This document shows, piece after piece, positions 1 through 64,000 of a DNA stretch of 64,000 nt. Each line of letters begins with the position of its first letter. Position 1 is the stretch's first letter. The DNA comes from Bacteroidales bacterium (GTDB taxonomy: Bacteria; Bacteroidota; Bacteroidia; Bacteroidales; WCHB1-69). Position numbers and translations under genes: made by a program. Where the stretch lies: NCBI GenBank assembly GCA_017395245.1, contig JAFPVR010000002.1, positions 27,728-91,727 of the forward strand. Direction: 5' to 3'. The notes beneath the pieces were generated by a model that worked only from the letters and a program-made list of their open reading frames with translations, was not told the DNA's origin and did no database searches.

Positions 1-652
1 TAGCGAGGGTGCAGAGCACCATGAAGCCCCGGGTGATGCGCTCGCCATCCACTGTCACTTTGATACGGTTGTAACGGCTTGTGAGAATGGCGTTCACCAC
101 GCCCCGTGTGTAGGCCTCGTGTGCCGACTTCCCTTTGGCGACGAGTTCGTTGGCCCGTGACGCTACTTTTGAGTTGAAACCGATATTACACACATTCAGG
201 CAGTAACTGTCGTTCACCTTGATGATATCCACGGGAGTTACGCATCCCGCCAACATCTCCTTTACACTGAAGAAGTTGCGGCCTGGAAAGTTGATTAAAA
301 TATCTTTCGTGGTGCCACCGATGTAAAGAATGGCCATGGTGAATTTTGAATTTTGTTTCTTGGATCCAGAATTGAAGGCGGTAGCCTTTTGAGAACACGA
401 TGCCAGAGATTCTGAATATCCCACCAAACCCGTGGCCACCTCGTTGATGATGCCGTTGCCGCCACAGGCCACGAAACAGACCTCCTCCTCGGGATGCAGG
501 TCGCAGTAGAGCCGCACGAAACGCGTTGCGTCGCCCTCGCCCAAGGTGGTGTAAACCTCGTATGGGTGCGGAATCTCCTTCAACTGGTCGTGGAGCTCCT
601 GATATTGCGGCACTTTGTCGGCTCGCCCATTGGTGATGTATATGTACTTCAT
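1..652 (-). CDS. Diacylglycerol kinase-like protein, partial
   Basis: This gene runs off the left edge, so only its first 217 codons are present. It starts at an ATG (MKYIYITNG). The frame matches the N-terminal half of the DAGK/YegS lipid-kinase fold, with the nucleotide-loop region read as GGNGIINEV instead of the usual GGDGT-NE, and the second glycine loop as YIGGTTKD instead of P-GSGND. Between these loops lie about 25 extra residues (SESLASCSQKATAF onward) whose DNA resembles an AT-rich repeat found elsewhere in the window. It is the last gene before the edge, downstream of the partner-switching genes on the same strand. Family membership is likely. Catalytic activity is doubtful because both nucleotide loops are altered. 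Confidence 0.72.
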   Translation of the reverse strand, partial: MKYIYITNGRADKVPQYQELHDQLKEIPHPYEVYTTLGEGDATRFVRLYCDLHPEEEVCFVACGGNGIINEVATGLVGYSESLASCSQKATAFNSGSKKQNSKFTMAILYIGGTTKDILINFPGRNFFSVKEMLAGCVTPVDIIKVNDSYCLNVCNIGFNSKVASRANELVAKGKSAHEAYTRGVVNAILTSRYNRIKVTVDGERITRGFMVLCTLA

Positions 653-660
653 AAGAATGG

Positions 661-799
661 TTATTGGTTATGGGTTATGGGTTATGGGTTATGGGTTATT
701 GGTTATTGGTTATTGAGGGCTGACGCATCACGTTGTCTGCTTCGACTTTGTAACGTTTTTACCCATAACATATAACCTATAACCCATAACCCATAACCC
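661..799. repeat. Inverted pair of 7-bp tandem repeats (GGTTATG)
   Basis: Positions 661-711 hold about seven copies of GGTTATG or GGTTATT. Positions 761-799 hold the reverse complement (CCATAAC units). The two arms could pair as a long imperfect hairpin around a 50-base centre, between the STAS gene and the lipid-kinase-like gene. No coding potential is visible. It might act as a terminator or processing site, but that is a guess. Confidence 0.8.
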
Positions 800-1102
800 T
801 TATATTATGGTGATGATGTTCGAGAAGCCGGTGATGTCGAATACTTCCTTCACCTGCGGGTTCATGTTGCGCAGCACCATTTTGCCGCCATGCTTCATGA
901 CGCTCTTCTGTAACATGAGAAAGGTACGCAACCCCTGTGACGAGGTGTAGCTCAGCGCCGAGCAGTCGATGTCGATGTCGGGATTCTCATCCTCCATCAG
1001 CTCGTTGGCCGCCTCCTGGAACTGGTTCACAGTAGTGGTGTCGATGCGCCCGTCAATCACCACAAAGGTTTTATTATCCTCTTTGTTTATCTTTATATCC
1101 AT
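800..1102 (-). CDS. STAS-domain anti-anti-sigma factor (RsbV/SpoIIAA-like)
   Basis: This 100-residue protein is a single STAS domain. The segment DCSALSYTSSQGLR (residues 46-59) contains the conserved serine pair before GLR where SpoIIAA/RsbV proteins are phosphorylated. Such proteins bind an RsbW-type kinase when unphosphorylated and release its target. The kinase (1145-1552) and phosphatase (1682-2797) lie immediately upstream on the same strand, so all three switch components are present. Family assignment is firm. The final regulated target is unknown, since Bacteroidota lack a recognised SigB. Confidence 0.93.
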   Translation of the reverse strand: MDIKINKEDNKTFVVIDGRIDTTTVNQFQEAANELMEDENPDIDIDCSALSYTSSQGLRTFLMLQKSVMKHGGKMVLRNMNPQVKEVFDITGFSNIITII

Positions 1103-1144
1103 AATTGATCTTCTAAATAACTATTGCCTAATGCCTAATGCCTG

Positions 1145-1552
1145 TTAACTGTTAACTTTCTTCGTCATGGTGAGCACATTGTTGCCGTCTTCGTAGCGGT
1201 ATTCAATGCTGTCCATCATCTTCTTGCAGAGGAAGATACCGAGACCGCCCACTTCGCGCTCTTCGGCACTCTGGTTCACGTCGGGGTCTTCTTTTTCAAG
1301 GGGATTGAAAGGAGTTCCGGCGTCGCGGAGCTCAATGGAGAGCAACAGCGCGTCCTGGTTGAAATGGATGTCTGCCTCTAACCAGCCGATGCCGCCGTCA
1401 TAAGCGTATCTCACCACGTTTTCGACGGCCTCTTCAATGGAGAGGCGGAGTTTGAATTGCAGCTCATCGTCGTCCGGAATGTCGGGTGACGACATAAGAT
1501 ACTCTATGATTTCGCTGCTCTTGTCTTTGATGGGGTTGAAACGTTTTTTCAT
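1145..1552 (-). CDS. Anti-sigma factor serine kinase (RsbW-like HATPase)
   Basis: The 135-residue protein is a GHKL ATPase domain of the RsbW/SpoIIAB type. The N-box is EEAVENVVRYAYDGG (Asn 45), the G1 box is DAGTPFNP (residues 77-84) and the G2 box is GGLGIFL (residues 102-108). Proteins of this family bind a sigma factor or other client and phosphorylate a STAS partner. It sits between the STAS gene and the phosphatase gene and is probably cotranscribed with them. Its client cannot be identified here. Confidence 0.92.
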   Translation of the reverse strand: MKKRFNPIKDKSSEIIEYLMSSPDIPDDDELQFKLRLSIEEAVENVVRYAYDGGIGWLEADIHFNQDALLLSIELRDAGTPFNPLEKEDPDVNQSAEEREVGGLGIFLCKKMMDSIEYRYEDGNNVLTMTKKVNS

Positions 1553-1558
1553 ATTTGA

Positions 1559-1680
1559 ACTTCGTGTTAATTACTTCGTGTTAATTACTTCGTGTTAATT
1601 ACTTCGTGTTAATTACTTCGTGTTAATTACTTCGTGTTAATTACTTCGTGTTAATTACTTCGTGTTGGTTACTTCGTGTT
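1559..1680. repeat. 14-bp tandem repeat, 8.7 copies
   Basis: The unit ACTTCGTGTTAATT repeats head to tail seven times without a mismatch. An eighth copy changes to ACTTCGTGTTGGTT and a ninth is partial. It fills the whole gap between the RsbW-like gene and the phosphatase gene and stops one base before the phosphatase stop codon. Copy number is likely to vary between strains because the copies are identical. It may change spacing or RNA structure in the operon. Confidence 0.97.
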
Positions 1681-1681
1681 G

Positions 1682-2797
1682 TTAAACGGTCAGGCTAATG
1701 ATGGTGATGTCATCGTTTTGCGGGTTGCCGTTGGCGAAAGCCAGCACTGAGCGGTAAATCTGATCCACGGCGGTTTTGTTGTCCATGTCGAGGCCCATTT
1801 TGCCGACTTCCTGCAGCAGACGCTCGTTGCCATACTGCTCCATCGCGGCATTTTCGGCCTCGGTGACGCCGTCGGTATAGGCTATGAGACGGGTGCCGGG
1901 TTTTAGGTCTATGCTCTCGGTTTCGTAAGGGAAGTTCTCGAAGAGACCCACTGCGAGGTTGCTCTTGGCTTTGAGAAAGTAGGGCTTGCCGTCGGGTGGC
2001 GCAATGACCAGTGGGTTGTGTCCGGCATTGCAGAAATCCATCCGAAGCGTTTTCAGGTCGATGCGGGCGATGAAAAGGGTGACGAACATGTCGCTGCTGT
2101 TGCCGTCGGCCACGCCGTTGTTGATTTTCCCAATCGACTCGTGCAACGGCAGGCCCAGACCCGCCATGAAATGCAGCGTGGCCCTCGTGATAGCCATCAT
2201 GATGGAGGCAGGAACGCCTTTGCCGCTCACATCGCCGACAGCGAAGTGGAGGCAGTCGCCCTTGAGGATGAAGTCGTAGAGGTCGCCGCCCACCTCGCGG
2301 GCAGGGGAGACCATGGCATGGAGATGCGGCGGGAATTCGGTACTCAGCATACCCGACTGGATCTTGCGTGCCACGTTCAGCTCCGACTCCATGCGCTCGT
2401 TTTCGTTCTTAGTGGTCTTCAACTGGTCGATGTAGTCGGTGATGGAGTTCTGCATGTAGAAGAAACTGTCGTGCAGACGCCGCATCTCGTCCTGGCTTTT
2501 GATTTCCGGCAACTTGGCCTTGAAGTTGCCCTTGGCCATGTTGAGGGCGGATACCGAAAGCTCGGTGATGGGACGTGTCATCCGGCGTATCTCGCGACGA
2601 CAGACGAAGAAAATAAAAATCAGTCCGACAACGATTAAGACGAGCAAAGAGAGGAGAACGACACTCTCTGAAACGGACTTTCCAACGACGAACTGTTGGT
2701 AACCCCACCCTGACACCAAAAAGGTGAGAAGGAATATGATGGAGACAACCCTGATGATTCTCCAAGTCAGCCTGCTTGAAAAAGATCTGTTATTCAT
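1682..2797 (-). CDS. Membrane PP2C phosphatase, HAMP-SpoIIE (RsbU-like)
   Basis: This 371-residue protein has two N-terminal membrane segments (about residues 13-33 and 43-65) with only a very short outside loop. A HAMP linker (about 66-118) follows, then a SpoIIE-type PP2C phosphatase domain (about 165-371). The metal-binding motifs REVGGDLYDF and GDVSGKGVPASIMM are intact, as is the late AYTDGVTEA motif. It should dephosphorylate the neighbouring STAS protein and so set the switch. The short loop argues against a large external ligand; membrane state or an associated protein may be sensed. A Bacteroidota-type promoter lies about 100 bases upstream. Confidence 0.94.
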   Translation of the reverse strand: MNNRSFSSRLTWRIIRVVSIIFLLTFLVSGWGYQQFVVGKSVSESVVLLSLLVLIVVGLIFIFFVCRREIRRMTRPITELSVSALNMAKGNFKAKLPEIKSQDEMRRLHDSFFYMQNSITDYIDQLKTTKNENERMESELNVARKIQSGMLSTEFPPHLHAMVSPAREVGGDLYDFILKGDCLHFAVGDVSGKGVPASIMMAITRATLHFMAGLGLPLHESIGKINNGVADGNSSDMFVTLFIARIDLKTLRMDFCNAGHNPLVIAPPDGKPYFLKAKSNLAVGLFENFPYETESIDLKPGTRLIAYTDGVTEAENAAMEQYGNERLLQEVGKMGLDMDNKTAVDQIYRSVLAFANGNPQNDDITIISLTV

Positions 2798-2897
2798 TGC
2801 CCGATGAATTTAATGATGAGTCCATGGTCAATGTGACGTTAAATTGATAGTTCTTGTTCATAAGGGTACCTGCTTTTACTATGAATTTTTAGACGCT

Positions 2898-2906
2898 GCA
2901 AATATA
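2898..2906 (-). promoter_or_regulatory. Bacteroidota -7 promoter element for the switch operon
   Basis: On the minus strand the sequence reads TATATTTGC, a perfect match to the TA-nn-TTTGC element of Bacteroidota housekeeping promoters. Transcription would start about seven bases downstream, giving a leader of roughly 95 bases before the phosphatase ATG at 2797. Confidence 0.65.
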
Positions 2907-3127
2907 CACAAATTTCGAATATATGCCGACATCGAATAAATCATCACATACGACGGTTGCGCGCTGCCGTTTGGTAGTCCGGCGGTGCCCAATAATTCGC
3001 CGTCCTCCACGGTGTGCCCTTCGCATGTCGCATTGCAATCAGGAAGACTGGTGTAAGTTGCCATGTTGAAAACGGTTCGCTTGTAAGAAAGAAGGAAAAA
3101 TACGGGTTGCGGTAAACAAAAAAATGT

Positions 3128-3136
3128 TAGTTTTGC
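3128..3136 (+). promoter_or_regulatory. Possible -7 promoter element for the glycine-lipid operon
   Basis: The plus strand reads TAGTTTTGC, matching TA-nn-TTTGC. The predicted start lies near 3143, just before a double-hairpin structure, leaving about 130 bases of leader before the acyltransferase ATG at 3275. Confidence 0.45.
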
Positions 3137-3144
3137 GGCGGCTT

Positions 3145-3198
3145 AGGAGTTGCGGCATTCCTGCCGCGAAAAGAATCGCCAGGAATGGCGATTCTCCT
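3145..3198. repeat. REP-like double hairpin
   Basis: An outer stem AGGAG/CTCCT encloses two perfect hairpins: GCGGCA-TTCC-TGCCGC and AATCGCCA-GGAA-TGGCGATT. The two loop sequences, TTCC and GGAA, are complementary to each other. A partial relative (GCGGCA-AGAA-TGCCGC followed by CTGCTCCTAAA) lies at about 22546-22573. It resembles a mobile palindromic repeat and would fall in the leader of the downstream operon. Confidence 0.7.
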
Positions 3199-3274
3199 AC
3201 AAACTGTTTAATAACAGTCGTTGTATAAAAGAATCATTGCGGAACATGAAGAATGTCCGTGATAATACTGAAAA

Positions 3275-4138
3275 ATGGACACAATAAAGGATTATTCGTC
3301 ATTTGGACCGGCATATCGTAACTTCAAGGTCAGGGAAGAGGCTTATGTTCCTGAACCGGTGGAGGAATTCTCGGGGGACAATCCGTTCACGAGGATGGCT
3401 CCGATACGCGGGGAACTCAAGGACATCAAATTTGACGGGACGTATCCCTATCTTGACAAATCCCTGAAATTCAGAATAGGGCATTTCCTCGTCTATCTTA
3501 TCCTCTGGATTGTCGCTTTCCCTGTGAACCGAATCCGTTATGGTCTTAAGATTGTAGGTCGTGAGAAAATCCGCCGGAACCGTGCGCTTTTCGCCAACGG
3601 GATGATGACTGTCTGCAACCACGTCCACCGATGGGACATGATTTGCGTGCTGCAGGCGATGCGCTACCACAAGGCCTGGATTCCCATGTACGCCGAGCCG
3701 TTTCGGGGCAAGGACGGGGTTTGGATGAAAACCATCGGCGGCATCGCCATTCCGGAAGAACGCAGCGGCCTTCGGGAATTTGACAAGGCCTTGGAAGAGC
3801 TTCACAGGGAGAAGCAGTGGATTCACATCTTCCCGGAGAGCTGTAGCTGGAAATTCTATGCCCCGCTCCGGCCTTTCAAAATAGGCACGTTCAACATGGC
3901 CTATCGGTATGCGCTTCCGATCGTACCCCTGATGATCACCTTCCGGCCCCGCATTGGATGGCGCAGACTCTTCTGCAAGGGGGAACCGTTGCTCACCATC
4001 CACGTGGGCGACCCGATAGTGCCGAACCTCGACCGTCCCCGTAAAGAAGAGACGGCACGTATGCGCGATTTGGCCCACAAGACCATGCTCGACATGGCAG
4101 GTATCGTTTCCAACCCATGGCCGTCCAGTATTGATTGA
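3275..4138 (+). CDS. glsA: Lysophospholipid-type O-acyltransferase, probable glycine-lipid GlsA
   Basis: This 287-residue protein is a PlsC-family acyltransferase. It has one hydrophobic segment (about residues 68-85), the catalytic H-x4-D motif in NHVHRWD (His 116, Asp 121) and the substrate-binding FPES motif near residue 186. The next gene overlaps or abuts it and encodes a GNAT-type N-acyltransferase. This pairing matches the glycine-lipid (Gls) operon of Bacteroides, where the N-acyltransferase makes N-acyl-glycine and the PlsC-like enzyme adds the second acyl chain. Gene order here is O-acyltransferase first. An ornithine-lipid (Ols) role is the main alternative. Confidence 0.83.
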   Translation: MDTIKDYSSFGPAYRNFKVREEAYVPEPVEEFSGDNPFTRMAPIRGELKDIKFDGTYPYLDKSLKFRIGHFLVYLILWIVAFPVNRIRYGLKIVGREKIRRNRALFANGMMTVCNHVHRWDMICVLQAMRYHKAWIPMYAEPFRGKDGVWMKTIGGIAIPEERSGLREFDKALEELHREKQWIHIFPESCSWKFYAPLRPFKIGTFNMAYRYALPIVPLMITFRPRIGWRRLFCKGEPLLTIHVGDPIVPNLDRPRKEETARMRDLAHKTMLDMAGIVSNPWPSSID

Positions 4139-4151
4139 AATTTCCAACATT

Positions 4152-5216
4152 ATGAATGCAATAATAGATCCCGTACCGGTAGAACTGATTAAGTCGGAAC
4201 TTTCTAAATCCAAGAAGCTCGAAGACACCAACAAAGGGCACAATGAGCTTTACATCGTCACGTGGCAGGATTCTCCCAATGTGGTCACGGAAATCGGCAG
4301 GTTGCGTGAGTTGGCTTTCAGGGAGGCCGGCGGTTCCACGGGCAATGCGTTGGATCTGGACGAGTATGACAAGATGGAGAAACCGTACAAGCAGCTGATT
4401 GTCTGGGATCCCGAGAATGAGGCCATTATCGGCGGATACCGTTTCCTCTTCGGATCGGATGCGACCTTTGACGAGGACGGTCAGCCGGTGCTGGCCAGCT
4501 CCCATCAGTTCCGCTTCTCCCAGAAGTTCATTAAGGAGTATCTGCCGCACGTCATCGAGCTCGGACGCAATTTCGTGGTACCGGAATATCAGAGTTCCAA
4601 GGGTGGCGCGAAGTCCATATTTGCCTTTGACAACTTGTGGGACGGTTTGGTGGCCATCATCATGAAGAATCCCGACTTGCTCTACTTTTTCGGAAAAATC
4701 ACTCTGTATCCTTCCTACGACTATATCACCAAAGATCTGATTTACCATTTCTTATGGAAACATTTCGGGGATAAGGACGAGCTCATCCGCCCGTGGGACG
4801 ACCAGGCGGTCATGCCCGCTTCCGATCCCGGACTGATGGATTTGGTGTTGAACAAGGATGACCAGCTGGAAGATTACAAATTGCTTAAGGGAGCAGCCAG
4901 AATGCGGAATGTGAATGTGCCACCCAATGTGACGGCGTATATCTCCATCACTTCTGAAATGCTCATGTTCGGAACGGCAGTGAACCGCTTGATGCAGAAT
5001 ATCGAGGACACAGGCGTGCTCATCCCGTTCGACGCCATCTACCATGAGAAGAAGCGGCGGCATATCGGGGCGTATCTCCGTTTTGCCCGTTCGGAAAGGC
5101 GCAAGAAAGAGAATCCCAGCAGTCCGGAGATGGAGGAAGAGATGATCGAGGAGTGGCTGGTCAAGCGAAGCCGCAAGGTGAGGCGCCTGCTCAAGAAAAT
5201 CGGTCGGAACATATAG
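4152..5216 (+). CDS. glsB: GNAT-type N-acyltransferase, probable glycine-lipid GlsB
   Basis: The N-terminal two thirds is a GNAT-like fold of the OlsB/GlsB type, with ELYIVTWQDSP, RLRELAFREAGGSTG and IIGGYRFLFG as typical segments. It should transfer an acyl chain from acyl-ACP to the amino group of glycine (or ornithine), the first step of aminolipid synthesis. I place the start at the ATG at 4152. A TTG at 4131 in the same frame would overlap the upstream stop by eight bases and is also possible. The C-terminal 40 residues are strongly basic (KRSRKVRRLLKKIGRNI), consistent with membrane-surface binding. The preceding gene supplies the O-acylation step. Confidence 0.83.
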   Translation: MNAIIDPVPVELIKSELSKSKKLEDTNKGHNELYIVTWQDSPNVVTEIGRLRELAFREAGGSTGNALDLDEYDKMEKPYKQLIVWDPENEAIIGGYRFLFGSDATFDEDGQPVLASSHQFRFSQKFIKEYLPHVIELGRNFVVPEYQSSKGGAKSIFAFDNLWDGLVAIIMKNPDLLYFFGKITLYPSYDYITKDLIYHFLWKHFGDKDELIRPWDDQAVMPASDPGLMDLVLNKDDQLEDYKLLKGAARMRNVNVPPNVTAYISITSEMLMFGTAVNRLMQNIEDTGVLIPFDAIYHEKKRRHIGAYLRFARSERRKKENPSSPEMEEEMIEEWLVKRSRKVRRLLKKIGRNI

Positions 5217-5251
5217 CGAAGCCTTGTAATGTTTTTGATAGTAAGCGTTTG

Positions 5252-5836
5252 ATGAGAATGAAAAATGTTGTTTTTGTGCTGATGGCCGGTTTGTGTATGG
5301 TCTTGCTGTTTTCTTGCCAAAGCGAGAGCCGGGCCATCCGCCGCATGTGTGAGAATGTTCATAAACAGTATCCGCAGGCCGACTTGCAGGATATTTACAA
5401 GACTTGTTACCAGGATTATTTCGGTTCCAAGCATTTAGTGACCGACACGGCCACCGCCCGGTATTATATAGAGAAGGAGCTTGCGGAATGCCGCGACATG
5501 GACCTGAGCGCCATGCCCCGGCGGGAGCCCACGGGATTCCGTCATCGCTTCACGCGTGTCAATTTGGCATGTGTTATTGATGGAGAACTTACTGAAGAAC
5601 AGCTTCTTGAACTCTTTATGGAGGCGGCGGGAACGGACAATGCCTTCAGTGACAACTGGGCCGACGAGTGGCAACGCATCGAACAGATTGCCCTGCAAGT
5701 CAACCCTTCCTGGGCCGACGCAACGTTGCAGGCCAATCTTCAGGAGTCGGCAAAGAACAACCAAGCTGTCGTGCATAGCAAGGCGTTCCGGGAAGCCTAC
5801 ACCCCTCATTATCGCATTGTCCGGAATAAGAAATAA
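5252..5836 (+). CDS. Lipoprotein of unknown function
   Basis: The start is at ATG 5252 (MRMKNVVFVL) or two codons later. Either gives a lipoprotein signal peptide ending in LLFSC, with the lipobox cysteine about 22 residues in. The mature part (about 170 residues) is hydrophilic, with the segments YQDYFGSKHLV and DNWADEWQRIEQ, and has no family I recognise. It follows the glycine-lipid genes by 35 bases and ends just before a perfect palindromic terminator, so it probably closes that operon. A role in envelope lipid handling is possible from context only. Confidence 0.78.
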   Translation: MRMKNVVFVLMAGLCMVLLFSCQSESRAIRRMCENVHKQYPQADLQDIYKTCYQDYFGSKHLVTDTATARYYIEKELAECRDMDLSAMPRREPTGFRHRFTRVNLACVIDGELTEEQLLELFMEAAGTDNAFSDNWADEWQRIEQIALQVNPSWADATLQANLQESAKNNQAVVHSKAFREAYTPHYRIVRNKK

Positions 5837-5842
5837 ACGGGT

Positions 5843-5874
5843 TTGTAGAGACGCAAAATTTTGCGTCTCTACAA
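5843..5874. terminator. 32-bp perfect palindrome, bidirectional terminator
   Basis: The sequence TTGTAGAGACGCAAAA is followed directly by its exact reverse complement. It lies between the convergent lipoprotein gene (stop 5836) and rnr (stop 5892). A third partial copy of the arm (TGTGTCTCTACA) follows at about 5885-5896. Convergent genes and symmetry make a shared terminator likely. Confidence 0.75.
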
Positions 5875-5891
5875 CGAGGTCTTTTGTGTCT

Positions 5892-8042
5892 CTACAGCAC
5901 TCTTTCGAAATCCATACGCCGTTTGAGGATGTCAACGGCCACCACGCGCACGCGCACGGGGTCGCCGAATCGCAGCGAATGGCCGTGGTGTAAGCCTACC
6001 AGCGTGTAGTTCTCCTCATCGATGTAGTAGAAGTCGTCGTCGAAAGCGCGCATTGGAATCATGCCTTCGCAGTGCGACTCCTTCAGCTCGGCATAGACGC
6101 CCCATTTGGAGATGCCTGATACCACCGCGTCGAACTCCTGCCCAATCTTGTCGGCCAGATACTCGGCCTGCTTGTACTTGATGGAGTTGCGCTCGGCCTC
6201 CATCGCCTGCCGCTCCATGTCGGAACAGTGCTTGCAGTAGTCCTCATATTGCTCCTTGTTCACCGACGGCTGATGGGTCAAGTAACGGTCTAACAATCTG
6301 TGTACCATTAAGTCCGGATAACGGCGGATGGGCGAGGTAAAGTGGGTGTAGTAGGGGAATGCGAGTCCGTAGTGCCCGATGTTGTCGGTAGTATAGACGG
6401 CGCGCGCCATGATGCGGATAGAGAGTTTGCTCAGCATGTCGTAGTCGGGCTTGCCCTTCTCGTTTTCCAACATCTTGTTCAGCGAGTTGCTAAAGGCTTT
6501 CGTGGAGGTGGTCTTCAGGTCGAAACCCAACTTTTTGACAAAATTCTTGAAGATACCGAGCTTCTCCTCTAACGGTTTGTCGTGCACACGATAAACGAAG
6601 ACGAACTCGGGTTGTGTAGAGTTGCGTCTTTTACCGACCTTCTCGGCCACGCGCTTGTTGGCCAGCAGCATGAACTCCTCGATGAGCCAGTTGGCCTCTT
6701 TCTGCTCCTTGAGATAGACGCCGATGGGCTTGCCATTCTCATCCAGTTTGAACTTCACTTCCTCGGTCTCAAAGCTGATGGCGTTGTTGTCGAAACGCTG
6801 CTTACGCATCACCTGCGCTAATTTGTGGAGCTGCAGGATGGCCTCGCTGAGGTCGCCCTCGCCGGTCTCGATGATTTGCTGCGCCTGCTCGTAGTCGAAA
6901 CGGCGGTTGGAGCGGATGACGGTGTGGCCGAACCACTCCTTGTGGACTTTCGCTTTGTCATCCAAATCGAAGACGGCACTGTAGCAGAGCTTGTCCTCGT
7001 CGGGGCGCAGCGAACAGAGGTTGTTGGAGAGGGCTTCGGGGAGCATCGGGATGGTGCGGTCCACGAGATAGACGGAAGTACCTCTGTTGTAGGCTTCTGC
7101 ATCGATACCGGTGCCGGGCTTGACGTAGTAGGAGACATCCGCGATGTGGATGCCCACGCGGTAGAGTCCGCTTTCGAGCACCTCGAAGGAGAGGGCGTCG
7201 TCGAAGTCCTTGGCGTCGGCTGGGTCGATGGTGAAGGTAGTGACATCGCGGAAATCCCTGCGGCGCAGAATCTCCTTTTCGGGAATCTCCGTCGGGATGG
7301 CCTCGGCCTCCTGCTCGACAGCTTTCGGGAAGGAGACCGGGAAGTCGCTTTCGGCAAGGATGGAGAGCATCTCTACATCGTTGCTTCCGGGTTTGCCCAG
7401 CACATTGATGACCTCGCCGATGGGGTTGCGGTGGCCGGTAGCCCAGTCGAGGATGCGTACTACCACCTTGTCGCCGGTTTTGGCCTTGCGTAGCTGTTTG
7501 CCGGGGATGATGACATCGCGGCGGAGGATGGTGTTGTCGGGCGCGAAGAAGGCGATGCCGTTGCGGATCTGGATACTGCCGACGAGCTGCCGCTTGCTTC
7601 GCTGCACGATTTCAACGACTTGTCCCTCAATGCGTTTACCCTTGCGGGCGGGGAAGAGGACGACCTTCACGAGGTCGCCGTTAAGGGCATTACCGAGGTT
7701 GCCGTCGGCCACGAAGATGTCGTCAATGGTCGATTCCTCGGCGGTGTCGTCTTGTTTGCCTTGCGGGATGACGAAGGCCATGCCGCTGCGTTTTTGTTCC
7801 ACGCGGCCGACGATGTAGTGCTTGCCGGTGGTCTTGGTGTCCTGGAACTTGCTGTTGAGCTTGTACTTGCCACGGCCGGCTTTCAGCACGACCTTCGCAT
7901 TGACGAGCTTTTCCAGCTCTTTCATGACTTCTGCGCGGCCTTTCTTGTCGAAGATTTTCATCTTGGCCGCGATCTGCTTGTGGTTCAGTTTCTCGGTGCT
8001 GTTCGAGAGCACCTCTATGATTTGTTTGTTCAGTTCGTTCAT
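5892..8042 (-). CDS. rnr: Ribonuclease R
   Basis: This 716-residue protein has the RNase R/RNB layout: an N-terminal winged-helix domain (about residues 1-65), cold-shock OB folds (about 75-230), the catalytic RNB domain with TIDPADAKDFDDAL (metal-binding aspartates), and a C-terminal S1 domain ending at residue 716. It degrades structured RNA processively from the 3' end using Mg2+. Length and motif set are normal. There is no long basic tail after S1. A Bacteroidota promoter lies about 40 bases upstream, so it is probably transcribed alone. Confidence 0.97.
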   Translation of the reverse strand: MNELNKQIIEVLSNSTEKLNHKQIAAKMKIFDKKGRAEVMKELEKLVNAKVVLKAGRGKYKLNSKFQDTKTTGKHYIVGRVEQKRSGMAFVIPQGKQDDTAEESTIDDIFVADGNLGNALNGDLVKVVLFPARKGKRIEGQVVEIVQRSKRQLVGSIQIRNGIAFFAPDNTILRRDVIIPGKQLRKAKTGDKVVVRILDWATGHRNPIGEVINVLGKPGSNDVEMLSILAESDFPVSFPKAVEQEAEAIPTEIPEKEILRRRDFRDVTTFTIDPADAKDFDDALSFEVLESGLYRVGIHIADVSYYVKPGTGIDAEAYNRGTSVYLVDRTIPMLPEALSNNLCSLRPDEDKLCYSAVFDLDDKAKVHKEWFGHTVIRSNRRFDYEQAQQIIETGEGDLSEAILQLHKLAQVMRKQRFDNNAISFETEEVKFKLDENGKPIGVYLKEQKEANWLIEEFMLLANKRVAEKVGKRRNSTQPEFVFVYRVHDKPLEEKLGIFKNFVKKLGFDLKTTSTKAFSNSLNKMLENEKGKPDYDMLSKLSIRIMARAVYTTDNIGHYGLAFPYYTHFTSPIRRYPDLMVHRLLDRYLTHQPSVNKEQYEDYCKHCSDMERQAMEAERNSIKYKQAEYLADKIGQEFDAVVSGISKWGVYAELKESHCEGMIPMRAFDDDFYYIDEENYTLVGLHHGHSLRFGDPVRVRVVAVDILKRRMDFERVL

Positions 8043-8083
8043 GTTTGGTTTAGGGTTAATAGGTTAATAGGTTAGGGTGTGGG

Positions 8084-8092
8084 GCAAAGATA
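8084..8092 (-). promoter_or_regulatory. Bacteroidota -7 promoter element for rnr
   Basis: The minus strand reads TATCTTTGC, matching TA-nn-TTTGC. The start would lie about 35 bases before the rnr ATG. Between them are AATAGGTT direct repeats (8056-8074). Confidence 0.65.
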
Positions 8093-8179
8093 CACTTTTT
8101 TTGAATAACTGCGTCAGAATTTTTGTAATTTGATTAGATACCATTGTTCTCATTTCAAAAGGAGTAAGAGTGTCCATTT

Positions 8180-9334
8180 CTATTCAGCATTCCTGATTTT
8201 TTTGCCTTGTTTGTCAATATGATAAAAACTCTTGCCATCCAATGAAACAAGGGCTTGACCGTTTTGAAAAACAGATGCTTGTTCGTAAACTATAGGAATC
8301 ACAATTTCGCCCTGCCTGTTGATGTAGCCACTTTTCCCATGAAGTTCAACCAATGCCAACCCTTCATGGAAGGACTCAATATCATCGTATTCCGGATCAA
8401 TAATGTATTTCCCTTTTTTGTCGATGAGTCCCCACTTTCCGTTCATTTTAACTGGGGCATCCCCGTTGCAGAATGGATATGCATCATCGTACATCGCTTT
8501 GATTACCAAATTTTTATCCTTGTCAATATACCCGTACTTTCCTTCTATTTCAATTATCCCAAGTCCTTCTTCATCAAGAAAAATCCTTTTCCCGTTGTAG
8601 TCAACTTCATCAGCGTAAGGAATATCCTCTTCGTCGGACACCTCAGGGCACGGCCTATTCCTTATCATTCTGAAAGAAAAGTACAGCATGTTGAGAAACA
8701 GTCCCATTAGAAGGGTGACGCCCCATGTTCTGGGATGTGACAATGGATTGACCAAACGATCTCCTATGTCATACAAAAGCTGAAAAGGGGAAGAGAGGAT
8801 ATCCCAACTGTTCCACCGCAGATACCTGCCAATATAAATGCCAAAACTGCCGATGAAAAGCAACAGGACAGAAATGCCGATAACATATTTTTCTTTGAGG
8901 TGGTTTCTGAGTAAATCCTCTATGTCCCAAAGACTAAGAAAGCCGAACAGAAGTCCTGTCCATGCAAAAGAGAGAATAAGAACCAAGTCAAACCATACTG
9001 GCATGGCTGAAGTGAGACGAAGGTGAAACAAGTCCGTTAGGATGTATGGCGCATTCGGGAAAAAGAGTAGCCACAAGCAAAGCAAAACGACAAACATCCA
9101 TTTGGAGCGGCGGAGTTTGGGTTGTATGACCATCAAACTGGAGAAAGCCCAAGGCACAAACGCTAAAAACAGATTCCAATTCAGGAAAAGAAAGACGTTG
9201 GTGTCCGTATATACAAACCGAAAGATGGATATAGCGAAACAGAAAAGGGAAAGCAATCCCATAAAGATTGTCTCGTAAAGACGGTTGTATTCTTGTAGTC
9301 TCTTCAGTATCATATTTTTATTCATAAATTGCAA
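8180..9334 (-). CDS. DUF1361 membrane domain fused to WG repeats
   Basis: Residues about 20-240 form a multi-spanning membrane domain with the DUF1361 signature LLFFPNAPYILTDLFHL and SFAWTGLLFGFLSL. Residues about 265-384 are four WG-type beta repeats (GKYGYIDKDKNLVI, GKWGLIDKKGKYII, GKSGYINRQGEIVI and a degenerate fourth). WG repeats usually lie outside the cytoplasm or bind proteins. The combination is one I have not met as a standard architecture. Its partner is unknown. The neighbouring ApbE is a periplasmic flavinyl transferase, but a link would be speculation. Confidence 0.8.
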   Translation of the reverse strand: MQFMNKNMILKRLQEYNRLYETIFMGLLSLFCFAISIFRFVYTDTNVFLFLNWNLFLAFVPWAFSSLMVIQPKLRRSKWMFVVLLCLWLLFFPNAPYILTDLFHLRLTSAMPVWFDLVLILSFAWTGLLFGFLSLWDIEDLLRNHLKEKYVIGISVLLLFIGSFGIYIGRYLRWNSWDILSSPFQLLYDIGDRLVNPLSHPRTWGVTLLMGLFLNMLYFSFRMIRNRPCPEVSDEEDIPYADEVDYNGKRIFLDEEGLGIIEIEGKYGYIDKDKNLVIKAMYDDAYPFCNGDAPVKMNGKWGLIDKKGKYIIDPEYDDIESFHEGLALVELHGKSGYINRQGEIVIPIVYEQASVFQNGQALVSLDGKSFYHIDKQGKKIRNAE

Positions 9335-9368
9335 TTTCGTTCATCATTCATCATTTTTCATTTTTCAT

Positions 9369-9412
9369 CGCATCATCGTAAACCCTCCGTCCTCCTCCGC
9401 GACTATGAACCA
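9369..9412. repeat. Duplicate of the apbE 3' end
   Basis: This 44-bp stretch matches the last bases of apbE (9984-10028) at nearly 90 percent of positions. On the minus strand it still encodes WFIVAEEDGGFTMMR and a stop, against WFIVAEEDGKFTIMR in apbE. The decayed ATPase gene lies exactly between the two copies. The arrangement resembles an insertion at the 3' end of a gene that rebuilds that end. Confidence 0.75.
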
Positions 9413-9433
9413 CCGTGGTTTTGAGGTTAACAT

Positions 9434-9907
9434 TTATTGGTCCAGTTGCAGCCAAAGGTCCATGACAGGATCAGATAAAAAGATTTCTTTGTTTTCGCCT
9501 CGAAAATGTCGTTGCACTGCTCGATTAGTTCACGGAGAGCTTCGTTTAGTATTCCATCTGATACTTTTCGAGAAGTCCTTTGAAACACGTACCAAGAAAG
9601 CTGTTGCACGTATGAAGAGTTCCCGTCAACCCGTTCTACAATCCATAGTGCTTGATTTCTTGTGATCTGTTTTTCCTCTTGCTTGAACTTGTCAGTTATG
9701 TATTTTACCCAGTAGTTGGCGGGAATGCGCGGCAGATACATGATGTCCCCAAATTTGTAAAACGGTTTAGTGTCGTCATCAAAAAGAGCCTCCATCATGT
9801 GTTTCCTGCTTCCAAACAAGCAATAGGATGTTAGTTCGTGATGTTGCCAAACTGTCTGTGAAAGTGTTGCCGCTGACAGTCTTTCCGAATTCAAATAGTT
9901 TTTCCAT
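9434..9907 (-). pseudogene. Decayed archaeal-type AAA ATPase (internal deletions, frameshifts)
   Basis: Three pieces in different frames match one family of Bacteroidales AAA ATPases. The N-terminus MEKLFEFGKTVSGNTFTD starts at 9907. The middle, containing CLFGSRKHMMEALFDDD and YLPRIPANYWVKYI, follows in a second frame with the P-loop region missing. The C-terminus KEIFLSDPVMDLWLQLDQ and a stop at 9434 lie in a third frame. An intact member is usually about 360-400 residues; only about 155 codons remain. No function is expected. Confidence 0.8.
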
Positions 9908-9979
9908 ACCTTTGAGCTAATAGGTTTGTAACTAATAAACGTATTAGTTATAGATTTATTGCATGGGGGCAAAAAAAGA

Positions 9980-10993
9980 TTATCGCATTATCGTGAACTT
10001 TCCGTCCTCTTCTGCGACTATGAACCACGCCTCCAATTCTGGATGTTGTTTCACGATTTTAGCTGACTTTTCGTAGCCGAGCACCATGAAGGCAGTGGCG
10101 TAGGCGTCGGCATGGGCGCAGCTGTTGGTCAGTACGGTGACGCTGAGCAGGTTGGTGCGCTCGGGACGGCCGGTGCGCGGGTCGAGGATGTGGGTGTAGC
10201 GCACGCCGTCCTCCTCGAAGTAGTTGCGGTAGTTTCCGCTTGTGGCTACGGCGCTGAACATATCCTCGGGGATGATGTCGGGGTCTGCACGGTGCAGCTC
10301 AATGGTTTCGAAGCTCTCTCGCGCTCCATCGGCGGTCTTGGTCGGCACCTGGATGCCCACTTTCCAGGGCTTGCCGTTCTTGCTGCCGCGGACTGCTACT
10401 TCGCCGCCAATCTCCACCAAGCAGTCCCCGTAGCCGTTCCACCACAACCAGTCGGCCACTTTGTCCACCGCATATCCCTTCGCCACCGCGTTAAAATTCA
10501 GCTGCACACGCGGGTCTTTCCGGATAATGCTGTCGCCTTGTATGTCAATAAGTTGGAAGCCAACATACTCGCGAATAGCCGCGAGGGTGTCATCTGCCAC
10601 CGTGTGTCGTATGCCGTCCTTGCCGAAGCCCCATAGTTGCACTAACGGCTGCACGGTGCAGTCGAAGGCGCCGTCAGTGCGTTCACTTACCGCTTTGGAG
10701 ATGTGCAGCACCATGAGGAAATCTTCGTTCAGCTCGACATCCTCGCCTTTATTCCACCTATAGATGATAGAATTCGTGTCGAAAATGGAGAAGGTGTGTG
10801 ACAAATCCGCCAACAGCGAGTCAATCTGTTCATGCGGGTAGGGACTGGTGTCGTCGGGGGTATGCCCGATGCAGGTGATTGAGTAGGTTGTGCCGAACGC
10901 CTGTCCCTCAAAGTGTTTGACGGCCCGCTTCCGCCGGTCGCAGGAGCAGATTAGAAGGAGTAGGGCGAAAAAGACCAGAATCCGATATTTCAT
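9980..10993 (-). CDS. apbE: FAD:protein FMN transferase ApbE, lipoprotein
   Basis: The start at 10993 gives MKYRILVFFALLLLICSC, a lipoprotein signal with Cys 18 as the anchor, and 337 residues in total. ApbE-family motifs are present: TGAFDCTVQPLVQLWGFG, AKGYAVDKVADWL, LVEIGGEVAVRG and the metal-binding HADAYATAFMVLG near the C-terminus. The enzyme attaches FMN covalently to periplasmic or membrane proteins such as NqrB/RnfG. No such target gene is in the window. A -7 element lies about 20 bases upstream. The last codons are duplicated downstream. Confidence 0.95.
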   Translation of the reverse strand: MKYRILVFFALLLLICSCDRRKRAVKHFEGQAFGTTYSITCIGHTPDDTSPYPHEQIDSLLADLSHTFSIFDTNSIIYRWNKGEDVELNEDFLMVLHISKAVSERTDGAFDCTVQPLVQLWGFGKDGIRHTVADDTLAAIREYVGFQLIDIQGDSIIRKDPRVQLNFNAVAKGYAVDKVADWLWWNGYGDCLVEIGGEVAVRGSKNGKPWKVGIQVPTKTADGARESFETIELHRADPDIIPEDMFSAVATSGNYRNYFEEDGVRYTHILDPRTGRPERTNLLSVTVLTNSCAHADAYATAFMVLGYEKSAKIVKQHPELEAWFIVAEEDGKFTIMR

Positions 10994-11012
10994 ACGTTTT
11001 GGTTTCGGGCGG

Positions 11013-11020
11013 CAAAAGTA
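11013..11020 (-). promoter_or_regulatory. Bacteroidota -7 promoter element for apbE
   Basis: The minus strand reads TACTTTTGC, matching TA-nn-TTTGC, 20 bases before the apbE ATG, in the gap after the stop of the upstream HD-kinase gene. Confidence 0.6.
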
Positions 11021-11043
11021 CACAAATTTCCCAATAAACAAGC

Positions 11044-12186
11044 CTATACGTACAGCCATTCCACCGTTCGTGCCTCGTAGGTTTCTGGCAGCGACAGTTT
11101 GCCTAATATTTTGTCTATGGCGGACTGGGGCACGACGGCTTCGCGAGAACGGTTCCTGTCGAGCATCGTTTGCCAACCGGTTTCCAAATAGACGATACGC
11201 ACTCGGGCGCGGTAGGTCTCAAACAGGTTTATGAGAGGCTCCCGCAACTTTGGAGTGACGTTGGTGGCGTTCCAGACGAAAGGTTGGTGATTGCGCAGGT
11301 ACGTTTTCGCCTGCTCACGGGCGATGTGGGCCACCCCTCCCTGTCCTGTCGTCGGTGGAATCTTGTGGATACGGCGGATTTCGTCGAGGGAAATCACGGG
11401 CAGGTCGGGCAGGTGTTTGTGTATCCAGGTGTCCTTGCCCGTTCCGGGCAGTCCGCACATCAAGGTGACATCCCCCCAAGTGTCGTCATACAAGTCCTGC
11501 TCTTTCCAGACATCATGCCCGGAAAGGTACGCCCTTCGGGTATATGCCGATGGGAAAGGATAGCCTCCGTCATAACATCCCTCCTCTTTGGCCAGTTCCT
11601 CGCATAGCGCAATCTTGTCGAGCAGCTCTTGTTGGTCTGCGCATTTGCGGCCCAGCATGTCGGCCTTGCAAAGGATGCAGAGCATTTTGATGGAGAAATC
11701 GGGTGCCAGCAGTCTGTTTGCCGCCATGCGGTGCAGCCGCAACCGCGCTTGCTCATGCTCGATGGCGACGGGTGGGAACGAATGGTGGCGGATCAGCAGG
11801 CAGATGGCCTCGCGAACCTCAACCAGCTCCTTCTGCCCGCAGAGGCCGTATTCCTTCCACAAGAGTTCCCGCGCCATCCGGCTGCCCGTCGGTGCATGAT
11901 GGGGCGTGCGCCAGTCGCCGTCCTCAAAGACGGTGGTGGGAATCTTGCCAATATCGTGGAGCATCGTCGCAACGTAGAGGATGTGCCGCTGTCGCTCATT
12001 CAGCATTTGGTATTCCGGCAGCCTCCTCAAAGCGTCGCATGCTATCATCGTATGGATATAGACATCTCCTTCCTCGTGATACACGGGCGATTGTCGGGTG
12101 TTGCACAAGGCTTCTTCAAATCGGCTGAGTGCCGAGGTTTCGATGTCGGTCCAAGGTATCATTGGGGTTCGGGATTCTGGATTCAA
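11044..12186 (-). CDS. HD phosphohydrolase fused to P-loop polynucleotide kinase-like domain
   Basis: Residues about 35-200 form an HD domain with the metal motif MLHDIGKIP (His 77, Asp 78). Residues about 238-380 form an AAA/PNK-like kinase with P-loop GLPGTGKD (245-252) and SLDEIR, as in the T4 polynucleotide kinase family. The next gene upstream on the same strand is an RNA ligase. A kinase plus phosphohydrolase plus ligase is the standard tool set for healing and sealing broken RNA. The HD part may remove a 2',3'-cyclic phosphate or 3' phosphate. The substrate is inferred, not shown. Confidence 0.88.
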   Translation of the reverse strand: MNPESRTPMIPWTDIETSALSRFEEALCNTRQSPVYHEEGDVYIHTMIACDALRRLPEYQMLNERQRHILYVATMLHDIGKIPTTVFEDGDWRTPHHAPTGSRMARELLWKEYGLCGQKELVEVREAICLLIRHHSFPPVAIEHEQARLRLHRMAANRLLAPDFSIKMLCILCKADMLGRKCADQQELLDKIALCEELAKEEGCYDGGYPFPSAYTRRAYLSGHDVWKEQDLYDDTWGDVTLMCGLPGTGKDTWIHKHLPDLPVISLDEIRRIHKIPPTTGQGGVAHIAREQAKTYLRNHQPFVWNATNVTPKLREPLINLFETYRARVRIVYLETGWQTMLDRNRSREAVVPQSAIDKILGKLSLPETYEARTVEWLYV

Positions 12187-12226
12187 GATTCAAGATTCAG
12201 GTTTCAAGTTTCAAGACACATGCAGG
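12187..12226. repeat. Dispersed ATTCAAGATTCAGG-type repeat
   Basis: The short gap between the HD-kinase and RNA ligase genes consists of degenerate 8-bp units (ATTCAAG, GTTTCAAG). Similar sequence occurs at 23568-23603 and, in reverse orientation, within the lipid-kinase-like gene at about 342-376. Confidence 0.6.
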
Positions 12227-13018
12227 TTAAGAGAAAAGCTCAGATATAGTGCCGGTAATTCTGTTGGGGATGATGGGGCGGTCGAGCCAGGGGACAGATG
12301 ATTCTTCAATAGACTGTAGGAACGAGGCCCGCACATACTTCATCCTGTCCGTCACTACTCCGTTCTCCTCCACTTTGATGTATATGCCTTCCATTGTGCG
12401 TGAAGGATCCGTCTCCCGGCAGATCTGGTCGGCATCCAAGCCAAGTTTTCCGGCATCTTCGCGCAAATGTTCAATGTGATTTGCAGAGATGTATCGTGAA
12501 TCGCCCAAATGCTTCAGTATTTCATCCAAGTTGTTGAAAATGCCGGTAGCAAGCACGGGTACATGGCATACTGGCAATCCTTGCAACAATTCATGGCGCG
12601 ACGGGGTGTCGAGGAAAACCCCGGTATTTCGATCCAGAATGTCAAATTCCATGAAGTAGTGCGGCAGTGCATCATAGTACAGGCTGTGTTTGGCATACAT
12701 CCACTCGCCGTATAGGATGTAACGGTTTCCGAGCACTTCGTGAAGCCTGCTCTGCTGCACGATGGCCCACTGCTTCAGCAGGTCGTAGTGGCGTTCGCGG
12801 TAGCCGCCTGTCAGGAAATGCCCTCGGCTTTGCAGTCGCAGTTCGCCGTCGTCAGTGAAGGAAATGGCCGAGTTTGCCCCGTCAATTTTCTCTTCCAACA
12901 CGACATGCTTTCCGGCGATGTCGCTGAACGGCCGCTGGCTCAGATCTTCGTCGCCCGGCTGGAGCCTCGAACCTTGAATGTGCGGTGTCCGTGGGTATTT
13001 TACGATAATATCTTCCAT
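12227..13018 (-). CDS. RNA ligase (T4 Rnl2-like nucleotidyltransferase)
   Basis: From the ATG at 13018 this is a 263-residue protein. Nucleotidyltransferase motifs are visible in order: motif I EEKIDGANS with the adenylated lysine at residue 44, motif III ILYGEWMYAKH, motif IV MEFDILD, and motif V MEGIYIKVEENG. Such enzymes use ATP to join a 5' phosphate to a 3' hydroxyl in RNA. The downstream gene encodes the HD-kinase that could prepare the ends, and the upstream gene (nine bases away) encodes a methyltransferase. I chose 13018 because the longer reading to 13090 would overlap the upstream gene and adds no conserved sequence. Confidence 0.9.
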   Translation of the reverse strand: MEDIIVKYPRTPHIQGSRLQPGDEDLSQRPFSDIAGKHVVLEEKIDGANSAISFTDDGELRLQSRGHFLTGGYRERHYDLLKQWAIVQQSRLHEVLGNRYILYGEWMYAKHSLYYDALPHYFMEFDILDRNTGVFLDTPSRHELLQGLPVCHVPVLATGIFNNLDEILKHLGDSRYISANHIEHLREDAGKLGLDADQICRETDPSRTMEGIYIKVEENGVVTDRMKYVRASFLQSIEESSVPWLDRPIIPNRITGTISELFS

Positions 13019-13026
13019 AGTGTATG

Positions 13027-13653
13027 TCAATTCAGATAGGCAACCATCACGCGGTGATTCGTCACCGACATGAACTTTACCTTGTTGCACCCGTTTTTCA
13101 AGAAAAGCTCTTTCAAGTCTTCGTTTGTGAAGAGGTGGATGTGCTCGGGATTGTCGTCGGGCTTCGACGGCACCGACACAATGACATAGTTCCTCGCCAA
13201 CCGAACCGCGTTGCGCACCACGGCCTCCGTGTCGGGAATGTGTTCCATCACTTCGAGCATCGTCACCACATCAAAGGACTTGTCGGGCGCGTCCCAGGTG
13301 CAGATATTTGCCAACCGTGGATGCAGGTTGCGGATGCCGCCGTCGTGAAGGCATTGCAGCAGTTCCACCCGGTGAGGCAGGATGTCGAGACTTGTCACCT
13401 CCAAGTCGGGAAACTCTCGAAGCAGCGGGAAGAGGAACACACCCCGGCCGCTGCCCACGTCAAGCAGCGACTGGCACTGTCCTGCGGGGACAATCCCCTG
13501 CAGGAATCCCAGTACCACCTGCACTCTCGGTAAATCTTCTTTCACCTTGAAGTAATATAACTTCTGCTCCGGAGGATTTTGAGAGTCCCGGTATCTCATC
13601 TTATAGCCCCGTTGGTAGGCTTCCAAAAGGCGAGTGTTATATTGCTGCTCCAT
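13027..13653 (-). CDS. Class I SAM methyltransferase linked to RNA repair genes
   Basis: This 208-residue protein has the SAM-binding motif LLDVGSGRGVFLFPLL, then TSLDILPHRVE, and the post-I segment FDVVTMLEVMEHIPD. The pattern EVMEH followed by PEHIHLFT resembles both ordinary methyltransferase-11 enzymes and the metal-binding E-x2-E-H plus H arrangement of Hen1 RNA 2'-O-methyltransferases. It lies directly upstream of the RNA ligase. Bacterial Pnkp-Hen1 systems also pair end-healing, ligation and 2'-O-methylation. That parallel is inference; a generic small-molecule methyltransferase remains possible. Confidence 0.85.
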   Translation of the reverse strand: MEQQYNTRLLEAYQRGYKMRYRDSQNPPEQKLYYFKVKEDLPRVQVVLGFLQGIVPAGQCQSLLDVGSGRGVFLFPLLREFPDLEVTSLDILPHRVELLQCLHDGGIRNLHPRLANICTWDAPDKSFDVVTMLEVMEHIPDTEAVVRNAVRLARNYVIVSVPSKPDDNPEHIHLFTNEDLKELFLKNGCNKVKFMSVTNHRVMVAYLN

Positions 13654-13706
13654 AAGTTAAAATCCAAATACAGCTCCAAGCATAATCGTCAATCAATCGT
13701 TTGCAT

Positions 13707-14078
13707 TCAGTTACTGTTTCTTGCCTTTTCCGTTGCCTCTTGTGCCCATTTCAGGCGGGTTCGGGCCTTCTCTCGTGCCTCGGCGGCCCACTTCATGCGG
13801 GTCTGCGCCTTTTCGGAGGCCTCCTTGGCCCAGCGGGTGCGGGTCTGCGCCTTGTCGTAGTCCTGGTGACGGCTGTAGTAGTCCGCGTCGCGGAGGTAGC
13901 CCTGGGCCTGCTTGTTGTAATATTCCGCGTCGCGTTCGTAGCCCTCGGCCTGCCGGTTGTAGTAGTCCGCGTCGCGCATGTAGCTCTGCGCCTGCCGGAG
14001 GTAGTAGTCGCTCTGGGCATGGACGGTCGTGACGGCGGAGGCGGCGAGCAGCAGCATGACAATAATCGTGTTTCGCAT
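13707..14078 (-). CDS. Small exported protein with 14-residue repeats
   Basis: From the ATG at 14078 this is a 123-residue protein with a signal peptide ending near HAQ (residue 22). The mature part is two blocks of three 14-residue repeats. The first block has the form YYxRQAxxYxRDAD; the second has TRxxWAxEAxEKAR. Both are highly charged and should form helices. I do not recognise the family. It lies just downstream of the RING/TerD-like gene, 28 bases from its stop codon, so cotranscription is likely. Its DNA repeats make it prone to length change. Confidence 0.75.
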   Translation of the reverse strand: MRNTIIVMLLLAASAVTTVHAQSDYYLRQAQSYMRDADYYNRQAEGYERDAEYYNKQAQGYLRDADYYSRHQDYDKAQTRTRWAKEASEKAQTRMKWAAEAREKARTRLKWAQEATEKARNSN

Positions 14079-14106
14079 AATCAGTCTGTTTCTTTGTGTT
14101 TTGGTA

Positions 14107-16386
14107 TTATTGGGCAACCTCCCGATAAAGCAGTTTCGTCACTTCGGCAGGGTTGAGCGCCCACTCGTAAGTGTATGCCTCGTCAGCTTCGTCGGGAGTC
14201 TCCACTTTGGTGAGATGCTGTGCCTGGGCTTTGATGTCGAGCAGCTGGCCGATAGAAAGCTTGGCCCCTAATTTGTGGAGAAGTGCTTCGATGGAGGCAC
14301 TGTCTAAGCCGCGCACCGTTTGGGAGGTGAAGGGCATCTCAAGCCAGATGATTTCGCGCTTGGCTACGTCAAGCACGCCGAACACCAGCCCTTTGGAGAG
14401 ATTGCCCTCGCTGATGCGGACCATGTGCTGGACGCAGGAGGGATCGTAGGCCACGCCTGTTTCTTCGGAGATTTTCATCGGATTGGCGGAATCCATCCAG
14501 CCCACGACCAGATTCGGTGAGAGCGCTCCGTAAGAGTAGGCGTTGCAGGTGAAGGCCACGTATTGTGCGTTGGCTTTCTCTAACTCCGGAAGCGAAAGCT
14601 CAATGTATTCGGCGGTGCCGACCATGTTCGGGATATGCTGGATGTCGCCCGAGTGCTTGGCACCTACACAGGTCAGGTTGAAGTAGCTGCACTCTTCGAC
14701 GAAACCGTTCGAAAGAGCGATACGGCAGCTCAGGTCCATGTCCAAATGCTGTTCGGGCAGCCCCTTGCCCCACTGCATAAACAGGCGGACGGCATCGCCC
14801 TCGACCGGGAAACGAGTCCCCATCAGAGCGCAAGAGGCATCCTGGATGGTGGTGGCTCGGTCGCCCACGCTGATCGGGATATTGTAGAGCGAGGGATCGA
14901 TGTAGAGGGTCTTCGACGTTGTCTTTTGGGCGGCAAAGCTGCGCGTGATGGACGCTTTGTAGAGGTTATTCACCTCTTCCACCATCGCCTTGCGGGCCTC
15001 TTCGCTGTAGAGCGCAAGCAGCTTGTTGGGTTCGATGGTCTTCATCACACCGGTGATGGGACGGACGATGCGCTCCTCTTTCGGGTCGAAGTAGATCTCG
15101 GCCGCATTGCCGAGGGAAAGAAGCAGACGGGCCGGCAGCTTGTCGGCGATTTCGTTGAAGGCGGCCAGCGTCTTGTCGCTTCCGAAGCGGAGCATGGAGG
15201 CGAACAGACAGCGGGCGAAAAAGCCGGGCCGTTCCTTGAGGAGCGCCAGCGTCTTGTCGGCATCGTTTGCGATGCGGGCCTTGTCCACACGGCCCTGCCA
15301 GGTGGTGTAGTCCTGCTTGTAGAAAACGTCGAGAATTTCCGCCAAGTGCTCGAAGCCCTTCTTGCGGGAGTACTCGCCTAAACGCAGTGCGTGGATCATG
15401 CGCACCCACATACCCCGTTTCGGGTTCATGTTCTCGGCGGCCTGTTTCGCGGTCAGCGGAATGGCGTTCATCCATCGTGCCGCACATCGGCAGGTCTTGC
15501 GGTCGTACTTCAGCATCAGCTTGTTTTTCATCTCTTTGGTAGCGTCCATGCCTCTGTCTAACGGTCCCCAGAGGTGGAAGTAGAGCTTGCGGGCGTGGGC
15601 AACCAGCGTCCGGGGCTCGATAAGTTGCACATAGCCGGTCTTTTCGAACCAGAGATAGCGCAGCACATCGTTGGGCGTCTTCAGCAGTTTCGATGCCTCG
15701 TCGGCCATGTCCTGTTCCACCAGCATCCGGACGACCAGCATGGCGGTCTCCTTCATTGTGATGTTGGGGTTTTCGGGCAGTGGGAATACGCGGAGCAGCA
15801 ACTTCAGGGAATCTTGTTGCGTGGCGTCGAGCGGGGTAGCGGAGGTCAGCAGCGACGAGAACAGGTGCTCCATGTCCTCTATCGTGAACAGTCGCAGCTC
15901 CTTGAGCTTGCTTCCCTGGCCTTTGTAGACGAAGTTGGCTGTTTTGAACGGTGTGCCGCAGAACGGACAGCCGTTGTAGCGTTCAAGGGGGAAGGTTCCC
16001 TCCGGGATGAAGTGGCCGCAGGGCAGGGTGGTGCCTTTGAAACCGGTCTTCGTGGTGAAAAATTGGTTTACGATGAAGGTGATGAGGTGGTCGGCGGCGG
16101 TTTCGCCCGTGGGCACATTCCATTCCTTGACAAGCGGGACCCAGTTGAGATCCAGCCCGAACACCTCGTTGATGCACTCCGCAATCACCGCGAGACGGTA
16201 GGGCGAGACGGAATTCAGTGCATGAAGGAGTTCCTCGTTGGCGCAGAAACCATTCTCGTTCAGAAGCTGGATGAACGCCGCGACGGGTACGGTGATTTCA
16301 GAATGCATGTTGATGTCCTCGCGGTTCAGGTCGAGAAACACGGCGCGATAGCGCAGGGCTACGTTTGTCAAAGTTTTTTTGTCCAT
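14107..16386 (-). CDS. RING-like zinc and TerD-like domain protein (MXAN_6230/SCO0854 type)
   Basis: This 759-residue protein has a RING-like or zinc-ribbon element at residues 123-143 (CGH then CPFCG). A long helical middle follows, then a C-terminal TerD-like region (about 510-660) with DMDLSC, SYFNLTCVGAKHSGDI and YVAFTCNAYSYG. This layout matches the RING-domain family linked to tellurium-resistance-type stress systems. Such TerD regions are predicted to bind calcium and work with vWA proteins, and a vWA gene lies at 22598-23314 beside a truncated copy of this gene. Biochemical function is not established for the family. Confidence 0.82.
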   Translation of the reverse strand: MDKKTLTNVALRYRAVFLDLNREDINMHSEITVPVAAFIQLLNENGFCANEELLHALNSVSPYRLAVIAECINEVFGLDLNWVPLVKEWNVPTGETAADHLITFIVNQFFTTKTGFKGTTLPCGHFIPEGTFPLERYNGCPFCGTPFKTANFVYKGQGSKLKELRLFTIEDMEHLFSSLLTSATPLDATQQDSLKLLLRVFPLPENPNITMKETAMLVVRMLVEQDMADEASKLLKTPNDVLRYLWFEKTGYVQLIEPRTLVAHARKLYFHLWGPLDRGMDATKEMKNKLMLKYDRKTCRCAARWMNAIPLTAKQAAENMNPKRGMWVRMIHALRLGEYSRKKGFEHLAEILDVFYKQDYTTWQGRVDKARIANDADKTLALLKERPGFFARCLFASMLRFGSDKTLAAFNEIADKLPARLLLSLGNAAEIYFDPKEERIVRPITGVMKTIEPNKLLALYSEEARKAMVEEVNNLYKASITRSFAAQKTTSKTLYIDPSLYNIPISVGDRATTIQDASCALMGTRFPVEGDAVRLFMQWGKGLPEQHLDMDLSCRIALSNGFVEECSYFNLTCVGAKHSGDIQHIPNMVGTAEYIELSLPELEKANAQYVAFTCNAYSYGALSPNLVVGWMDSANPMKISEETGVAYDPSCVQHMVRISEGNLSKGLVFGVLDVAKREIIWLEMPFTSQTVRGLDSASIEALLHKLGAKLSIGQLLDIKAQAQHLTKVETPDEADEAYTYEWALNPAEVTKLLYREVAQ

Positions 16387-16401
16387 AATACTAAAAAAGA
16401 A

Positions 16402-16470
16402 GAGGTAATTGAGGAGCTTTTCACTGTGATGGATCAGAAACCCGGTAGTAGTAAGCTCCTCTTAGACCTC
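16402..16470 (-). ncRNA. Structured leader RNA of the RING/TerD gene
   Basis: On the minus strand the leader pairs GAGGT with ACCTC and, across a 4 by 4 internal loop, GAGGAGCTT with AAGCTCCTC. The top encloses a small hairpin GGGT-TTCTG-ATCC. The same structure stands before the duplicated gene (22410-22478). There are two base differences between the copies: one falls in the internal loop and the other changes a G-U to a G-C pair in the small hairpin. It might be an RNA switch or a terminator-like attenuator. Confidence 0.5.
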
Positions 16471-16524
16471 TTTTTATTTGTTATCCGTTGAGATTCATGA
16501 ATACGATTTACTTAGTTTTCGGCG

Positions 16525-16533
16525 GCAAAGATA
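16525..16533 (-). promoter_or_regulatory. Bacteroidota -7 promoter element for the RING/TerD gene
   Basis: The minus strand reads TATCTTTGC. Transcription from here gives a leader of about 135 bases that contains the structured RNA at 16402-16470. Confidence 0.65.
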
Positions 16534-16574
16534 CATTATTTTTTATATCGTTTCTCGATAATTACGGATAGTCC

Positions 16575-18158
16575 CTAATTAACCAAGTATTCCCCCACCG
16601 TCATCGTCTCCCGCTCGAAGGCCACGCCGACTTTGACGACCTGGCGGCCTTCGGTTTGATAGGGTAGGGCGTAGTTGTGGCTGTTGATCTGGTCGATGGC
16701 TTCCTGCGCGGTGCCGTTTACCTTCAGTTCGAAGACGTAGGTGGTGCCGGGCATCTGAACCACAAAGTCGATGCGGCCGCCTGCGCACTTCACCTGTGTG
16801 CGGGCATATACATTCAACATGTTGAATATCAGCCAGAAGGTGTATTCGTAGAAGCCTTCATAGTTCTTCACGTCTTTCAGCTTTTCTTTGAAACCCTCCA
16901 CGTAGGGGATGCCGGCGAGGAAGGTTTTCATCTCTTGCATGGCGGTGTGGAGGTCGTTTTTCTTCAATGCGCGCCAGAACTTCAGGGCGAAGCCATCCTG
17001 CACGTAGCTGCCGTCCAACCCGATGTAGGTGGGGGTCAGTCCATCAATGAACCCCGTGCGAACCTCGTTGTTGGGGATGGCCAGGATGTAGGAATTGGAC
17101 TCTCGGTCGTAGTCCTTGATGGTGAGGTAGCCGGTCTGGTAGAGCAGCGGCAGGGCGGTGTTCATGGCCTCTGAGGGACGGTCGAAAGCGGTGGCTGAGG
17201 CTTCGATGCGCTCCAGGGTGGTGATATCGGTGCGAAAGTGCTGCATCTGGCGGATGAGGAAGGTGGGCGTTCCGCTATCGAACCAGTAGTTGGCTACTTT
17301 TTGTTGCAAAAAGCATTTCAACAGGCTAAAAGGATTATATACATCCGGTGATTTTTCCGAAAAACGGTATCCATCGTACTGCCGTTTCAGCTTGGCGTGC
17401 ATCTCTTCGGGGGTGCACTCGTAGGCCTCGGCCAGCATCGCAATGTCGGGTGCCATCTGGGTGGCGAACTCCTCTTCCGTGATGCCGCAGATGGCGGCAT
17501 ACTTGGCATCCATCGAAACGTTCGTGAGGTTGTTGATGGTGGAGAAGATGCTGAGTTGCGAAAATTTGGTGATGCCCGTGATGAAACAGAAGCGGATCAT
17601 GGCTTCGGAAGCTTTCAGCGGTTGGTAGAACTCTTGCATCACGCGGCGGAATTCCGGCAGAAGTGACTCTTCGTGCAGCACATCCAGCAGGGGGGCGTCG
17701 TATTCGTCGATGATGACGGCCACCTGCTTGCCCGTTTTCTGGTAAGCCCGGCGGATAAGCCCCTGGAATTTTTCGCCGGGAGTCTTCTCGCTTTCTTTCG
17801 AACCAAACGCCTCCTCAATAGGTTCGAGCAGCAACGATAGCTTTCGTTGCAATTCCTCTGATGAGGGTTTGTTCTTGGCGGTGCTCAAATCCAAATGGAT
17901 GACAGGATATCGCGCCCACTCCGTTTCCAAATCCATAATCTTCAACCCCTCGAAAAGCTCCTTTTGGCCTTTGAAGTATGCTTCTAATGTAGTGGCTAAT
18001 AATGATTTGCCGAATCTGCGGGGGCGGCTCAGGAAGACAAACAGGCTCTCCTTGGTCATCTTCCACACCAAGTCGGTTTTGTCGATGTAGAGGTAACCTT
18101 CTTCACGGAGACGGGAGAAGGTCTGTATTCCAACGGGATATTTGCGGGCAGTGCTCAT
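16575..18158 (-). CDS. AAA-ATPase-like/PDDEXK_9 protein
   Basis: From the ATG at 18158 the protein has 527 residues. The N-terminal half (AAA-ATPase_like, PF09820) begins MSTARKYPVGIQTFSRLRE and has a P-loop variant SRPRRFGKSLLA and the Walker B segment VAVIIDEYDAPLLD. The C-terminal part is a PDDEXK_9 nuclease-fold domain with GRIDFVVQM and YVFELKVNG. These proteins occur in many copies in Bacteroidales genomes and their role is unsettled. A -7 promoter element 20 bases upstream suggests it is transcribed alone. Confidence 0.93.
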   Translation of the reverse strand: MSTARKYPVGIQTFSRLREEGYLYIDKTDLVWKMTKESLFVFLSRPRRFGKSLLATTLEAYFKGQKELFEGLKIMDLETEWARYPVIHLDLSTAKNKPSSEELQRKLSLLLEPIEEAFGSKESEKTPGEKFQGLIRRAYQKTGKQVAVIIDEYDAPLLDVLHEESLLPEFRRVMQEFYQPLKASEAMIRFCFITGITKFSQLSIFSTINNLTNVSMDAKYAAICGITEEEFATQMAPDIAMLAEAYECTPEEMHAKLKRQYDGYRFSEKSPDVYNPFSLLKCFLQQKVANYWFDSGTPTFLIRQMQHFRTDITTLERIEASATAFDRPSEAMNTALPLLYQTGYLTIKDYDRESNSYILAIPNNEVRTGFIDGLTPTYIGLDGSYVQDGFALKFWRALKKNDLHTAMQEMKTFLAGIPYVEGFKEKLKDVKNYEGFYEYTFWLIFNMLNVYARTQVKCAGGRIDFVVQMPGTTYVFELKVNGTAQEAIDQINSHNYALPYQTEGRQVVKVGVAFERETMTVGEYLVN

Positions 18159-18177
18159 AACAAATGAATTTTCCGCG

Positions 18178-18186
18178 GCAAAGATA
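18178..18186 (-). promoter_or_regulatory. Bacteroidota -7 promoter element for the AAA/PDDEXK gene
   Basis: The minus strand reads TATCTTTGC, 20 bases before the ATG at 18158, implying a very short leader. Confidence 0.65.
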
Positions 18187-18265
18187 GACAAAAATTCTAA
18201 TTTTTCCTGTCTTCAGTGTCAATTTTTTTTCAGCGAATCCACATCAGATATATGTAACCTTTTTG

Positions 18266-18274
18266 TATTTTTGC
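18266..18274 (+). promoter_or_regulatory. Bacteroidota -7 promoter element for the outer-membrane protein gene
   Basis: The plus strand reads TATTTTTGC. The leader to the ATG at 18407 is about 125 bases and includes the GTGATTA repeat at 18281-18340. Confidence 0.55.
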
Positions 18275-18280
18275 ATCTTC

Positions 18281-18340
18281 TTAGTGATTAGAGATTGGTG
18301 ATTGGTGATTAGTGATTGGTGATTAGTGATTAGTGATGGG
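18281..18340. repeat. GTGATTA/GTGATTG tandem repeat
   Basis: About eight copies of a 7-bp unit (GTGATTA, GTGATTG and a GAGATTG variant) lie in the leader of the plus-strand gene that starts at 18407. No coding function is visible. Confidence 0.85.
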
Positions 18341-18406
18341 TATAATATTTTCGATGTTGTTTCGTTAAGCGGGATAGATATGAAGGATTCTATAATTCGT
18401 AAGATA

Positions 18407-19033
18407 ATGAAAAAGAGTTTATTACTGTTGTTGTTTTGTGTGTCGTTCGGGTTGGGATTGTTTGCGCAGGAGGATGACTCTGACTGGCGCCAGACGTTCA
18501 AGCGGCACGAGTTCTCGCTCAGTGTCGGCGATCCGACAATGGCGAACTTAACCCGAAAGGGGAAATTTTCAGGAAACGCTATGACCTCCTGGTTGGACGT
18601 CCCTACCTACACCAATGTCTATACCACGGCACCCATCACATTGGGCTACCGTTTCCGGCTGTTGAAGTGGCTGTGGCTTGGCGGCGACATCACCTATTGT
18701 GGCTTCTTCGGCACCTCCCGCAACATCTATACGGAGGAACCGGTTTATAGGTATCGCGATAATTCAGTGAGCATCATGCCCTCTATCCGCTTTTCCTATC
18801 TCAACCGCGAGCACGTCACCCTCTACAGCGGTTTTACGTCGGGATTGCGGTTCGGCGTGTCGGAAGCCTACAACGAGAAGCGCGTGTATGTCCGGCTGCC
18901 CTTCCAGGTGACGCTTTTCGGCGTTTCCGCCGGCAGTCAGAGCTGGTTCGGGTTCGCGGAGCTTGGGGTCGGTTTCCAGGGAATCGCCAAAGCAGGCTTC
19001 GGATACCGTTTCAACGGGAAGAACAAACAATAA
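18407..19033 (+). CDS. Probable outer-membrane beta-barrel protein
   Basis: The start at 18407 gives a clear signal peptide (MKKSLLLLLFCVSFGL) ending at FAQ. The 208-residue protein has alternating beta-strand segments such as APITLGYRFRLLKWLWLGGD and ends with AKAGFGYRFNGKNKQ. This resembles an eight-stranded outer-membrane barrel, with the final aromatic a little inside the end. I do not recognise a named family. The lipoprotein gene 18 bases downstream is probably in the same operon. Confidence 0.75.
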   Translation: MKKSLLLLLFCVSFGLGLFAQEDDSDWRQTFKRHEFSLSVGDPTMANLTRKGKFSGNAMTSWLDVPTYTNVYTTAPITLGYRFRLLKWLWLGGDITYCGFFGTSRNIYTEEPVYRYRDNSVSIMPSIRFSYLNREHVTLYSGFTSGLRFGVSEAYNEKRVYVRLPFQVTLFGVSAGSQSWFGFAELGVGFQGIAKAGFGYRFNGKNKQ

Positions 19034-19051
19034 CCTTAATATCAATACATT

Positions 19052-19996
19052 ATGAAAAAGATATTCCGAATATTAGGCATAGCTATCTTGTTGACGGCCC
19101 TCTTGAACAGTTGTAAGGTGGAGGACAATTCCGTCAAACAGTTGAACGAGAACGGCATGAAGATCACGAGCTATTGGCAAGCGGCCACCCACCAATTGCT
19201 GATGTCCACTCCGAATACGGTGTTCCATTTCAACGCCTGGCTCTCCGCGCCGGAGGAGGAACGTCCGGCAATCGAAGACAAGTATTTTACATACAGTAAA
19301 CTACGTCCCATATCCGACCAGGAATGGGAGGTTGTCCTCAACGGCCGCACCCTTTGTCGCATCCATACGGGCGGAACGTTGCTCTCGACCCCTAATGCCG
19401 AATGGACGGTGGTGGATTATGATCAATCCGGACGGGTTCGGGATATGCTCCCGTTCGGAAAGGACTCTGTTGGGATAACGTTACGACACATCGGGAACAA
19501 GTGGAGCGTGGAGACCGATGGTCAGGAAGGGATGGCTGCCAGTGCCGACTATATCCCCTTCTATAGTTTCACCATTGAACCAGAGTCTGGGGTGATTCCC
19601 GCCGATTTGAACGATTGTCGCTGTGTTGTCGAGGGCTCCGGACGCTACGCATTCCGCACGTACCGGTATATGGACAATGCCAACGGTCAAGTGGAGATTC
19701 ACAATTACATCGACTTTGACTTGGACGCGGCGGCCACGGACGATCTTCACGACTGGGAGGACGGTCTTCTGGTTATGCGGGTTTATGCGGACATGAACGC
19801 ATTTGAAGCCGGTGCCACCAACCGTGAGCAGTACGATGATTTGTTCATTCGCGATCGGCTTTCCCTCCGGGGTGGGAGCCAGTACGCCGAAATCACCATG
19901 CACGACGTGACGGAGACTTGGCCGGTGGCGCGGTTGGAATCATTTGACCATTGGGGGTGCGGGAATTTCCTTGCCGCCCTGTTGGAACTGTTCTAA
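19052..19996 (+). CDS. Lipoprotein of unknown function
   Basis: This 314-residue protein begins with a lipoprotein signal (MKKIFRILGIAILLTALLNSC, anchor Cys 21). The mature part has segments such as GMKITSYWQAATHQLLM, VYADMNAFEAGATNREQYDD and a C-terminal ESFDHWGCGNFLAALLELF. It is likely beta-rich, but no family is apparent. It follows the barrel protein gene by 18 bases. The IS element begins 42 bases after its stop, so the operon may once have been longer. Confidence 0.75.
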   Translation: MKKIFRILGIAILLTALLNSCKVEDNSVKQLNENGMKITSYWQAATHQLLMSTPNTVFHFNAWLSAPEEERPAIEDKYFTYSKLRPISDQEWEVVLNGRTLCRIHTGGTLLSTPNAEWTVVDYDQSGRVRDMLPFGKDSVGITLRHIGNKWSVETDGQEGMAASADYIPFYSFTIEPESGVIPADLNDCRCVVEGSGRYAFRTYRYMDNANGQVEIHNYIDFDLDAAATDDLHDWEDGLLVMRVYADMNAFEAGATNREQYDDLFIRDRLSLRGGSQYAEITMHDVTETWPVARLESFDHWGCGNFLAALLELF

Positions 19997-20037
19997 TACG
20001 ATTGCCTTTTGTGATTCGGTTGTCCCATAAAAAAAGG

Positions 20038-21765
20038 GGGTGTGTCAAAAGTCACGTTTGGCACACTCTTATTTTTTGTGTGACGATGTGTGGTGGCTTA
20101 TCGAAATGTTTGTGCTGATTTTTTCTGTGTCGTGTTTGTTTGTGCGACCGCGATGTGGTTCGCGAGGAGGGTTGCCAGCGTGATTTTTTTCAAAAAATTG
20201 CCTTTTTGACCTTCTTACGCCGTCATCCGGGCGTATTTTTGGATATTGAAGGCAATGGCGAAGAGACCAAAGTCCATATTGACCTTGTCCTTGCCCCGGT
20301 GTCTGAACCGCTTGTACTGCTTGTTGAATTTCATCTGACCGAAGACGGCTTCCGGCTCTATCGGCCGCCTGCTCCGGTGCGTCAGTCCCTCCTCGCCGAG
20401 CAGCTTCTCCCTTGCACGTTGTTTGTATTTCCTCAGATGGTGGTTCACGCTGATGACCCTGTTGCCTTGCTTTCCCTTGTAACAGACGCATCTGAGCGGG
20501 CATCCCGAGCAGTTCTGCGCCTCATAGTTCGTGATGTAGCTTGTGTAGCCGTTCTCGTTTTTTCTGCTGAAAGTACCGATGTTGTGCATCCGCTGCCCGA
20601 TGGGGCACACGTAGAAGTCTCCCTCCTCGTTGTAGTGGAGGTTCTCCTGTCGCGAGATGTCTTGCTGAAATGGACGATGCTGCTCCTTGTGGAAGAGAGG
20701 GTACTTGACGAAGGCCTCCACATCGTTGGCCTCCATGAATTCGTAGTTCTCCTCGCTGCCGTAGCCGGAGTCCGCCACCGCCTTGCGCGGGTATGCGCCG
20801 TAGGCTTCCGCATGGCGCGACAGGAAATCCGGCAACGTAGTCGTATCGGTGGGGTTCCAGTACAGGGCGTAGTTGATGATGAACTGGCCGCTGGTCCCTA
20901 TCTGCAGGTTGTAGCCCGGCCTGCTTCTCCTGCATCTTGCCCAACTCCCTGGCCACTTTCTCCCGCTCCCTTTTCGCCTGCTTCTCCTCTTCCGTGCTCT
21001 CCGGCATCTTGGCGTTCTCAGCGTTGATTTTCTCCACGATGCCCTGCAGGGAGGCCGAGTCCAAGGCGACGGGTTCGGACGCCTGTTCCTCGCTGTTGTC
21101 CTGGGTGATGCCTTCCTCTATCTGCTGCAACACGCCGAGGATTTTCTTCTCCAGCTTCGCCTTGTTCCGCTCCACCGTCTTGCGCCACACGAACGTGTAC
21201 TTGTTGGCCACGGACTCCACCTTCGTGCCGTCGATGTATTGCACGTCAAGGCTCAGCACCCCCTCCTCCACCAAATGCTCCACAACCTGGACGAACAGTC
21301 CGTTGATCTGGTCTTTCACGTGCCCGCTGCGGAAGCGGTTGATCGTGCTGTACGAAGGATGCTCGTTGCCCGACAGCCACATGTAGTATATGTCACGGAG
21401 CATAGCGCTCTCTATGCGGCGGCACGAGTATGTGTTGTTCATGTACGCGTAGAACACCACCTTCAGCATCATGCGGGGATGATACGGGGGACAGCCGAAC
21501 GCCTCGTAAGTCTCTATCAGCGAGTCTATGTTCAGGCCGTCAACTATGCGGCCGACGATGCGCACTGGGGCGTTCTCGGGGATGTTCTCGCCCAAATCCG
21601 ATGGAAAAAGCACTGTCTGCCCTTGGGGATACGATTTAAATTGTATTTTTGCCATCTCTTTTAGTTATGCCGCAAAGATACAAAAATCTTTGACACGGCA
21701 AAGCCCTAACCCGCCAAAGTTAGGGCTTTTTTGCAAAAAAAGGGCGAGTCACTTTTGACACACCC
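20038..21765. mobile_element. IS1182-type insertion sequence
   Basis: The ends are imperfect 18-bp inverted repeats: GGGTGTGTCAAAAGTCAC at 20038-20055 and the reverse complement of GGGTGTGTCAAAAGTGAC at 21748-21765, with one mismatch. One transposase gene lies between. The right end abuts a truncated copy of the RING/TerD gene, cut after its AAENM codons. The left end abuts the spacer after the lipoprotein gene. The gene's missing part is not on the other side, so a deletion or rearrangement accompanied or followed insertion. Confidence 0.88.
20215..21655 (-). pseudogene. IS1182-family transposase, frameshifted
   Basis: The N-terminal frame (MAKIQFKSYPQGQ from 21655) has the helix-rich domain with CPPYHPRMMLKVVFYAY and SYSTINRFRSGH. 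The catalytic half continues in another frame after KQAG, with KAVADSGYGSEENYEF, SGCPLRCVCYKGK and RSRRPIEPEAVFGQMKFN, ending at 20215. One extra G in the run at about 20915-20917 accounts for the break. A sequencing error or a recent inactivating mutation are both possible, since both halves are otherwise intact. A -7 element (TATCTTTGC) lies at 21672-21680. Confidence 0.85.
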
Positions 21766-22380
21766 TCACATGTTTTCGGCGGCCTGTTTCGCGGTCAGCG
21801 GAATGGCATTCATCCATCGTGCCGCACATCTACAGGTCTTGCGGTCGTACTTCAGCATCAGCTTGTTTTTCATCTCTTTGGCAGCGTCCATGCCTCTGTC
21901 TAACGGTCCCCAGAGGTGGAAATAGAGTTTGCGGGCGTGCGCGACCAGCGTTTTGAACGGTGTGCCGCAGAACGGACAGCCGTTGTAGCGCTCTAAGGGG
22001 AAGGTTCCCTCCGGGATGAAGTGGCCGCAGGGTAGGGTAGTCCCTTTGAAACCGGTCTTCGTGGTGAAAAATTGGTTGACGATGAAGGTGATGAGGTGGT
22101 CGGTGGCGGTTTCGCCGGTGGGCACATTCCATTCCTTGACAAGCGGGGCCCAGTTGAGGTCCAGCCCGAACACCTCGTTGATGCACTCCGCAATCACCAC
22201 GAGACGGTAGGGCGAGACGGAATTCAGTGCATGAAGGAGTTTCTCGTTGGCGCAGAAACCGTTCTCGTTCAGAAGCTGGATGAACGCCGCGACGGGTACG
22301 GTGATTTCAGAATGCATGTTGATGTCCTCGCGGTTCAGGTCGAGAAACACGGCGCGATAGCGCAGGGCTACGTTTGTCAA
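21766..22380 (-). pseudogene. Truncated duplicate of the RING/TerD-like gene
   Basis: The first 148 codons nearly match the intact protein at 14107-16386. An in-frame deletion of about 330 bp then joins CPFCGTPFKT to LVAHARKLYFHLW. The copy ends at the IS1182 boundary after KQAAENM, so the whole TerD-like half is missing. Its leader (22410-22478) and promoter (TATCTTTGC at 22580-22588) are also copied. The zinc element is retained, so a short protein could still be made, but loss of function is more likely. Confidence 0.85.
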
Positions 22381-22409
22381 AGTTTTTTGTCCATAATACT
22401 AAAAAAGAA

Positions 22410-22478
22410 GAGGTAATTGAGGAGCTTTTCACTGTGATGGGTCAGAAACCCGGTAGTAGTAAGCTCCTCTTGGACCTC
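22410..22478 (-). ncRNA. Second copy of the structured leader RNA
   Basis: This copy differs from 16402-16470 by two bases and keeps every predicted pair. The inner hairpin reads GGGT-TTCTG-ACCC and is fully Watson-Crick here. It precedes the truncated duplicate gene on the minus strand. Confidence 0.5.
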
Positions 22479-22597
22479 TTTTTATTTGTTATCTGTTAAG
22501 ATTCATAAATGCGGCATATTCAGTTTTCGGTTTTTGTTAAGTTGTTTGCGGCAAGAATGCCGCCTGCTCCTAAAACGCGGCAAAGATACAAAAAATA

Positions 22598-23314
22598 TTA
22601 TTTCCCTTCCTCTTCGTCGAAAGCTTCGTCCGCCATTGCGGAGTAGCTTTGGGCCATATCCGCCTCCGACATCACCGTGTCTGCGTTCATTTCATGGAAG
22701 TCGTGTACTCTTCTGAAGAGATTCATGCGGGTGGAACGGTCCTTGGCCATCGCCATCTTTGCTCCAGAGGCCGAATAGTCGAAGTTGCGAGCATTGCGGA
22801 TCGACAGCGTGAAAGCCACCTCCACTGCATCCTGGTTGGCACCCATGTAGGTGAACGACCAGCCCTTCTCTTTCAGCTGCTCCACCAGACTCTTCACCGC
22901 AGCGCCGGTATACTCCTTCGAGGCATTTTCCAAGCCGTCGGTGATAATCGTCACCACCACCAGCGCATCTTTCACATCCTGCACGTACTTTTGCATTTTC
23001 GTCAGGGTGAAGCCCATGGCATCGTATAGGGGCGTGCAGCAGCAAGGCTGATAGTCGGCCATCTCCAACGGGCGCGCCTCGGTGACGGGAGCCTTGTCGT
23101 AGATTTCCTTCATCTCGCAGCTGCAGAAGGCCACGAGCGACACATAGTGGGTTTGCGTGTCCGCATACGTCTCTTGCGCCTTGCGGATGCCGGCTAAGGT
23201 CTCGTTGAAACCGCTTACGGCCGCTTCCCGAATAGAACCCATCGAACCGCTCTTGTCGAGGATGATCACATTGAAAACTTGTGTTTTTTCTTTTTCATTC
23301 TTGTTCATAATCAT
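22598..23314 (-). CDS. vWA-domain protein, Ter-associated type
   Basis: This 238-residue protein is essentially a single von Willebrand A domain. The metal-ion-dependent adhesion motif is LDKSGSMGS (residues 19-27), with CTPLYDAMG and TIITDGLEN as the later metal contacts. It lacks a signal peptide or membrane segment and should be cytosolic. It lies directly upstream of the truncated RING/TerD copy on the same strand. vWA proteins are regular partners of TerD proteins, so this pair looks like a damaged Ter-type stress unit. The start could also be the second ATG (23308). Confidence 0.88.
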   Translation of the reverse strand: MIMNKNEKEKTQVFNVIILDKSGSMGSIREAAVSGFNETLAGIRKAQETYADTQTHYVSLVAFCSCEMKEIYDKAPVTEARPLEMADYQPCCCTPLYDAMGFTLTKMQKYVQDVKDALVVVTIITDGLENASKEYTGAAVKSLVEQLKEKGWSFTYMGANQDAVEVAFTLSIRNARNFDYSASGAKMAMAKDRSTRMNLFRRVHDFHEMNADTVMSEADMAQSYSAMADEAFDEEEGK

Positions 23315-23392
23315 ACATTTTTTAAGTTAACAATCCGTTTTTACTTAGAGCCGTCATATTATGGCGGCTTTTTATGGCGGCTCTACGTTTGG

Positions 23393-23427
23393 TATAGAGA
23401 GGCGGGGGTGTGGAAATCTATCAGTGG
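23393..23427 (-). promoter_or_regulatory. 35-bp upstream motif, copy 1 of 3
   Basis: On the minus strand it reads CCACTGATAGATTTCCAC, then a C-rich spacer, then CTCTCTATA. The other copies are at 29181-29216 and 30753-30787. Each lies 20-80 bases upstream of a minus-strand start codon, here the vWA gene (23314). It may be a shared regulatory site or the edge of a repeated element. Confidence 0.5.
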
Positions 23428-23684
23428 AATTTTTTTTATTGTCTTACAACGAAAACCAGTCGAAAAAAGGACAAGCGACAACCTGAATCAGTCGCAGACC
23501 ATTCTCCCTGTCAACCCAGGTCAGTCGCAAGATACAAAAGTGACAAACTAAACCAGCGAATCACACAAGATTCAGGATTCAAGATTCAAGTTTCAAGTTT
23601 TGAAGGCTCGTAGATGGCTCGTAGATGATTCGTAGATGATTCGTAGATGACTCGTAGATGGCTCGTAGATGAAAGGCTTGTGTT
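23428..23684. repeat. Spacer with 11-bp tandem repeats
   Basis: This noncoding stretch holds CAGTCG-rich sequence (23458-23530), the dispersed ATTCAAGATTCAAG repeat (23568-23603) and six tandem copies of an 11-bp unit, (GC/AT/AC)TCGTAGATG, at exactly 23606-23671. Nothing in it looks coding. Confidence 0.85.
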
Positions 23685-24080
23685 TCAATCCTCAATTTCC
23701 ACATAGTCCGTGTATTCGGCGAACCAGCGGTCGAGGACGGCGTCAGCCTCGCGCTCGATTTCCGGGGTGATGCGGTCGGCCATCTTCTTGACGGCCACGG
23801 TGATGGAGGTCACTTCGTCGAGCCAGCCGAGGATGGGGATGCGTTTCGCGCTGATGAGGTCGATGGGCAGCACCACGTAGGCGATGGCGGCGAGGATCAT
23901 CAGCTTGTCCTCGCGCGGGGTGCTTTCGCTGCGCATCACAAACCAGAGCAGGAGCACCGGCCTTGCTGCCGCGCGACCCGCCTTCCGTGCAAAGCGCTTG
24001 ATGCCGTCCCACACGACAGCGAAATCAATCTTTTTGGAATCATTCTGGGGATTCTTGGTGGCCTTCCTCTTTTCAAACAC
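23685..24080 (-). CDS. YkvA-family (DUF1232) membrane protein
   Basis: This 131-residue protein contains the DUF1232 signature DKLMILAAIAYVVLPIDLIS followed by IPILGWLDEVTSITVAVKKM. The hydrophobic core suggests membrane association. The start appears to be a GTG at 24080, five bases after the stop of the upstream metallophosphoesterase, so the two are probably translated together. The function of the family is not established. Confidence 0.88.
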   Translation of the reverse strand: MFEKRKATKNPQNDSKKIDFAVVWDGIKRFARKAGRAAARPVLLLWFVMRSESTPREDKLMILAAIAYVVLPIDLISAKRIPILGWLDEVTSITVAVKKMADRITPEIEREADAVLDRWFAEYTDYVEIED

Positions 24081-24085
24081 ACACG

Positions 24086-25642
24086 CTAGTCTTTTTTAAA
24101 TCCTTTGAGATAAAACCGAGGAATCGCCTTGTCATCAAAACGAAGAGTTTCCGCCTTGTTCTCTTTGTCCTCACACATACATGCGATAAACCTCGCACGT
24201 GGGAGGTATTTCATCGAGTGCTTCAACGAGTTCAGAAAGGCCTCGTTGTCCATGTCAAAGTCGTCCAACAGCAGCAGCAAACGCTTGTCTTGGAAAGTAC
24301 GCGACATCTCGCTGCTGGTCTGTCCCAAAAACTGCTGTAGTTGCTGCTCTATGCTGAAATAGTCTTTCTGCTCTTGGCATCGGGTGCAATCGATATAGAA
24401 AGGAATAGTGTCCGTCAGGTCGTATGTGCGGAGGAAATCCAGCCATAGTTTGAGCAGCAGCGATGTCTGTTCCTTTTTCCGTCTTGTGATAATCAGGATA
24501 TTACGGTCATCATTCTCTATCTCTTGCAGCGGAACCTTTTCCCCAAAGGAGGAACTGGCAAACGGATGCGGGCTTGTTTCAACAATTATCGGGTGGGCAT
24601 AGAGCTGCTCAAAAGAGAGGCCTTTCCTTTGTTGCGCGTTGGTTAGGATCAAACTGTCGGCCATCACTTCCAACATGCCCAAATGACGCTGCATGATTAT
24701 CCTCATCACATAGAACTTCCTCTTTCGCTCCGACATCATGGCGTAGGTTCTCACCCGTTCCACCAGTCGGAATTCCGTGCCGTCATAGTGGAAAATGGAG
24801 GATTCCACCTTGTGAGTGGCCGTATCTATCGTGATGATGCAGTAACCATAGCTCGACAATTCATCGTTTTTGTCAAAGGTGGCGGGCGCCACATTGTGGA
24901 GCAAACAACCTTTGGATGTGAGGCTAGCATTCAACGCCTGCTTATGGTAATGGCCTGTAAGCAAGATATTGCTGTTTTCCTGAATAAGGTCTTCGAACTT
25001 TCTGGCGATGAAATACTTGAAGTCGGCGAGGTTGTGATGCATGGCCGTTAGCACCAGATCGCAGTTCGTGGTTTTTTCAAAAATCTCCTCTGCGGCGTTC
25101 AACGGGAACAGCAGGTTGCCGCGATCCTTCGCCGAATAGGTGCAGCACCATGCGGAGTTGAGGCCCACCAGTCCAACTTTCACCCCGTCGATGTCGAAAA
25201 CCGACACATGGCCAAACCCGCCGTGATATTCCTTGCCAAACGTGGAATGGTGAAAACGGTTGAAACATTCGAAGTCGGTCATGCTGTTTTGCAGCAACTG
25301 CTTATCGGAGTAATACGCGTTCACCTGTTCCTCGGTTTTGCTCTGCATGAGACTCTCCATGGCCGGATTCGGGTTGTCTGTCTTCCTTTTGTCGTGGTTG
25401 CCTGGCACAACGAGCACCCTTTCCAGAGGCAGCCGGTGCTTTAGCCGCACGGGCTCAATCAAGGTCTCGTATGCCGACTCGAACCCGTCGTTGACATCCT
25501 GCACCATGTCGCCCGTGAAGATCACCGCATCCACAGGGATTCCGGCGGTGCTTTCCGCCAGATGCACCCCAATACGTTGGCATTCATCGGACCGTTGCTG
25601 GCTGAAATGGAAATCGGAGAAATGGAGGATATTGATTTTCAT
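24086..25642 (-). CDS. Metallophosphoesterase fused to a degenerate NTPase-like domain
   Basis: Residues 1-300 are a calcineurin-like phosphoesterase with HFSDFHF, FTGDMVQD, VVPGNHDKR and LTGHYHKQ as metal ligands. Residues about 380-518 resemble the start of a NACHT/STAND-type ATPase. The site where a P-loop is expected reads ILIITRRKKEQTSLLL and lacks the glycine-rich loop, while RLLLLLDDFD fits Walker B. The protein stops soon after Walker B at YLKGFKKD, next to an A6 run (24090-24096), so a frameshift truncation is possible. Phosphoesterase-STAND fusions occur in predicted conflict systems. Confidence 0.8.
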   Translation of the reverse strand: MKINILHFSDFHFSQQRSDECQRIGVHLAESTAGIPVDAVIFTGDMVQDVNDGFESAYETLIEPVRLKHRLPLERVLVVPGNHDKRKTDNPNPAMESLMQSKTEEQVNAYYSDKQLLQNSMTDFECFNRFHHSTFGKEYHGGFGHVSVFDIDGVKVGLVGLNSAWCCTYSAKDRGNLLFPLNAAEEIFEKTTNCDLVLTAMHHNLADFKYFIARKFEDLIQENSNILLTGHYHKQALNASLTSKGCLLHNVAPATFDKNDELSSYGYCIITIDTATHKVESSIFHYDGTEFRLVERVRTYAMMSERKRKFYVMRIIMQRHLGMLEVMADSLILTNAQQRKGLSFEQLYAHPIIVETSPHPFASSSFGEKVPLQEIENDDRNILIITRRKKEQTSLLLKLWLDFLRTYDLTDTIPFYIDCTRCQEQKDYFSIEQQLQQFLGQTSSEMSRTFQDKRLLLLLDDFDMDNEAFLNSLKHSMKYLPRARFIACMCEDKENKAETLRFDDKAIPRFYLKGFKKD

Positions 25643-25686
25643 TGCCGGAATCGTTTCTGCTCAAATTGTCAGTTGTTCAAACAAAC

Positions 25687-26267
25687 CTAATAGTTCTTCC
25701 TGAAGAGAAAGCCAAATATCCAACGGAAGAACCCTTCGCGTTTTTTGCCCGTCTTTTTCTCGTCATGTACCGTGGCGAGTTCCTTCACTTCGCTGTTCGT
25801 AGCAGCATTCTCGCCGTCGGGTTCGAACAGTTCGACCGGCTCGACCGGCTCCTGCGGGATAATCCAAGCCCCTGCACGCCGGACAATGAAAATCACCTTG
25901 TCGCCGACGATATATTGCTGAATTTCATGTTTGTGAACAGTCCTGTCACCAGCCTGGCGGGCATAGCCGACAATCTCGGCAGTGCAGGCGTTCCCGCTCG
26001 CATCCACCAAATTCACGCGACAGATGGTGCCTTTCTTTCGTTTCAGCATTGAGGCACTGCCTATCTGCACATCGCGCAGCACCTCTCCCATCAGGTAATA
26101 CCCGCCGATGACGGCTGAGGGTTTGATCCCCTCTTCCTGCGTCCGGAAAAACGGCTGGCCGAAATTGTGTTGGGAAGTGTTGCCTTCAGCTTGCAGCTCT
26201 TTGGCTTGTTTAAGAAGTTCGTAACCTCTTCTTCGCTTAATGTTTCTTGTTCTTGTTCTGGATCCAT
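25687..26267 (-). CDS. Unknown protein with probable 1-nt frameshift near its start
   Basis: The main frame encodes GYELLKQAKELQAEGN through a basic C-terminus (EGFFRWIFGFLFRKN) but has no sensible ATG. An ATG at 26267 in another frame gives MDPEQEQETLSEEE, which joins the main frame smoothly if one G is restored at about 26225-26227 (SEEE-GYELL). The 581-base span is one short of a multiple of three. The middle (IGGYYLMGEVLRDVQIG, NLVDASGNACTAEIVG) may be beta-rich. It is the last gene of a three-gene set with a small TM protein and an MFS-like protein. Family unknown. Confidence 0.6.
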
Positions 26268-26293
26268 AATTATTCAAGTTATGTTATACTTGC

Positions 26294-26506
26294 TTAAATC
26301 CTTTCAGAAACAACATTCTCTCTCTTTTTCCTCACATGCCGCACAATCATGAAACAGATGCCGAGGGCAATGAGTGCGGCAAGAAGGGCACCGACGATGA
26401 GGGCAGGGGAGGCTCCTCCGACGGTTTCTGAAGGGATTGCATCTCCGAAGATTTCCGTGATTTCTTCGTCAGGAATCGGCGCGATGTCTATAAGATTTTT
26501 GATCAT
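26294..26506 (-). CDS. Small single-pass membrane protein
   Basis: This 70-residue protein has an acidic N-terminal third (PIPDEEITEIFGD), one membrane helix (about residues 35-60, ALIVGALLAALIALGICFMI) and a basic tail RHVRKKRENVV. It lies between the transporter-like gene and the frameshifted gene with short gaps on both sides, so it probably belongs to that operon. It could be a subunit or regulator of the transporter. No family is recognised. Confidence 0.7.
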   Translation of the reverse strand: MIKNLIDIAPIPDEEITEIFGDAIPSETVGGASPALIVGALLAALIALGICFMIVRHVRKKRENVVSERI

Positions 26507-26525
26507 AGTGGATGATTTGAAGGGT

Positions 26526-27860
26526 TTATAAAATGATGTTGATAAGTATAATCGTCAGTTGTGCCAGCACTCCGCAGAGGAAGCTGATTGCATTGCAGAG
26601 CAGGCTGTAAGTGATTCCGAGTTTCCAACTGGAGGTGAAGAAACGATACCAGACGGCCTCCGCTAAGATGACCAGTATTTCGCCGACGAGCAGGGCTGCC
26701 CATCCGCCGCCGACGTAGATGAGGCAGAGGTTCAGCGGAAGATTGGTGAGGATGTTGACCACCACCGCCGACCAAAGCACGTCGGGGCGTTTCTCGCGAA
26801 GACGCCACAGCACCCACACCTCTATTGCCACGGTCAGTATCAGGCGCAGCATCAGCGGCGCAAGATAAACGTCAGAACCCGAGAGCTGGGCCAACAGGTA
26901 GCCGGGCATCAGTGAGGCGGCCAGCAGTCCGAAAGCCAGCCCCTCCCTGCCGGGCAGCACGCGGTTGCCCCAATAGAGCGTCACCGCCATGGTGAGGTTG
27001 ATGAGCAGCACGCCCGGAATCCAAAGCCATGCTGTGCCGCTTTTCAGCCAGAGGCAGAACAATGTCCCTGCGAGGGCCAGTATGATCGTTGGCCACGGAC
27101 CGATGCCCTTGGCCACCCATCCGCCCAGTCCTTTGCCTAACATCGCCAAGCCTCCGATGAGCAGAATCATCTCGCTGCCCTTGGTCACTTCTGCGGTAAG
27201 GCTTTCGCCAAGGAAGGCGCGCAGGCATACAAACCCCATCAACAGCAGGATTGCGCCCCACGTCCACCAACTTTTACCCAAGGTGTTGACTTCGGAACCG
27301 GAACTGTCGTTTGGAATATCGTCCGGAATGCGGATGACCGCCCATGTTGCGAGGGTTATCGCCAACAACAGCCCGTAGAGTAGCAGCCAAGACGCGAAAA
27401 CCACCCCGATGGCGAGTCCCAGGGCGCCTGTGGCCACAAACACGCCGAGGGCGCGAATGTCGTTTCGGGTGATGCAAGCCACCCGTTTTCCACCCCATAC
27501 ATGGAACAGGGAGTTGCCCATTCCCAGCAGGATTGCCACGCAGAAAAAGCCCCCCATCGCTTGTGCATGGAACAGTGTGGCGGTTGAAGCCACGAAGACA
27601 GCCGTTGAAAGAAGGGCGACAGCCGTGAGAATCAGGATGTTGCTTTGCCGATGCACGTGGTCGGCCACCAGTCCGGTCAGGGGTTGTGTCAGGAAAGCCA
27701 GCACGTTGTACGTGATGAAAACACCCGCAAAGGATGAGAATCCGCATCCGCCCGCCGTCATGTACAGGCAGCAGACGCAGAGCCCGTCAACGAGCAGGTG
27801 CAGCACCGTACAGAGTAGGGTAGTGCTTGTCTTGTTTGTTGCCATTACGTCGTTCCCCAT
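26526..27860 (-). CDS. MFS-like membrane transporter
   Basis: This 444-residue protein has about 12 hydrophobic segments. The pairs FLTQPLTGLVADHVHRQSN and GMGNSLFHVWGGKRVA resemble loop signatures of the major facilitator superfamily. Substrate cannot be predicted. It heads a three-gene minus-strand cluster with a small TM protein and an unknown basic protein. The start is at 27860, with MATNK five codons in as an alternative. Confidence 0.75.
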   Translation of the reverse strand: MGNDVMATNKTSTTLLCTVLHLLVDGLCVCCLYMTAGGCGFSSFAGVFITYNVLAFLTQPLTGLVADHVHRQSNILILTAVALLSTAVFVASTATLFHAQAMGGFFCVAILLGMGNSLFHVWGGKRVACITRNDIRALGVFVATGALGLAIGVVFASWLLLYGLLLAITLATWAVIRIPDDIPNDSSGSEVNTLGKSWWTWGAILLLMGFVCLRAFLGESLTAEVTKGSEMILLIGGLAMLGKGLGGWVAKGIGPWPTIILALAGTLFCLWLKSGTAWLWIPGVLLINLTMAVTLYWGNRVLPGREGLAFGLLAASLMPGYLLAQLSGSDVYLAPLMLRLILTVAIEVWVLWRLREKRPDVLWSAVVVNILTNLPLNLCLIYVGGGWAALLVGEILVILAEAVWYRFFTSSWKLGITYSLLCNAISFLCGVLAQLTIILINIIL

Positions 27861-27999
27861 AGTGGATTGTTGTTGTTTTTTTTGTTCGGAATATTATATG
27901 TCATACTTTGACAAGTTGCTGCTTGTCACTATCACGTTGCAAAAATCCGAAATATTTCAATACCAACCATCATCGATTTGTCGCTAATTTTACCACGTG

Positions 28000-28632
28000 T
28001 TAATCATCGTCATCATCATCGTGGGGAAAGATGGTGTCATCCACCAGTTCGGTGTAAACCAATTTCTCCGCCGACACTACCCACTCCTTCTTCACCCACC
28101 ACAGCGTAGCTTGGATGTACTTGGTGTAGGAGGATTTGTGGTTCGGGCGCAAGTCGAAGATGCGCTCCCAACTCCTGTAGATAACTTCCAGCAGGTCGGT
28201 CGGATATTCCGAAAAACGATCGCGCCGATACGTTTTCACCCTCCTCATAAAGCGTCTGCTTCTGGGACGGACCAGGAAGTCGCTGTGGTTCAACGGGATA
28301 TGCCACATATCGAAATCCGATAATAGTACCTCGTTGTCGGGCACATTCAGCTCCAGCAACATCTCATAGCCATGCTCTGAAGTCCCGCTCGAGAGGGCGC
28401 TTCTCACCTTCGAAGGCTTCTTCTGCGCCCCATATTGGTACCACGCCCAGACGGGGTACTCGATCTCGGGCAGCGGCGGCTCTCCGATGCGCTTTCGCAT
28501 CTGTCCGGCCATCCAATTGTAGGGATAAAGCATATATTCTCGGGTGAAATCGTCGATTCCCGGGCAATAGGCATACCCCAGCTCCATCAACTGGTTGTAA
28601 AATTCGGGTACTTGTATGGTCCAAAGGGTCAT
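28000..28632 (-). CDS. DUF3841 protein with poly-aspartate tail
   Basis: From the ATG at 28632 the protein has 210 residues. MTLWTIQVPEFYNQL, PVWAWYQYG and LLSDFDMWHIPLN are typical of the DUF3841 family, for which no activity is known. The tail ends in FPHDDDDDD, encoded by a run of GAT/GAC codons that may vary in length. The LRR/TPR-like gene lies 13 bases upstream on the same strand. It marks the downstream end of the long minus-strand island. Confidence 0.85.
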   Translation of the reverse strand: MTLWTIQVPEFYNQLMELGYAYCPGIDDFTREYMLYPYNWMAGQMRKRIGEPPLPEIEYPVWAWYQYGAQKKPSKVRSALSSGTSEHGYEMLLELNVPDNEVLLSDFDMWHIPLNHSDFLVRPRSRRFMRRVKTYRRDRFSEYPTDLLEVIYRSWERIFDLRPNHKSSYTKYIQATLWWVKKEWVVSAEKLVYTELVDDTIFPHDDDDDD

Positions 28633-28645
28633 GATTTGTGACAAA

Positions 28646-29158
28646 TTATTTTTGAGAAGAAGTAGCTTCATCCATCAACCTGTGGAGGCGGAGCACTCTG
28701 GGATGGTCAGCGCCAAGGACACGTTCCTTGAGTTCCAACGCCCTTGCAAAATACTTGGCTGCCGTCTCCGGTTCGCCATGATCTAAGAGCCACTCGCCTT
28801 CTTTAGTGTAATACATGGCAATGGCTACTGCTTTCAAAGAAATCATTGACTCTCTTGTAACCTGTTTTTCTATTTTCACCGGACAATCAAGGAAAGCTGT
28901 CTCATCAATTTCAACCGGCCCTGCGGGCAGACGAACGTGTGTCAAGGATGTACAACTGTCGAAAGCAGCATACCTTATGGTGGTCACACTGTCGGGAATC
29001 CACACTTCTGTCAGCGATGTACAATCCATGAAGGCGAAGCATCTTATTTCAGTTACCCCGTCCGGGATGGTATATGCGCCTTGGTAGTCGCGAGGGAAAT
29101 ACACCAACGCCTTCCCATCTTCGGAAAATTCAACACCTTTAATATATTCTTCTTGCAT
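28646..29158 (-). CDS. LRR_5 (BspA-like) plus TPR-like protein
   Basis: Residues about 5-95 hold BspA-type leucine-rich repeats (YTIPDGVTEIRCFAF, VWIPDSVTTIRYAAF, VRLPAGPVEIDETAF). Residues about 110-165 are helical and TPR-like (AAKYFARALELKERVLG). There is no signal peptide, unlike surface BspA proteins, so it should be cytosolic and bind proteins. It carries copy 2 of the 35-bp upstream motif and is probably cotranscribed with the DUF3841 gene. Confidence 0.85.
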   Translation of the reverse strand: MQEEYIKGVEFSEDGKALVYFPRDYQGAYTIPDGVTEIRCFAFMDCTSLTEVWIPDSVTTIRYAAFDSCTSLTHVRLPAGPVEIDETAFLDCPVKIEKQVTRESMISLKAVAIAMYYTKEGEWLLDHGEPETAAKYFARALELKERVLGADHPRVLRLHRLMDEATSSQK

Positions 29159-29180
29159 CTTATTGAGGTTTTTGTCATTT

Positions 29181-29216
29181 TATAAGAGGGCGTGGAGTGA
29201 CGGAATCTATCAGTGG
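29181..29216 (-). promoter_or_regulatory. 35-bp upstream motif, copy 2 of 3
   Basis: The minus strand reads CCACTGATAGATTCCGTCAC, a spacer, then CCCTCTTATA, 22 bases before the LRR gene ATG. It matches copies at 23393-23427 and 30753-30787. The remaining spacer up to 29360 shows no other recognisable feature. Confidence 0.5.
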
Positions 29217-29360
29217 GTAATATCATCGAGCCGAAATGCCAAAATTGTTTAAGACAATTTATAATGGCAACGCATCAGTCTTCCCTTGTTATACCTGTTC
29301 AAGAAATAGTGATTTTGGTTTAATTTCTTGAATTAATACAGTCGAGATACTATTTTTGAA

Positions 29361-29933
29361 TTAGATCTTTGTGAAATGATAAATTTCCTTCAAATCTTCA
29401 GGATATTCCGCATACGGTTTAATACTCGCGGGATGGATTAAAAGGGTTGCATCTTCTGGTTCTACTTGCGGGTAGGCTAAACTCATTGCATACTGATACT
29501 CCTTCTTGACATATTCACTAGACGCGGCATTGCTTGACCAAAAAAGTATGAACAAATCAGAAGATCGGATGTGCTCAAATATTTTTTCGTTATAGACATC
29601 TCCAGAACGAAGCGTTCGGTCATCTAAGAAGTAAGGTATGTCCGCTAAATCATAGGCACTAGCTTGCTGACGCACTATTACAGCATCTTCATGAGCATAG
29701 GAGATAAAAACTTTTTTGATAGGATGTGAAACAACTGAAGCTGTGCCTTGCATGTCTGGATAGGGTGCTATATTTGTTTTGAATTGCAATTCTCCCAAAG
29801 TAGCGCCATTTACTGAAAGTAGCACTTCTCCAAATAGGATATTACGGTTGAAATTTCTCGGCACGTGCACGTGAAATGCGCAACAGGTATATCTCCCTTT
29901 CCCCCTTCTTTTTTTTCGCATTGTCAATATCAT
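29361..29933 (-). CDS. TIR-domain protein, probably N-terminally truncated
   Basis: The C-terminal TIR domain contains KKVFISYAHEDA, DRTLRSGDVYNEKIFEHIRSSDLFILFW and SSEYVKKEYQYA. The last glutamate fits the catalytic NADase position. The preceding 60 residues (CAFHVHVPRNFNRN, LLSVNGATLGELQFKT) match the segment just before the second TIR of the 904-residue protein at 32694-35408. The longer N-terminal half seen there is absent, so this looks like a truncated paralogue. I place the start at 29933, after a TATTTTTG element at 29948-29955. A longer reading to 29987 is possible. Confidence 0.75.
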   Translation of the reverse strand: MILTMRKKRRGKGRYTCCAFHVHVPRNFNRNILFGEVLLSVNGATLGELQFKTNIAPYPDMQGTASVVSHPIKKVFISYAHEDAVIVRQQASAYDLADIPYFLDDRTLRSGDVYNEKIFEHIRSSDLFILFWSSNAASSEYVKKEYQYAMSLAYPQVEPEDATLLIHPASIKPYAEYPEDLKEIYHFTKI

Positions 29934-30045
29934 TTTTAATTCGGCGACAAAAATAGCGACTTCTCTGATACGCAACGTCCTCAACACATGGCCATTGTAT
30001 GAAATAGTAGGTTGGGTGTACGAAACGAAAAGACAGAGCCAACCA

Positions 30046-30702
30046 TCATTCCATCAACCTAAGCAATTCCGCCTTACAGACCGGGCATAATTGAACTTCC
30101 AATTCCAGTCTCGGGCGTTTGTCCGCATCGCACATATAGCAGCTACGATCGTTCTGCGAACAATGATCCAAACCGAGATTATGCAGAAACTCATGGACTA
30201 TCACCTTGTAAAACAGCGACTTGTTCTTCACTCTGAAGGTGGAAACCACCGCGCTCGTCCCTGGCTGAAGTCCAAACCCAAGCACGCCCCAATCTTTGAT
30301 ATTGTCAGAAGTGACAGAAATATCTTCGCTCAACACTCCCATGATATATTTCTCGTCATCCATCCTAAGTTGGTACAGAAGAATGGAATCCGCCCGGTAT
30401 CTGGACCTTGGAGGATACCAGCAATAGTCGGGAAGTTCCTCGTTTTCATACCGATATACGACAAATTCCAGTTCTGGAATTAGAGTATCAAGACAATTCT
30501 GCACATCCTGATGTACATGCGCCATTTGTTCTTCGGGGAAGTCGTTGTATGGTTGCAGATAGAGGGAGATGACGGTGTTTTGGGGCTCTACGGGGTCAGG
30601 ATGGACGGGCTGAGGTGCCGGCACATTTTTACAATCACAGGCACACATGCATGTCACGAGCAGAATGAGGACCGGAAGAAAAAATTTGGGTAAAGTTTTC
30701 AT
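30046..30702 (-). CDS. Archaemetzincin-type lipoprotein metalloprotease
   Basis: From the ATG at 30702 it has a lipoprotein signal with cysteines near residues 18-24. The zinc motif HEFLHNLGLDHC is followed by C-Y-M and a later CPVC pair. This closely fits the archaemetzincin signature HExxHxxGxxHC-C-x-M-C-x2-C, although the spacing between the first cysteines is six rather than four. Archaemetzincins are zinc aminopeptidase-like enzymes of uncertain substrate and are usually not exported, so the lipoprotein signal is notable. It lies inside the TIR/PARG island and carries copy 3 of the upstream motif. Confidence 0.88.
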   Translation of the reverse strand: MKTLPKFFLPVLILLVTCMCACDCKNVPAPQPVHPDPVEPQNTVISLYLQPYNDFPEEQMAHVHQDVQNCLDTLIPELEFVVYRYENEELPDYCWYPPRSRYRADSILLYQLRMDDEKYIMGVLSEDISVTSDNIKDWGVLGFGLQPGTSAVVSTFRVKNKSLFYKVIVHEFLHNLGLDHCSQNDRSCYMCDADKRPRLELEVQLCPVCKAELLRLME

Positions 30703-30752
30703 AACACACAAAAAAGATCGTTACTAAATAATTATATTTGATTCTCTTATTT

Positions 30753-30787
30753 TATAGAGGGTGCAGAAGGTGGGAATCTATCAATGG
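30753..30787 (-). promoter_or_regulatory. 35-bp upstream motif, copy 3 of 3
   Basis: The minus strand reads CCATTGATAGATTCCCACC, a spacer, then CCCTCTATA, 51 bases before the archaemetzincin ATG. Confidence 0.5.
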
Positions 30788-30876
30788 ACGCCCCACTTAC
30801 TGAACCAAAGAACAATGTCGCTTTTATATATTTTAGCTGATGACATAAGTGAACAGAAAAGGAACTATTTTTAAAA

Positions 30877-32385
30877 TTACACTGTTTTAGCAAACTCTTC
30901 CGTAAATGGCTTGAAATTGCCTTCTGGATTATGCTCTTTATAGGCATTATGATCGTCAAGGATGGCAAATACAATTTTACGGTATATGTTCTTGAATTCA
31001 GGTTCCTCAAGTATCTCATGGAACAGTCGGGCCACATGCCGAGGCGGATTTCGAAAAGCCCCACACCCAAAAGCACCAAGCACCAATGCGTCATGGCCGT
31101 GCAGGAAGCCTATGCGGAATATTGTACGCATTTTGTTTTTTACAGGTTCCACAAGGCTTTCTGCAATCATCCCATCTGCATCAAGTTCTGGACGGTTTAT
31201 GGCAGGAACCGCAATAAAAGATACACAATAAGGAGTGCCCAACAATTTATATCCGTTGTCTTCCGTGTCACGAAAAACCAATGCATTTGGGGTGTAAACA
31301 CCTCCGAAATTCCGGTCAAGTGGATACTGACAAGAAGACTTGTGCACCCCATATTGTGAGGCGTAGGGAGCAAATTGGAACATGGATCGGAAAAGATTGC
31401 TCCTTCTGAAAAGGTTTTCTTCCTGTGCCCCCGCACCACCATACACACCACCTCCAGGATTCTGCCTGCTGGCCATATTCAACACCACCACATTGAATCC
31501 CTCATCCTGTAATCTTTTTGCTGCAAGGAGACAATCTATGTTTTCCACACTGATTTCCGTTGCAAATCTTCTATTTGAGTCAACAAGCGGAATTTCTTCT
31601 TTATAAAATCTGGTGTTCCGAATCAGTTCACTATCATCAGGAATCTCAATTCTTTCTCCTGAACCTGTATCATAGTATCCTTGTTTCACTACATTGACAG
31701 TGTGCATGAACACTTCTGCCCGCATGGTACGGATATCGTCAGCCGCACTTCTCGACTTATAATCTCTTACCGCCTTTGATAAAGCCTTGAACTCGGAAGC
31801 CCATTGATCCGCGTCCCACCCCATACCGTCAAAAGGATAGACAATGATATTATTGCATTCGATGCCTTGGAAACAAGGAAAGTCAAAAATCCCCCTATAA
31901 TAGTGCGGCGTTCTGGTTTGACACCCCATCCTTAGCATGTCATGAATTAAACAGCCGTCAATCTCGAAAAAAGAGCATGCCCTTTCGCAATCCGAGACAT
32001 ACATGTCGTCACAGACAAAGAGGTTCCCAAAAGTAGCATAGTTTTGTCCCTGAGCGTGGTACCACGTTCCAATTTGTAAATCATGCTCCAAATTTCGGAA
32101 TCGAATCGACGTTGTACGTAAACAAGCCTTTGTTTGACCATATCCGATGTCCTCTCCTTTTATTACTTTATAAGACTGTATTATTCTGTTAACAACCTTA
32201 TTGGGCATTTGGGAATGTGATATTTTCCCAATAAAATGATTAGGGGTGTAATAGAATTCATAAAAACCATCGATATCGACAATCCACGAATATGGATTGA
32301 CATATACCGTGCATTTTGTTTTATTGAAACAAATGCGTTCTTCCAATGAAACAGGAACATTGTGTACAGAAATGAAATTGCTCAT
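30877..32385 (-). CDS. Bacterial-type PARG domain protein (TIGR02452) with novel N-terminus
   Basis: Residues about 255-500 form the microbial PARG domain, with the catalytic loop NPGGGVYGGAGAQEE (Gly 311-313, Glu 322/323), LVLGAFGCGAFRNPP and KIVFAILDD. Such enzymes hydrolyse or bind ADP-ribose polymers or conjugates. Residues 1-250 (CFNKTKCTVYVNPYSW, WYHAQGQNYATFGNLF) are cysteine-rich and do not match a family I know. Neighbours are TIR proteins, which consume NAD+ and can make ADP-ribose derivatives, so this protein may remove or sense their products. Confidence 0.9.
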   Translation of the reverse strand: MSNFISVHNVPVSLEERICFNKTKCTVYVNPYSWIVDIDGFYEFYYTPNHFIGKISHSQMPNKVVNRIIQSYKVIKGEDIGYGQTKACLRTTSIRFRNLEHDLQIGTWYHAQGQNYATFGNLFVCDDMYVSDCERACSFFEIDGCLIHDMLRMGCQTRTPHYYRGIFDFPCFQGIECNNIIVYPFDGMGWDADQWASEFKALSKAVRDYKSRSAADDIRTMRAEVFMHTVNVVKQGYYDTGSGERIEIPDDSELIRNTRFYKEEIPLVDSNRRFATEISVENIDCLLAAKRLQDEGFNVVVLNMASRQNPGGGVYGGAGAQEENLFRRSNLFRSMFQFAPYASQYGVHKSSCQYPLDRNFGGVYTPNALVFRDTEDNGYKLLGTPYCVSFIAVPAINRPELDADGMIAESLVEPVKNKMRTIFRIGFLHGHDALVLGAFGCGAFRNPPRHVARLFHEILEEPEFKNIYRKIVFAILDDHNAYKEHNPEGNFKPFTEEFAKTV

Positions 32386-32508
32386 ACATTATGATATTTA
32401 AAAATTTCCCTTTCCACTCTTGCCACATTCTCAACCGCAGTTTATAATAAGTGCCTTTACATAAATTCTTGTAGTATTATCAACGTGCATTCAACTCGTC
32501 AGTCTAAT

Positions 32509-32685
32509 TTACACCTTATCATTCACCAACAATTTCTCCCATTTTTTCCCCTCCAAATACACCTTCTTAGCTTCCACTATTCCTAATAGAAAATCTCTTT
32601 GTCGTTCATTGTCAGAATACTCTTTTCCTTTTTCCTTCTCTTGTTGTTCATCTTCTATTGTTGCTATTGTCTGACATGATTTCGT
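32509..32685 (-). pseudogene. Coding relic without start codon
   Basis: An open stretch of 58 codons reads IEDEQQEKEKGKEYSDNERQ and then RDFLLGIVEAKKVYLEGKKW before its stop. It has no ATG and looks like the helical C-terminus of a lost protein. It lies just after the stop of the TIR-TIR gene. It could be the tail of a deleted gene or of an earlier, longer form of the neighbour. The rest of 32386-32508 shows nothing recognisable. Confidence 0.45.
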
Positions 32686-32693
32686 TCAATTGA

Positions 32694-35408
32694 TTATATT
32701 TCGCCAAAGTGATAACAATCTCTCATGTCGTTAGGGAGTTCAGCGCGAGGTTCGATGCTCATGGGATAGATTGAGAGTTTGGCGGCTTGGCGAGGTTTCA
32801 CTTGAGGAAAGGCACGTTCAAGAGCTTGTGTGCGTTCTTTGTCAACGTATTCGCTTTTTGCGGCGTTTCCTGACCAGCAAAGAATGAACAAATCTGCTGA
32901 GTCGATGTAATCCTTAATGACTTGCGGGAATACATCCCCGGTTTTCAGATAATGACGATCGAAGAAATAGTCCGAGTTCATTAACTTGAACCCTTCGGCC
33001 AGAAATTTGACTTTTTCCTCGTCTTGGTGGGCATAGGAGATAAATATCTTGTTATATTGATGTGCCAGCACTTCGGGATTCAATTGTTTTGGCTGTTCCA
33101 CAATCTTTGTGATAAATCTCATCTCGCCCACAGGTATATAGTTGACTGTAAGAAATGCCACACAACTCAATTCATCCACATCAATTTCCTTTGGCACAAA
33201 GTAGTCAAAGCTGCACTTAGTGAACGAGCCTTGCCATACAAGGCTGTTTTTATCCGACATTAGCAAAGTTTCACCATAGATGTTCAACAACACATCCACT
33301 TTGTCACCTTTCTTCAACTTGCATTTCAGCGGGATGTAGTCCCGGCGTTCGGCATTTTTTTGGGGCTCCTTTGCCAAAGCTTTCACCTTTTCTGTCTCTT
33401 CTTCTAAATGGAGATAAACTTGGATTAGCATGTTCTTCTCACGCGCCACTTCGGAAGGTGCAAATATCGAACTATAAACATTGTAGGTTCTTCTGTTAAA
33501 TAGCCTGTCCCAAAAATTAGAGTAACTGTATGAATTATCTGGCTGAGCTTTTGATGTGATTTCTTGGCGGCAAGAGGGTGAAAAAGAAAAGATCTCCGCA
33601 GACACGTCTTCTCTCCTTTTTTCTTGCTCGTGTTTCAATACAGATGCCTGTTTCTTATAAGAATTTAATCGAATTTTAGCTTCAAGGACGTGTTCGCCAT
33701 TGGGATATTGTTTCAAGTAATACATCAACGCTTCTTCCGATTTGACAGCCATATCTCTTTGCCAAGCTTCTTCTTCGCATTCCGCATAGTGTTCGATGGT
33801 GTCGACTATCTTTTGGAAATCATATTCCCAACGAGCCAGAATGTTTTCGACGCTTTCTCGCAAGTTGATTAACTCTCTTGGATTACAGGAGAAATCAAGG
33901 CTCTCAATTTGATGAACCACACTATCCCTTTCGCTATCAAGCCGATGGATATAATGAAGAACCAGGTACTCGATATCACCACAGGTATAGCGTGAACTTA
34001 GTCGATACACCTCACATGTGTGACGAGCATGTTCACTTTGTACCCTTTCCATAAGAGGCCGAATGATGTCGTTGTTCCACCCATTTAGAAAATGCAGCAA
34101 ACTATCTTTGTAGTTCTCGGTCGTAAAACACTGTTTGTCTCTGAGCCATGCGGGTAGATAACGGACATCAATATCAGGCGATAGGATAGTTACTATCTTT
34201 GCGTCCGGTTTATGACCCGTATTAATGTCATTGACAAACGTATGCCATTCGGCTGACACATAAGGTGTTTCAATATAATCGAGATTTGTGGCAAACACGA
34301 TCATGTTTTGACAGACATTGATTACTTCCCCGATAAGTGCAGTGTATTGATCAATGCCGACTTCCTTGATTGAGGTGTCAGCAAGGAAAGGCCTGAAGCC
34401 ATTGGCAACAAGATAATCGTATAACGCATGAGCTAAGGCATAATCTTGGCTTTTGCAGGAAATGAATACGTCAAAGCCGTGTTCGTGTATCTGGTATCGT
34501 ATGTTTTCTGTTATTCTTGAAATTCTTGCGCCACGTGTCCTTACCAGTCCCCATATTTTCAACACAGAGCTAAAATATCCTCGTCCAGAAGCGATATCCT
34601 CTATCATGCTCTCCCCGTCATTCGAATTCAAGGAAATATTAAGTCTTTCAATACTTTTATTCCGGATATAGTCCAATTCCTGCTGAGGGTATATTACGCT
34701 GTCATCCTCTCCATGCTCTTCCAATTCAGGATAGTCGGCCAATCTTTTCTTGTATTTTTGTATTTCAGATTCTCGTTTCTCAGCATTTTCAGGTAGGCCA
34801 AGTGACAATTCTTTCGCTTTCTTTCTCTCATGTTTCTCTAATGCAACAATCCATGGACGTCGCTTTGCATTCCGTGCGTCAACTTGTTCTCGAGTAACTA
34901 CATCTCTTCTTTTTTCATTCTCATAACGGGAAATAATAGACTTTCTGTCATCTTCATAAGCGTGTAAAATGTTCAACGGTGTCAAAAAGCTTTCAAAATC
35001 ACGATATTCATGTATTGAAAAAACTTGTGGTTTTTCACTCCTGTCTTTGCTTACTAGGATAAAAGCGGGCAGCGTTGAGCGTAACAAGCCAAAATGTTGA
35101 CAAATATCATCTGCCGTTTCCATAGTCACGCTCTCCCCTTCTCCGTATAGCGGTTCCCAGTCAGAGAGGTCTTTAACCCATCGTGTAAGACTTTGGTTCA
35201 TGCTATCAAAGGTGTCTTTGATGAAATAGAAAAAACATATTCTATTTCCTGTGATTCTATCGATTCTCTTGGCATTATTAACGAGTTCCCTTAAGATGGT
35301 TTGGTCATTGCCATCGAAGCTGCTGACAAAAAGCAGCATCAAATCATATTTGCTTTGAGTGTAGAATCTATTTATGACTTGTTCGAAATCAAGCTGGGTT
35401 ACATACAT
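32694..35408 (-). CDS. Large double-TIR protein
   Basis: This 904-residue protein has four parts. Residues 1-150 look thioredoxin-like (YDLMLLFVSSFDGNDQ, TLPAFILVSKDRS). A charged helical stretch runs from 155 to 260. TIR 1 (about 311-430) begins HGFDVFISCKSQDYALA. A helical TPR-like middle follows, then TIR 2 (about 780-900) with NKIFISYAHQDEE. TIR 2 has a glutamate at the NADase position (SEYVDKE). TIR 1 reads SAEWHTFV and may lack it. Perhaps TIR 1 binds and TIR 2 cleaves. The region before TIR 2 is shared with the truncated TIR protein at 29361. Confidence 0.88.
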   Translation of the reverse strand: MYVTQLDFEQVINRFYTQSKYDLMLLFVSSFDGNDQTILRELVNNAKRIDRITGNRICFFYFIKDTFDSMNQSLTRWVKDLSDWEPLYGEGESVTMETADDICQHFGLLRSTLPAFILVSKDRSEKPQVFSIHEYRDFESFLTPLNILHAYEDDRKSIISRYENEKRRDVVTREQVDARNAKRRPWIVALEKHERKKAKELSLGLPENAEKRESEIQKYKKRLADYPELEEHGEDDSVIYPQQELDYIRNKSIERLNISLNSNDGESMIEDIASGRGYFSSVLKIWGLVRTRGARISRITENIRYQIHEHGFDVFISCKSQDYALAHALYDYLVANGFRPFLADTSIKEVGIDQYTALIGEVINVCQNMIVFATNLDYIETPYVSAEWHTFVNDINTGHKPDAKIVTILSPDIDVRYLPAWLRDKQCFTTENYKDSLLHFLNGWNNDIIRPLMERVQSEHARHTCEVYRLSSRYTCGDIEYLVLHYIHRLDSERDSVVHQIESLDFSCNPRELINLRESVENILARWEYDFQKIVDTIEHYAECEEEAWQRDMAVKSEEALMYYLKQYPNGEHVLEAKIRLNSYKKQASVLKHEQEKRREDVSAEIFSFSPSCRQEITSKAQPDNSYSYSNFWDRLFNRRTYNVYSSIFAPSEVAREKNMLIQVYLHLEEETEKVKALAKEPQKNAERRDYIPLKCKLKKGDKVDVLLNIYGETLLMSDKNSLVWQGSFTKCSFDYFVPKEIDVDELSCVAFLTVNYIPVGEMRFITKIVEQPKQLNPEVLAHQYNKIFISYAHQDEEKVKFLAEGFKLMNSDYFFDRHYLKTGDVFPQVIKDYIDSADLFILCWSGNAAKSEYVDKERTQALERAFPQVKPRQAAKLSIYPMSIEPRAELPNDMRDCYHFGEI

Positions 35409-35529
35409 GTTTTACTTGTTTTAAATGTATTAAACAATGGAGAATCAACGCTAAACTGTACTTACTGTTAAATGAATAATAATGTTGATTAAACTGCTTC
35501 GAATCATGTATTTCCCATCTTCCAAACAC

Positions 35530-36675
35530 CTATCCCACATTCTCCCTTATCACCACTCTTAATCCCAATCCACTCGTCTTCTTGGAGTGATCTGAAGGAT
35601 AACGCATGGACACTCTACAATTTTGAGCTTCGTGAAACCAACTGCCACCACGTCGTATATACACGTTTCCTCCAGGAATCGCATCAGATCCGTATGAAAG
35701 AGCAGGCGTTTTAGTCCACTCCCACACATTTCCACTCATGTCATAAAATCCCAACTCATTAGGTTTCTTTTCACCCACGGGGTGAGTTGTGTGGTATGCA
35801 TTGCCTTTATACCAGGCCACTTCGTCTATATCGTTGCTACCAGCATATTTGAATCCTTGGCTTTTCTGCCCTCCTCGGGCGGCATATTCCCATTCTTCTT
35901 CCGTTGGAAGCGAGAACTGGATATTTGTCACCTTCGACAATCTTCTAACAAATTCCATGGCTTCGTCATGGGTCAAGTGTTCTGCCGGATAATGCCCAAA
36001 CGTAGGATCGCCCTTTTGTCTGAAATAGGATTTGTTATAGCCCATAACATATTCCCAGATGTCTTGTGTTATCGGATATTTTGCCATATAATAGGCAGGA
36101 AGAGTGACAACGTATGATGGATATTCATTTGATTCTGCATACATCTCTTGTTCCTGGGTTGCGCCTATCCCCAACTGTCCACCTTCAACCCTTATCATTT
36201 CCAATTGAAACCTGCCCACTTCTATTTTAATAATATCTTCCTTCAGCATTTTCCCAGGTAGAGATTCTTCCACATCCATTTCTAATATTCTCTTCAAATC
36301 TGGAATAAGTCCTGTGTCAACCGGATGCCGACTCATATATCGCTGGTTAATATCAGACAACATAAGTTTGTGAACCTCTGGCAATTGACTATCATCAATA
36401 AAATAAGGGTAAATGTATTTTGCTTCTTTGTATTCGATTGCAAAACCAAGTTCTTTAGGAGTAATCTTGGCCTTTGCAGTGTGATTACTGCCTAAGTAGA
36501 GAAATATCTTGCAATTCTTGATGCCTTGTGCCAATATAGGCCAGAATTCCGGATTTTCCATTGAAATCTCATCAAAGAAGCAAGACAAACCCGCTTCGGT
36601 TATCGCTTTGCAAATACTCTTCGCAACCTTAAAGTCTTTATGACTATAGCTAATAAATACATCATATTGTTTCAT
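35530..36675 (-). CDS. TIR domain fused to FGE-sulfatase (SUMF1) domain
   Basis: Residues 1-130 are a TIR domain (YDVFISYSHKDFKVAK, with the candidate catalytic glutamate in TPKELGF). Residues about 150-380 are an FGE/SUMF1 domain with MIRVEGGQLGIGA, PTEEEWEYAARGG, MSGNVWEWT and RRGGSWFHEAQNC. Human FGE needs two active-site cysteines. Here only the second position (Cys in AQNC) is present and the first is histidine, so oxidase activity is unlikely. The domain probably acts as a C-type-lectin-like binding module. Start at 36675 (MKQYD) or two codons earlier. Confidence 0.92.
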   Translation of the reverse strand: MKQYDVFISYSHKDFKVAKSICKAITEAGLSCFFDEISMENPEFWPILAQGIKNCKIFLYLGSNHTAKAKITPKELGFAIEYKEAKYIYPYFIDDSQLPEVHKLMLSDINQRYMSRHPVDTGLIPDLKRILEMDVEESLPGKMLKEDIIKIEVGRFQLEMIRVEGGQLGIGATQEQEMYAESNEYPSYVVTLPAYYMAKYPITQDIWEYVMGYNKSYFRQKGDPTFGHYPAEHLTHDEAMEFVRRLSKVTNIQFSLPTEEEWEYAARGGQKSQGFKYAGSNDIDEVAWYKGNAYHTTHPVGEKKPNELGFYDMSGNVWEWTKTPALSYGSDAIPGGNVYIRRGGSWFHEAQNCRVSMRYPSDHSKKTSGLGLRVVIRENVG

Positions 36676-36698
36676 CGCCATATTTCTAAAAAATTAAA

Positions 36699-37589
36699 TT
36701 ACTCTCTTTCCCCACTTCCACCACAGTAACCGCAGCGAACTCGGCCTGATCCGCGGCAACCGAAACACTGTGTGATGAATCCTCCGTAAAAAGAACCGCC
36801 TGCACCACCGCACAGTAGGCAACTGGTTTCACCGGTTCCACCGCAGCTGTTACATTTTCCCGCTTGCGTCACATCTATCGTGTATCGGATGTTGTCCTCC
36901 GTCACCACAACCGACCCGACGCGGTACACGTCGTCATTTTCAGGACATTTGATATACAGTCTGTCTTCCCCGGATTTCCGAATGTCCAGCCAGTTCGGGC
37001 CTTCGGCTTTCCAGTCGTTGCCGTCGGTGATGATCGTGACACTCCCGCTTCCGCCACGCTTGTCGAAATGGAACTGCTTCTCCGACGCCTGTATTTTCGT
37101 CGCCATCCCGTTTTGCCGGATAATCACTTGTGCCAGCTGCTTGCCGCTCTGCACGGTGATGGAGCCTTCTCTTGACTGCCCAGTCCTGTTAGGCTGAACC
37201 GTGAGCGAGAAACTCTGGTCCATTTTGTCCACTTTCACCCAATCGGGCTTGTGGTTGATCTTCCAGACATAGCCGTCATAATCAATGTCCACCACGATGT
37301 CTCCGCCAGCTTTCGGCGCAGAGATCTGATTGGGCTCCGCTCTGAGATAGGTGGCCGCGTTGTTCAGGTGTCGGGAAACGGCCAAGAAGACCACCGCCAA
37401 CACCGCCAACACGATAAGAACAGTCCTCAACACATTCCGGCCTTTATTCGGCTTTGTTGACGGACTGGTGCTGGTTGAACTTTCCGTACCGGGGGTAGTG
37501 TCTCCAACGGGAATCAATGTGCTTCCGTCACGGACGCAAAATTGGATGTCATCGCCATATTCTGCATGACACGTAGGGCATCTCTTCAT
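36699..37589 (-). CDS. Zinc-ribbon, BACON and DnaJ-type zinc-finger membrane protein
   Basis: The order is a zinc ribbon (CPTCHAEYGDDIQFC, residues 4-18), a Ser/Thr-rich linker, a membrane helix (about 51-68), two BACON-type beta domains (about 80-160 and 165-245, each ending in an I-x-Q-x-G strand) and four CxxCxGxG-like motifs (CNSCGGTG, CLLCGGAG, CFGCRGSG, CGYCGGSG). The last are like the central zinc region of DnaJ, a chaperone partner of Hsp70. Two membrane Hsp70/actin-like proteins are in this island. An adaptor or client-binding role is a reasonable guess. Confidence 0.85.
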   Translation of the reverse strand: MKRCPTCHAEYGDDIQFCVRDGSTLIPVGDTTPGTESSTSTSPSTKPNKGRNVLRTVLIVLAVLAVVFLAVSRHLNNAATYLRAEPNQISAPKAGGDIVVDIDYDGYVWKINHKPDWVKVDKMDQSFSLTVQPNRTGQSREGSITVQSGKQLAQVIIRQNGMATKIQASEKQFHFDKRGGSGSVTIITDGNDWKAEGPNWLDIRKSGEDRLYIKCPENDDVYRVGSVVVTEDNIRYTIDVTQAGKCNSCGGTGETSCLLCGGAGGSFYGGFITQCFGCRGSGRVRCGYCGGSGERE

Positions 37590-37592
37590 AAC

Positions 37593-38771
37593 TTATTGAT
37601 TTGGTTGATTCGTACTTTTACTTACTTCAGCAAGGCCCATGTTGATGAGAAGCAACATCACAACCCAGACCATAAATATCAGCGCAATGTAGCCGGCAAA
37701 GGGGAAGATTTCATTGATCCAGCCAGCCAACGGCGAATCCCACAGCCCATGAAGGACAACCGGGATGATAAACAGACGCAGGAACTTCCCACTCACAAAG
37801 AGATTGGCGGACAATGTGCCGGTTGACTTGGCTGCCACCACAAGTCCCACCCCGGAAATGGCCGCCCATGCGACATGGCCGCCAGGAGACAGGAATCCGC
37901 GGGCGATAATGCTGTGATTGATGGCTGTCAGCATAATCTGCGGATCCAACACTTTTCCGTGGGCGGCTGCAAACCCATAATACTGGAAGAAACTGATTAT
38001 GGGCTGCATGGCATATCCGGCTGATTCAAACGCCGCGAAACCGGCACCCACAGCAGCACCCACCACCATGCCGGACAATATGTTCAGCCTCTCGCTTAAC
38101 GTTTTCAAACACACAAATACAATAATGGCTTTGCCCGCCTCCTCAATCAGTCCAACCGTAAAGGCACCGACAAAGTCCAACTCTCCTACCTCGACGATTG
38201 AAAAAAGGAACAGCGTGGCCACCAGAGATAGACATCCACCCACAAAGAAGACTTTGAGAACCTGATAGAAACTCACGTTTCGCCAGGCGTTCAACTCCAC
38301 AAACAGCACCATCGTGGCCAGAGGGAAGGCGAACGATCCCATCATAATCATGCCGGGGAGAGCGTTGGAGTTGCTGAAAACGTTCACGCACACCCAGAGC
38401 AGTGCGTAAGCGACCACAAACAAGGCGAGCACCCTGCCGTAGAGCCACGGATGGGGCCACCCCTTCATCACCTCCGAAGGAGCGGGCGTGGTTTTTCGGG
38501 TGCCACAGATAAACACCTCCTCGGCCTCCTCCATGGTGTGCGACTTGAAGACATCCGAGAAGAGGACACGCCAGTTCAAGTCGGCCTGCCGGTCGCTCCC
38601 GACATAATCGTTGAGGGAGTCGATGAAGGACGATTTTCGCTTGCCTTGGGGCGGAGCGGTTTGCCCACCTGCCGGGTTCGTGGATTGCGTCTGTTCAATG
38701 GGTCTCCCGCACTTGCCGCAGAAACGGGCGCCGTCGGGATTGGGATGGTTGCAATAGGGACAATATAGCAT
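37593..38771 (-). CDS. Zinc-ribbon PrsW-like intramembrane metalloprotease
   Basis: This 392-residue protein starts with a zinc ribbon (CPYCNHPNPDGARFCGKCG). About eight membrane segments follow, with the PrsW/CPBP-like catalytic EEAGK motif (about residue 210), HSIIARGFLSPGGHVAW and VLHGLWDS as further metal ligands. PrsW proteases cleave anti-sigma or signalling proteins inside the membrane. Here it is encoded 3 bases after the BACON/DnaJ-finger gene's start on the same strand and could activate a membrane-held partner from this island. Confidence 0.88.
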   Translation of the reverse strand: MLYCPYCNHPNPDGARFCGKCGRPIEQTQSTNPAGGQTAPPQGKRKSSFIDSLNDYVGSDRQADLNWRVLFSDVFKSHTMEEAEEVFICGTRKTTPAPSEVMKGWPHPWLYGRVLALFVVAYALLWVCVNVFSNSNALPGMIMMGSFAFPLATMVLFVELNAWRNVSFYQVLKVFFVGGCLSLVATLFLFSIVEVGELDFVGAFTVGLIEEAGKAIIVFVCLKTLSERLNILSGMVVGAAVGAGFAAFESAGYAMQPIISFFQYYGFAAAHGKVLDPQIMLTAINHSIIARGFLSPGGHVAWAAISGVGLVVAAKSTGTLSANLFVSGKFLRLFIIPVVLHGLWDSPLAGWINEIFPFAGYIALIFMVWVVMLLLINMGLAEVSKSTNQPNQ

Positions 38772-38841
38772 TTTGATTCTCTTTTTTTGTGAAAAAATCG
38801 ATTAAGTGTCACATTAAACATTTTCGCTGTCCACCAGCAGT

Positions 38842-39891
38842 CTATTTTTGATCGTTTTTTATGAGCGTCAATTGTGAGATTACTTTTCGTTTCAATTGTT
38901 CCTTTTCATGCTCATAATTAACATAATCGGTGCCCGTCAAATCGTATGTGATACTATCAGCATAGGGGAAATTGTCCAATCTGATGGGTATGATTATTTT
39001 CCCAAGTTCTACTGCAACAGATATCTCCTTGATTACATTCTCGGAGATATTACTGTTTTTTGATGAGAGGAATAGTACGAGTCGAGACTGCCGAATTGTA
39101 TTGACAATCACGGATTTATAGTTGCGGCCACTATAATCGCCCGTCCTGTCTATCCAAATTTTGAGATTCATTTTTTCCAAGGACTTTACGATTTCATCCG
39201 CTTCTTCACTGTCTTTTCGTGAATAGCTGACGAATACATCGTAATCTTCTTTGCTTGTGTCGGTTGCTGGCTGTGTGGTTTGTTCATCCGTCAAAAGATA
39301 ATTGTCTCTTTCAACACAAGCGGCAAACTGCTCGTAAAAATCAAGATACTTTATGTAGTCAGGATTTTCCTTTTGGTCATAGATGTATAAATACACTTTG
39401 TAAGATGCGTTTGTCCTCTTAAGGAAGTCAGATATAGCCGAAGACATCCTGGTGGCGATTCTTGAAAGCGGGATGCGCGCGGTGCCTCCTCCTATCGTCG
39501 GAAATGCAATGGAAGTCACATTCAGATAACGCATTAGGCTTAGACATTTTGTGACTGAATTCCGAATAATAAAGTCCTGCACTTCTTCCTCCGGCAAGCT
39601 TTTCAGGGAACTCTTGTTGATGAATCCTATTGTGATGGCGTGGAAAATGTATTTCTGCGGCAATGTTCCGGCTGTGGAGACTACAACATCACCAATATCC
39701 GCAGGCACCTTTTTCTTGACATCGGATTCGACGGCGCCAGTCCCCTCCTTGCGACGAATAGCCATTGACACACCGCCACCCATGGTGATATAACAATCAT
39801 CACTGCTGACAATCACCTCCGCCTTGGAATCTAAAATGTCACCAATGCAAATGGTCACTTCTGAATTATTGTATCTATAGGTTCTTTCCAT
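38842..39891 (-). CDS. Macro domain-TIR fusion
   Basis: Residues 1-175 are a macro domain (ICIGDILDSKAEVIVSSDD, MGGGVSMAIRRKEG, AFPTIGGGTARI) that should bind ADP-ribose. Residues about 217-345 are a TIR domain (YDVFVSYSRKDSEEAD, with a candidate catalytic glutamate in ENVIKEI, residue 289). A single chain thus combines a likely NAD+-consuming domain with a reader of its product. Macro domains sense a TIR-made signal in some Thoeris defence systems, where they are separate proteins. The gene is 3 bases downstream of the BACON-repeat gene. Confidence 0.93.
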   Translation of the reverse strand: MERTYRYNNSEVTICIGDILDSKAEVIVSSDDCYITMGGGVSMAIRRKEGTGAVESDVKKKVPADIGDVVVSTAGTLPQKYIFHAITIGFINKSSLKSLPEEEVQDFIIRNSVTKCLSLMRYLNVTSIAFPTIGGGTARIPLSRIATRMSSAISDFLKRTNASYKVYLYIYDQKENPDYIKYLDFYEQFAACVERDNYLLTDEQTTQPATDTSKEDYDVFVSYSRKDSEEADEIVKSLEKMNLKIWIDRTGDYSGRNYKSVIVNTIRQSRLVLFLSSKNSNISENVIKEISVAVELGKIIIPIRLDNFPYADSITYDLTGTDYVNYEHEKEQLKRKVISQLTLIKNDQK

Positions 39892-39894
39892 AAG

Positions 39895-41520
39895 CTAATC
39901 CACTTTGAGTTTTCCTCTTTTCCCACTATTCTTACATCTAGGACAATCCCTCTTTACTTCAACGAGATATGCTGGGCCGAACATCACTTGTCCCATAAAA
40001 TACCAACTGTCCTGCCGCCATTCCGTGCTCGAAATATATCCATTCCCATAACAATTGTCGCACGTTGTCCACCCCTTTTGATGAATCTTGATACTTGTTT
40101 TTTTACTTCCACACTGAAGTTCCACTGTTCCGTCCCGCGGCTCATCGTCATTGCTTTCGCAGGTTATACGCACTTTGTTGCCAGATATATAGGCATCTAA
40201 CCAGACACTGATTGTATAACCAGAAACAGGTTGCCGGCTGTCGTTATGAATAGAAATGTTGTTTTTCCCACCGGAAGTACCGAATGTCAGATTGGAATAA
40301 TCAGCATAGAAAAAACTCGGGTCTCCATCCTGACTGATATGTACGGATGCAGTATGGTCATTATTAGAATTAACATTGATATATCCATCCCGAACTTCAT
40401 CCGGATTGCTCTTGACTTCAATTTCAAAATAGTCATCGTGTTTTTCAATTTTCACCCAGCTCAGATTCGAGACAACATCCCATGTGGTGCCATCAGTATT
40501 AACATCCACTCGATAACGCTCTCCCCCGTCTCGACTGACATCTTTGATGGAAGATTTGTTGAGGGCCAATTTATGTGCTAATCCTGAAGATTGTGAAACG
40601 TCTATCTCTTTTTTCAAATTGCCAGACGCAACTACGATCTTTCCATGGCGACTGTCACCGGGATTTTTTAACACATTAACAGTATAGAGGTCTTCACTCT
40701 CCTTCTGAACATCCGTCCAATCATTCTGTGACGACACCTTCAGCCCCACTCCGTCTGTTTTCACAACAAATTGATAGTTGCCACCCCACTTGTCTGCACT
40801 CAAAGAAGAGATCGAGACATCAAGATTCGTCGCCAAACCAGACTCCTGAGAAAGACCGATCGAAACACTCTTTCCTCTACCGATCCGCATCCCATACAAT
40901 GTCGTATAAGCAGAGATTTTAACATCACCTTTTCTGACATCACCTTCATTTGGAGTGGCCGTAACTATACATGAATAGCCATTTCCTTCAACATCAAATC
41001 CATCCCCTGAGGGGTAAAAGGCAACAGCCTTTTCTTTAACATTGGTTTCGATGCGTACTTCATGTTGTTCTCCCCATTTGTCAAAAAGAAGATTATCGAC
41101 ACTTACAGAGAGGGTGTCGACAGGTTTGTACCCAACAAAGAAGGCAATCACAAGTACAATTGACACAATTCCAAGGACCAGCCACATGCGTTTCCTCGAA
41201 CTGTTGCTACCGGTTGCCACTTCCTTTTTGTCGTCCACACTCGCTTCAACATCCACACTCGCTTTAACTTTTCCGTTCGCTTCAACTTCCCCACAGAACT
41301 TCACTTCGTAAATGGCATTCTGTTCAGGCATCTCAAACTCCTTCAACAAGCTGTCATCCGGGTTGTCTATGCTGACGAAGTTCAGCGTGTAATGCCCGGG
41401 GGCCAGTGGCAGTTCATGTGCCAGTCCCTTAATCAACTGCAGCTGTTTTACCCCCTCAAGGTAGAACACGCAGTCGGTGTCGGTGGTAAGGGTGAGAGTA
41501 GGGGTGCCGTTCGAAGCCAT
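39895..41520 (-). CDS. PEGA-like, four-BACON membrane protein with zinc fingers
   Basis: The protein has a PEGA-like N-terminal domain (residues 7-75, TLTTDTDCVFYLEGVKQL), a membrane helix (112-130) and four BACON-type domains (about 135-228, 231-313, 317-399 and 403-483), each ending in a Q-x-G strand. A C-terminal zinc region follows (CDNCYGNG near 487 and CPRCKNSG near 525). The N-terminal domain recurs at 45826-46671 and as a relic near 46910. BACON domains usually bind carbohydrate or protein surfaces outside the cell. It is 3 bases upstream of the macro-TIR gene, so the two are almost certainly coupled. Confidence 0.85.
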   Translation of the reverse strand: MASNGTPTLTLTTDTDCVFYLEGVKQLQLIKGLAHELPLAPGHYTLNFVSIDNPDDSLLKEFEMPEQNAIYEVKFCGEVEANGKVKASVDVEASVDDKKEVATGSNSSRKRMWLVLGIVSIVLVIAFFVGYKPVDTLSVSVDNLLFDKWGEQHEVRIETNVKEKAVAFYPSGDGFDVEGNGYSCIVTATPNEGDVRKGDVKISAYTTLYGMRIGRGKSVSIGLSQESGLATNLDVSISSLSADKWGGNYQFVVKTDGVGLKVSSQNDWTDVQKESEDLYTVNVLKNPGDSRHGKIVVASGNLKKEIDVSQSSGLAHKLALNKSSIKDVSRDGGERYRVDVNTDGTTWDVVSNLSWVKIEKHDDYFEIEVKSNPDEVRDGYINVNSNNDHTASVHISQDGDPSFFYADYSNLTFGTSGGKNNISIHNDSRQPVSGYTISVWLDAYISGNKVRITCESNDDEPRDGTVELQCGSKKTSIKIHQKGWTTCDNCYGNGYISSTEWRQDSWYFMGQVMFGPAYLVEVKRDCPRCKNSGKRGKLKVD

Positions 41521-41643
41521 ATTTTAAAACTTTATTGTTGACCAAGTACTTGTTGCTTGTAAATTTTCACAACTGCTTGACAAAATCTTTTCCACGTCAA
41601 TCATCGCGCTTATACACTTATTCCGAAGCAGCTGCTTTTCACC

Positions 41644-42378
41644 CTATATTGGCAGAACCAGCCTGAATCCCATATCCCAACGAGGACAAGGCGCGGCATC
41701 ATCTCTTGAAGAGACCCTGCAGCATCGTTGTGGATTGCTTGTGAAGCTTCCCCCTCGATAAGCATGATAGCTGTCATTATATTGAGGCAGCACCATTGGA
41801 TTTACTTGATCTTCCGGACTGTACTCTTCTGAATAATCATGACACCACTCCCATACATTGCCATTCATATCATACAAACCTAAAGCATTGGGCTTTTTAC
41901 ATCTCACCATGTGGGTTGTATTATCGCTGTTTCCCTCATGCCACGCAACCTCATCAAAATTGTCACCACCTGAATGCTTATATGGACTATGGTATTTACC
42001 ACCCCGCGCCGCATATTCCCATTCAGCCTCCGTGGGCAACCTGAATTCCATTCCTTTCAGGGCATTTAGCTTTTGAACAAACTCCTGGCAATCGTCCCAA
42101 TGGATATTCGTCACTGGAAAATAGTTCCCTTTGAAATTACTTGGATTATTGCCCATCACAATTTGCCAAATGCGCTGTGTCACAACGGTTTCCCCAATGT
42201 AAAAGCTGTCCAGACTCACACGGTGGACAGGGGTTTCATCTATGTAAGCATCCTGTTCCTGCTCAGGCGTCGCCCCCATGTAAAATGATCCACCTTCAAC
42301 ATAGATCATCTTAAAATAGTCTTTCGAAACGCCGATTAAAAGGTCTTCCATTTTTGAAATATTACTATTAGATAACAT
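41644..42378 (-). CDS. FGE-sulfatase (SUMF1) domain protein
   Basis: Nearly the whole 244-residue protein is an FGE/SUMF1 fold: MIYVEGGSFYMGATPEQE, FYIGETVVTQRIWQIVMG, LPTEAEWEYAARGG, MNGNVWEWCHD and a C-terminal MGFRLVLPI. The active-site cysteine pair is incomplete: YRGGSFTSNPQRCC keeps only the second position. It lacks a signal peptide and so is cytosolic. Loss of catalysis suggests a binding role, like the other two FGE proteins in this island. It is separated from the BACON gene by 123 bases in which I see nothing. Confidence 0.9.
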   Translation of the reverse strand: MLSNSNISKMEDLLIGVSKDYFKMIYVEGGSFYMGATPEQEQDAYIDETPVHRVSLDSFYIGETVVTQRIWQIVMGNNPSNFKGNYFPVTNIHWDDCQEFVQKLNALKGMEFRLPTEAEWEYAARGGKYHSPYKHSGGDNFDEVAWHEGNSDNTTHMVRCKKPNALGLYDMNGNVWEWCHDYSEEYSPEDQVNPMVLPQYNDSYHAYRGGSFTSNPQRCCRVSSRDDAAPCPRWDMGFRLVLPI

Positions 42379-42469
42379 GATTTAAACTTTTCTTAGTGTG
42401 AAAAGGCTGGAGAATGGTCTAGTTACGATTGTCTCCCTCTTCAATAATATCACGGGTGAAATGGCGTTG

Positions 42470-42754
42470 TTAATCGTAATACGTTATTCCCCGGATAATG
42501 TAAGAAACAGTATGAACCACTTTGTTGTCGAAATTTGCCTCCTTTTGCAAATGCCTCTTGCCTTTGTTTACTATATCATGATTGTCGATTTCGCATTCAT
42601 AATCTTTGACACTCTTGACATTTCTTTTAAGAGTTTCTGATTCCGCGTCTGCTCCAAGAGAATAATGCAGGACGAAACGTTCATTTTCAAATTGGGCGAA
42701 CGCAAAAGAACTTGAAAGGGCCAATGCGAGCACAATGAATAAAATTTTTTTCAT
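42470..42754 (-). CDS. Small exported protein of unknown function
   Basis: From the ATG at 42754 this 94-residue protein has a signal peptide (MKKILFIVLALALSSSFAFAQ would end near residue 21). The mature part is short and charged (RNVKSVKDYECEIDNHD) with one cysteine. I recognise no family. Its position between an FGE protein and an exported metalloprotease suggests an envelope partner in this island. Confidence 0.65.
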   Translation of the reverse strand: MKKILFIVLALALSSSFAFAQFENERFVLHYSLGADAESETLKRNVKSVKDYECEIDNHDIVNKGKRHLQKEANFDNKVVHTVSYIIRGITYYD

Positions 42755-42839
42755 AACATTAACCCTGGTTCGTGTCGGGCGCAACTGTTGGTGGATAATG
42801 TGTTATTTTTCTGATTTACAATTTGTTTCTTGTTAAAGC

Positions 42840-42864
42840 CCTGTTCGATCCGTGAAAGAACAGG
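42840..42864. terminator. Hairpin CCTGTTC/GAACAGG
   Basis: A 7-bp stem with an 11-base loop lies in the 214-base spacer between the exported metalloprotease gene and the small exported protein gene. On the minus strand it is followed by GCTTTAAC, so it would be a weak terminator at best. Confidence 0.35.
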
Positions 42865-42968
42865 AGGGCGGATATGCTCCTTTTTTTACATGAGGCAAAC
42901 AATGCTGTATGAAGTATAATATTTCTCATTTAGTCGTTATTTGTGTTTCAAAGAGTTCATCAATTCTA

Positions 42969-43832
42969 CTATTCAACGGAAAATTTCCTGTACCAACCTT
43001 TTTCCACATCACTCAGTCCAACAAACCAAGCAGTCATTTCATCAATGACGAGTTCGTCAATGTCAGCCGATATGCGAAACATAATATCATCAGGATAGAG
43101 CTCTTTGGCTAATTGCTCGTTTTCTTTTGTTTGTTGGAAAGTCTCATAGAGATCTTCCGCACCAAACACGTGGCACATCTCGTGGGCAATAGATGCCGAA
43201 TACAGACTTCCCCCTTGGGGATATTGTGTAAAAATCACAGCACCTTCCAGATAATATTTATTCTCATCATAATCATTTCTATATCCAATAGCATAACTTA
43301 CCCCAGGTTTGTCAGCAACAACTAACACCAGACAGTTGTCATAGCCATATTCTTGTTTAACCCAATTCACAAAATCAAGAGGAGTTTGATACCCTATGGT
43401 TTTCATCACACTTTCTATTACGTCAGTAGATTCAGTTCCTTTTCTAGCTCCTGGGGTTACATCGTAAGGGATAGGTTTTGTGGAACCAAAGCTCCCATTA
43501 TGAAAAGTCACCGTTTTGCCGTAGCGTTGGGCTTGTTCTTGAAGCCACTGCTCTGCTTCATGAAGCTTCAGATTGAAATAGTTTATTGTTTTCTCTTCCC
43601 AGCTGTTTCGACCCGTGTAAACGGTTAACACGTAAACATCTCCTTCAAGGGACATAGCACTTCCTTGTTTTTTCATGGTTAAAACACTATCTATACACAT
43701 AATAGTATCGACTACAGACATGGAAATCGTATCCATTTTTGTGTCTTCGAAAGCATCCGATTCGTTGTAATGGCAGGAATAAAACACAATTCCAAGCGTC
43801 ATCGAGACATAAAGAGGAAAATACTTTTTCAT
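42969..43832 (-). CDS. Lipoprotein zinc metalloprotease
   Basis: From the ATG at 43832 the protein has 287 residues and a lipoprotein-like signal (VSMTLGIVFYSC, Cys 20). The motif HEMCHVFGAEDLYE (about residue 218) is HExxHxxGAxDLY, a zincin signature like that of gluzincin or M6-related peptidases. A segment before it (LVLVVADKPGVSYAIGYR) is compatible with a Rossmann-like fold. It should act in the periplasm or on the surface. Together with the archaemetzincin it gives this island two exported metalloproteases. Confidence 0.8.
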   Translation of the reverse strand: MKKYFPLYVSMTLGIVFYSCHYNESDAFEDTKMDTISMSVVDTIMCIDSVLTMKKQGSAMSLEGDVYVLTVYTGRNSWEEKTINYFNLKLHEAEQWLQEQAQRYGKTVTFHNGSFGSTKPIPYDVTPGARKGTESTDVIESVMKTIGYQTPLDFVNWVKQEYGYDNCLVLVVADKPGVSYAIGYRNDYDENKYYLEGAVIFTQYPQGGSLYSASIAHEMCHVFGAEDLYETFQQTKENEQLAKELYPDDIMFRISADIDELVIDEMTAWFVGLSDVEKGWYRKFSVE

Positions 43833-43890
43833 AATCGAGAATATAACTGTTTTGCGATCACTTGTTTTTGTGCCAGATTCGTTGCTCAAA

Positions 43891-44868
43891 TTAATATGTC
43901 AGCGCGGCATAATCCTTTAGGAATTGACCAACGACCATGCCGATTAAGCCTAAGATGAGGAGGATGAAAAACACTCGGGAATATCTTATAGACTTTGATT
44001 TTGGGGATGATAATCCAAACATGGCACGAAATTCGGCTAACGTGGAACGGAGTATGTCCGCATACGAAACGAGAAACCTGGTAAAACGGGCGATTTGCAC
44101 CTCGCAAGTTTTGGGGATTTTGTTCTGGTCGAAAAACAGGAAACTGGAAATACTCCCTCGCCTCTTTTTCTCCACGGTAATGTCATAATTCTCAATGTCA
44201 ACCCCATGATCTAATAGTATTTTGTACAAGTTCGACACCTTGCTGAAAGTCTTGCTCTCCGGAACGATGAACAAGATTTTTTCAAGCGGAATGTTCTCCA
44301 GCACCATACGAACCTCCCACCAAAAGCTATCCGTTTTGCCCAATCGAAGCGCCACCACTTCCGCACGTTCCGCCATTGTTTGGACTGTGGATTTCCAATG
44401 ATCGTCATCCACATAGACACGAGAAGCACCCAGCGGCATTTTGATGTCTTTCGGGTCTCCTATGGCATAAACGGGGGCGATGTCCGTCAATATCTCTACC
44501 AAAACCTCTTCTTCGGTACGTTCGTCCGAAAGGACAGACACGCTTTTCCCAGTGACTTTGTCATCCACAAAAGATCTTAAATAAAGAACAAAGGGACCAT
44601 TAATATCATTGGGATCCAAAATGTCTTTTTTCTTTTTGTTCAGCCTATGGTACCATGAATAACAAACAGCAAAAAGAAAGAAAAGCAGGAGCAAAATCAC
44701 AAAGACGAAAATATCTTGGCCGATCATTTCCATTAAAGACATTTGATAGTCTATTCCTGTTTGGTGTGTGTATTGCGATTCTTCAAAACACATCATGAAA
44801 TAGCCACTAAAGCCAATAAGGGAGACCAGTCCGAAGACAAAAGTCAAAAAAGCAGCGAAATGCTTCAT
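43891..44868 (-). CDS. Membrane protein with TIR-like Rossmannoid domain
   Basis: Two N-terminal membrane helices (about residues 5-27 and 52-70) precede a cytosolic domain (about 90-260), and one more helix lies at the C-terminus (about 298-317). The cytosolic part has PFVLYLRSFVDD, IGDPKDIKMPLGASRVYVDDDHW and GKTDSFWWEVRMVL. The RSF-D opening and WWEV segment resemble membrane-anchored TIR-like proteins, but I cannot confirm the fold by eye. Position in the island supports an effector or sensor role. Confidence 0.65.
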   Translation of the reverse strand: MKHFAAFLTFVFGLVSLIGFSGYFMMCFEESQYTHQTGIDYQMSLMEMIGQDIFVFVILLLLFFLFAVCYSWYHRLNKKKKDILDPNDINGPFVLYLRSFVDDKVTGKSVSVLSDERTEEEVLVEILTDIAPVYAIGDPKDIKMPLGASRVYVDDDHWKSTVQTMAERAEVVALRLGKTDSFWWEVRMVLENIPLEKILFIVPESKTFSKVSNLYKILLDHGVDIENYDITVEKKRRGSISSFLFFDQNKIPKTCEVQIARFTRFLVSYADILRSTLAEFRAMFGLSSPKSKSIRYSRVFFILLILGLIGMVVGQFLKDYAALTY

Positions 44869-44880
44869 TGCAAAGAAAAG

Positions 44881-45219
44881 TTATTTATACTCAATACCAA
44901 TTTCTGCTTCTCCGGCAGCCTGAAGTAAACCATACGTCAAAATGCCAAGCCATTTGGCTTTGGTTCGAATCTGGCAGTCAATTACGTTGGTTTTGCAATA
45001 ATTTGGGAAAAGCGTGACTTCTTTCTCGATTTTATGAATCGACAAAGCATTGCCAACCATGGATATCTTCAGGACAGTGGGTTCGTCAAGGATTTCCGTT
45101 GTGAAACTTTTACCGACAGCCAAACGGGTCACTTCCTGACCTTTGATGAAAATTCTATAGGGAACAGCGGCTCCCACGTAAGATTTGTCTCTACTGATGT
45201 TTAAAGTGATTTTTTTCAT
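44881..45219 (-). CDS. Small PEGA-like protein
   Basis: This 112-residue protein is predicted to be beta-rich (ITLNISRDKSYVGAAVPYRI, KISMVGNALSIHKIEKEVTLF). The pattern of short strands resembles PEGA/DUF2846-type domains, but without a confident match. It has no signal peptide. It lies 12 bases upstream of the TIR-like membrane protein gene and is likely cotranscribed with it. Confidence 0.65.
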   Translation of the reverse strand: MKKITLNISRDKSYVGAAVPYRIFIKGQEVTRLAVGKSFTTEILDEPTVLKISMVGNALSIHKIEKEVTLFPNYCKTNVIDCQIRTKAKWLGILTYGLLQAAGEAEIGIEYK

Positions 45220-45326
45220 AATTAATGTATTTATAATATCGTATATTTGAATTTAATCTTGATATTCACCAAGGTTTGTTCCATCTATGCTTAAAATGCA
45301 ACGATATTGAAGAAAGTTTGTCAAGC

Positions 45327-45737
45327 TCACAGTTGTTCAATGAGCAAAATAACAGTGACTATTGAAAACACCCATTTCAATGCATTTGCGTAGATACAGA
45401 AAAGCTCTTTCCCTGTCATCTGTTCACTACCGACAAAATAGTATCGGTCCCCTTTCTTTTTAATTACACGGTAGCACTTCAAGGGAATTAGAGGGATGAG
45501 GACGCATATACAATAATATGCGACGAATGTGTCCTCCCCATCAACCTCATAATGGCGAAAATCCCCGAATAATGTCATGCCAACAAAGTTAAACGTTGTA
45601 AGCGTAGAGGCACTTTTCCCATCGGGAGGCATGATTTTGGGGTTGTGGGCGAACGCAACCTCGATATCCTTCTTCAAGCGTTCGGGTAGAATCCAAAAAA
45701 TGACGGATAAAACCGCAAAAATGATTAAGGCTGTCAT
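45327..45737 (-). CDS. Small membrane protein of unknown function
   Basis: This 136-residue protein has an N-terminal helix (MTALIIFAVLSVIFWILP), a central hydrophobic segment (AYYCICVLIPLIPL) and a C-terminal helix (ALKWVFSIVTVILLI). The loops contain FGDFRHYEVDGEDT and RVIKKKGDRYYFVG. No family is recognised. It is flanked by the PEGA-like genes. Confidence 0.7.
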   Translation of the reverse strand: MTALIIFAVLSVIFWILPERLKKDIEVAFAHNPKIMPPDGKSASTLTTFNFVGMTLFGDFRHYEVDGEDTFVAYYCICVLIPLIPLKCYRVIKKKGDRYYFVGSEQMTGKELFCIYANALKWVFSIVTVILLIEQL

Positions 45738-45825
45738 AATAATGAATTTTTATTGATTTGTTACTTGTGGTTTATTAGCTAAAATATTCCGGCGTGTCCG
45801 CAAATGAGGCTGGTGGGGCTTGTCG

Positions 45826-46671
45826 TCAAGATTGTTCCCTGTTCTGCCGCTGCGCTTCCTCGCTTAATTTGCGAATGACCTCCGCCATTTTTCGTTGCTC
45901 TTCCACCATCTTCGCCCGTTGAGCCTCTTGGCGTTTACGAATGACTTCGATGATTTTCCCACCGCTTTTCTTTTTCTCCCCGGCATTGTCTTTCACGGTA
46001 CCTTTGTTGAGGCTCACTTCATACACGGCGTCTTCATTAAACATCTCAAATTCCACCTGTAGACTGTCGTTCTGATTGTCCAAGCTGTTGAAAGTCAGCG
46101 AATATATTCCTGGTCGCAGGGGAAACTCCTGCGCCAACCCTTTGACTAGTTGCAGCTGTTTAATCCCGCCAATATAAAACACGCAGTCGGTGTCAGTAGT
46201 GAGGGTGAGTTTGGGTAGTCGTGTCGGATCTGGGTCAACATGCTTGTTTAGAGGTGCTTGTTTGGGCTCGGGGTTGGACTGGGGGGTGGACTGGGGCGTC
46301 GGCCTTGGCGGTGCGGTCGGAGACGCTTCCTTGTCTGACGGCTTGGAAGACAAAGCCTTGTTCAACGCATCCACAATTTGCTGGATGTTCCTTTTCCCTT
46401 TGCCTAAATCTACGGGCGCCATCTTTACCTTCGGTTCGCTTTTGATATGTACACTCGTGTGGTCCTCATCAATGTAACGGCAGACTACAGTCACTGTTTC
46501 GCCCCATGACCAAAGGGTTGCCCCGCATATCATTTTAACGGAAAAGCTCCTTTTGTCCGCACTTTCCAAACTCATACCCTCAATAGAGTTGGCAATGTTG
46601 ATTAACGTCCCATAAACAAAATAGATGTTATGAGGACACTCAATTTCGTGATTTTTGTCAAGTAATGACAT
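45826..46671 (-). CDS. PEGA-like domain protein with unknown N-terminal domain
   Basis: From the ATG at 46671 it has 281 residues. An unknown N-terminal domain (about 1-100, VKMICGATLWSWGETVTV) and a proline-rich linker come first. A PEGA-like domain (about 155-225, LTLTTDTDCVFYIGGIKQLQ) and a charged helical tail (RKRQEAQRAKMVEEQRKMAE) follow. The PEGA-like domain is close to that of the BACON protein at 39895, pointing to a shared interaction module. The start at 46671 avoids overlap with the relic region upstream. Confidence 0.75.
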   Translation of the reverse strand: MSLLDKNHEIECPHNIYFVYGTLINIANSIEGMSLESADKRSFSVKMICGATLWSWGETVTVVCRYIDEDHTSVHIKSEPKVKMAPVDLGKGKRNIQQIVDALNKALSSKPSDKEASPTAPPRPTPQSTPQSNPEPKQAPLNKHVDPDPTRLPKLTLTTDTDCVFYIGGIKQLQLVKGLAQEFPLRPGIYSLTFNSLDNQNDSLQVEFEMFNEDAVYEVSLNKGTVKDNAGEKKKSGGKIIEVIRKRQEAQRAKMVEEQRKMAEVIRKLSEEAQRQNREQS

Positions 46672-46719
46672 AACGTGTTTGTTTTTGATTGTACATTCTT
46701 TCAAGCAAAAATTCGATGG

Positions 46720-46960
46720 CGCTTTTCTTCGTAAGTCGTCCAAAGGCGTTAGGGAGAGGCGAAAACCTATGTCATATTGACAGTGCTATTGTCGCTCACC
46801 CTCGGTTACTGAGCACCCGGTAGGACTTGGCAAAGCAACAAAATCTTTTGCCGAGACATAGCAAAACAAAAAGTCCTGCACCTGTTTTTGGGTAGTTGCA
46901 GCTGTTTTATCCCGTCAAGGCAGAGCACGCACGCAATTGGTGTCGAAAGTGAGGAAGAGG
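46720..46960 (-). pseudogene. Relics of FGE and PEGA-like domains
   Basis: Short fragments in different frames survive on the minus strand. TFDTNCVRALP at about 46910-46955 matches the TTDTDCVFYLEG segment of the PEGA-like domain. SYRVLSNRG and QYDIGFRLSL at about 46755-46830 match the C-terminal ends of the FGE proteins. They show that genes of the same kinds as in this island once stood here and were deleted or recombined. The rest of the gap to 47012 holds nothing I recognise. Confidence 0.6.
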
Positions 46961-47012
46961 TCGTTTTGGTTTGCACTCATGTTTCTGTGTGTCCGAAGCG
47001 ACGAAGTGATCG

Positions 47013-47192
47013 TTACACGGGCAGAAAACACTTCACCAGCGAAATTGCGCCTAACAACACAAGCAGCACCCCGACAATGTTACAAATGAGTTTGATGGTG
47101 TCCCGCGTCTTCTTTTTGCCTTGCGTGATCCAACCCGGGACCACCATCCACAAACATAATCCAATAATTATTTCAACAATTGCATGTGTCAT
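47013..47192 (-). CDS. Small two-TM membrane protein
   Basis: This 59-residue frame starts at an ATG (MTHAIVEIIIGLCLWMVVP). It has two hydrophobic helices (about 4-18 and 36-55) separated by a basic loop (QGKKKTRDTIK). It lies six bases after the stop of the nuclease-like/transglutaminase gene and is probably cotranscribed. Its sequence looks like a genuine membrane hairpin, though its shortness leaves doubt. Confidence 0.6.
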   Translation of the reverse strand: MTHAIVEIIIGLCLWMVVPGWITQGKKKTRDTIKLICNIVGVLLVLLGAISLVKCFLPV

Positions 47193-47198
47193 TTTCGC

Positions 47199-48299
47199 TT
47201 AGTTTTCTTTTCCTGACCAATGCCATTCGCCTGTTGAGGTGGAATAGGTGTAAATACTCCTTGTGCCTTCCCAATAAGGTCCACCGGGGTAACTCGCCTG
47301 CCAATCAAGATTCAACCACTGCTTCCCATCATGGTTCTTGATATGAATTTCATCAATAGTATACTGGGGGAATCTCGCTTTGATAATGTCTAAGACATCT
47401 TGTGTATCAAAGTTGGAGATGCACACCTCGGCATACGCATGAGCCTCGTTTGCCCGATAAGCTACAACGACAGAAGCCTCACCTCCAATGGCAATCACAC
47501 AACTGGCCATTAGAACAGCAAAGTCATCACAATCGCCACTCAAAGAGTTGAAAATGCTTTCCGAAGCATAAGCGACATAATCATGTTTTCCCTTTGGATC
47601 ATTGACGTACGACCACTTGTTGTAGCAATAATCAAATATCTCACACACCTGTTTAATGTTAAATACTCCAGATGCTCTACTAGCTAATTGGACTGCAAAA
47701 CTTCTCGTATAAGGACAATCAAAATCACATGCTTCCGCCAACATGTCAACGTTAAGATTCCCGTCAGAATACCAGGTGCTATGCCTACGTTCTTGAGGCA
47801 TTTTATACTCTGGCAATTTGATATCTTCTTTCACGTATTCGATGGGCACAACAGGTGTCGGGGTTGGTGTCACTTCTCTTTCAGCCTCACCCTTGTTAGC
47901 ATAGCTTCTGTATGCCTCCAGACTGTCTGTTAAGTAGGTTTCCTCCACTAATTCGCTGTAACCTTTTTGCAGCAGTGCGGAATTGAGACACCTCTTGTTC
48001 CTTTTTGAGGTCACATAGGCATACACTGTCTTGCCCTTAATCAGATCTTTGTCGGGGTTGAATTTGTTGGACTTGTCAGCTTTGAGGGAAACTTTGGTGT
48101 TTATATACTTTTTCAGTTCTTCTTTTCCTTGTGTGGTGCTGGAGACACCGATCAGTTTCACGGTCGCGCCATTTTTTAGCTCCACGGTGTTTCCGTCAAT
48201 GACCTTGGTGATTTTGTTGGTGTCGAAATCGATGCACAGGATTACGACAATGATTAGTAGAACGGCAAAAATGAGGACGTGTGTAAATTTCAACTTCAT
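47199..48299 (-). CDS. SNase-like plus transglutaminase-like protein
   Basis: A membrane anchor (about residues 5-24) is followed by an SNase-like domain (about 28-140, ITKVIDGNTVELKNGATVKL). A proline linker (VTPTPTPVVP) then leads to a transglutaminase/cysteine-protease fold. The catalytic triad is visible: Cys 257 in GDCDDFAVL, His 287 in EAHAYAEV and Asp in NLDWQ. The SNase part lacks the usual catalytic arginines and may only bind. The protein should sit outside the inner membrane and could cleave or crosslink envelope proteins. It follows the terminator of the six-gene operon. Confidence 0.82.
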   Translation of the reverse strand: MKLKFTHVLIFAVLLIIVVILCIDFDTNKITKVIDGNTVELKNGATVKLIGVSSTTQGKEELKKYINTKVSLKADKSNKFNPDKDLIKGKTVYAYVTSKRNKRCLNSALLQKGYSELVEETYLTDSLEAYRSYANKGEAEREVTPTPTPVVPIEYVKEDIKLPEYKMPQERRHSTWYSDGNLNVDMLAEACDFDCPYTRSFAVQLASRASGVFNIKQVCEIFDYCYNKWSYVNDPKGKHDYVAYASESIFNSLSGDCDDFAVLMASCVIAIGGEASVVVAYRANEAHAYAEVCISNFDTQDVLDIIKARFPQYTIDEIHIKNHDGKQWLNLDWQASYPGGPYWEGTRSIYTYSTSTGEWHWSGKEN

Positions 48300-48324
48300 A
48301 ATGATTTGATTTTAAGATTTTAAA

Positions 48325-48354
48325 GATGGCACTGCGTCAAAGCGCAGTGCCATC
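48325..48354 (-). terminator. Intrinsic terminator of the Hsp70/tubulin/actin operon
   Basis: A perfect 12-bp stem (GATGGCACTGCG/CGCAGTGCCATC) with a 6-base loop is followed on the minus strand by TTTAAAATCTT. It begins 15 bases after the stop codon of the actin-like gene. It separates the six-gene unit from the downstream island genes. Confidence 0.85.
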
Positions 48355-48368
48355 CAATTAATATCCAA

Positions 48369-51300
48369 TTAATTATTACGCATGAAATGCGCAGAGATTT
48401 TTTCCATAATAAGGGAAATGTACTGGAAGAAAACGGATTCCATCAGAATGTCGGACGGCTTCAACAACATGTCTTTGCCAACAGAGGGCACAAACGATTT
48501 CACTTTGTCCTGTGGTATCACCATTTCGGCATCGTCAACCATTTCATAAAACAGCGAAATGAACTGACAGACATTGTCTTCCACCTGCTGTTTCATATCG
48601 TCACTCACGTTGACTTGGGCACCGCCGCTTTTGGAATTGGCGTCGTAACAATTGTTTTGGTCGCCTAGCATGACCACTTGTGCGATTCTGTCATTGCCGT
48701 CAAATGCAAGCCCGGGAATTCCCATCTTGGAATTCTTGTATCCTTTCAATGCACCAAGTGCCGTGGTGGATTTCGGGTTGGCAGGTTTCACAATTCGCAG
48801 GTCTTCCGCAAAAGCCGTTCCATAAACGTTTTTGAAAATGTCTCGAATATAATCTTCGTGTTCTGAATACAGCCCGAAGAGCTTGGAACCATTTCCAGTC
48901 AGGTATATGACCGAAGGACACTCCTCTGGTGATTTCATTTTGCACAATTGGGCGATATGATAAATCAGGGAGGTGTTATGGAACTTCAACATAAAGTTCG
49001 GGTTAGAGTTATGGAAGATGTTTTCGAAATCATGCGATGCTTGAGAAAAGCCATAGTTCATGATGGCGCTGATGGAATCTGTGGGGTTGATTTTTTCTGC
49101 ACCTGACAACGGGGATTGTAGTTCCAGAACCTTTTTGCATTTGTCTCGTGAGACTTGCTGCCGCATAATGTTAATCCCTTGTTGAGCCTGTTCGTTATGG
49201 TTCAGATCGCCATCCAAGTATAGTGCGTTGCCTGCGAAACTGAAGGAAGTTGCAAAACGAGGTACATTCTCCTTGAAACCAAATACATCGGTTGAACCAC
49301 CTCCAACATCAATAAGAATGGTTAATTCAGAAACAGAGCTAAGATCGTCAATGCACTCATAGATAGGTGCGCGTGACTCGTTTGTGAATAGGACATGATT
49401 TTCCGGACTCACTTTAAAGCAACGTTCGTACTCCTCTTCCCAGATTCGCTTGTGTTCGTCTGTCAATTGATAATAAAACGAAAGTGGATAGGTCCAGATC
49501 AACTTGGTGTTTTGGGGGTTATAACCCTGACAAATGAGGTTGGAGCGGAAAATGAAGAGAAGTTCTTTGACGAAAGAGGTAAAGGCTTGTTCCCTGGCCT
49601 CATCCGTTTCGAAATCTCTGCCGTGTTTAACTCTAAACCACTTGAACTTGCCCTCGGTAACGCTGTCGTAGTTGCCTTTTCGTTTTCCGATTTCATAATA
49701 GGCAAATGGTATGGCGCTGTTGTACAACGGAATCTTCTCTTCCGTTCCGTTTGGTGTCATGCCATTGACATAAGTCTGGTTAATAACTGACGGTATTGGG
49801 AAATAATATCCTTTATCCTGCCTGTCGTTGGATTTTGGCAGGATTCTGGACGGAATGAACTCGCATAACTGTGTGGCCAACCATTTGTCGGTAAAAGAGC
49901 CGTCCTCTTCGCGAAGATACAAATCGTCACGATCTTTGTCGATGGCATCCACTTTGTCCTGAGGTGTACAGGTCTTATGCATGAACATCAACTCGCTCCA
50001 ATTTCCGTCGTCGTGTACGGTAGATATTTCTTTTGGTTTGCTGAAGTCTTTCGCGTTGGCAGCATTACGCACCATATAGGCGACATAGGTGTTTGAGGTG
50101 CCCAAATCCACGGCGATAATCACCTCGTCGTTTTTCATTGTGATGACGTTTTTACCATTGTTTTCGCCTTCAACACCTTGATTAACGTCAACTTTCCGTA
50201 ATTTAGGGACAATCAAGGCGGATCCTTTATCGGATGTGATTTCAGCGACATCCAAAGCTTTACGACCAGCTTCGATATGGTAATACCAACAGTTGCCTGG
50301 CATAGTGGCATTAGCCATGATGGTCTGGTTGCTCTTCACCTCACTGTTGTCTTTGTCAGTTGAAAACTCACCCAGTTCCAACGGGTCTTTGTCAGTGCCA
50401 ATGTGGAAAAAGTGTAGCTTGGAACGATTATTGCTGTTGGGATCAAAATGATGGTAGAAAAGAACTTTGTAAATATTGTCAAAAAGAGTTGTTTTTACAA
50501 ATGGGTAGATGCCGAATGCGAACGGACTCATTTCTTTGCCATTGATGACGACGCCTTGCGGATAGGCGACCGGGCCTTTGTCGTCTTCCATCACATATTC
50601 CCGACGAATGACGGATGTGCCTCCGCCCACAAGATCCACTTTCATCTTGACGAGGAATGTGTTTTTTGTTTTTCTGACAATGGTTATCCGCTCGGTGATT
50701 TTGGTGAGGTCGCCAAACAACGAAGTGAGATGTTGCAATCCTGAACTCTTGACCGGGATAAGGCAGCGGTCTTTCATCTGTTTGTCAGTGACCTCGTCCA
50801 AGAACGGCACGGAGACGTAGTTGTCGTTGATATCGTAAGGGAGCACAAACAAAGCGTCCGACAGGATATCGTTGGGCCCTAACCAGTAAGTCACCTCTCC
50901 ATTAAAGTAGCGATTCTTCACCTCAATTCCATACTCCTCTTCAGAGATGGTCAAGTCTGCAGGCTGAACCAGGTAGAGGAGATATTTTAGGTAGGAGCAG
51001 TCGATATTGTCTGGACGGATAAACAAGGGCTGGTTCTCGTGGGTGCCGATTTGCTGGAGTGTTGGGGTTCCGACATTGAATTTTCGGTACTCATCACGTT
51101 GGAAGAATGAGGTGTTGTCTAACGCCTGCTTTTCGGCCTGTGTCAGACTTTGCTCCACCACAGCAAAAAGGTTCTCAAAGATGTAGCATAGCCTTGTGCC
51201 GCGCTCATTAAGAAGCAAATACATGAATTCTCTGAAATCAGTGGAGCGACCTTTCATGTCACGCCAGTCGTTGGGATCGTCGGTGAAGAGGTTGCGGGCA

Positions 51301-51965
51301 TTGCCGGTTGCGTCCTTGATGGAAATACCGGCCTCCTTCAAATTACAATCCGCCTTGGAGAAAAAACCTGTGAAAGGCGAAGAGGAAGCGAAGGTTTTGC
51401 CTTTGTATTTGAACAGATACAACGAGGTGAAGTCAAACACGTACTCGTCATTGCCCAGTCTGCCGTGCATGCGCTTTCTGATTGTGCGCAAATATTGGTT
51501 CCGGTAGAGCTGCAAGGTCTCCAAATAATTGTTAAGACGGCTATTGTTGTTTGGCCCCGGACTCTCTAACTTGATTTTCTTGATGGAGATCCCCTTCTCT
51601 TGCAAGTCAATGTCGTCTGAATGGTAGAGCATTTCAAACACATCCAAGCAGTGTGACAAGGCGCGAGAGTAATCGGGGGAGATGTCTTGCGGGGTTACAT
51701 CCCTCTTCTTGGTCAAAAGGCTCCGGCCGTTTCGAAGCTCCATGAATGCGATGTCGGTCACGTGCATCCGCGCGTAGGGTGACGGAATCGACGTGATGCG
51801 GTCGGTTTTGGTTGTGTTGCAGATGACTGCGTTGATTCTTTCCTTGCTATAGGGATTGTATCTCAGCGCATTTGCGTCAAAATCCACTTTGAAATCGGTT
51901 AATCCAGCGTCGTGGGTTGCGACCTCTTCAGCCTTCAATCCGAAAATATATTTTTTCTTTGCCAT
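48369..51965 (-). CDS. Very large actin/Hsp70-fold ATPase with novel N-terminal half
   Basis: The C-terminal half (about residues 610-1198) has actin/Hsp70-fold motifs: phosphate 1 IIAVDLGTSNTYVAYM (615-630), phosphate 2 LTILIDVGGGSTDVFGF (881-897) and an adenosine motif VIYLTGNGSKLFGLY near 1015. Residues 1-600 (AEEVATHDAGLTDFKVDFD, FAFGIYPFVKTTLFDN) match nothing I know. There is no membrane segment. It is cotranscribed with a tubulin-like protein, an unusual pairing of two cytoskeleton-type NTPases. It may be a filament former or an Hsp70-like switch; SrfB-type virulence proteins are a distant alternative. Confidence 0.85.
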   Translation of the reverse strand: MAKKKYIFGLKAEEVATHDAGLTDFKVDFDANALRYNPYSKERINAVICNTTKTDRITSIPSPYARMHVTDIAFMELRNGRSLLTKKRDVTPQDISPDYSRALSHCLDVFEMLYHSDDIDLQEKGISIKKIKLESPGPNNNSRLNNYLETLQLYRNQYLRTIRKRMHGRLGNDEYVFDFTSLYLFKYKGKTFASSSPFTGFFSKADCNLKEAGISIKDATGNARNLFTDDPNDWRDMKGRSTDFREFMYLLLNERGTRLCYIFENLFAVVEQSLTQAEKQALDNTSFFQRDEYRKFNVGTPTLQQIGTHENQPLFIRPDNIDCSYLKYLLYLVQPADLTISEEEYGIEVKNRYFNGEVTYWLGPNDILSDALFVLPYDINDNYVSVPFLDEVTDKQMKDRCLIPVKSSGLQHLTSLFGDLTKITERITIVRKTKNTFLVKMKVDLVGGGTSVIRREYVMEDDKGPVAYPQGVVINGKEMSPFAFGIYPFVKTTLFDNIYKVLFYHHFDPNSNNRSKLHFFHIGTDKDPLELGEFSTDKDNSEVKSNQTIMANATMPGNCWYYHIEAGRKALDVAEITSDKGSALIVPKLRKVDVNQGVEGENNGKNVITMKNDEVIIAVDLGTSNTYVAYMVRNAANAKDFSKPKEISTVHDDGNWSELMFMHKTCTPQDKVDAIDKDRDDLYLREEDGSFTDKWLATQLCEFIPSRILPKSNDRQDKGYYFPIPSVINQTYVNGMTPNGTEEKIPLYNSAIPFAYYEIGKRKGNYDSVTEGKFKWFRVKHGRDFETDEAREQAFTSFVKELLFIFRSNLICQGYNPQNTKLIWTYPLSFYYQLTDEHKRIWEEEYERCFKVSPENHVLFTNESRAPIYECIDDLSSVSELTILIDVGGGSTDVFGFKENVPRFATSFSFAGNALYLDGDLNHNEQAQQGINIMRQQVSRDKCKKVLELQSPLSGAEKINPTDSISAIMNYGFSQASHDFENIFHNSNPNFMLKFHNTSLIYHIAQLCKMKSPEECPSVIYLTGNGSKLFGLYSEHEDYIRDIFKNVYGTAFAEDLRIVKPANPKSTTALGALKGYKNSKMGIPGLAFDGNDRIAQVVMLGDQNNCYDANSKSGGAQVNVSDDMKQQVEDNVCQFISLFYEMVDDAEMVIPQDKVKSFVPSVGKDMLLKPSDILMESVFFQYISLIMEKISAHFMRNN

Positions 51966-51998
51966 ATTTTCAATAATTAACAGATTAATAATAAGATT

Positions 51999-53588
51999 TT
52001 ATATATTACATTTGTTGCCTATGATGGAGTCCAGTGCTTTTGAGATGATTAACAGCAAATAAGGTAGTTTCTTGTAGTCCTCGACGGTGGTGTCTGAACC
52101 GGGCAAAACTTTTTGTTTGACCAAGGTGTCATAGGCATCAATCAGAGCGTCTTTTATTTCAGACGGAACAGGTTCGGGGTGCGGTTGTCTGGGCCATCTG
52201 CCCACTTGTTTAACGTTGGCAATACCCCATCCGTGCTCATGGTCGGTGTAGAACATCTGCGTGAGCATATCTTCATTGACAGCTCCGGATTTAACAAAAG
52301 ACATCTTTCTCTTGGACGGCACTCGGTTGTTCGGATTGGTGAGATTCCGGGTCCATTCATCCCAAGCGCGGAACAAGTAATTCAATCCCCATGCGTAGGG
52401 GAATTGACGGAGCTTTTGTTCGTCCCTTGTGACAACTGATTCACGCATGGATTCGTTGAAGCCGATGTTGTGCACGAAACGGCGATTCTCTTTGATGTCA
52501 TCTTGCAACAAATCACTTTCTGTGAATAGCCATTTCATCATCTGGAACCGTGCGAAGGCTTTTCGGAGGTCCGAATTGGGAATGTCCGATAAGTTGGATG
52601 ACAGGGTGTCTTGTGTGTCGTCGTCAGAAAAAGACCATACTGGCCGTTTGTATATCACCTTGTCTCGGAAATCCACTTTTGAGAAATCAATGGCACACAG
52701 GGCTGCCATCACCTCTATCGGATGCGTAGCGTTGTTTTGGGAGTCACCGTAGATGTGATGGGCGTAAACAGCCTTGCAGCCGCTATCACCCACATAATAT
52801 TGCACGTCCACTTCCTGCATATAGTCGTCATAGTACATCAGGGCCGCACGGGTTTTCACGTCAAACATATCGGAAATGACATCATAGTCGCTTCCGCTGG
52901 CATATTGCTGGGTGTTAGCGGTGGTGAAATATGGCAAAAGCGACACGACACCGATTTTCGGGCATTGGTTGCCTTTGCTCTTGAACTTGTTCACGATGAG
53001 CGGGATGCCGGCTGCGCCTGTGCCTCCGAAGAGGGAACCGATAATCACCACGCCATCCATGTTGTCGATTTCCACATGTTTACTCTCGTAGCGGTCGTCG
53101 TGCAGAGCGATGGCATTCAGGACCACAGACCCGATGTTGGGATTGCCGATGAAACCGCCGTCGAGGGGCATCTGCAGATCTTTGTCGGTGAATAGCAGGT
53201 CTCGCTCCTCGATAATGTTGCTTTGTTCGTCGGTCAGATTGCCAATAACCATGTTCAGGTTGCCGATATTGCCGCCATCTGAGTCAAGGTAAATGGGCTC
53301 TTCAATCTCAGTTTTGAAGAAGGAGGGCCATTTGTCGTTGTCATGACCCAATGCGGGCTCATAGATGGCGTTGGCTCCTATCTCGTTTTGGCTGGCAGTT
53401 CTTTGTTGGCGATAATACTTGATCAGGTTCTTGCACTCTTTCAGGGAATGGGATTCCGAATCGTTGTCAATGAATATGGGTAACACCGATGCGGCATTCA
53501 CCGTCATGCCGGAGGTGAGTGCCATGATAAAGGAGGCCATTACGCGCTCGCCGCTGCCTCCAATGGCCATTACTACTAATCTGTTCAT
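51999..53588 (-). CDS. Tubulin/FtsZ-like GTPase (Tubulin_2-like family)
   Basis: This 529-residue protein starts with MNRLVVMAIGGSGERV, the nucleotide-binding N-terminal loop. It has the tubulin signature as GSLFGGTGAAGIP (residues 184-196, compare GGGTGTG) and a following SLLPYF strand. No membrane segment or C-terminal FtsZ tail is seen. It resembles the bacterial FtsZ-like families reported beside vWA proteins in predicted membrane-remodelling clusters. A membrane vWA gene is two genes upstream here, and the actin-like gene is 33 bases downstream. GTP binding is likely; polymerisation is inferred. Confidence 0.85.
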   Translation of the reverse strand: MNRLVVMAIGGSGERVMASFIMALTSGMTVNAASVLPIFIDNDSESHSLKECKNLIKYYRQQRTASQNEIGANAIYEPALGHDNDKWPSFFKTEIEEPIYLDSDGGNIGNLNMVIGNLTDEQSNIIEERDLLFTDKDLQMPLDGGFIGNPNIGSVVLNAIALHDDRYESKHVEIDNMDGVVIIGSLFGGTGAAGIPLIVNKFKSKGNQCPKIGVVSLLPYFTTANTQQYASGSDYDVISDMFDVKTRAALMYYDDYMQEVDVQYYVGDSGCKAVYAHHIYGDSQNNATHPIEVMAALCAIDFSKVDFRDKVIYKRPVWSFSDDDTQDTLSSNLSDIPNSDLRKAFARFQMMKWLFTESDLLQDDIKENRRFVHNIGFNESMRESVVTRDEQKLRQFPYAWGLNYLFRAWDEWTRNLTNPNNRVPSKRKMSFVKSGAVNEDMLTQMFYTDHEHGWGIANVKQVGRWPRQPHPEPVPSEIKDALIDAYDTLVKQKVLPGSDTTVEDYKKLPYLLLIISKALDSIIGNKCNI

Positions 53589-53603
53589 AGCAAGTTGGTT
53601 TGA

Positions 53604-54053
53604 TTATTTGTTAAAAATTATACTTATCCAATCTATTGTGTTCGCCTTTGACTTCCCTTTAACCAGCAGGGACCAGACCTCAAACAAAATGAAATAATAG
53701 GCGACGTCTATTGCGCATATTTTCCACATGTTGCCGGAAGAGAAGCAGCTGCTCCAGTCACAGAAAAGGAATACGACCACGAAATTGAGTACCAGCATGG
53801 TGATCAGCCCCAACAAAGAGGTGATCACATAGTTTTTCTTGGTGGCGTTGGACGAAGACTGGGCGATGCCGTAGTAGAAGATGACTGCTGTGAGCAGCGA
53901 CACGATGACAAGGACGAGGAACAGCCATGAGAAACCATATCCGCCGTTTGCATCAGACAAATACGTTTCAAATGTGTTGACCCCATCTTGTTCTTCCAGG
54001 GTGTTGGTTACCCATTGGAAGAAAATCTTGGCAAGACGATAAATTTTTTCCAT
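53604..54053 (-). CDS. Four-TM membrane protein
   Basis: This 149-residue protein has hydrophobic helices at about 38-58, 72-92, 97-110 and 117-132 (FSWLFLVLVIVSLLTAVIFYY is the first). It has no recognised domain. It is encoded between the vWA and tubulin-like genes with gaps of 31 and 15 bases, so it belongs to the operon. It may anchor the tubulin-like protein to the membrane. Confidence 0.75.
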   Translation of the reverse strand: MEKIYRLAKIFFQWVTNTLEEQDGVNTFETYLSDANGGYGFSWLFLVLVIVSLLTAVIFYYGIAQSSSNATKKNYVITSLLGLITMLVLNFVVVFLFCDWSSCFSSGNMWKICAIDVAYYFILFEVWSLLVKGKSKANTIDWISIIFNK

Positions 54054-54084
54054 AATAAGGTTAATTTAGGTGAATAATTATTAT

Positions 54085-55410
54085 TTATTTTTTACTGACT
54101 ATAAAATCGAAACGGGCCACCTCTTCGGCGGGTTTATCCTCGCTTCCAAAATAGGCTTTGTTGATGTTTTTCATCAAGGCGTCGAACCCCCAAGTCTTTT
54201 TCTCGATGCCCTTAACATTGTCTTGAGTGTCGTCGTCGGTGGAGGCCGTCGAGATCCAGTTTTCTGCTGTTGTCAAGGTGATATAGGGGGTGTGCTTGCT
54301 TTTCCATTCTCCGTAAGGACGTAACTTGACTGTGTAAGTGTAAGTGCCTTCTCCGTTATAGGATTCCGGTGCTGTTACATTGGTGATTATGCTTTGGTCG
54401 AAATCCAGTTTCAAGTTTTCAACCTTGACATATTTGGGAACACTGAAAGCGTTGCACGTCAGCGTTAGTTCTGCGACAGCGTTTTTTTCAGCATCCTCGG
54501 CCCAGATTATTCCGGCTTCCTTAGGATCCTCTCCCACTTTCCAGATAGATTTTTTGTCCACAGCCACTGTGAAGGATTGCGTTTGCAGCTCAGGGATTTT
54601 AAACGACGCATAGATGTTGTCAAATCCGTCGAAGCACTGGTCAGCCATGATTTTGCGGAGATTCTTCTCCGTGCCGCACAATAACACATAAAAAGGCCTG
54701 TCTTTCATCAGGGTATCTTTGTATGTACATGGTGTAATGTTCTCCATGTAGTTGCAATAGTATTTTCCGTTGTAGTCGCTGTAGTACTGCAGGATGACCA
54801 CGTGCATGCCTCCTTTTTGTAAATCCGAGAACACATCGTACGCCAATCCTGCCAAAGCACCAAGCTGATGTTTATTATAATCAGGTGTCTCTTTTAGAAG
54901 TTTTTGCTTCCCGTACGACAACACCATGTCAGAAACGAGAATGTTTACTGTGGAGTCTGTGACGCTGCTCAAGTTGTTGCGGAACATTTCATGCAACAGC
55001 GTGACATTTTGATTGAATATAGAATGATTTTCCATCGCTTTTAGAAAATCTGCCTTGCCATAAGCCTTGCTTCCGCAATAGCTGGTAGTTGAAATATCGT
55101 ATTTTTTTTCCAAGTTTGTAAGGCCGTTTGAAACAGTCGGAATCATCTTGGCTGTGAAGTTCTTGAATGCTTCTTGGTTGGCAGGATTCTTCCCGTCCAC
55201 AAAACCGCGCATACTGCCGGAGAAGTCGATGTACAGCGAAGCGCCTTTGATGTTACAGTCGATGCTCTCCTCGTTGACGGGACATTTCATGGAGAAATTA
55301 CCGCCTTTAGGCTTGTCATGGTTGATGATCCTGTTGATAACGGCAATCAGTGCAATCAGCCCGAGCAGAATAAGCAGATAGATCTTGATGTTGATTTTAC
55401 TTTTACTCAT
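54085..55410 (-). CDS. Membrane-anchored vWA-domain protein
   Basis: A single membrane helix (residues 9-28) is followed by a vWA domain. Its metal motif is SLYIDFSGSMRGF (Asp 62, Ser 64, Ser 66), with VNILVSDMVLS as a second metal contact. The C-terminal third (about 320-441) is beta-rich (TYTYTVKLRPYGEWKSK, PYITLTTAENW). The topology places most of the protein outside the cytoplasm. vWA domains bind protein ligands through a metal ion. It sits between the coiled-coil and four-TM genes and may sense an envelope ligand. Confidence 0.85.
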   Translation of the reverse strand: MSKSKINIKIYLLILLGLIALIAVINRIINHDKPKGGNFSMKCPVNEESIDCNIKGASLYIDFSGSMRGFVDGKNPANQEAFKNFTAKMIPTVSNGLTNLEKKYDISTTSYCGSKAYGKADFLKAMENHSIFNQNVTLLHEMFRNNLSSVTDSTVNILVSDMVLSYGKQKLLKETPDYNKHQLGALAGLAYDVFSDLQKGGMHVVILQYYSDYNGKYYCNYMENITPCTYKDTLMKDRPFYVLLCGTEKNLRKIMADQCFDGFDNIYASFKIPELQTQSFTVAVDKKSIWKVGEDPKEAGIIWAEDAEKNAVAELTLTCNAFSVPKYVKVENLKLDFDQSIITNVTAPESYNGEGTYTYTVKLRPYGEWKSKHTPYITLTTAENWISTASTDDDTQDNVKGIEKKTWGFDALMKNINKAYFGSEDKPAEEVARFDFIVSKK

Positions 55411-55448
55411 AATTAGGTTGTTTTAATTGTTGTTTATTGAATTTCTGT

Positions 55449-58403
55449 TTACTTTTGGACAAAGATCTTGATGCGGCTGTCGGGTTTCCTGCCGCCTTTT
55501 ATCCACACTTTGCAGTTCTCAAGGCTTACGATTTCCCCGGACGCAAACCCATCGACATCAACAGGGTTGGCAGTTACATCGGAAAACGTATTTCTATCCT
55601 TTATATGCACTGTGGCAATTTCAACATCTAATGCCTCGGCATCTTTTTCCAATTGTGTGCTAAAGGTCTTGAATTCTTTCACATCATTTTCTTTTAGTTT
55701 CTGGTCGAAGTAGGGAAGACCGATGAGTGACTCGTTGAAGACTACCACGGCGTTGAAATACTTCTCCAAGTAGGCGTTGAACAGGTATTTCTTCAGTGAG
55801 GCTTCGGGGTTGTTCTTGTCCAACTTGGTCACCTGACTGTCGTTGAATACCAGCTGGCCTCGGGCCATCATGTCCACTTCGGACGCCAATGCCGTCTTTA
55901 TCCCGCCCATGTTCTGGTTGTATTTCGCTTGGGCACGGTAGAGGTAGTAGGGGTCGTCCATCTTGTCAGCCATCAAGCTATTCGCCTTGCTTTCGATTGC
56001 CGCCACGGTTTTGAAGAGCTGCTGGAGCTTCTTGGCATACGCTTGTGCAAATTCCACGCGGGTGAAATTGTCGGTATAGAACTTTTGATCAAGTTTGAGC
56101 CCGTCAATCACTTTGTCTTTCTTCTCTTCGGCTTCTTTGACTTTCTTAGCGGTGTTCTCTTTTTCCATTTGGAGGGAGGTTTTGAGCTCGTTAATCACTT
56201 TGTCTTTCTTCTCTTCGGCTTCTTTGACTTTCTTAGCAGTGTTCTCTTTTTCCGTTTTGAGGGCTGCTTTAAGATCATTAATCACTTCGTCTTTCTTTTC
56301 CTCTGCCTCCTTGACTTTTTGGGCGGTGTTGTATTTTTCCGTTTGGAGGGCGGCTTTAAGACCGTTAATCACTTCGTCTTTCTTCCCTTCCGCCTCTCTG
56401 ACTTTTTCGGCAAGATCTGTCGTCGCTTGCGTTCTCGAATTTTCGATTGCTGTTCGGTGAGCCTCATTCGTCTTTTTGATCCATTGTTCAACTTCGGATT
56501 GCAGGGAGGTGAATTCGGCCTTGAGCTCTTCCAACTGGCTCTTTGTGATGCCGGTGGTGTTTAGCGGAGCGGGTTCGGATTTGGCTTCGGATTTGGGTTT
56601 TGTTTCTGTTTCTGTTCCCGTTTCTACTTCTACTGTTTCTGCTTCAGCCGTTTCCTCAGAACTTGTCTCGGCAATCGTCACGGTTTCTGGTTCAGGTTGT
56701 GCCTCAGTGACGGACGACAGGAGATTGTCCAATTCCGTCGCGAAACGATTGAACAGGGTAGGCACGGTCGAGTCATCTTCGGGATTGGCGGTTTGAGCCT
56801 GAGCTTGGGTTTGAGTTTGAGCTTGAGTTTCTGACAGAGTCTGGGGCTGAGTCTGGGAGACCTGATCTTCGGGATCTTCAGGGACGGGAAAAACCTCTTT
56901 TAAGGCGTCTAAGTCATTTTTCAATTGTTCATAACTGTTAATGTCGTCTGATGCCACCTCCTTCATGCTTTGTGGGAGGGTGTCATCATTGTTCAATTTT
57001 GACAACTCGTTTTCTATCTCCTCTATGGACGCAATGAATATAGGCAGTTCTTTTTTTACTTCCGCTTCTATAAGTTTTACTAGTCGTTGGCTTTCTGAGA
57101 CATCATTAAGGGCTTCCTTTAGGTCTTGCTTGTTCCAGTTTTTGTAAATTTGATCTAAATTATAGCGTAAATCTCCAAACAACGTGGACGAGACCTCATT
57201 TTTGTTCCCAAACAGTTTGATACGCAGCTGATTTATTTGATGTTTTAATGTTTGGTTTTTTTCTAGGATAACCGCAGCAATTCCCTCTTCTTTTGACGGT
57301 TTAGCTTCCCCTTTTTGTGGTTTATTGGCTTTTGAGTTTCCTTTCTTTTTAGCTGCTCCTGTTTTGTTATTTGTAGAAGTTTGATATGAGTTCGGGGGTG
57401 TTGGTATGGCTTGGTCAATTTTGTCAAATTTATCAATCAGTTCTTGTCTTGTTCTTTCAAAATAGGCTGAACATAACTTCAAGTCTTCTTCCAGTTTACT
57501 ATTAAGGCTCTCGTCTTGACTGTCATGTTCCTCGTCTTGACTATCCTTTTTCAGTCTTTCGATACTCTCTTTTATCTCACCCAGTTTAGCGAGCATCGGA
57601 TTGTCCGGATTTTGGTCTTTATTGCGATGAGACAACCACCAGACAATGGCCAAAACGATGAGAACTGCCACAATAAGCCACACCCACCAGAACTTGGACA
57701 TAAACTGTGCGAAGCCTTTTTTTCCGGCAGTCGTGGCGTCGGATTCCGTTTGGAAATCCGTAGGCCATGTCATGTAGAGGGGCGTTCCGTTCAGCGGGGA
57801 TATGCGGAACAACACGCAGGTGTCGTTCAAACTGTCAACGCCTAAATCCTCAAAAGAGAACCTCTTTTCTTCGCCAGGCTTCATCGTGGCACAAATGACA
57901 AAACCCTTTTTCAGGTTGATAATCAGGCACGAGTCAAAGGGAACACTGTCCGCAATGGCGATTTTGAGGTGTTGTTGCCCGTCTGCTGTGTCAAGTTGCA
58001 GACTCTTGAATATCGATTTGGAGAGCGGAACCTGCGTCTTGATTGTGTCGTGTTTGAAAAGGAATACAGTGTCAACTTCTTTTAATACTCCTTGTCTATC
58101 GAACGAACTGTCCAAAATAGAGATTGGCAGGTAGACGGAGCCTTCCCATACAAAAGCGTCAACCCCTTTTATGGGAGCGGGAGCGAAGCATTCATTCTCG
58201 TACAAGGTGAAACCCTTGGGCATGGTCCAGCTAACGGTGTCAAACCGCTTTCCGTCGGCGTTTGGTTTAAAGCAATATGTGAATTTCGGTTCTTTGACGG
58301 TGCTTTTTACGCGCCAGACCGTGTCTGATTTGGAAGCTTCCGCATTTTGGAATGCGATTGACAAAATGAATAATGCCAAAAACAGTCGGAAAATATTTTT
58401 CAT
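55449..58403 (-). CDS. Exported/membrane coiled-coil protein with 29-residue repeats
   Basis: A signal peptide (residues 1-23) precedes a beta-rich outer domain (about 25-225), a membrane helix (237-257) and a long coiled-coil interior. The interior has a glutamate/threonine-rich linker (about 500-630) and 3.6 copies of a 29-residue repeat, KVKEAEEKKDEVIN-x-LKxxLxxEKENTAK, at 56094-56405. The last 180 residues are less repetitive. This gives an outside sensor joined to a long cytosolic helix. It resembles the topology of the Hsp70-like protein upstream. Confidence 0.85.
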   Translation of the reverse strand: MKNIFRLFLALFILSIAFQNAEASKSDTVWRVKSTVKEPKFTYCFKPNADGKRFDTVSWTMPKGFTLYENECFAPAPIKGVDAFVWEGSVYLPISILDSSFDRQGVLKEVDTVFLFKHDTIKTQVPLSKSIFKSLQLDTADGQQHLKIAIADSVPFDSCLIINLKKGFVICATMKPGEEKRFSFEDLGVDSLNDTCVLFRISPLNGTPLYMTWPTDFQTESDATTAGKKGFAQFMSKFWWVWLIVAVLIVLAIVWWLSHRNKDQNPDNPMLAKLGEIKESIERLKKDSQDEEHDSQDESLNSKLEEDLKLCSAYFERTRQELIDKFDKIDQAIPTPPNSYQTSTNNKTGAAKKKGNSKANKPQKGEAKPSKEEGIAAVILEKNQTLKHQINQLRIKLFGNKNEVSSTLFGDLRYNLDQIYKNWNKQDLKEALNDVSESQRLVKLIEAEVKKELPIFIASIEEIENELSKLNNDDTLPQSMKEVASDDINSYEQLKNDLDALKEVFPVPEDPEDQVSQTQPQTLSETQAQTQTQAQAQTANPEDDSTVPTLFNRFATELDNLLSSVTEAQPEPETVTIAETSSEETAEAETVEVETGTETETKPKSEAKSEPAPLNTTGITKSQLEELKAEFTSLQSEVEQWIKKTNEAHRTAIENSRTQATTDLAEKVREAEGKKDEVINGLKAALQTEKYNTAQKVKEAEEKKDEVINDLKAALKTEKENTAKKVKEAEEKKDKVINELKTSLQMEKENTAKKVKEAEEKKDKVIDGLKLDQKFYTDNFTRVEFAQAYAKKLQQLFKTVAAIESKANSLMADKMDDPYYLYRAQAKYNQNMGGIKTALASEVDMMARGQLVFNDSQVTKLDKNNPEASLKKYLFNAYLEKYFNAVVVFNESLIGLPYFDQKLKENDVKEFKTFSTQLEKDAEALDVEIATVHIKDRNTFSDVTANPVDVDGFASGEIVSLENCKVWIKGGRKPDSRIKIFVQK
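56094..56405. repeat. 87-bp in-frame tandem repeat
   Basis: Inside the coiled-coil gene, an 87-bp unit is repeated 3.6 times with high nucleotide identity. It encodes 29-residue helical units starting KV(K/R)EAE(E/G)KKD. Copy number is expected to vary, changing the length of the coiled coil. Confidence 0.9.
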
Positions 58404-58415
58404 ACTAATTCTATT

Positions 58416-61400
58416 TTATTTTAAACGGGTTTTGGTTTTTGAGGTGTCGATTGTACTTGTCTTATGTGTCGGGGTGAAACTGGTCTCCTCCTCTTCATAA
58501 TCATTGGTGTTGATGGTGGCGAATTCGAAGGCTGCGCTGTTCTCGTCTTTGATTTCGTTTTGCATTTCGTGATCCATCCGCCAGGCACGGGCACTCTCTT
58601 TTGTGATGGGCTCATCGAAGCTGCTTACATAGATTCTGTAGTCGTAGTTGCCTTTGTCATCCACTTCGAACTCGATTCTGTCGATAAAGGTTTTGATTTG
58701 GGAGCCTTTCACCTCATCCAATAGGATTTTCTTGTGTTGGATGTTGTTCTTAATAATCTCTTCAGTGTTGGCACCCATCATTTGGAGGAATTTCACGTTG
58801 ATCATCTCCGGGTCGAACAGGTCTTTGCCGTGGACAACAGGGGCGATAATACGGCCATTCTCAAAGGCGGTTCCGTTCTCAATTAGGGCATGGTAGCATT
58901 TTTCGGTATTTTTGCTGTCTTCGAATCCGAAAGAGGAGGTCACGTAGTTGTGTTGGAGCAGGATTTTGCGGCTGTACATGGCATACCAGCAAGCGCCCTC
59001 CGCCACGGCAGTTTTCACCTTTTGGTCGTCGAACACAACAATGCCGGCATCGTTCTTTTTCATAAAGCCGTCCCACTGCTCCACTCTGTGCCCGAAGAAG
59101 GCTTTCATAATGGTCTTGCTCACTCCGGGGTAAAGAACTGAACGACCGCTCAAAATCAGCTCTATGGTTCGGTGCGAAGGGAAGCGTTTGGCATGCAACA
59201 GCTCATTAATAGCGTCAGTGATGTGTCGGAACACATACTCGTTCATAATGTTGTGTGATTTCTTTTCATTTGCTACAAAAATCCGATCATCCTCAGTTTT
59301 GTCGGGAATGGAAACCCCAAATTCACTGAATTGTGTCCCTAAAAAGCCGTAGAAATCTTCGAACGAGGTTGTTACATTGTCAGCGGGGTTGGGAACGTTA
59401 TTTGTTTTGTCAATCCAGTCCAGTTTGATTTTCCTGGCCATCGATATCAAAGCATTTTTGTGCTTTTTCTGGTGTTCGCGCAATAGCGTCTCTTGCTCGC
59501 TTTCTGGTTTTCCCTGTGCATTTAGATTCTCCAACAGGGCTTTACGTATGGAGGGGATTGCATAGAAAAGCTGGATGAGGGCGTAGTCAATGTCATCGCC
59601 GCCCACATAATAACCGACTTTGGCCAAAGAGTCCAGCTCAATTCGCTGTATGTTGCCATTGGCACCCATCACTACATTGACATTGAAAGCGGTGAGGTTG
59701 ATGGTGGCACCGCCCATGTCCAACACCACAAACACCCGGTTCTGCTTGTCGACAATCTGTTGCAGATTTTGGCGCAGGTAGGTCATCATCACGCCTTCTG
59801 ACTCATAAAGGTAGTGTACTTCCTTGAACTTGCCCAATCGCTTGACGGAGTCCACCATGTCCTGCACTTTGTTGCGCGTGTAGTTGTTGGGGACAGCCAC
59901 CACCGCGCGCTGTGGGTCAAATCTACCGTATTCATCGCTGAATTGTCCGGTGATATTTTCATCTTTTGTGCTTTGGTAGTGCGCCTCAAGTTGGTTGTAC
60001 AACCCCTTGGCTAACAGGTGGGCGAGATCCTGCCCTTCGATAGTCTTTACGGTACCGTCGCTCCTCTTGATATTTTGTGGGGACTTGTATCCTAAAAACT
60101 TCTTGATGGACTGGAACTTGTTCTTGCCGGCAGTTTCCGCGCCTTCGAATTGGAAATCCAAGCCTTCCTCAAATTCCTCTACGGGAGGTTTGGTTGTGAA
60201 GGCCCTGCTGGTATCCGGGATGGCGATCACGGAGGGAAAGATGGAAGAAGTTTTCGTCCTTCCGCCGCTCGTTGTTTCTTTATATTGGCGGTTTACCAGG
60301 TTGATGTCGTTGGTGTCAAGCCAACTGCCGGTCACGCCGTATGCGATAGAGGAACCTGTGGTGCCCTCGTCGAAGGCCACCCAGATGTTCGGGTTGCGGA
60401 GCTTCGGTCGCACGATGAACTTGTACTCCCGTTCCACTTCGCCGTCGCCAATGTAAACCAGCGACTTTCCGTCGCGCCGATAGACGCGCACTTTGAGTTT
60501 GACGTCCAGTACGTTGTCAATGTCGAAATTGATGGCATTGGATTCCCCGTCCACGTATGCTTCCACATTAACACGGGCTTCGAACACGCTCTTTTTTGAC
60601 GTGTCGAACACCTCTTCCAGTGCGTATTCGGTGTTCAGCTTCTTGCGTGTGCCGTCCGGGTTCGGTAGCTGCGGGCGGAAAGTGAACAGTTCGTTGCCAT
60701 CCAGATCTTCCACCTGGTATTTAATCACGTACGTCTGTTTTTGCGACAAGGCTCGCTTGGGCATGGTCGCTGTGATGTCGAAAGAGATGATGCGCCGCCG
60801 GTCTTTCTCGTCTTCCATGTACCAGCAGTCGTGGTTGGTTTCTTCACAATTCTTCACGCACATGTATCGCGTGTTGGAGATGGGGTTAACGTCCACTTTC
60901 AGTTCGGGTTTGGCACGTTTTCCCCTGAAAATATAGAGCCATATCAAGAATCCGATGAGCAGTGCGGCGGTGAGGATTGAGAGAATGATGGTCAGCATTT
61001 TTCTTTCTGCAGGTTCGGGAGCCAGAATAGGAATTTGCGGCTCGTCCTGACTGAAAACATACGGTATGATTGTATTTCCGTCTTTGTCCTGTATATTGGT
61101 GTAGAGCACAAAGGAGAATAAGTAACCCTCATCTTTCTTGACATTGTTTAATTTTATTGTTCGTTTCGGGATTGTCAAAAATTGTCCATGGTAGTATTTT
61201 TCAATTTCATTAACATCGTCTATTGATGACTTTTGCAAAATGTTCCCCGCATAGTCCTTGATTAACATGTCGATACGATAGACTTTTATCCTGTCGTCTT
61301 TAGTGAAGAGAATATTCACAGGATTAACTTCAAATTCGGAACTCCCCCATTTCTTCTGTTGAACAGAGAAGTTCTCAACTTTAAAACTATTTCCGTCTAG

Positions 61401-62291
61401 AGCATTTGGCAAAACAACCCCTCCTTTGATTTGTGGGTTGTGCTCATATCTTGTGTTAGCAGAGAAATTGATATGGATTTTATCATTTCTATAATCAAAA
61501 GGATCGAAAAGTTTATTTAGGTAATTGTTGAAGGATACGTAGTAGTGTTTTGAATTCGGTTTGTCAATGAGATCCTTCATGTTTTTTTCATCCCCATCTT
61601 TTAGGAGGGCCTGCCCACCTGACTTGAAGTCAGATACAATCAATACGACATATTCTGTGGCGGGCTTGTCTCCTTGTATATGGTTGAGAATAAGAGGATA
61701 AACATAGTAAACAAATCCAGTGTGTATTTCGTTGCTTGATAAGCCGCCATAGAAAAAGGGCTTGACATTAGATTGGAGAAACTCGGATATTGACTGATTG
61801 TTGTCTTTGCTAAAAGTCGAAGAGGGGTGAATAGTACAAGAGTCAATCATTCTGTGTAGTACTGCGTTGCTAACCACCCCACCAATAGCAAGATCTCTAA
61901 TCCTTTTGAAATCCCCTGTTGCTGGATTTCCGGAGCCACGCATGCCTGTCACAAATATTGACAACTTGTCTTGCTCTGGATCAAAAAACACTACTTTGTC
62001 TTGATCAGGGAATCTTGACGAAGGATCTATCCCAAGACTATTCAAGTCATTTCCAAGAAGTAGGGCTTCCAAAGCGCTATAGATACGACTCATCTTGTTT
62101 TGATCATTCTCATTTGGTAATTTCTGATCCACACAGATAATTATGTGCTTCCTATAATAATCTTGTGCCTGCGTATATGTTACATTCAATAGGATGAACG
62201 CCATCAATACAAATGATTTTTTCAAAATCGTCAACATGCACGATTGCAGCCTGTTCTGCTTAGATGAAAACAATGATAGATGTCTCTTCAT
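58416..62291 (-). CDS. Membrane-spanning Hsp70-like protein with periplasmic vWA-like domain
   Basis: This 1291-residue protein begins with a signal sequence (to about residue 43). A periplasmic region (45-430) looks vWA-like (YYRKHIIICVDQKLPNE, ATEYVVLIVSDFKSGG). A membrane helix spans 432-455. A beta-rich region (460-630) and an Hsp70/actin-fold ATPase (about 636-1230) are cytosolic. ATPase motifs are WVAFDEGTTGSSIAYG (637-652), FVVLDMGGATINLTAF (854-869) and LSGRSVLYPG. Known Hsp70s are not membrane spanning, so this looks like a receptor whose inside end is a chaperone-like switch. First gene of the operon. Confidence 0.87.
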   Translation of the reverse strand: MKRHLSLFSSKQNRLQSCMLTILKKSFVLMAFILLNVTYTQAQDYYRKHIIICVDQKLPNENDQNKMSRIYSALEALLLGNDLNSLGIDPSSRFPDQDKVVFFDPEQDKLSIFVTGMRGSGNPATGDFKRIRDLAIGGVVSNAVLHRMIDSCTIHPSSTFSKDNNQSISEFLQSNVKPFFYGGLSSNEIHTGFVYYVYPLILNHIQGDKPATEYVVLIVSDFKSGGQALLKDGDEKNMKDLIDKPNSKHYYVSFNNYLNKLFDPFDYRNDKIHINFSANTRYEHNPQIKGGVVLPNALDGNSFKVENFSVQQKKWGSSEFEVNPVNILFTKDDRIKVYRIDMLIKDYAGNILQKSSIDDVNEIEKYYHGQFLTIPKRTIKLNNVKKDEGYLFSFVLYTNIQDKDGNTIIPYVFSQDEPQIPILAPEPAERKMLTIILSILTAALLIGFLIWLYIFRGKRAKPELKVDVNPISNTRYMCVKNCEETNHDCWYMEDEKDRRRIISFDITATMPKRALSQKQTYVIKYQVEDLDGNELFTFRPQLPNPDGTRKKLNTEYALEEVFDTSKKSVFEARVNVEAYVDGESNAINFDIDNVLDVKLKVRVYRRDGKSLVYIGDGEVEREYKFIVRPKLRNPNIWVAFDEGTTGSSIAYGVTGSWLDTNDINLVNRQYKETTSGGRTKTSSIFPSVIAIPDTSRAFTTKPPVEEFEEGLDFQFEGAETAGKNKFQSIKKFLGYKSPQNIKRSDGTVKTIEGQDLAHLLAKGLYNQLEAHYQSTKDENITGQFSDEYGRFDPQRAVVAVPNNYTRNKVQDMVDSVKRLGKFKEVHYLYESEGVMMTYLRQNLQQIVDKQNRVFVVLDMGGATINLTAFNVNVVMGANGNIQRIELDSLAKVGYYVGGDDIDYALIQLFYAIPSIRKALLENLNAQGKPESEQETLLREHQKKHKNALISMARKIKLDWIDKTNNVPNPADNVTTSFEDFYGFLGTQFSEFGVSIPDKTEDDRIFVANEKKSHNIMNEYVFRHITDAINELLHAKRFPSHRTIELILSGRSVLYPGVSKTIMKAFFGHRVEQWDGFMKKNDAGIVVFDDQKVKTAVAEGACWYAMYSRKILLQHNYVTSSFGFEDSKNTEKCYHALIENGTAFENGRIIAPVVHGKDLFDPEMINVKFLQMMGANTEEIIKNNIQHKKILLDEVKGSQIKTFIDRIEFEVDDKGNYDYRIYVSSFDEPITKESARAWRMDHEMQNEIKDENSAAFEFATINTNDYEEEETSFTPTHKTSTIDTSKTKTRLK

Positions 62292-62352
62292 ACACTTTTC
62301 TGTTTATTACTGTTTGTTTTTTTACGCTTTAATATAATTTGTTGTATCTCAG

Positions 62353-62361
62353 GCAAATATA
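62353..62361 (-). promoter_or_regulatory. Bacteroidota -7 promoter element for the Hsp70/tubulin/actin operon
   Basis: The minus strand reads TATATTTGC, a perfect TA-nn-TTTGC match, about 60 bases before the ATG at 62291. No other strong match lies in the 347-base spacer. Confidence 0.65.
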
Positions 62362-62453
62362 TTCCTTTCTCCATTTCTGCTAAAATATTCGCCTCTGATG
62401 ACAATCGACACCGCAAATTTCCGAAATTTATCATTATCATTTTTCTTTTTTTT

Positions 62454-62497
62454 TGTCGTTATTTTTACCACAAATTGTCGTTATTTTTACCACAAAC
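62454..62497. repeat. 22-bp direct repeat upstream of the operon
   Basis: TGTCGTTATTTTTACCACAA occurs twice in tandem with a 22-bp period, about 95 bases upstream of the -7 element of the Hsp70-like gene. Its position fits a regulator-binding site. The remaining spacer (62498-62638) shows nothing else recognisable. Confidence 0.6.
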
Positions 62498-62638
62498 TAA
62501 CAGCGACAGACCAACAACCTGAAATCTGTCGCAAATCAGGTAAAAAGCAATTAGCTGGCAAGGGGACTATAGGTTCGTAGTTGGCAAAGGTAACGCAAGT
62601 GATAGTAATAGCAGCTCTAAGCAAATATAAGCCACATG

Positions 62639-63907
62639 TCACAACGCCAACCTGAACCCATATCCGTAATCGCGTTTGAGTAGGCCCCCGTAATTTCGGA
62701 AACTAACTTCGCAACACTGACTTGCACTGTTCCAGCAGCCGCTGCGGCAAACCTTTCCTCTACCCGAACTTGGCCCGGAAGGATTCATCTCGTGATGAAG
62801 AGTGTATTCGGCAAACCAGTCAGCACACCATTCCCACACATTTCCGCTCATGTCGTAGATTCTTAATTCATTAGGGGCTTTTGCCTTTACATCGTGGGTG
62901 CCAACATTCATGTTTGAGTTTTCATTGTCCGAGCAATTCTGATTGAACCAGGCCACCTCTTCTAAAACATCTCCTCCTGAATATAAGGTGTTAATGCTTC
63001 TGCTTCCTCCCCGGGCGGCGAATTCCCACTCTGCCTCTGTGGGTAATCGGAAACTCTTGCCTGTCATCTCATTCAATTTGTCTATGAAATGCTGGCAATC
63101 GTTCCACGAAACTTGTTCCACCGGCCGGTTTTCACCTTTGAACCTTGACGGATTGTCTCCCATGACTGCGCGCCAAAGAGCCTGTGTTACAGGGGTTTCC
63201 CCTATTTTGAATCCGCTTATGGTCACCTTGTGGGCATGATTCTGATCTCCCATGGCATACGAACCGCCTGAAACAGGAATCATCTTGAACTGCACTCCGT
63301 TGACATTGAAAACTCCTTTCCCTTTTTGTGATTTGGTATTGATATAAGGTGTTTCGGTTTGAGCAGTGTCCGCATTTGTCGGTGACTCCTCTTGGACATT
63401 TTGCTTGATCTGCGATAGATCTTCTGCAGGGGAAGAAGACCATAGACCTTTCATGATGGACAAATAGGTGCGGTCAATCTCTGTTTCTTTGGCAATGCCA
63501 TACATCAGCGGAAAGAAAAAGCCGCAACATTCACAATACTTTTGATCTATCTGGGAGGAAGCGGAACAAACAGGGCATTGTTTCTCACGAACACCGATGT
63601 CGCTGAGCCTTCTGTACATTTTCTCCAGAATCGACACCTGCTTTTGGATAGCCTTGTAAGCACTTCTTGCAACCTCTATGATATCTTGTAGAGCCTCTTC
63701 ATCCGAAAGATTCTTCTTGATATCCAAGATGTCCTTTACCAACGTCTCCAATGCCAGCACTGGGTTAAGGAAGTACTCCTGGTAATTAATGCCGGCCAGG
63801 AGGAATCCGATGCCGCTTCCGAATTGCGCATCGTCAATTTTCAGAGGCAGTATTTTTTTATATGATAATCCGTATCTAACCCAAAAAAAGTGTATATTTG
63901 CAGCCAT
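62639..63907 (-). CDS. Zinc-ribbon FGE-sulfatase protein, 5' end disturbed by an IS
   Basis: The middle and C-terminus form a regular protein: a helical region, a zinc ribbon (CPVCSASSQIDQKYCECC) and an FGE/SUMF1 domain (MIPVSGGSYAMGD, LPTEAEWEFAARGG, MSGNVWEWC) that ends GYGFRLAL. The catalytic cysteine pair is again incomplete (CWNSASQCC). The frame stays open upstream through the start of an IS1595-type element, and the nearest ATGs (63907 and 63976) lie at or inside it. The original start was probably lost. It is unlikely to be expressed from its own promoter. Confidence 0.7.
   Translation of the reverse strand: MAANIHFFWVRYGLSYKKILPLKIDDAQFGSGIGFLLAGINYQEYFLNPVLALETLVKDILDIKKNLSDEEALQDIIEVARSAYKAIQKQVSILEKMYRRLSDIGVREKQCPVCSASSQIDQKYCECCGFFFPLMYGIAKETEIDRTYLSIMKGLWSSSPAEDLSQIKQNVQEESPTNADTAQTETPYINTKSQKGKGVFNVNGVQFKMIPVSGGSYAMGDQNHAHKVTISGFKIGETPVTQALWRAVMGDNPSRFKGENRPVEQVSWNDCQHFIDKLNEMTGKSFRLPTEAEWEFAARGGSRSINTLYSGGDVLEEVAWFNQNCSDNENSNMNVGTHDVKAKAPNELRIYDMSGNVWEWCADWFAEYTLHHEMNPSGPSSGRGKVCRSGCWNSASQCCEVSFRNYGGLLKRDYGYGFRLAL
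63893..63901 (+). promoter_or_regulatory. -7 promoter element of the IS1595-type transposase
   Basis: The plus strand reads TATATTTGC, 22 bases before the ATG at 63923. Confidence 0.55.
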
Positions 63908-63922
63908 CAAAATATAGGTGCT

Positions 63923-64000
63923 ATGAAATTGATAGACTTTGCCAAACGCTTTGACAGTGAGGAATCTTGCGAGCAATACCTCAAGGAGGCACGCGAGAAA
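63923..64000 (+). CDS. IS1595-type transposase, 5' fragment at the window edge
   Basis: The frame MKLIDFAKRFDSEE, then CEQYLKEAREK, matches the N-terminus of IS1595/ISXO2-like transposases. Only 26 codons lie in the window. The element's left end is not certain; it probably lies between 63830 and 63890. It points away from the disrupted FGE gene. Confidence 0.7.
   Translation, partial: MKLIDFAKRFDSEESCEQYLKEAREK

What the first reader, a model, noticed from the sequence alone, without database searches (positions are those of the whole stretch)
48325..62361. Six-gene operon joining a membrane Hsp70, vWA, coiled coil, tubulin-like and actin-like proteins
Between one -7 promoter element and one strong terminator lie six minus-strand genes: membrane-spanning Hsp70-like, membrane coiled-coil, membrane vWA, four-TM, tubulin/FtsZ-like and a 1198-residue actin/Hsp70-like ATPase. 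Tubulin-like proteins with vWA partners were proposed as membrane-remodelling systems (Makarova and Koonin 2010, from memory). I know of no described system with both actin-like and tubulin-like NTPases plus a transmembrane Hsp70. Two exported sensor-like ectodomains and two cytosolic NTPases suggest envelope-to-cytoplasm signalling or membrane remodelling.
Basis: partly seen in the sequence, partly recalled or inferred. Interest (0 to 1): 0.95.

Follow-up and report, generated by a model that had tools for sequence, protein, structure and literature searches.

The report
Membrane operon pairing tubulin with actin
A bacterial operon pairs a tubulin-like with an actin-like enzyme beside membrane proteins; the same pair recurs in other bacteria, often next to genes resembling an ion-driven motor, which suggests an undescribed envelope machine.

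The parts
58416..62291 (-). P0006, 1291 aa: signal peptide, ectodomain (about aa 44-430, fold not identified), one TM (about aa 434-455), cytosolic Hsp70-type ATPase domain (about aa 635-1110; DEGTTGS at 641, DMGGATIN at 858)
55449..58403 (-). P0005, 984 aa: signal peptide, ectodomain of about 210 aa, one TM near aa 232-260, long cytosolic coiled coil (topology by hydropathy, coiled coil by eye)
54085..55410 (-). P0004, 441 aa: N-terminal TM anchor and vWA-like domain with DFSGSM (aa 62-67); core gene 1
   Evidence: vWA not confirmed
53604..54053 (-). P0003, 149 aa, 3-4 TM membrane protein; core gene 2
51999..53588 (-). P0002, 529 aa, FtsZ/tubulin-fold GTPase (about aa 1-340) with a family-specific C-terminal region; core gene 3
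53007..53036 (-). codons 185-194 of P0002: tubulin signature (T4) loop SLFGGTGAAG
48369..51965 (-). P0001, 1198 aa; core gene 4: N-terminal half of unassigned fold, C-terminal actin/MreB/Hsp70 fold
48687..50132 (-). codons 612-1093 of P0001: actin-fold ATPase (phosphate motifs DLGTSNT at 620 and DVGGGSTD at 886, E863, K775-W776)
48324..48355 (-). terminator-like hairpin after P0001
62354..62361 (-). -7 type box TATATTTG upstream of P0006 (weak)
47199..48299 (-). P0007, 366 aa, TM plus transglutaminase-like domain; beyond the hairpin, but also downstream of the actin gene in the closest relative L069 (there split into three ORFs), so perhaps an associated gene

Best explanation
The window holds a rare variant of a recurrent tubulin-actin envelope system. 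Shown: tubulin-fold and actin-fold genes stand side by side, behind a 3-TM gene and (in the nearer relatives) a vWA-like gene, and membrane-spanning coiled-coil-type proteins accompany them. Many relatives add a MotA/ZorA-like and a MotB/ZorB-like gene; the window's clade has a transmembrane Hsp70-type ATPase instead. Inferred: the tubulin-like GTPase and actin-like ATPase bind each other and assemble on the inner face of the membrane, held by the 3-TM and coiled-coil proteins. The periplasmic vWA-like part and ectodomains sense or hold the cell wall or outer membrane. A membrane energy module (ion-driven motor in many relatives, Hsp70 ATP cycle here) transmits the envelope signal and drives or resets the assembly. 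Likeliest use: reaction to envelope attack or damage, for example by phage, in the manner of Zorya.
For: Folds. Adjacency: 78 of 80 named loci, the two misses being contig ends; actin in the fetched stretch of 25 of 28 unnamed loci (three of them duplicates of named ones); 12 of 13 newly fetched loci when started from the actin. One 1562-aa tubulin::actin fusion. TUB and ACT distances correlate at r 0.94 over 59 loci, 0 of 2000 permutations. MotA_ExbB over its cut-off and ZorB E 1.9e-12 in Leyella stercorea; motor pair in 51 of 80 loci; membrane Asp motif in 60 of 63 ZorB-like proteins. Hsp70 clade 100/97, sister (96/95) to a clade with two other one-TM proteins. Pair on cyanobacterial plasmids.
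Against: No experiment; no complex was modelled. One ACT locus (L160) has no TUB, and L033 has TUB without ACT. The motor pair is less common in the broader sets: ZorB-like in 12 of 28 and 5 of 13 loci, some contigs being short; an LGLMGT-like motif is in 47 of 66 MotA-like proteins. The vWA profile finds its gene in 20 of 28 and 7 of 13 loci only. A correlation of distances also arises from plain co-inheritance. vWA is by motif only, and most relatives have E, not D, first (D-first pattern in 5 of 99). Defence lacks island support: 1 of 16 genomes within 20 kb of an N6_Mtase gene, 0 of 16 within 20 kb of an integrase (no background was computed). The window itself has no motor genes.
Confidence: 0.5

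Rival explanations
1. Membrane-remodelling or cell-surface machine rather than defence: the tubulin-actin pair bends or positions membrane for vesicle formation, secretion or surface structures, as Makarova and Koonin proposed for FtsZl1/vWA/OmpA operons.
For: Shared vWA-like partner and weak OmpA matches (below cut-off) of the ZorB-like proteins; membrane proteins around the pair in the gene maps; no defence-island signal.
Against: Sporadic distribution (13 of 395 phylum genomes) is unlike a core envelope function; interchangeable neighbours look like an accessory system.
Confidence: 0.3
2. A conflict system of the kind of Kaur et al. 2020 (GTPase-centred, tubulin or HSP70 themes) in which the cytosolic NTPases form a threshold assembly that triggers effectors; the TIR, Macro-TIR and FGE genes downstream in the window would be those effectors.
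For: TIR, Macro, PARG and FGE genes on the same strand at 30877-42378; Kaur et al. report tubulin+vWA and HSP70 themes near membranes; a P-loop NTPase-like ORF lies near the related Hsp70 operon L042 (my reading, no model run).
Against: No DO-GTPase or GAP1 recognised in the window; the TIR/FGE genes do not travel with the core (single-sequence queries hit 0 to 2 of 111 other loci each).
Confidence: 0.25
3. An FtsA-FtsZ-like pair: the actin-like protein is simply the membrane tether of a tubulin-like filament for an accessory division or segregation role.
Against: MreB stands 1.5 above FtsA in Z (13.0 against 11.5; Hsp70 at 12.3 is tied with both); an FtsA-type C-terminal helix was not looked for; the motor or Hsp70 modules are unexplained.
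Confidence: 0.15

Closest known systems
FtsZl1 (Pfam Tubulin_2) / vWA / OmpA operons, Makarova and Koonin 2010 (PMC2875224; I read parts 1-2 of 5 and search passages)
   Same: Tubulin-like GTPase next to a vWA protein and membrane proteins; OmpA-like partner in some genomes; patchy distribution.
   Different: P0002 is shorter and has no Tubulin_2 match up to E 10. Hsp70 and MotA do not occur in the main text, and 'actin' only in general remarks in the passages shown. The window's genome has a separate true Tubulin_2 gene. The paper's supplementary gene tables were not available, so some of these operons may be in them unrecognised.
GAP1-N2 GTPase-centric conflict systems, Kaur et al. 2020 (PMC7159879; sections 27-29 and passages read)
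   Same: Tubulin with two vWA genes in one theme, HSP70 in another; membrane association.
   Different: Their tubulin and HSP70 themes do not overlap and go with DO-GTPase and GAP1; here tubulin, actin-like and Hsp70-like genes share one operon and no DO-GTPase was recognised.
Zorya (ZorAB), Mariano et al. 2025 (PMC11890865; start of abstract in a listing and three passages seen)
   Same: In many relatives a MotA-type protein with a long tail plus a ZorB-like subunit lie in the operon.
   Different: No ZorC, ZorD or ZorE match among the ten proteins given; the cytosolic partners are tubulin and actin folds; the window lacks the ZorAB-like genes.
FtsA-FtsZ (recalled)
   Same: Actin-fold and tubulin-fold partners encoded side by side.
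   Different: P0001 is 1198 aa, nearest to MreB in fold, and the pair comes with exported and multi-TM proteins.

Membership tests
FtsZ/tubulin superfamily (P0002) | GTPase-domain fold | tested here: met
FtsZ/tubulin superfamily (P0002) | T4 signature GGTG | tested here: met
   G188-G191 invariant in 69 sequences
FtsZ/tubulin superfamily (P0002) | Pfam Tubulin curated cut-off | tested here: not met
   24.7 bits against 33; 60 of 69 members match at E up to 0.01, cut-off not reported per member
FtsZ/tubulin superfamily (P0002) | Polymerisation with GTP | not testable with these tools
   needs purified protein
FtsZl1 (Tubulin_2) | Tubulin_2 curated cut-off | tested here: not met
   no Tubulin_2 match for P0002 up to E 10; L020 24.6 bits against 27; 54 of 69 members match at E up to 0.01, cut-off not reported per member
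FtsZl1 (Tubulin_2) | Extended coiled coil and helical C-terminal domain | tested here: inconclusive
   P0002 is 529 aa against 804-812 aa for the FtsZl1-looking proteins in L042/L041; its C-terminal part is helical in the model; no coiled-coil predictor was run
Actin/MreB/Hsp70 superfamily (P0001) | Actin fold | tested here: met
Actin/MreB/Hsp70 superfamily (P0001) | Phosphate 1 and 2 motifs | tested here: met
   D620, G622, D886, G888, G889 invariant in 59
SrfB | Match to PF07520 over the cut-off | tested here: not met
   the own genome's SrfB is at another place (1.2e-220); the place of P0001 is not in the list at E up to 1
Hsp70 (P0006) | Hsp70 nucleotide-binding domain | tested here: met
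   profile of 5 rows finds Kar2/BiP (best E 1.1e-4) and DnaK, positions 609-1026 over the various hits
Hsp70 (P0006) | Substrate-binding domain | not tested
   -
vWA (P0004) | MIDAS DxSxS | tested here: met
   DFSGS at 62-66; S64 and S66 nearly invariant in 20, but most relatives have E first
vWA (P0004) | Profile match to a vWA family | tested here: not met
   Pfam: 1 of 20 members, E 0.12; PDB: none
Zorya | ZorA and ZorB in the window | tested here: not met
   no ZorA/ZorB-like profile hit in the window; only a match of P0005's coiled-coil part to ZorA3, E 0.034
Zorya | ZorB in the relatives' operons | tested here: met
   E 1.9e-12, 4.8e-12 and 5.2e-13 for the three given
GAP1-N2 GTPase systems | DO-GTPase and GAP1 | tested here: inconclusive
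   no GTPase or GAP1 match for the nine window proteins scanned; no specific model tried

The most novel reading that the evidence does not exclude
A categorically new bacterial envelope machine: a tubulin-actin copolymer under the membrane, wired to the periplasm, with interchangeable power modules - a ZorAB-type ion-driven motor in many lineages, a transmembrane Hsp70 in the window's clade.
Probability: 0.35. Interest if true: 0.95.

Novelty: new variant of a known kind. Interest (0 to 1): 0.82.

Why it matters
Tubulin-fold and actin-fold NTPases are mostly studied apart in bacteria, FtsA-FtsZ being the classic pair (recalled). Here the two are encoded side by side in Bacteroidota, one Leptospiraceae genome and cyanobacterial plasmids, fused once, and in 51 of the 80 nearest loci followed by an ion-motor-like pair. 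This gives a concrete, testable core for a cytoskeleton-envelope machine. It also points to a large actin-fold ATPase family (members of 1031-1302 aa in the maps) for which 13 members scanned had no Pfam match better than E 2e-4. It names a cultured type strain, Leyella stercorea DSM 18206, in which to test it.

Tried and rejected
SrfB for P0001: rejected (2 of 13 family members had weak SrfB matches, best E 0.0054). The P0006 ectodomain as a second vWA domain: no support (hhalign probability 0.3%; PDB nothing below E 0.6). Homology of the P0005 ectodomain with the membrane proteins of other variants: hhalign probability 32% on 36 residues around the TM with the flavobacterial group, 10% with the mainstream one, so architecture only. 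TUB profile against the FtsZl1-looking proteins of L041/L042: only the GGTG loop aligns, probability 2.2%, and that profile has two rows. P0001 profile against P0006 profile: 2%, ending at the phosphate-2 loop. TIR, FGE, Macro and PARG genes as part of the system: they do not travel with it. Defence island and integrase neighbourhood: negative (16 of the 27 genomes with a match were given, chosen mostly for better assemblies). Phages: no match to a mainstream TUB. Plasmids: 6 records match that TUB, of which I looked at 3; the mainstream ACT matches one. Literature searches gave no description of the pairing. Passages of three further papers (CoCoNuTs; FtsZ/tubulin evolution; MotAB evolution) did not describe it either. 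No structure was predicted for P0003-P0006.
Full report
OBSERVATION. Six minus-strand ORFs without internal stops fill 48369-62291: P0006 (1291 aa), P0005 (984), P0004 (441), P0003 (149), P0002 (529) and P0001 (1198). Gaps are 12 to 38 bases. A 13-pair hairpin at 48324-48355 (-27.4 kcal/mol, z -5.2) follows P0001, though its T-tract is poor and the terminator scan did not list it. The -7 type box at 62354-62361 exists, but such boxes are common by chance (53 found, 37 expected). Pfam, NCBIfam and PADLOC recognise almost nothing in the six: for P0002 a Tubulin match below cut-off (24.7 bits against 33), for P0001 an FtsA match below cut-off.

THE CONSERVED UNIT. P0002 has relatives in 15 of 197 related genomes, own included, and its profile in 13 of 395 genomes of the phylum sample, own included. 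Of these 80 loci, 78 have the actin-like gene on the same strand. My script counted 75 directly downstream within 1500 bases and flagged three (L078, L079, L082) whose stop-to-stop frames overlap; the coordinates put the actin directly downstream in them too. The two misses (L100, L146) end 2 bases after the tubulin frame. The vWA-like gene is upstream in 78; the two misses lie at contig starts. The 80 include near-copies such as L078 and L082. In these 28 the vWA profile finds its gene in 20.

THE TEST FROM THE OTHER SIDE. A search with the actin profile found 21 of 395 class genomes, own included. Eight were already in the tubulin set. Of the 13 newly fetched, 12 have the tubulin directly upstream; the vWA profile finds its gene in 7, the 3-TM profile in 10, the ZorB-like profile in 5. 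L160 has no tubulin within the 6.2 kb held upstream. In G083 the two are one 1562-aa frame. TUB and ACT distances correlate at 0.942 over 59 loci, none of 2000 permutations reaching it. The pair also occurs in a Leptospiraceae genome (L115). On two cyanobacterial plasmids (Gloeothece, Picosynechococcus) TUB, ACT and the vWA-like gene match the profiles, with a three-TM ORF by hydropathy that does not match the 3-TM profile; in Gloeothece the vWA-like gene is on the other strand. No phage record matched.

THE MOTOR. Downstream of the actin in many relatives lie a lipoprotein or TM protein, a 3-TM protein and a short one-TM protein. In Leyella stercorea DSM 18206 the 3-TM protein matches MotA_ExbB (26.8 bits, cut-off 22.9) and the short one matches ZorB at 1.9e-12; Pedobacter gandavensis and the Leptospiraceae copy give ZorB at 4.8e-12 and 5.2e-13. 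The Pedobacter 3-TM protein gave no MotA match, the Leptospiraceae one only E 0.013. My profiles grown from the Leyella proteins find both genes in 51 of 80 loci, the ZorB-like gene in 12 of 28 unnamed loci and 5 of 13 class loci. The 29 of 80 without it include truncated contigs, the two Hsp70 loci, a flavobacterial group of eight with two other one-TM proteins, and some loci with room but no match. A WxSYxDLM-like membrane motif with Asp is in 60 of 63 ZorB-like proteins (two of the rest have a close variant, one lacks its start); an LGLMGT-like motif is in 47 of 66 MotA-like ones.

THE WINDOW'S VARIANT. The window, L069 (Prevotellaceae; 44% identity for TUB in A3) and L070 (Prevotella) form a clade (100/97) that is sister to the flavobacterial group (96/95; L070 and others have long branches). 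They carry the transmembrane Hsp70 and a one-TM, coiled-coil-like protein upstream of the core, and no motor genes were found (L070 is held only 5.2 kb beyond TUB). The Hsp70 is rare: 3 of 197 relatives, 1 of 395 in the phylum sample, own genome included in both. In G083 and G090 it precedes a one-TM protein with a coiled-coil look, two proteins with vWA-like motifs, a 3-TM protein, an 804-812 aa tubulin with the FtsZl1 look and a protease-like protein (names by my reading, no model run). So the Hsp70 module seems to have been combined with two kinds of tubulin system.

MECHANISM. Shown: folds, intact nucleotide motifs, adjacency, one fusion, membrane topology by hydropathy. Inferred: direct TUB-ACT binding; assembly under the membrane; transmission through coiled coils; ion-motor or Hsp70 power; a use in envelope defence or maintenance. 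Against defence: 1 of 16 genomes has an N6_Mtase gene within 20 kb of TUB (G504, 16 kb) and none an integrase within 20 kb (no background computed, some contigs short). In favour: ZorB-like genes, patchy spread, and a TIR, Macro, PARG and FGE gene array beside this copy, which however does not travel with the core.

COMPARISON. Makarova and Koonin 2010 describe FtsZl1 with vWA, GTPase and OmpA partners; 'actin' occurs there only in general remarks in the passages shown, and Hsp70 and MotA do not occur in the main text. Kaur et al. 2020 report tubulin+vWA and HSP70 as non-overlapping themes of GAP1-N2 systems. The Zorya paper has no occurrence of 'tubulin'. Because the 2010 paper's gene tables were not available, I rate the novelty as a new variant of a known kind and keep the bolder reading separate.

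Noticed in passing
window 30877-42378, minus strand: Array of PARG, TIR, TIR-FGE, Macro-TIR, BACON, PrsW-like and FGE genes, a conflict-type neighbourhood; of these only PrsW and BACON also match in the closest relative L069.
   Followed up: partly
window 47199-48299: P0007: TM plus transglutaminase-like domain; its homologue follows the actin gene in L069, split into three ORFs; another lies in L093. The N-terminal part looks nuclease-like to me (untested).
   Followed up: partly
L027 3185-7873: Single frame fusing the tubulin-like and actin-like proteins.
   Followed up: partly
L041 and L042: Operons with transmembrane Hsp70, a one-TM protein, two proteins with vWA-like motifs, a 3-TM protein, an FtsZl1-looking tubulin and a protease-like protein; an unusual Hsp70-tubulin pairing of its own.
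   Followed up: partly
L160 (G690): Actin-like gene of this family without the tubulin in the 6.2 kb upstream.
   Followed up: no
G000:C55 and G000:C90: The same genome holds a true Tubulin_2 gene and a true SrfB gene, apart from this operon.
   Followed up: no
L078 against L082: A contig labelled Oscillibacter carries a nearly identical Bacteroidales operon, probably a binning error.
   Followed up: no
L020 11204-11716, L119 11228-11770: A retropepsin-like aspartyl protease gene follows the ZorB-like gene in these two loci.
   Followed up: no
window 20522-21655: Transposase (DUF772) gene, so the wider region may be mobile.
   Followed up: no
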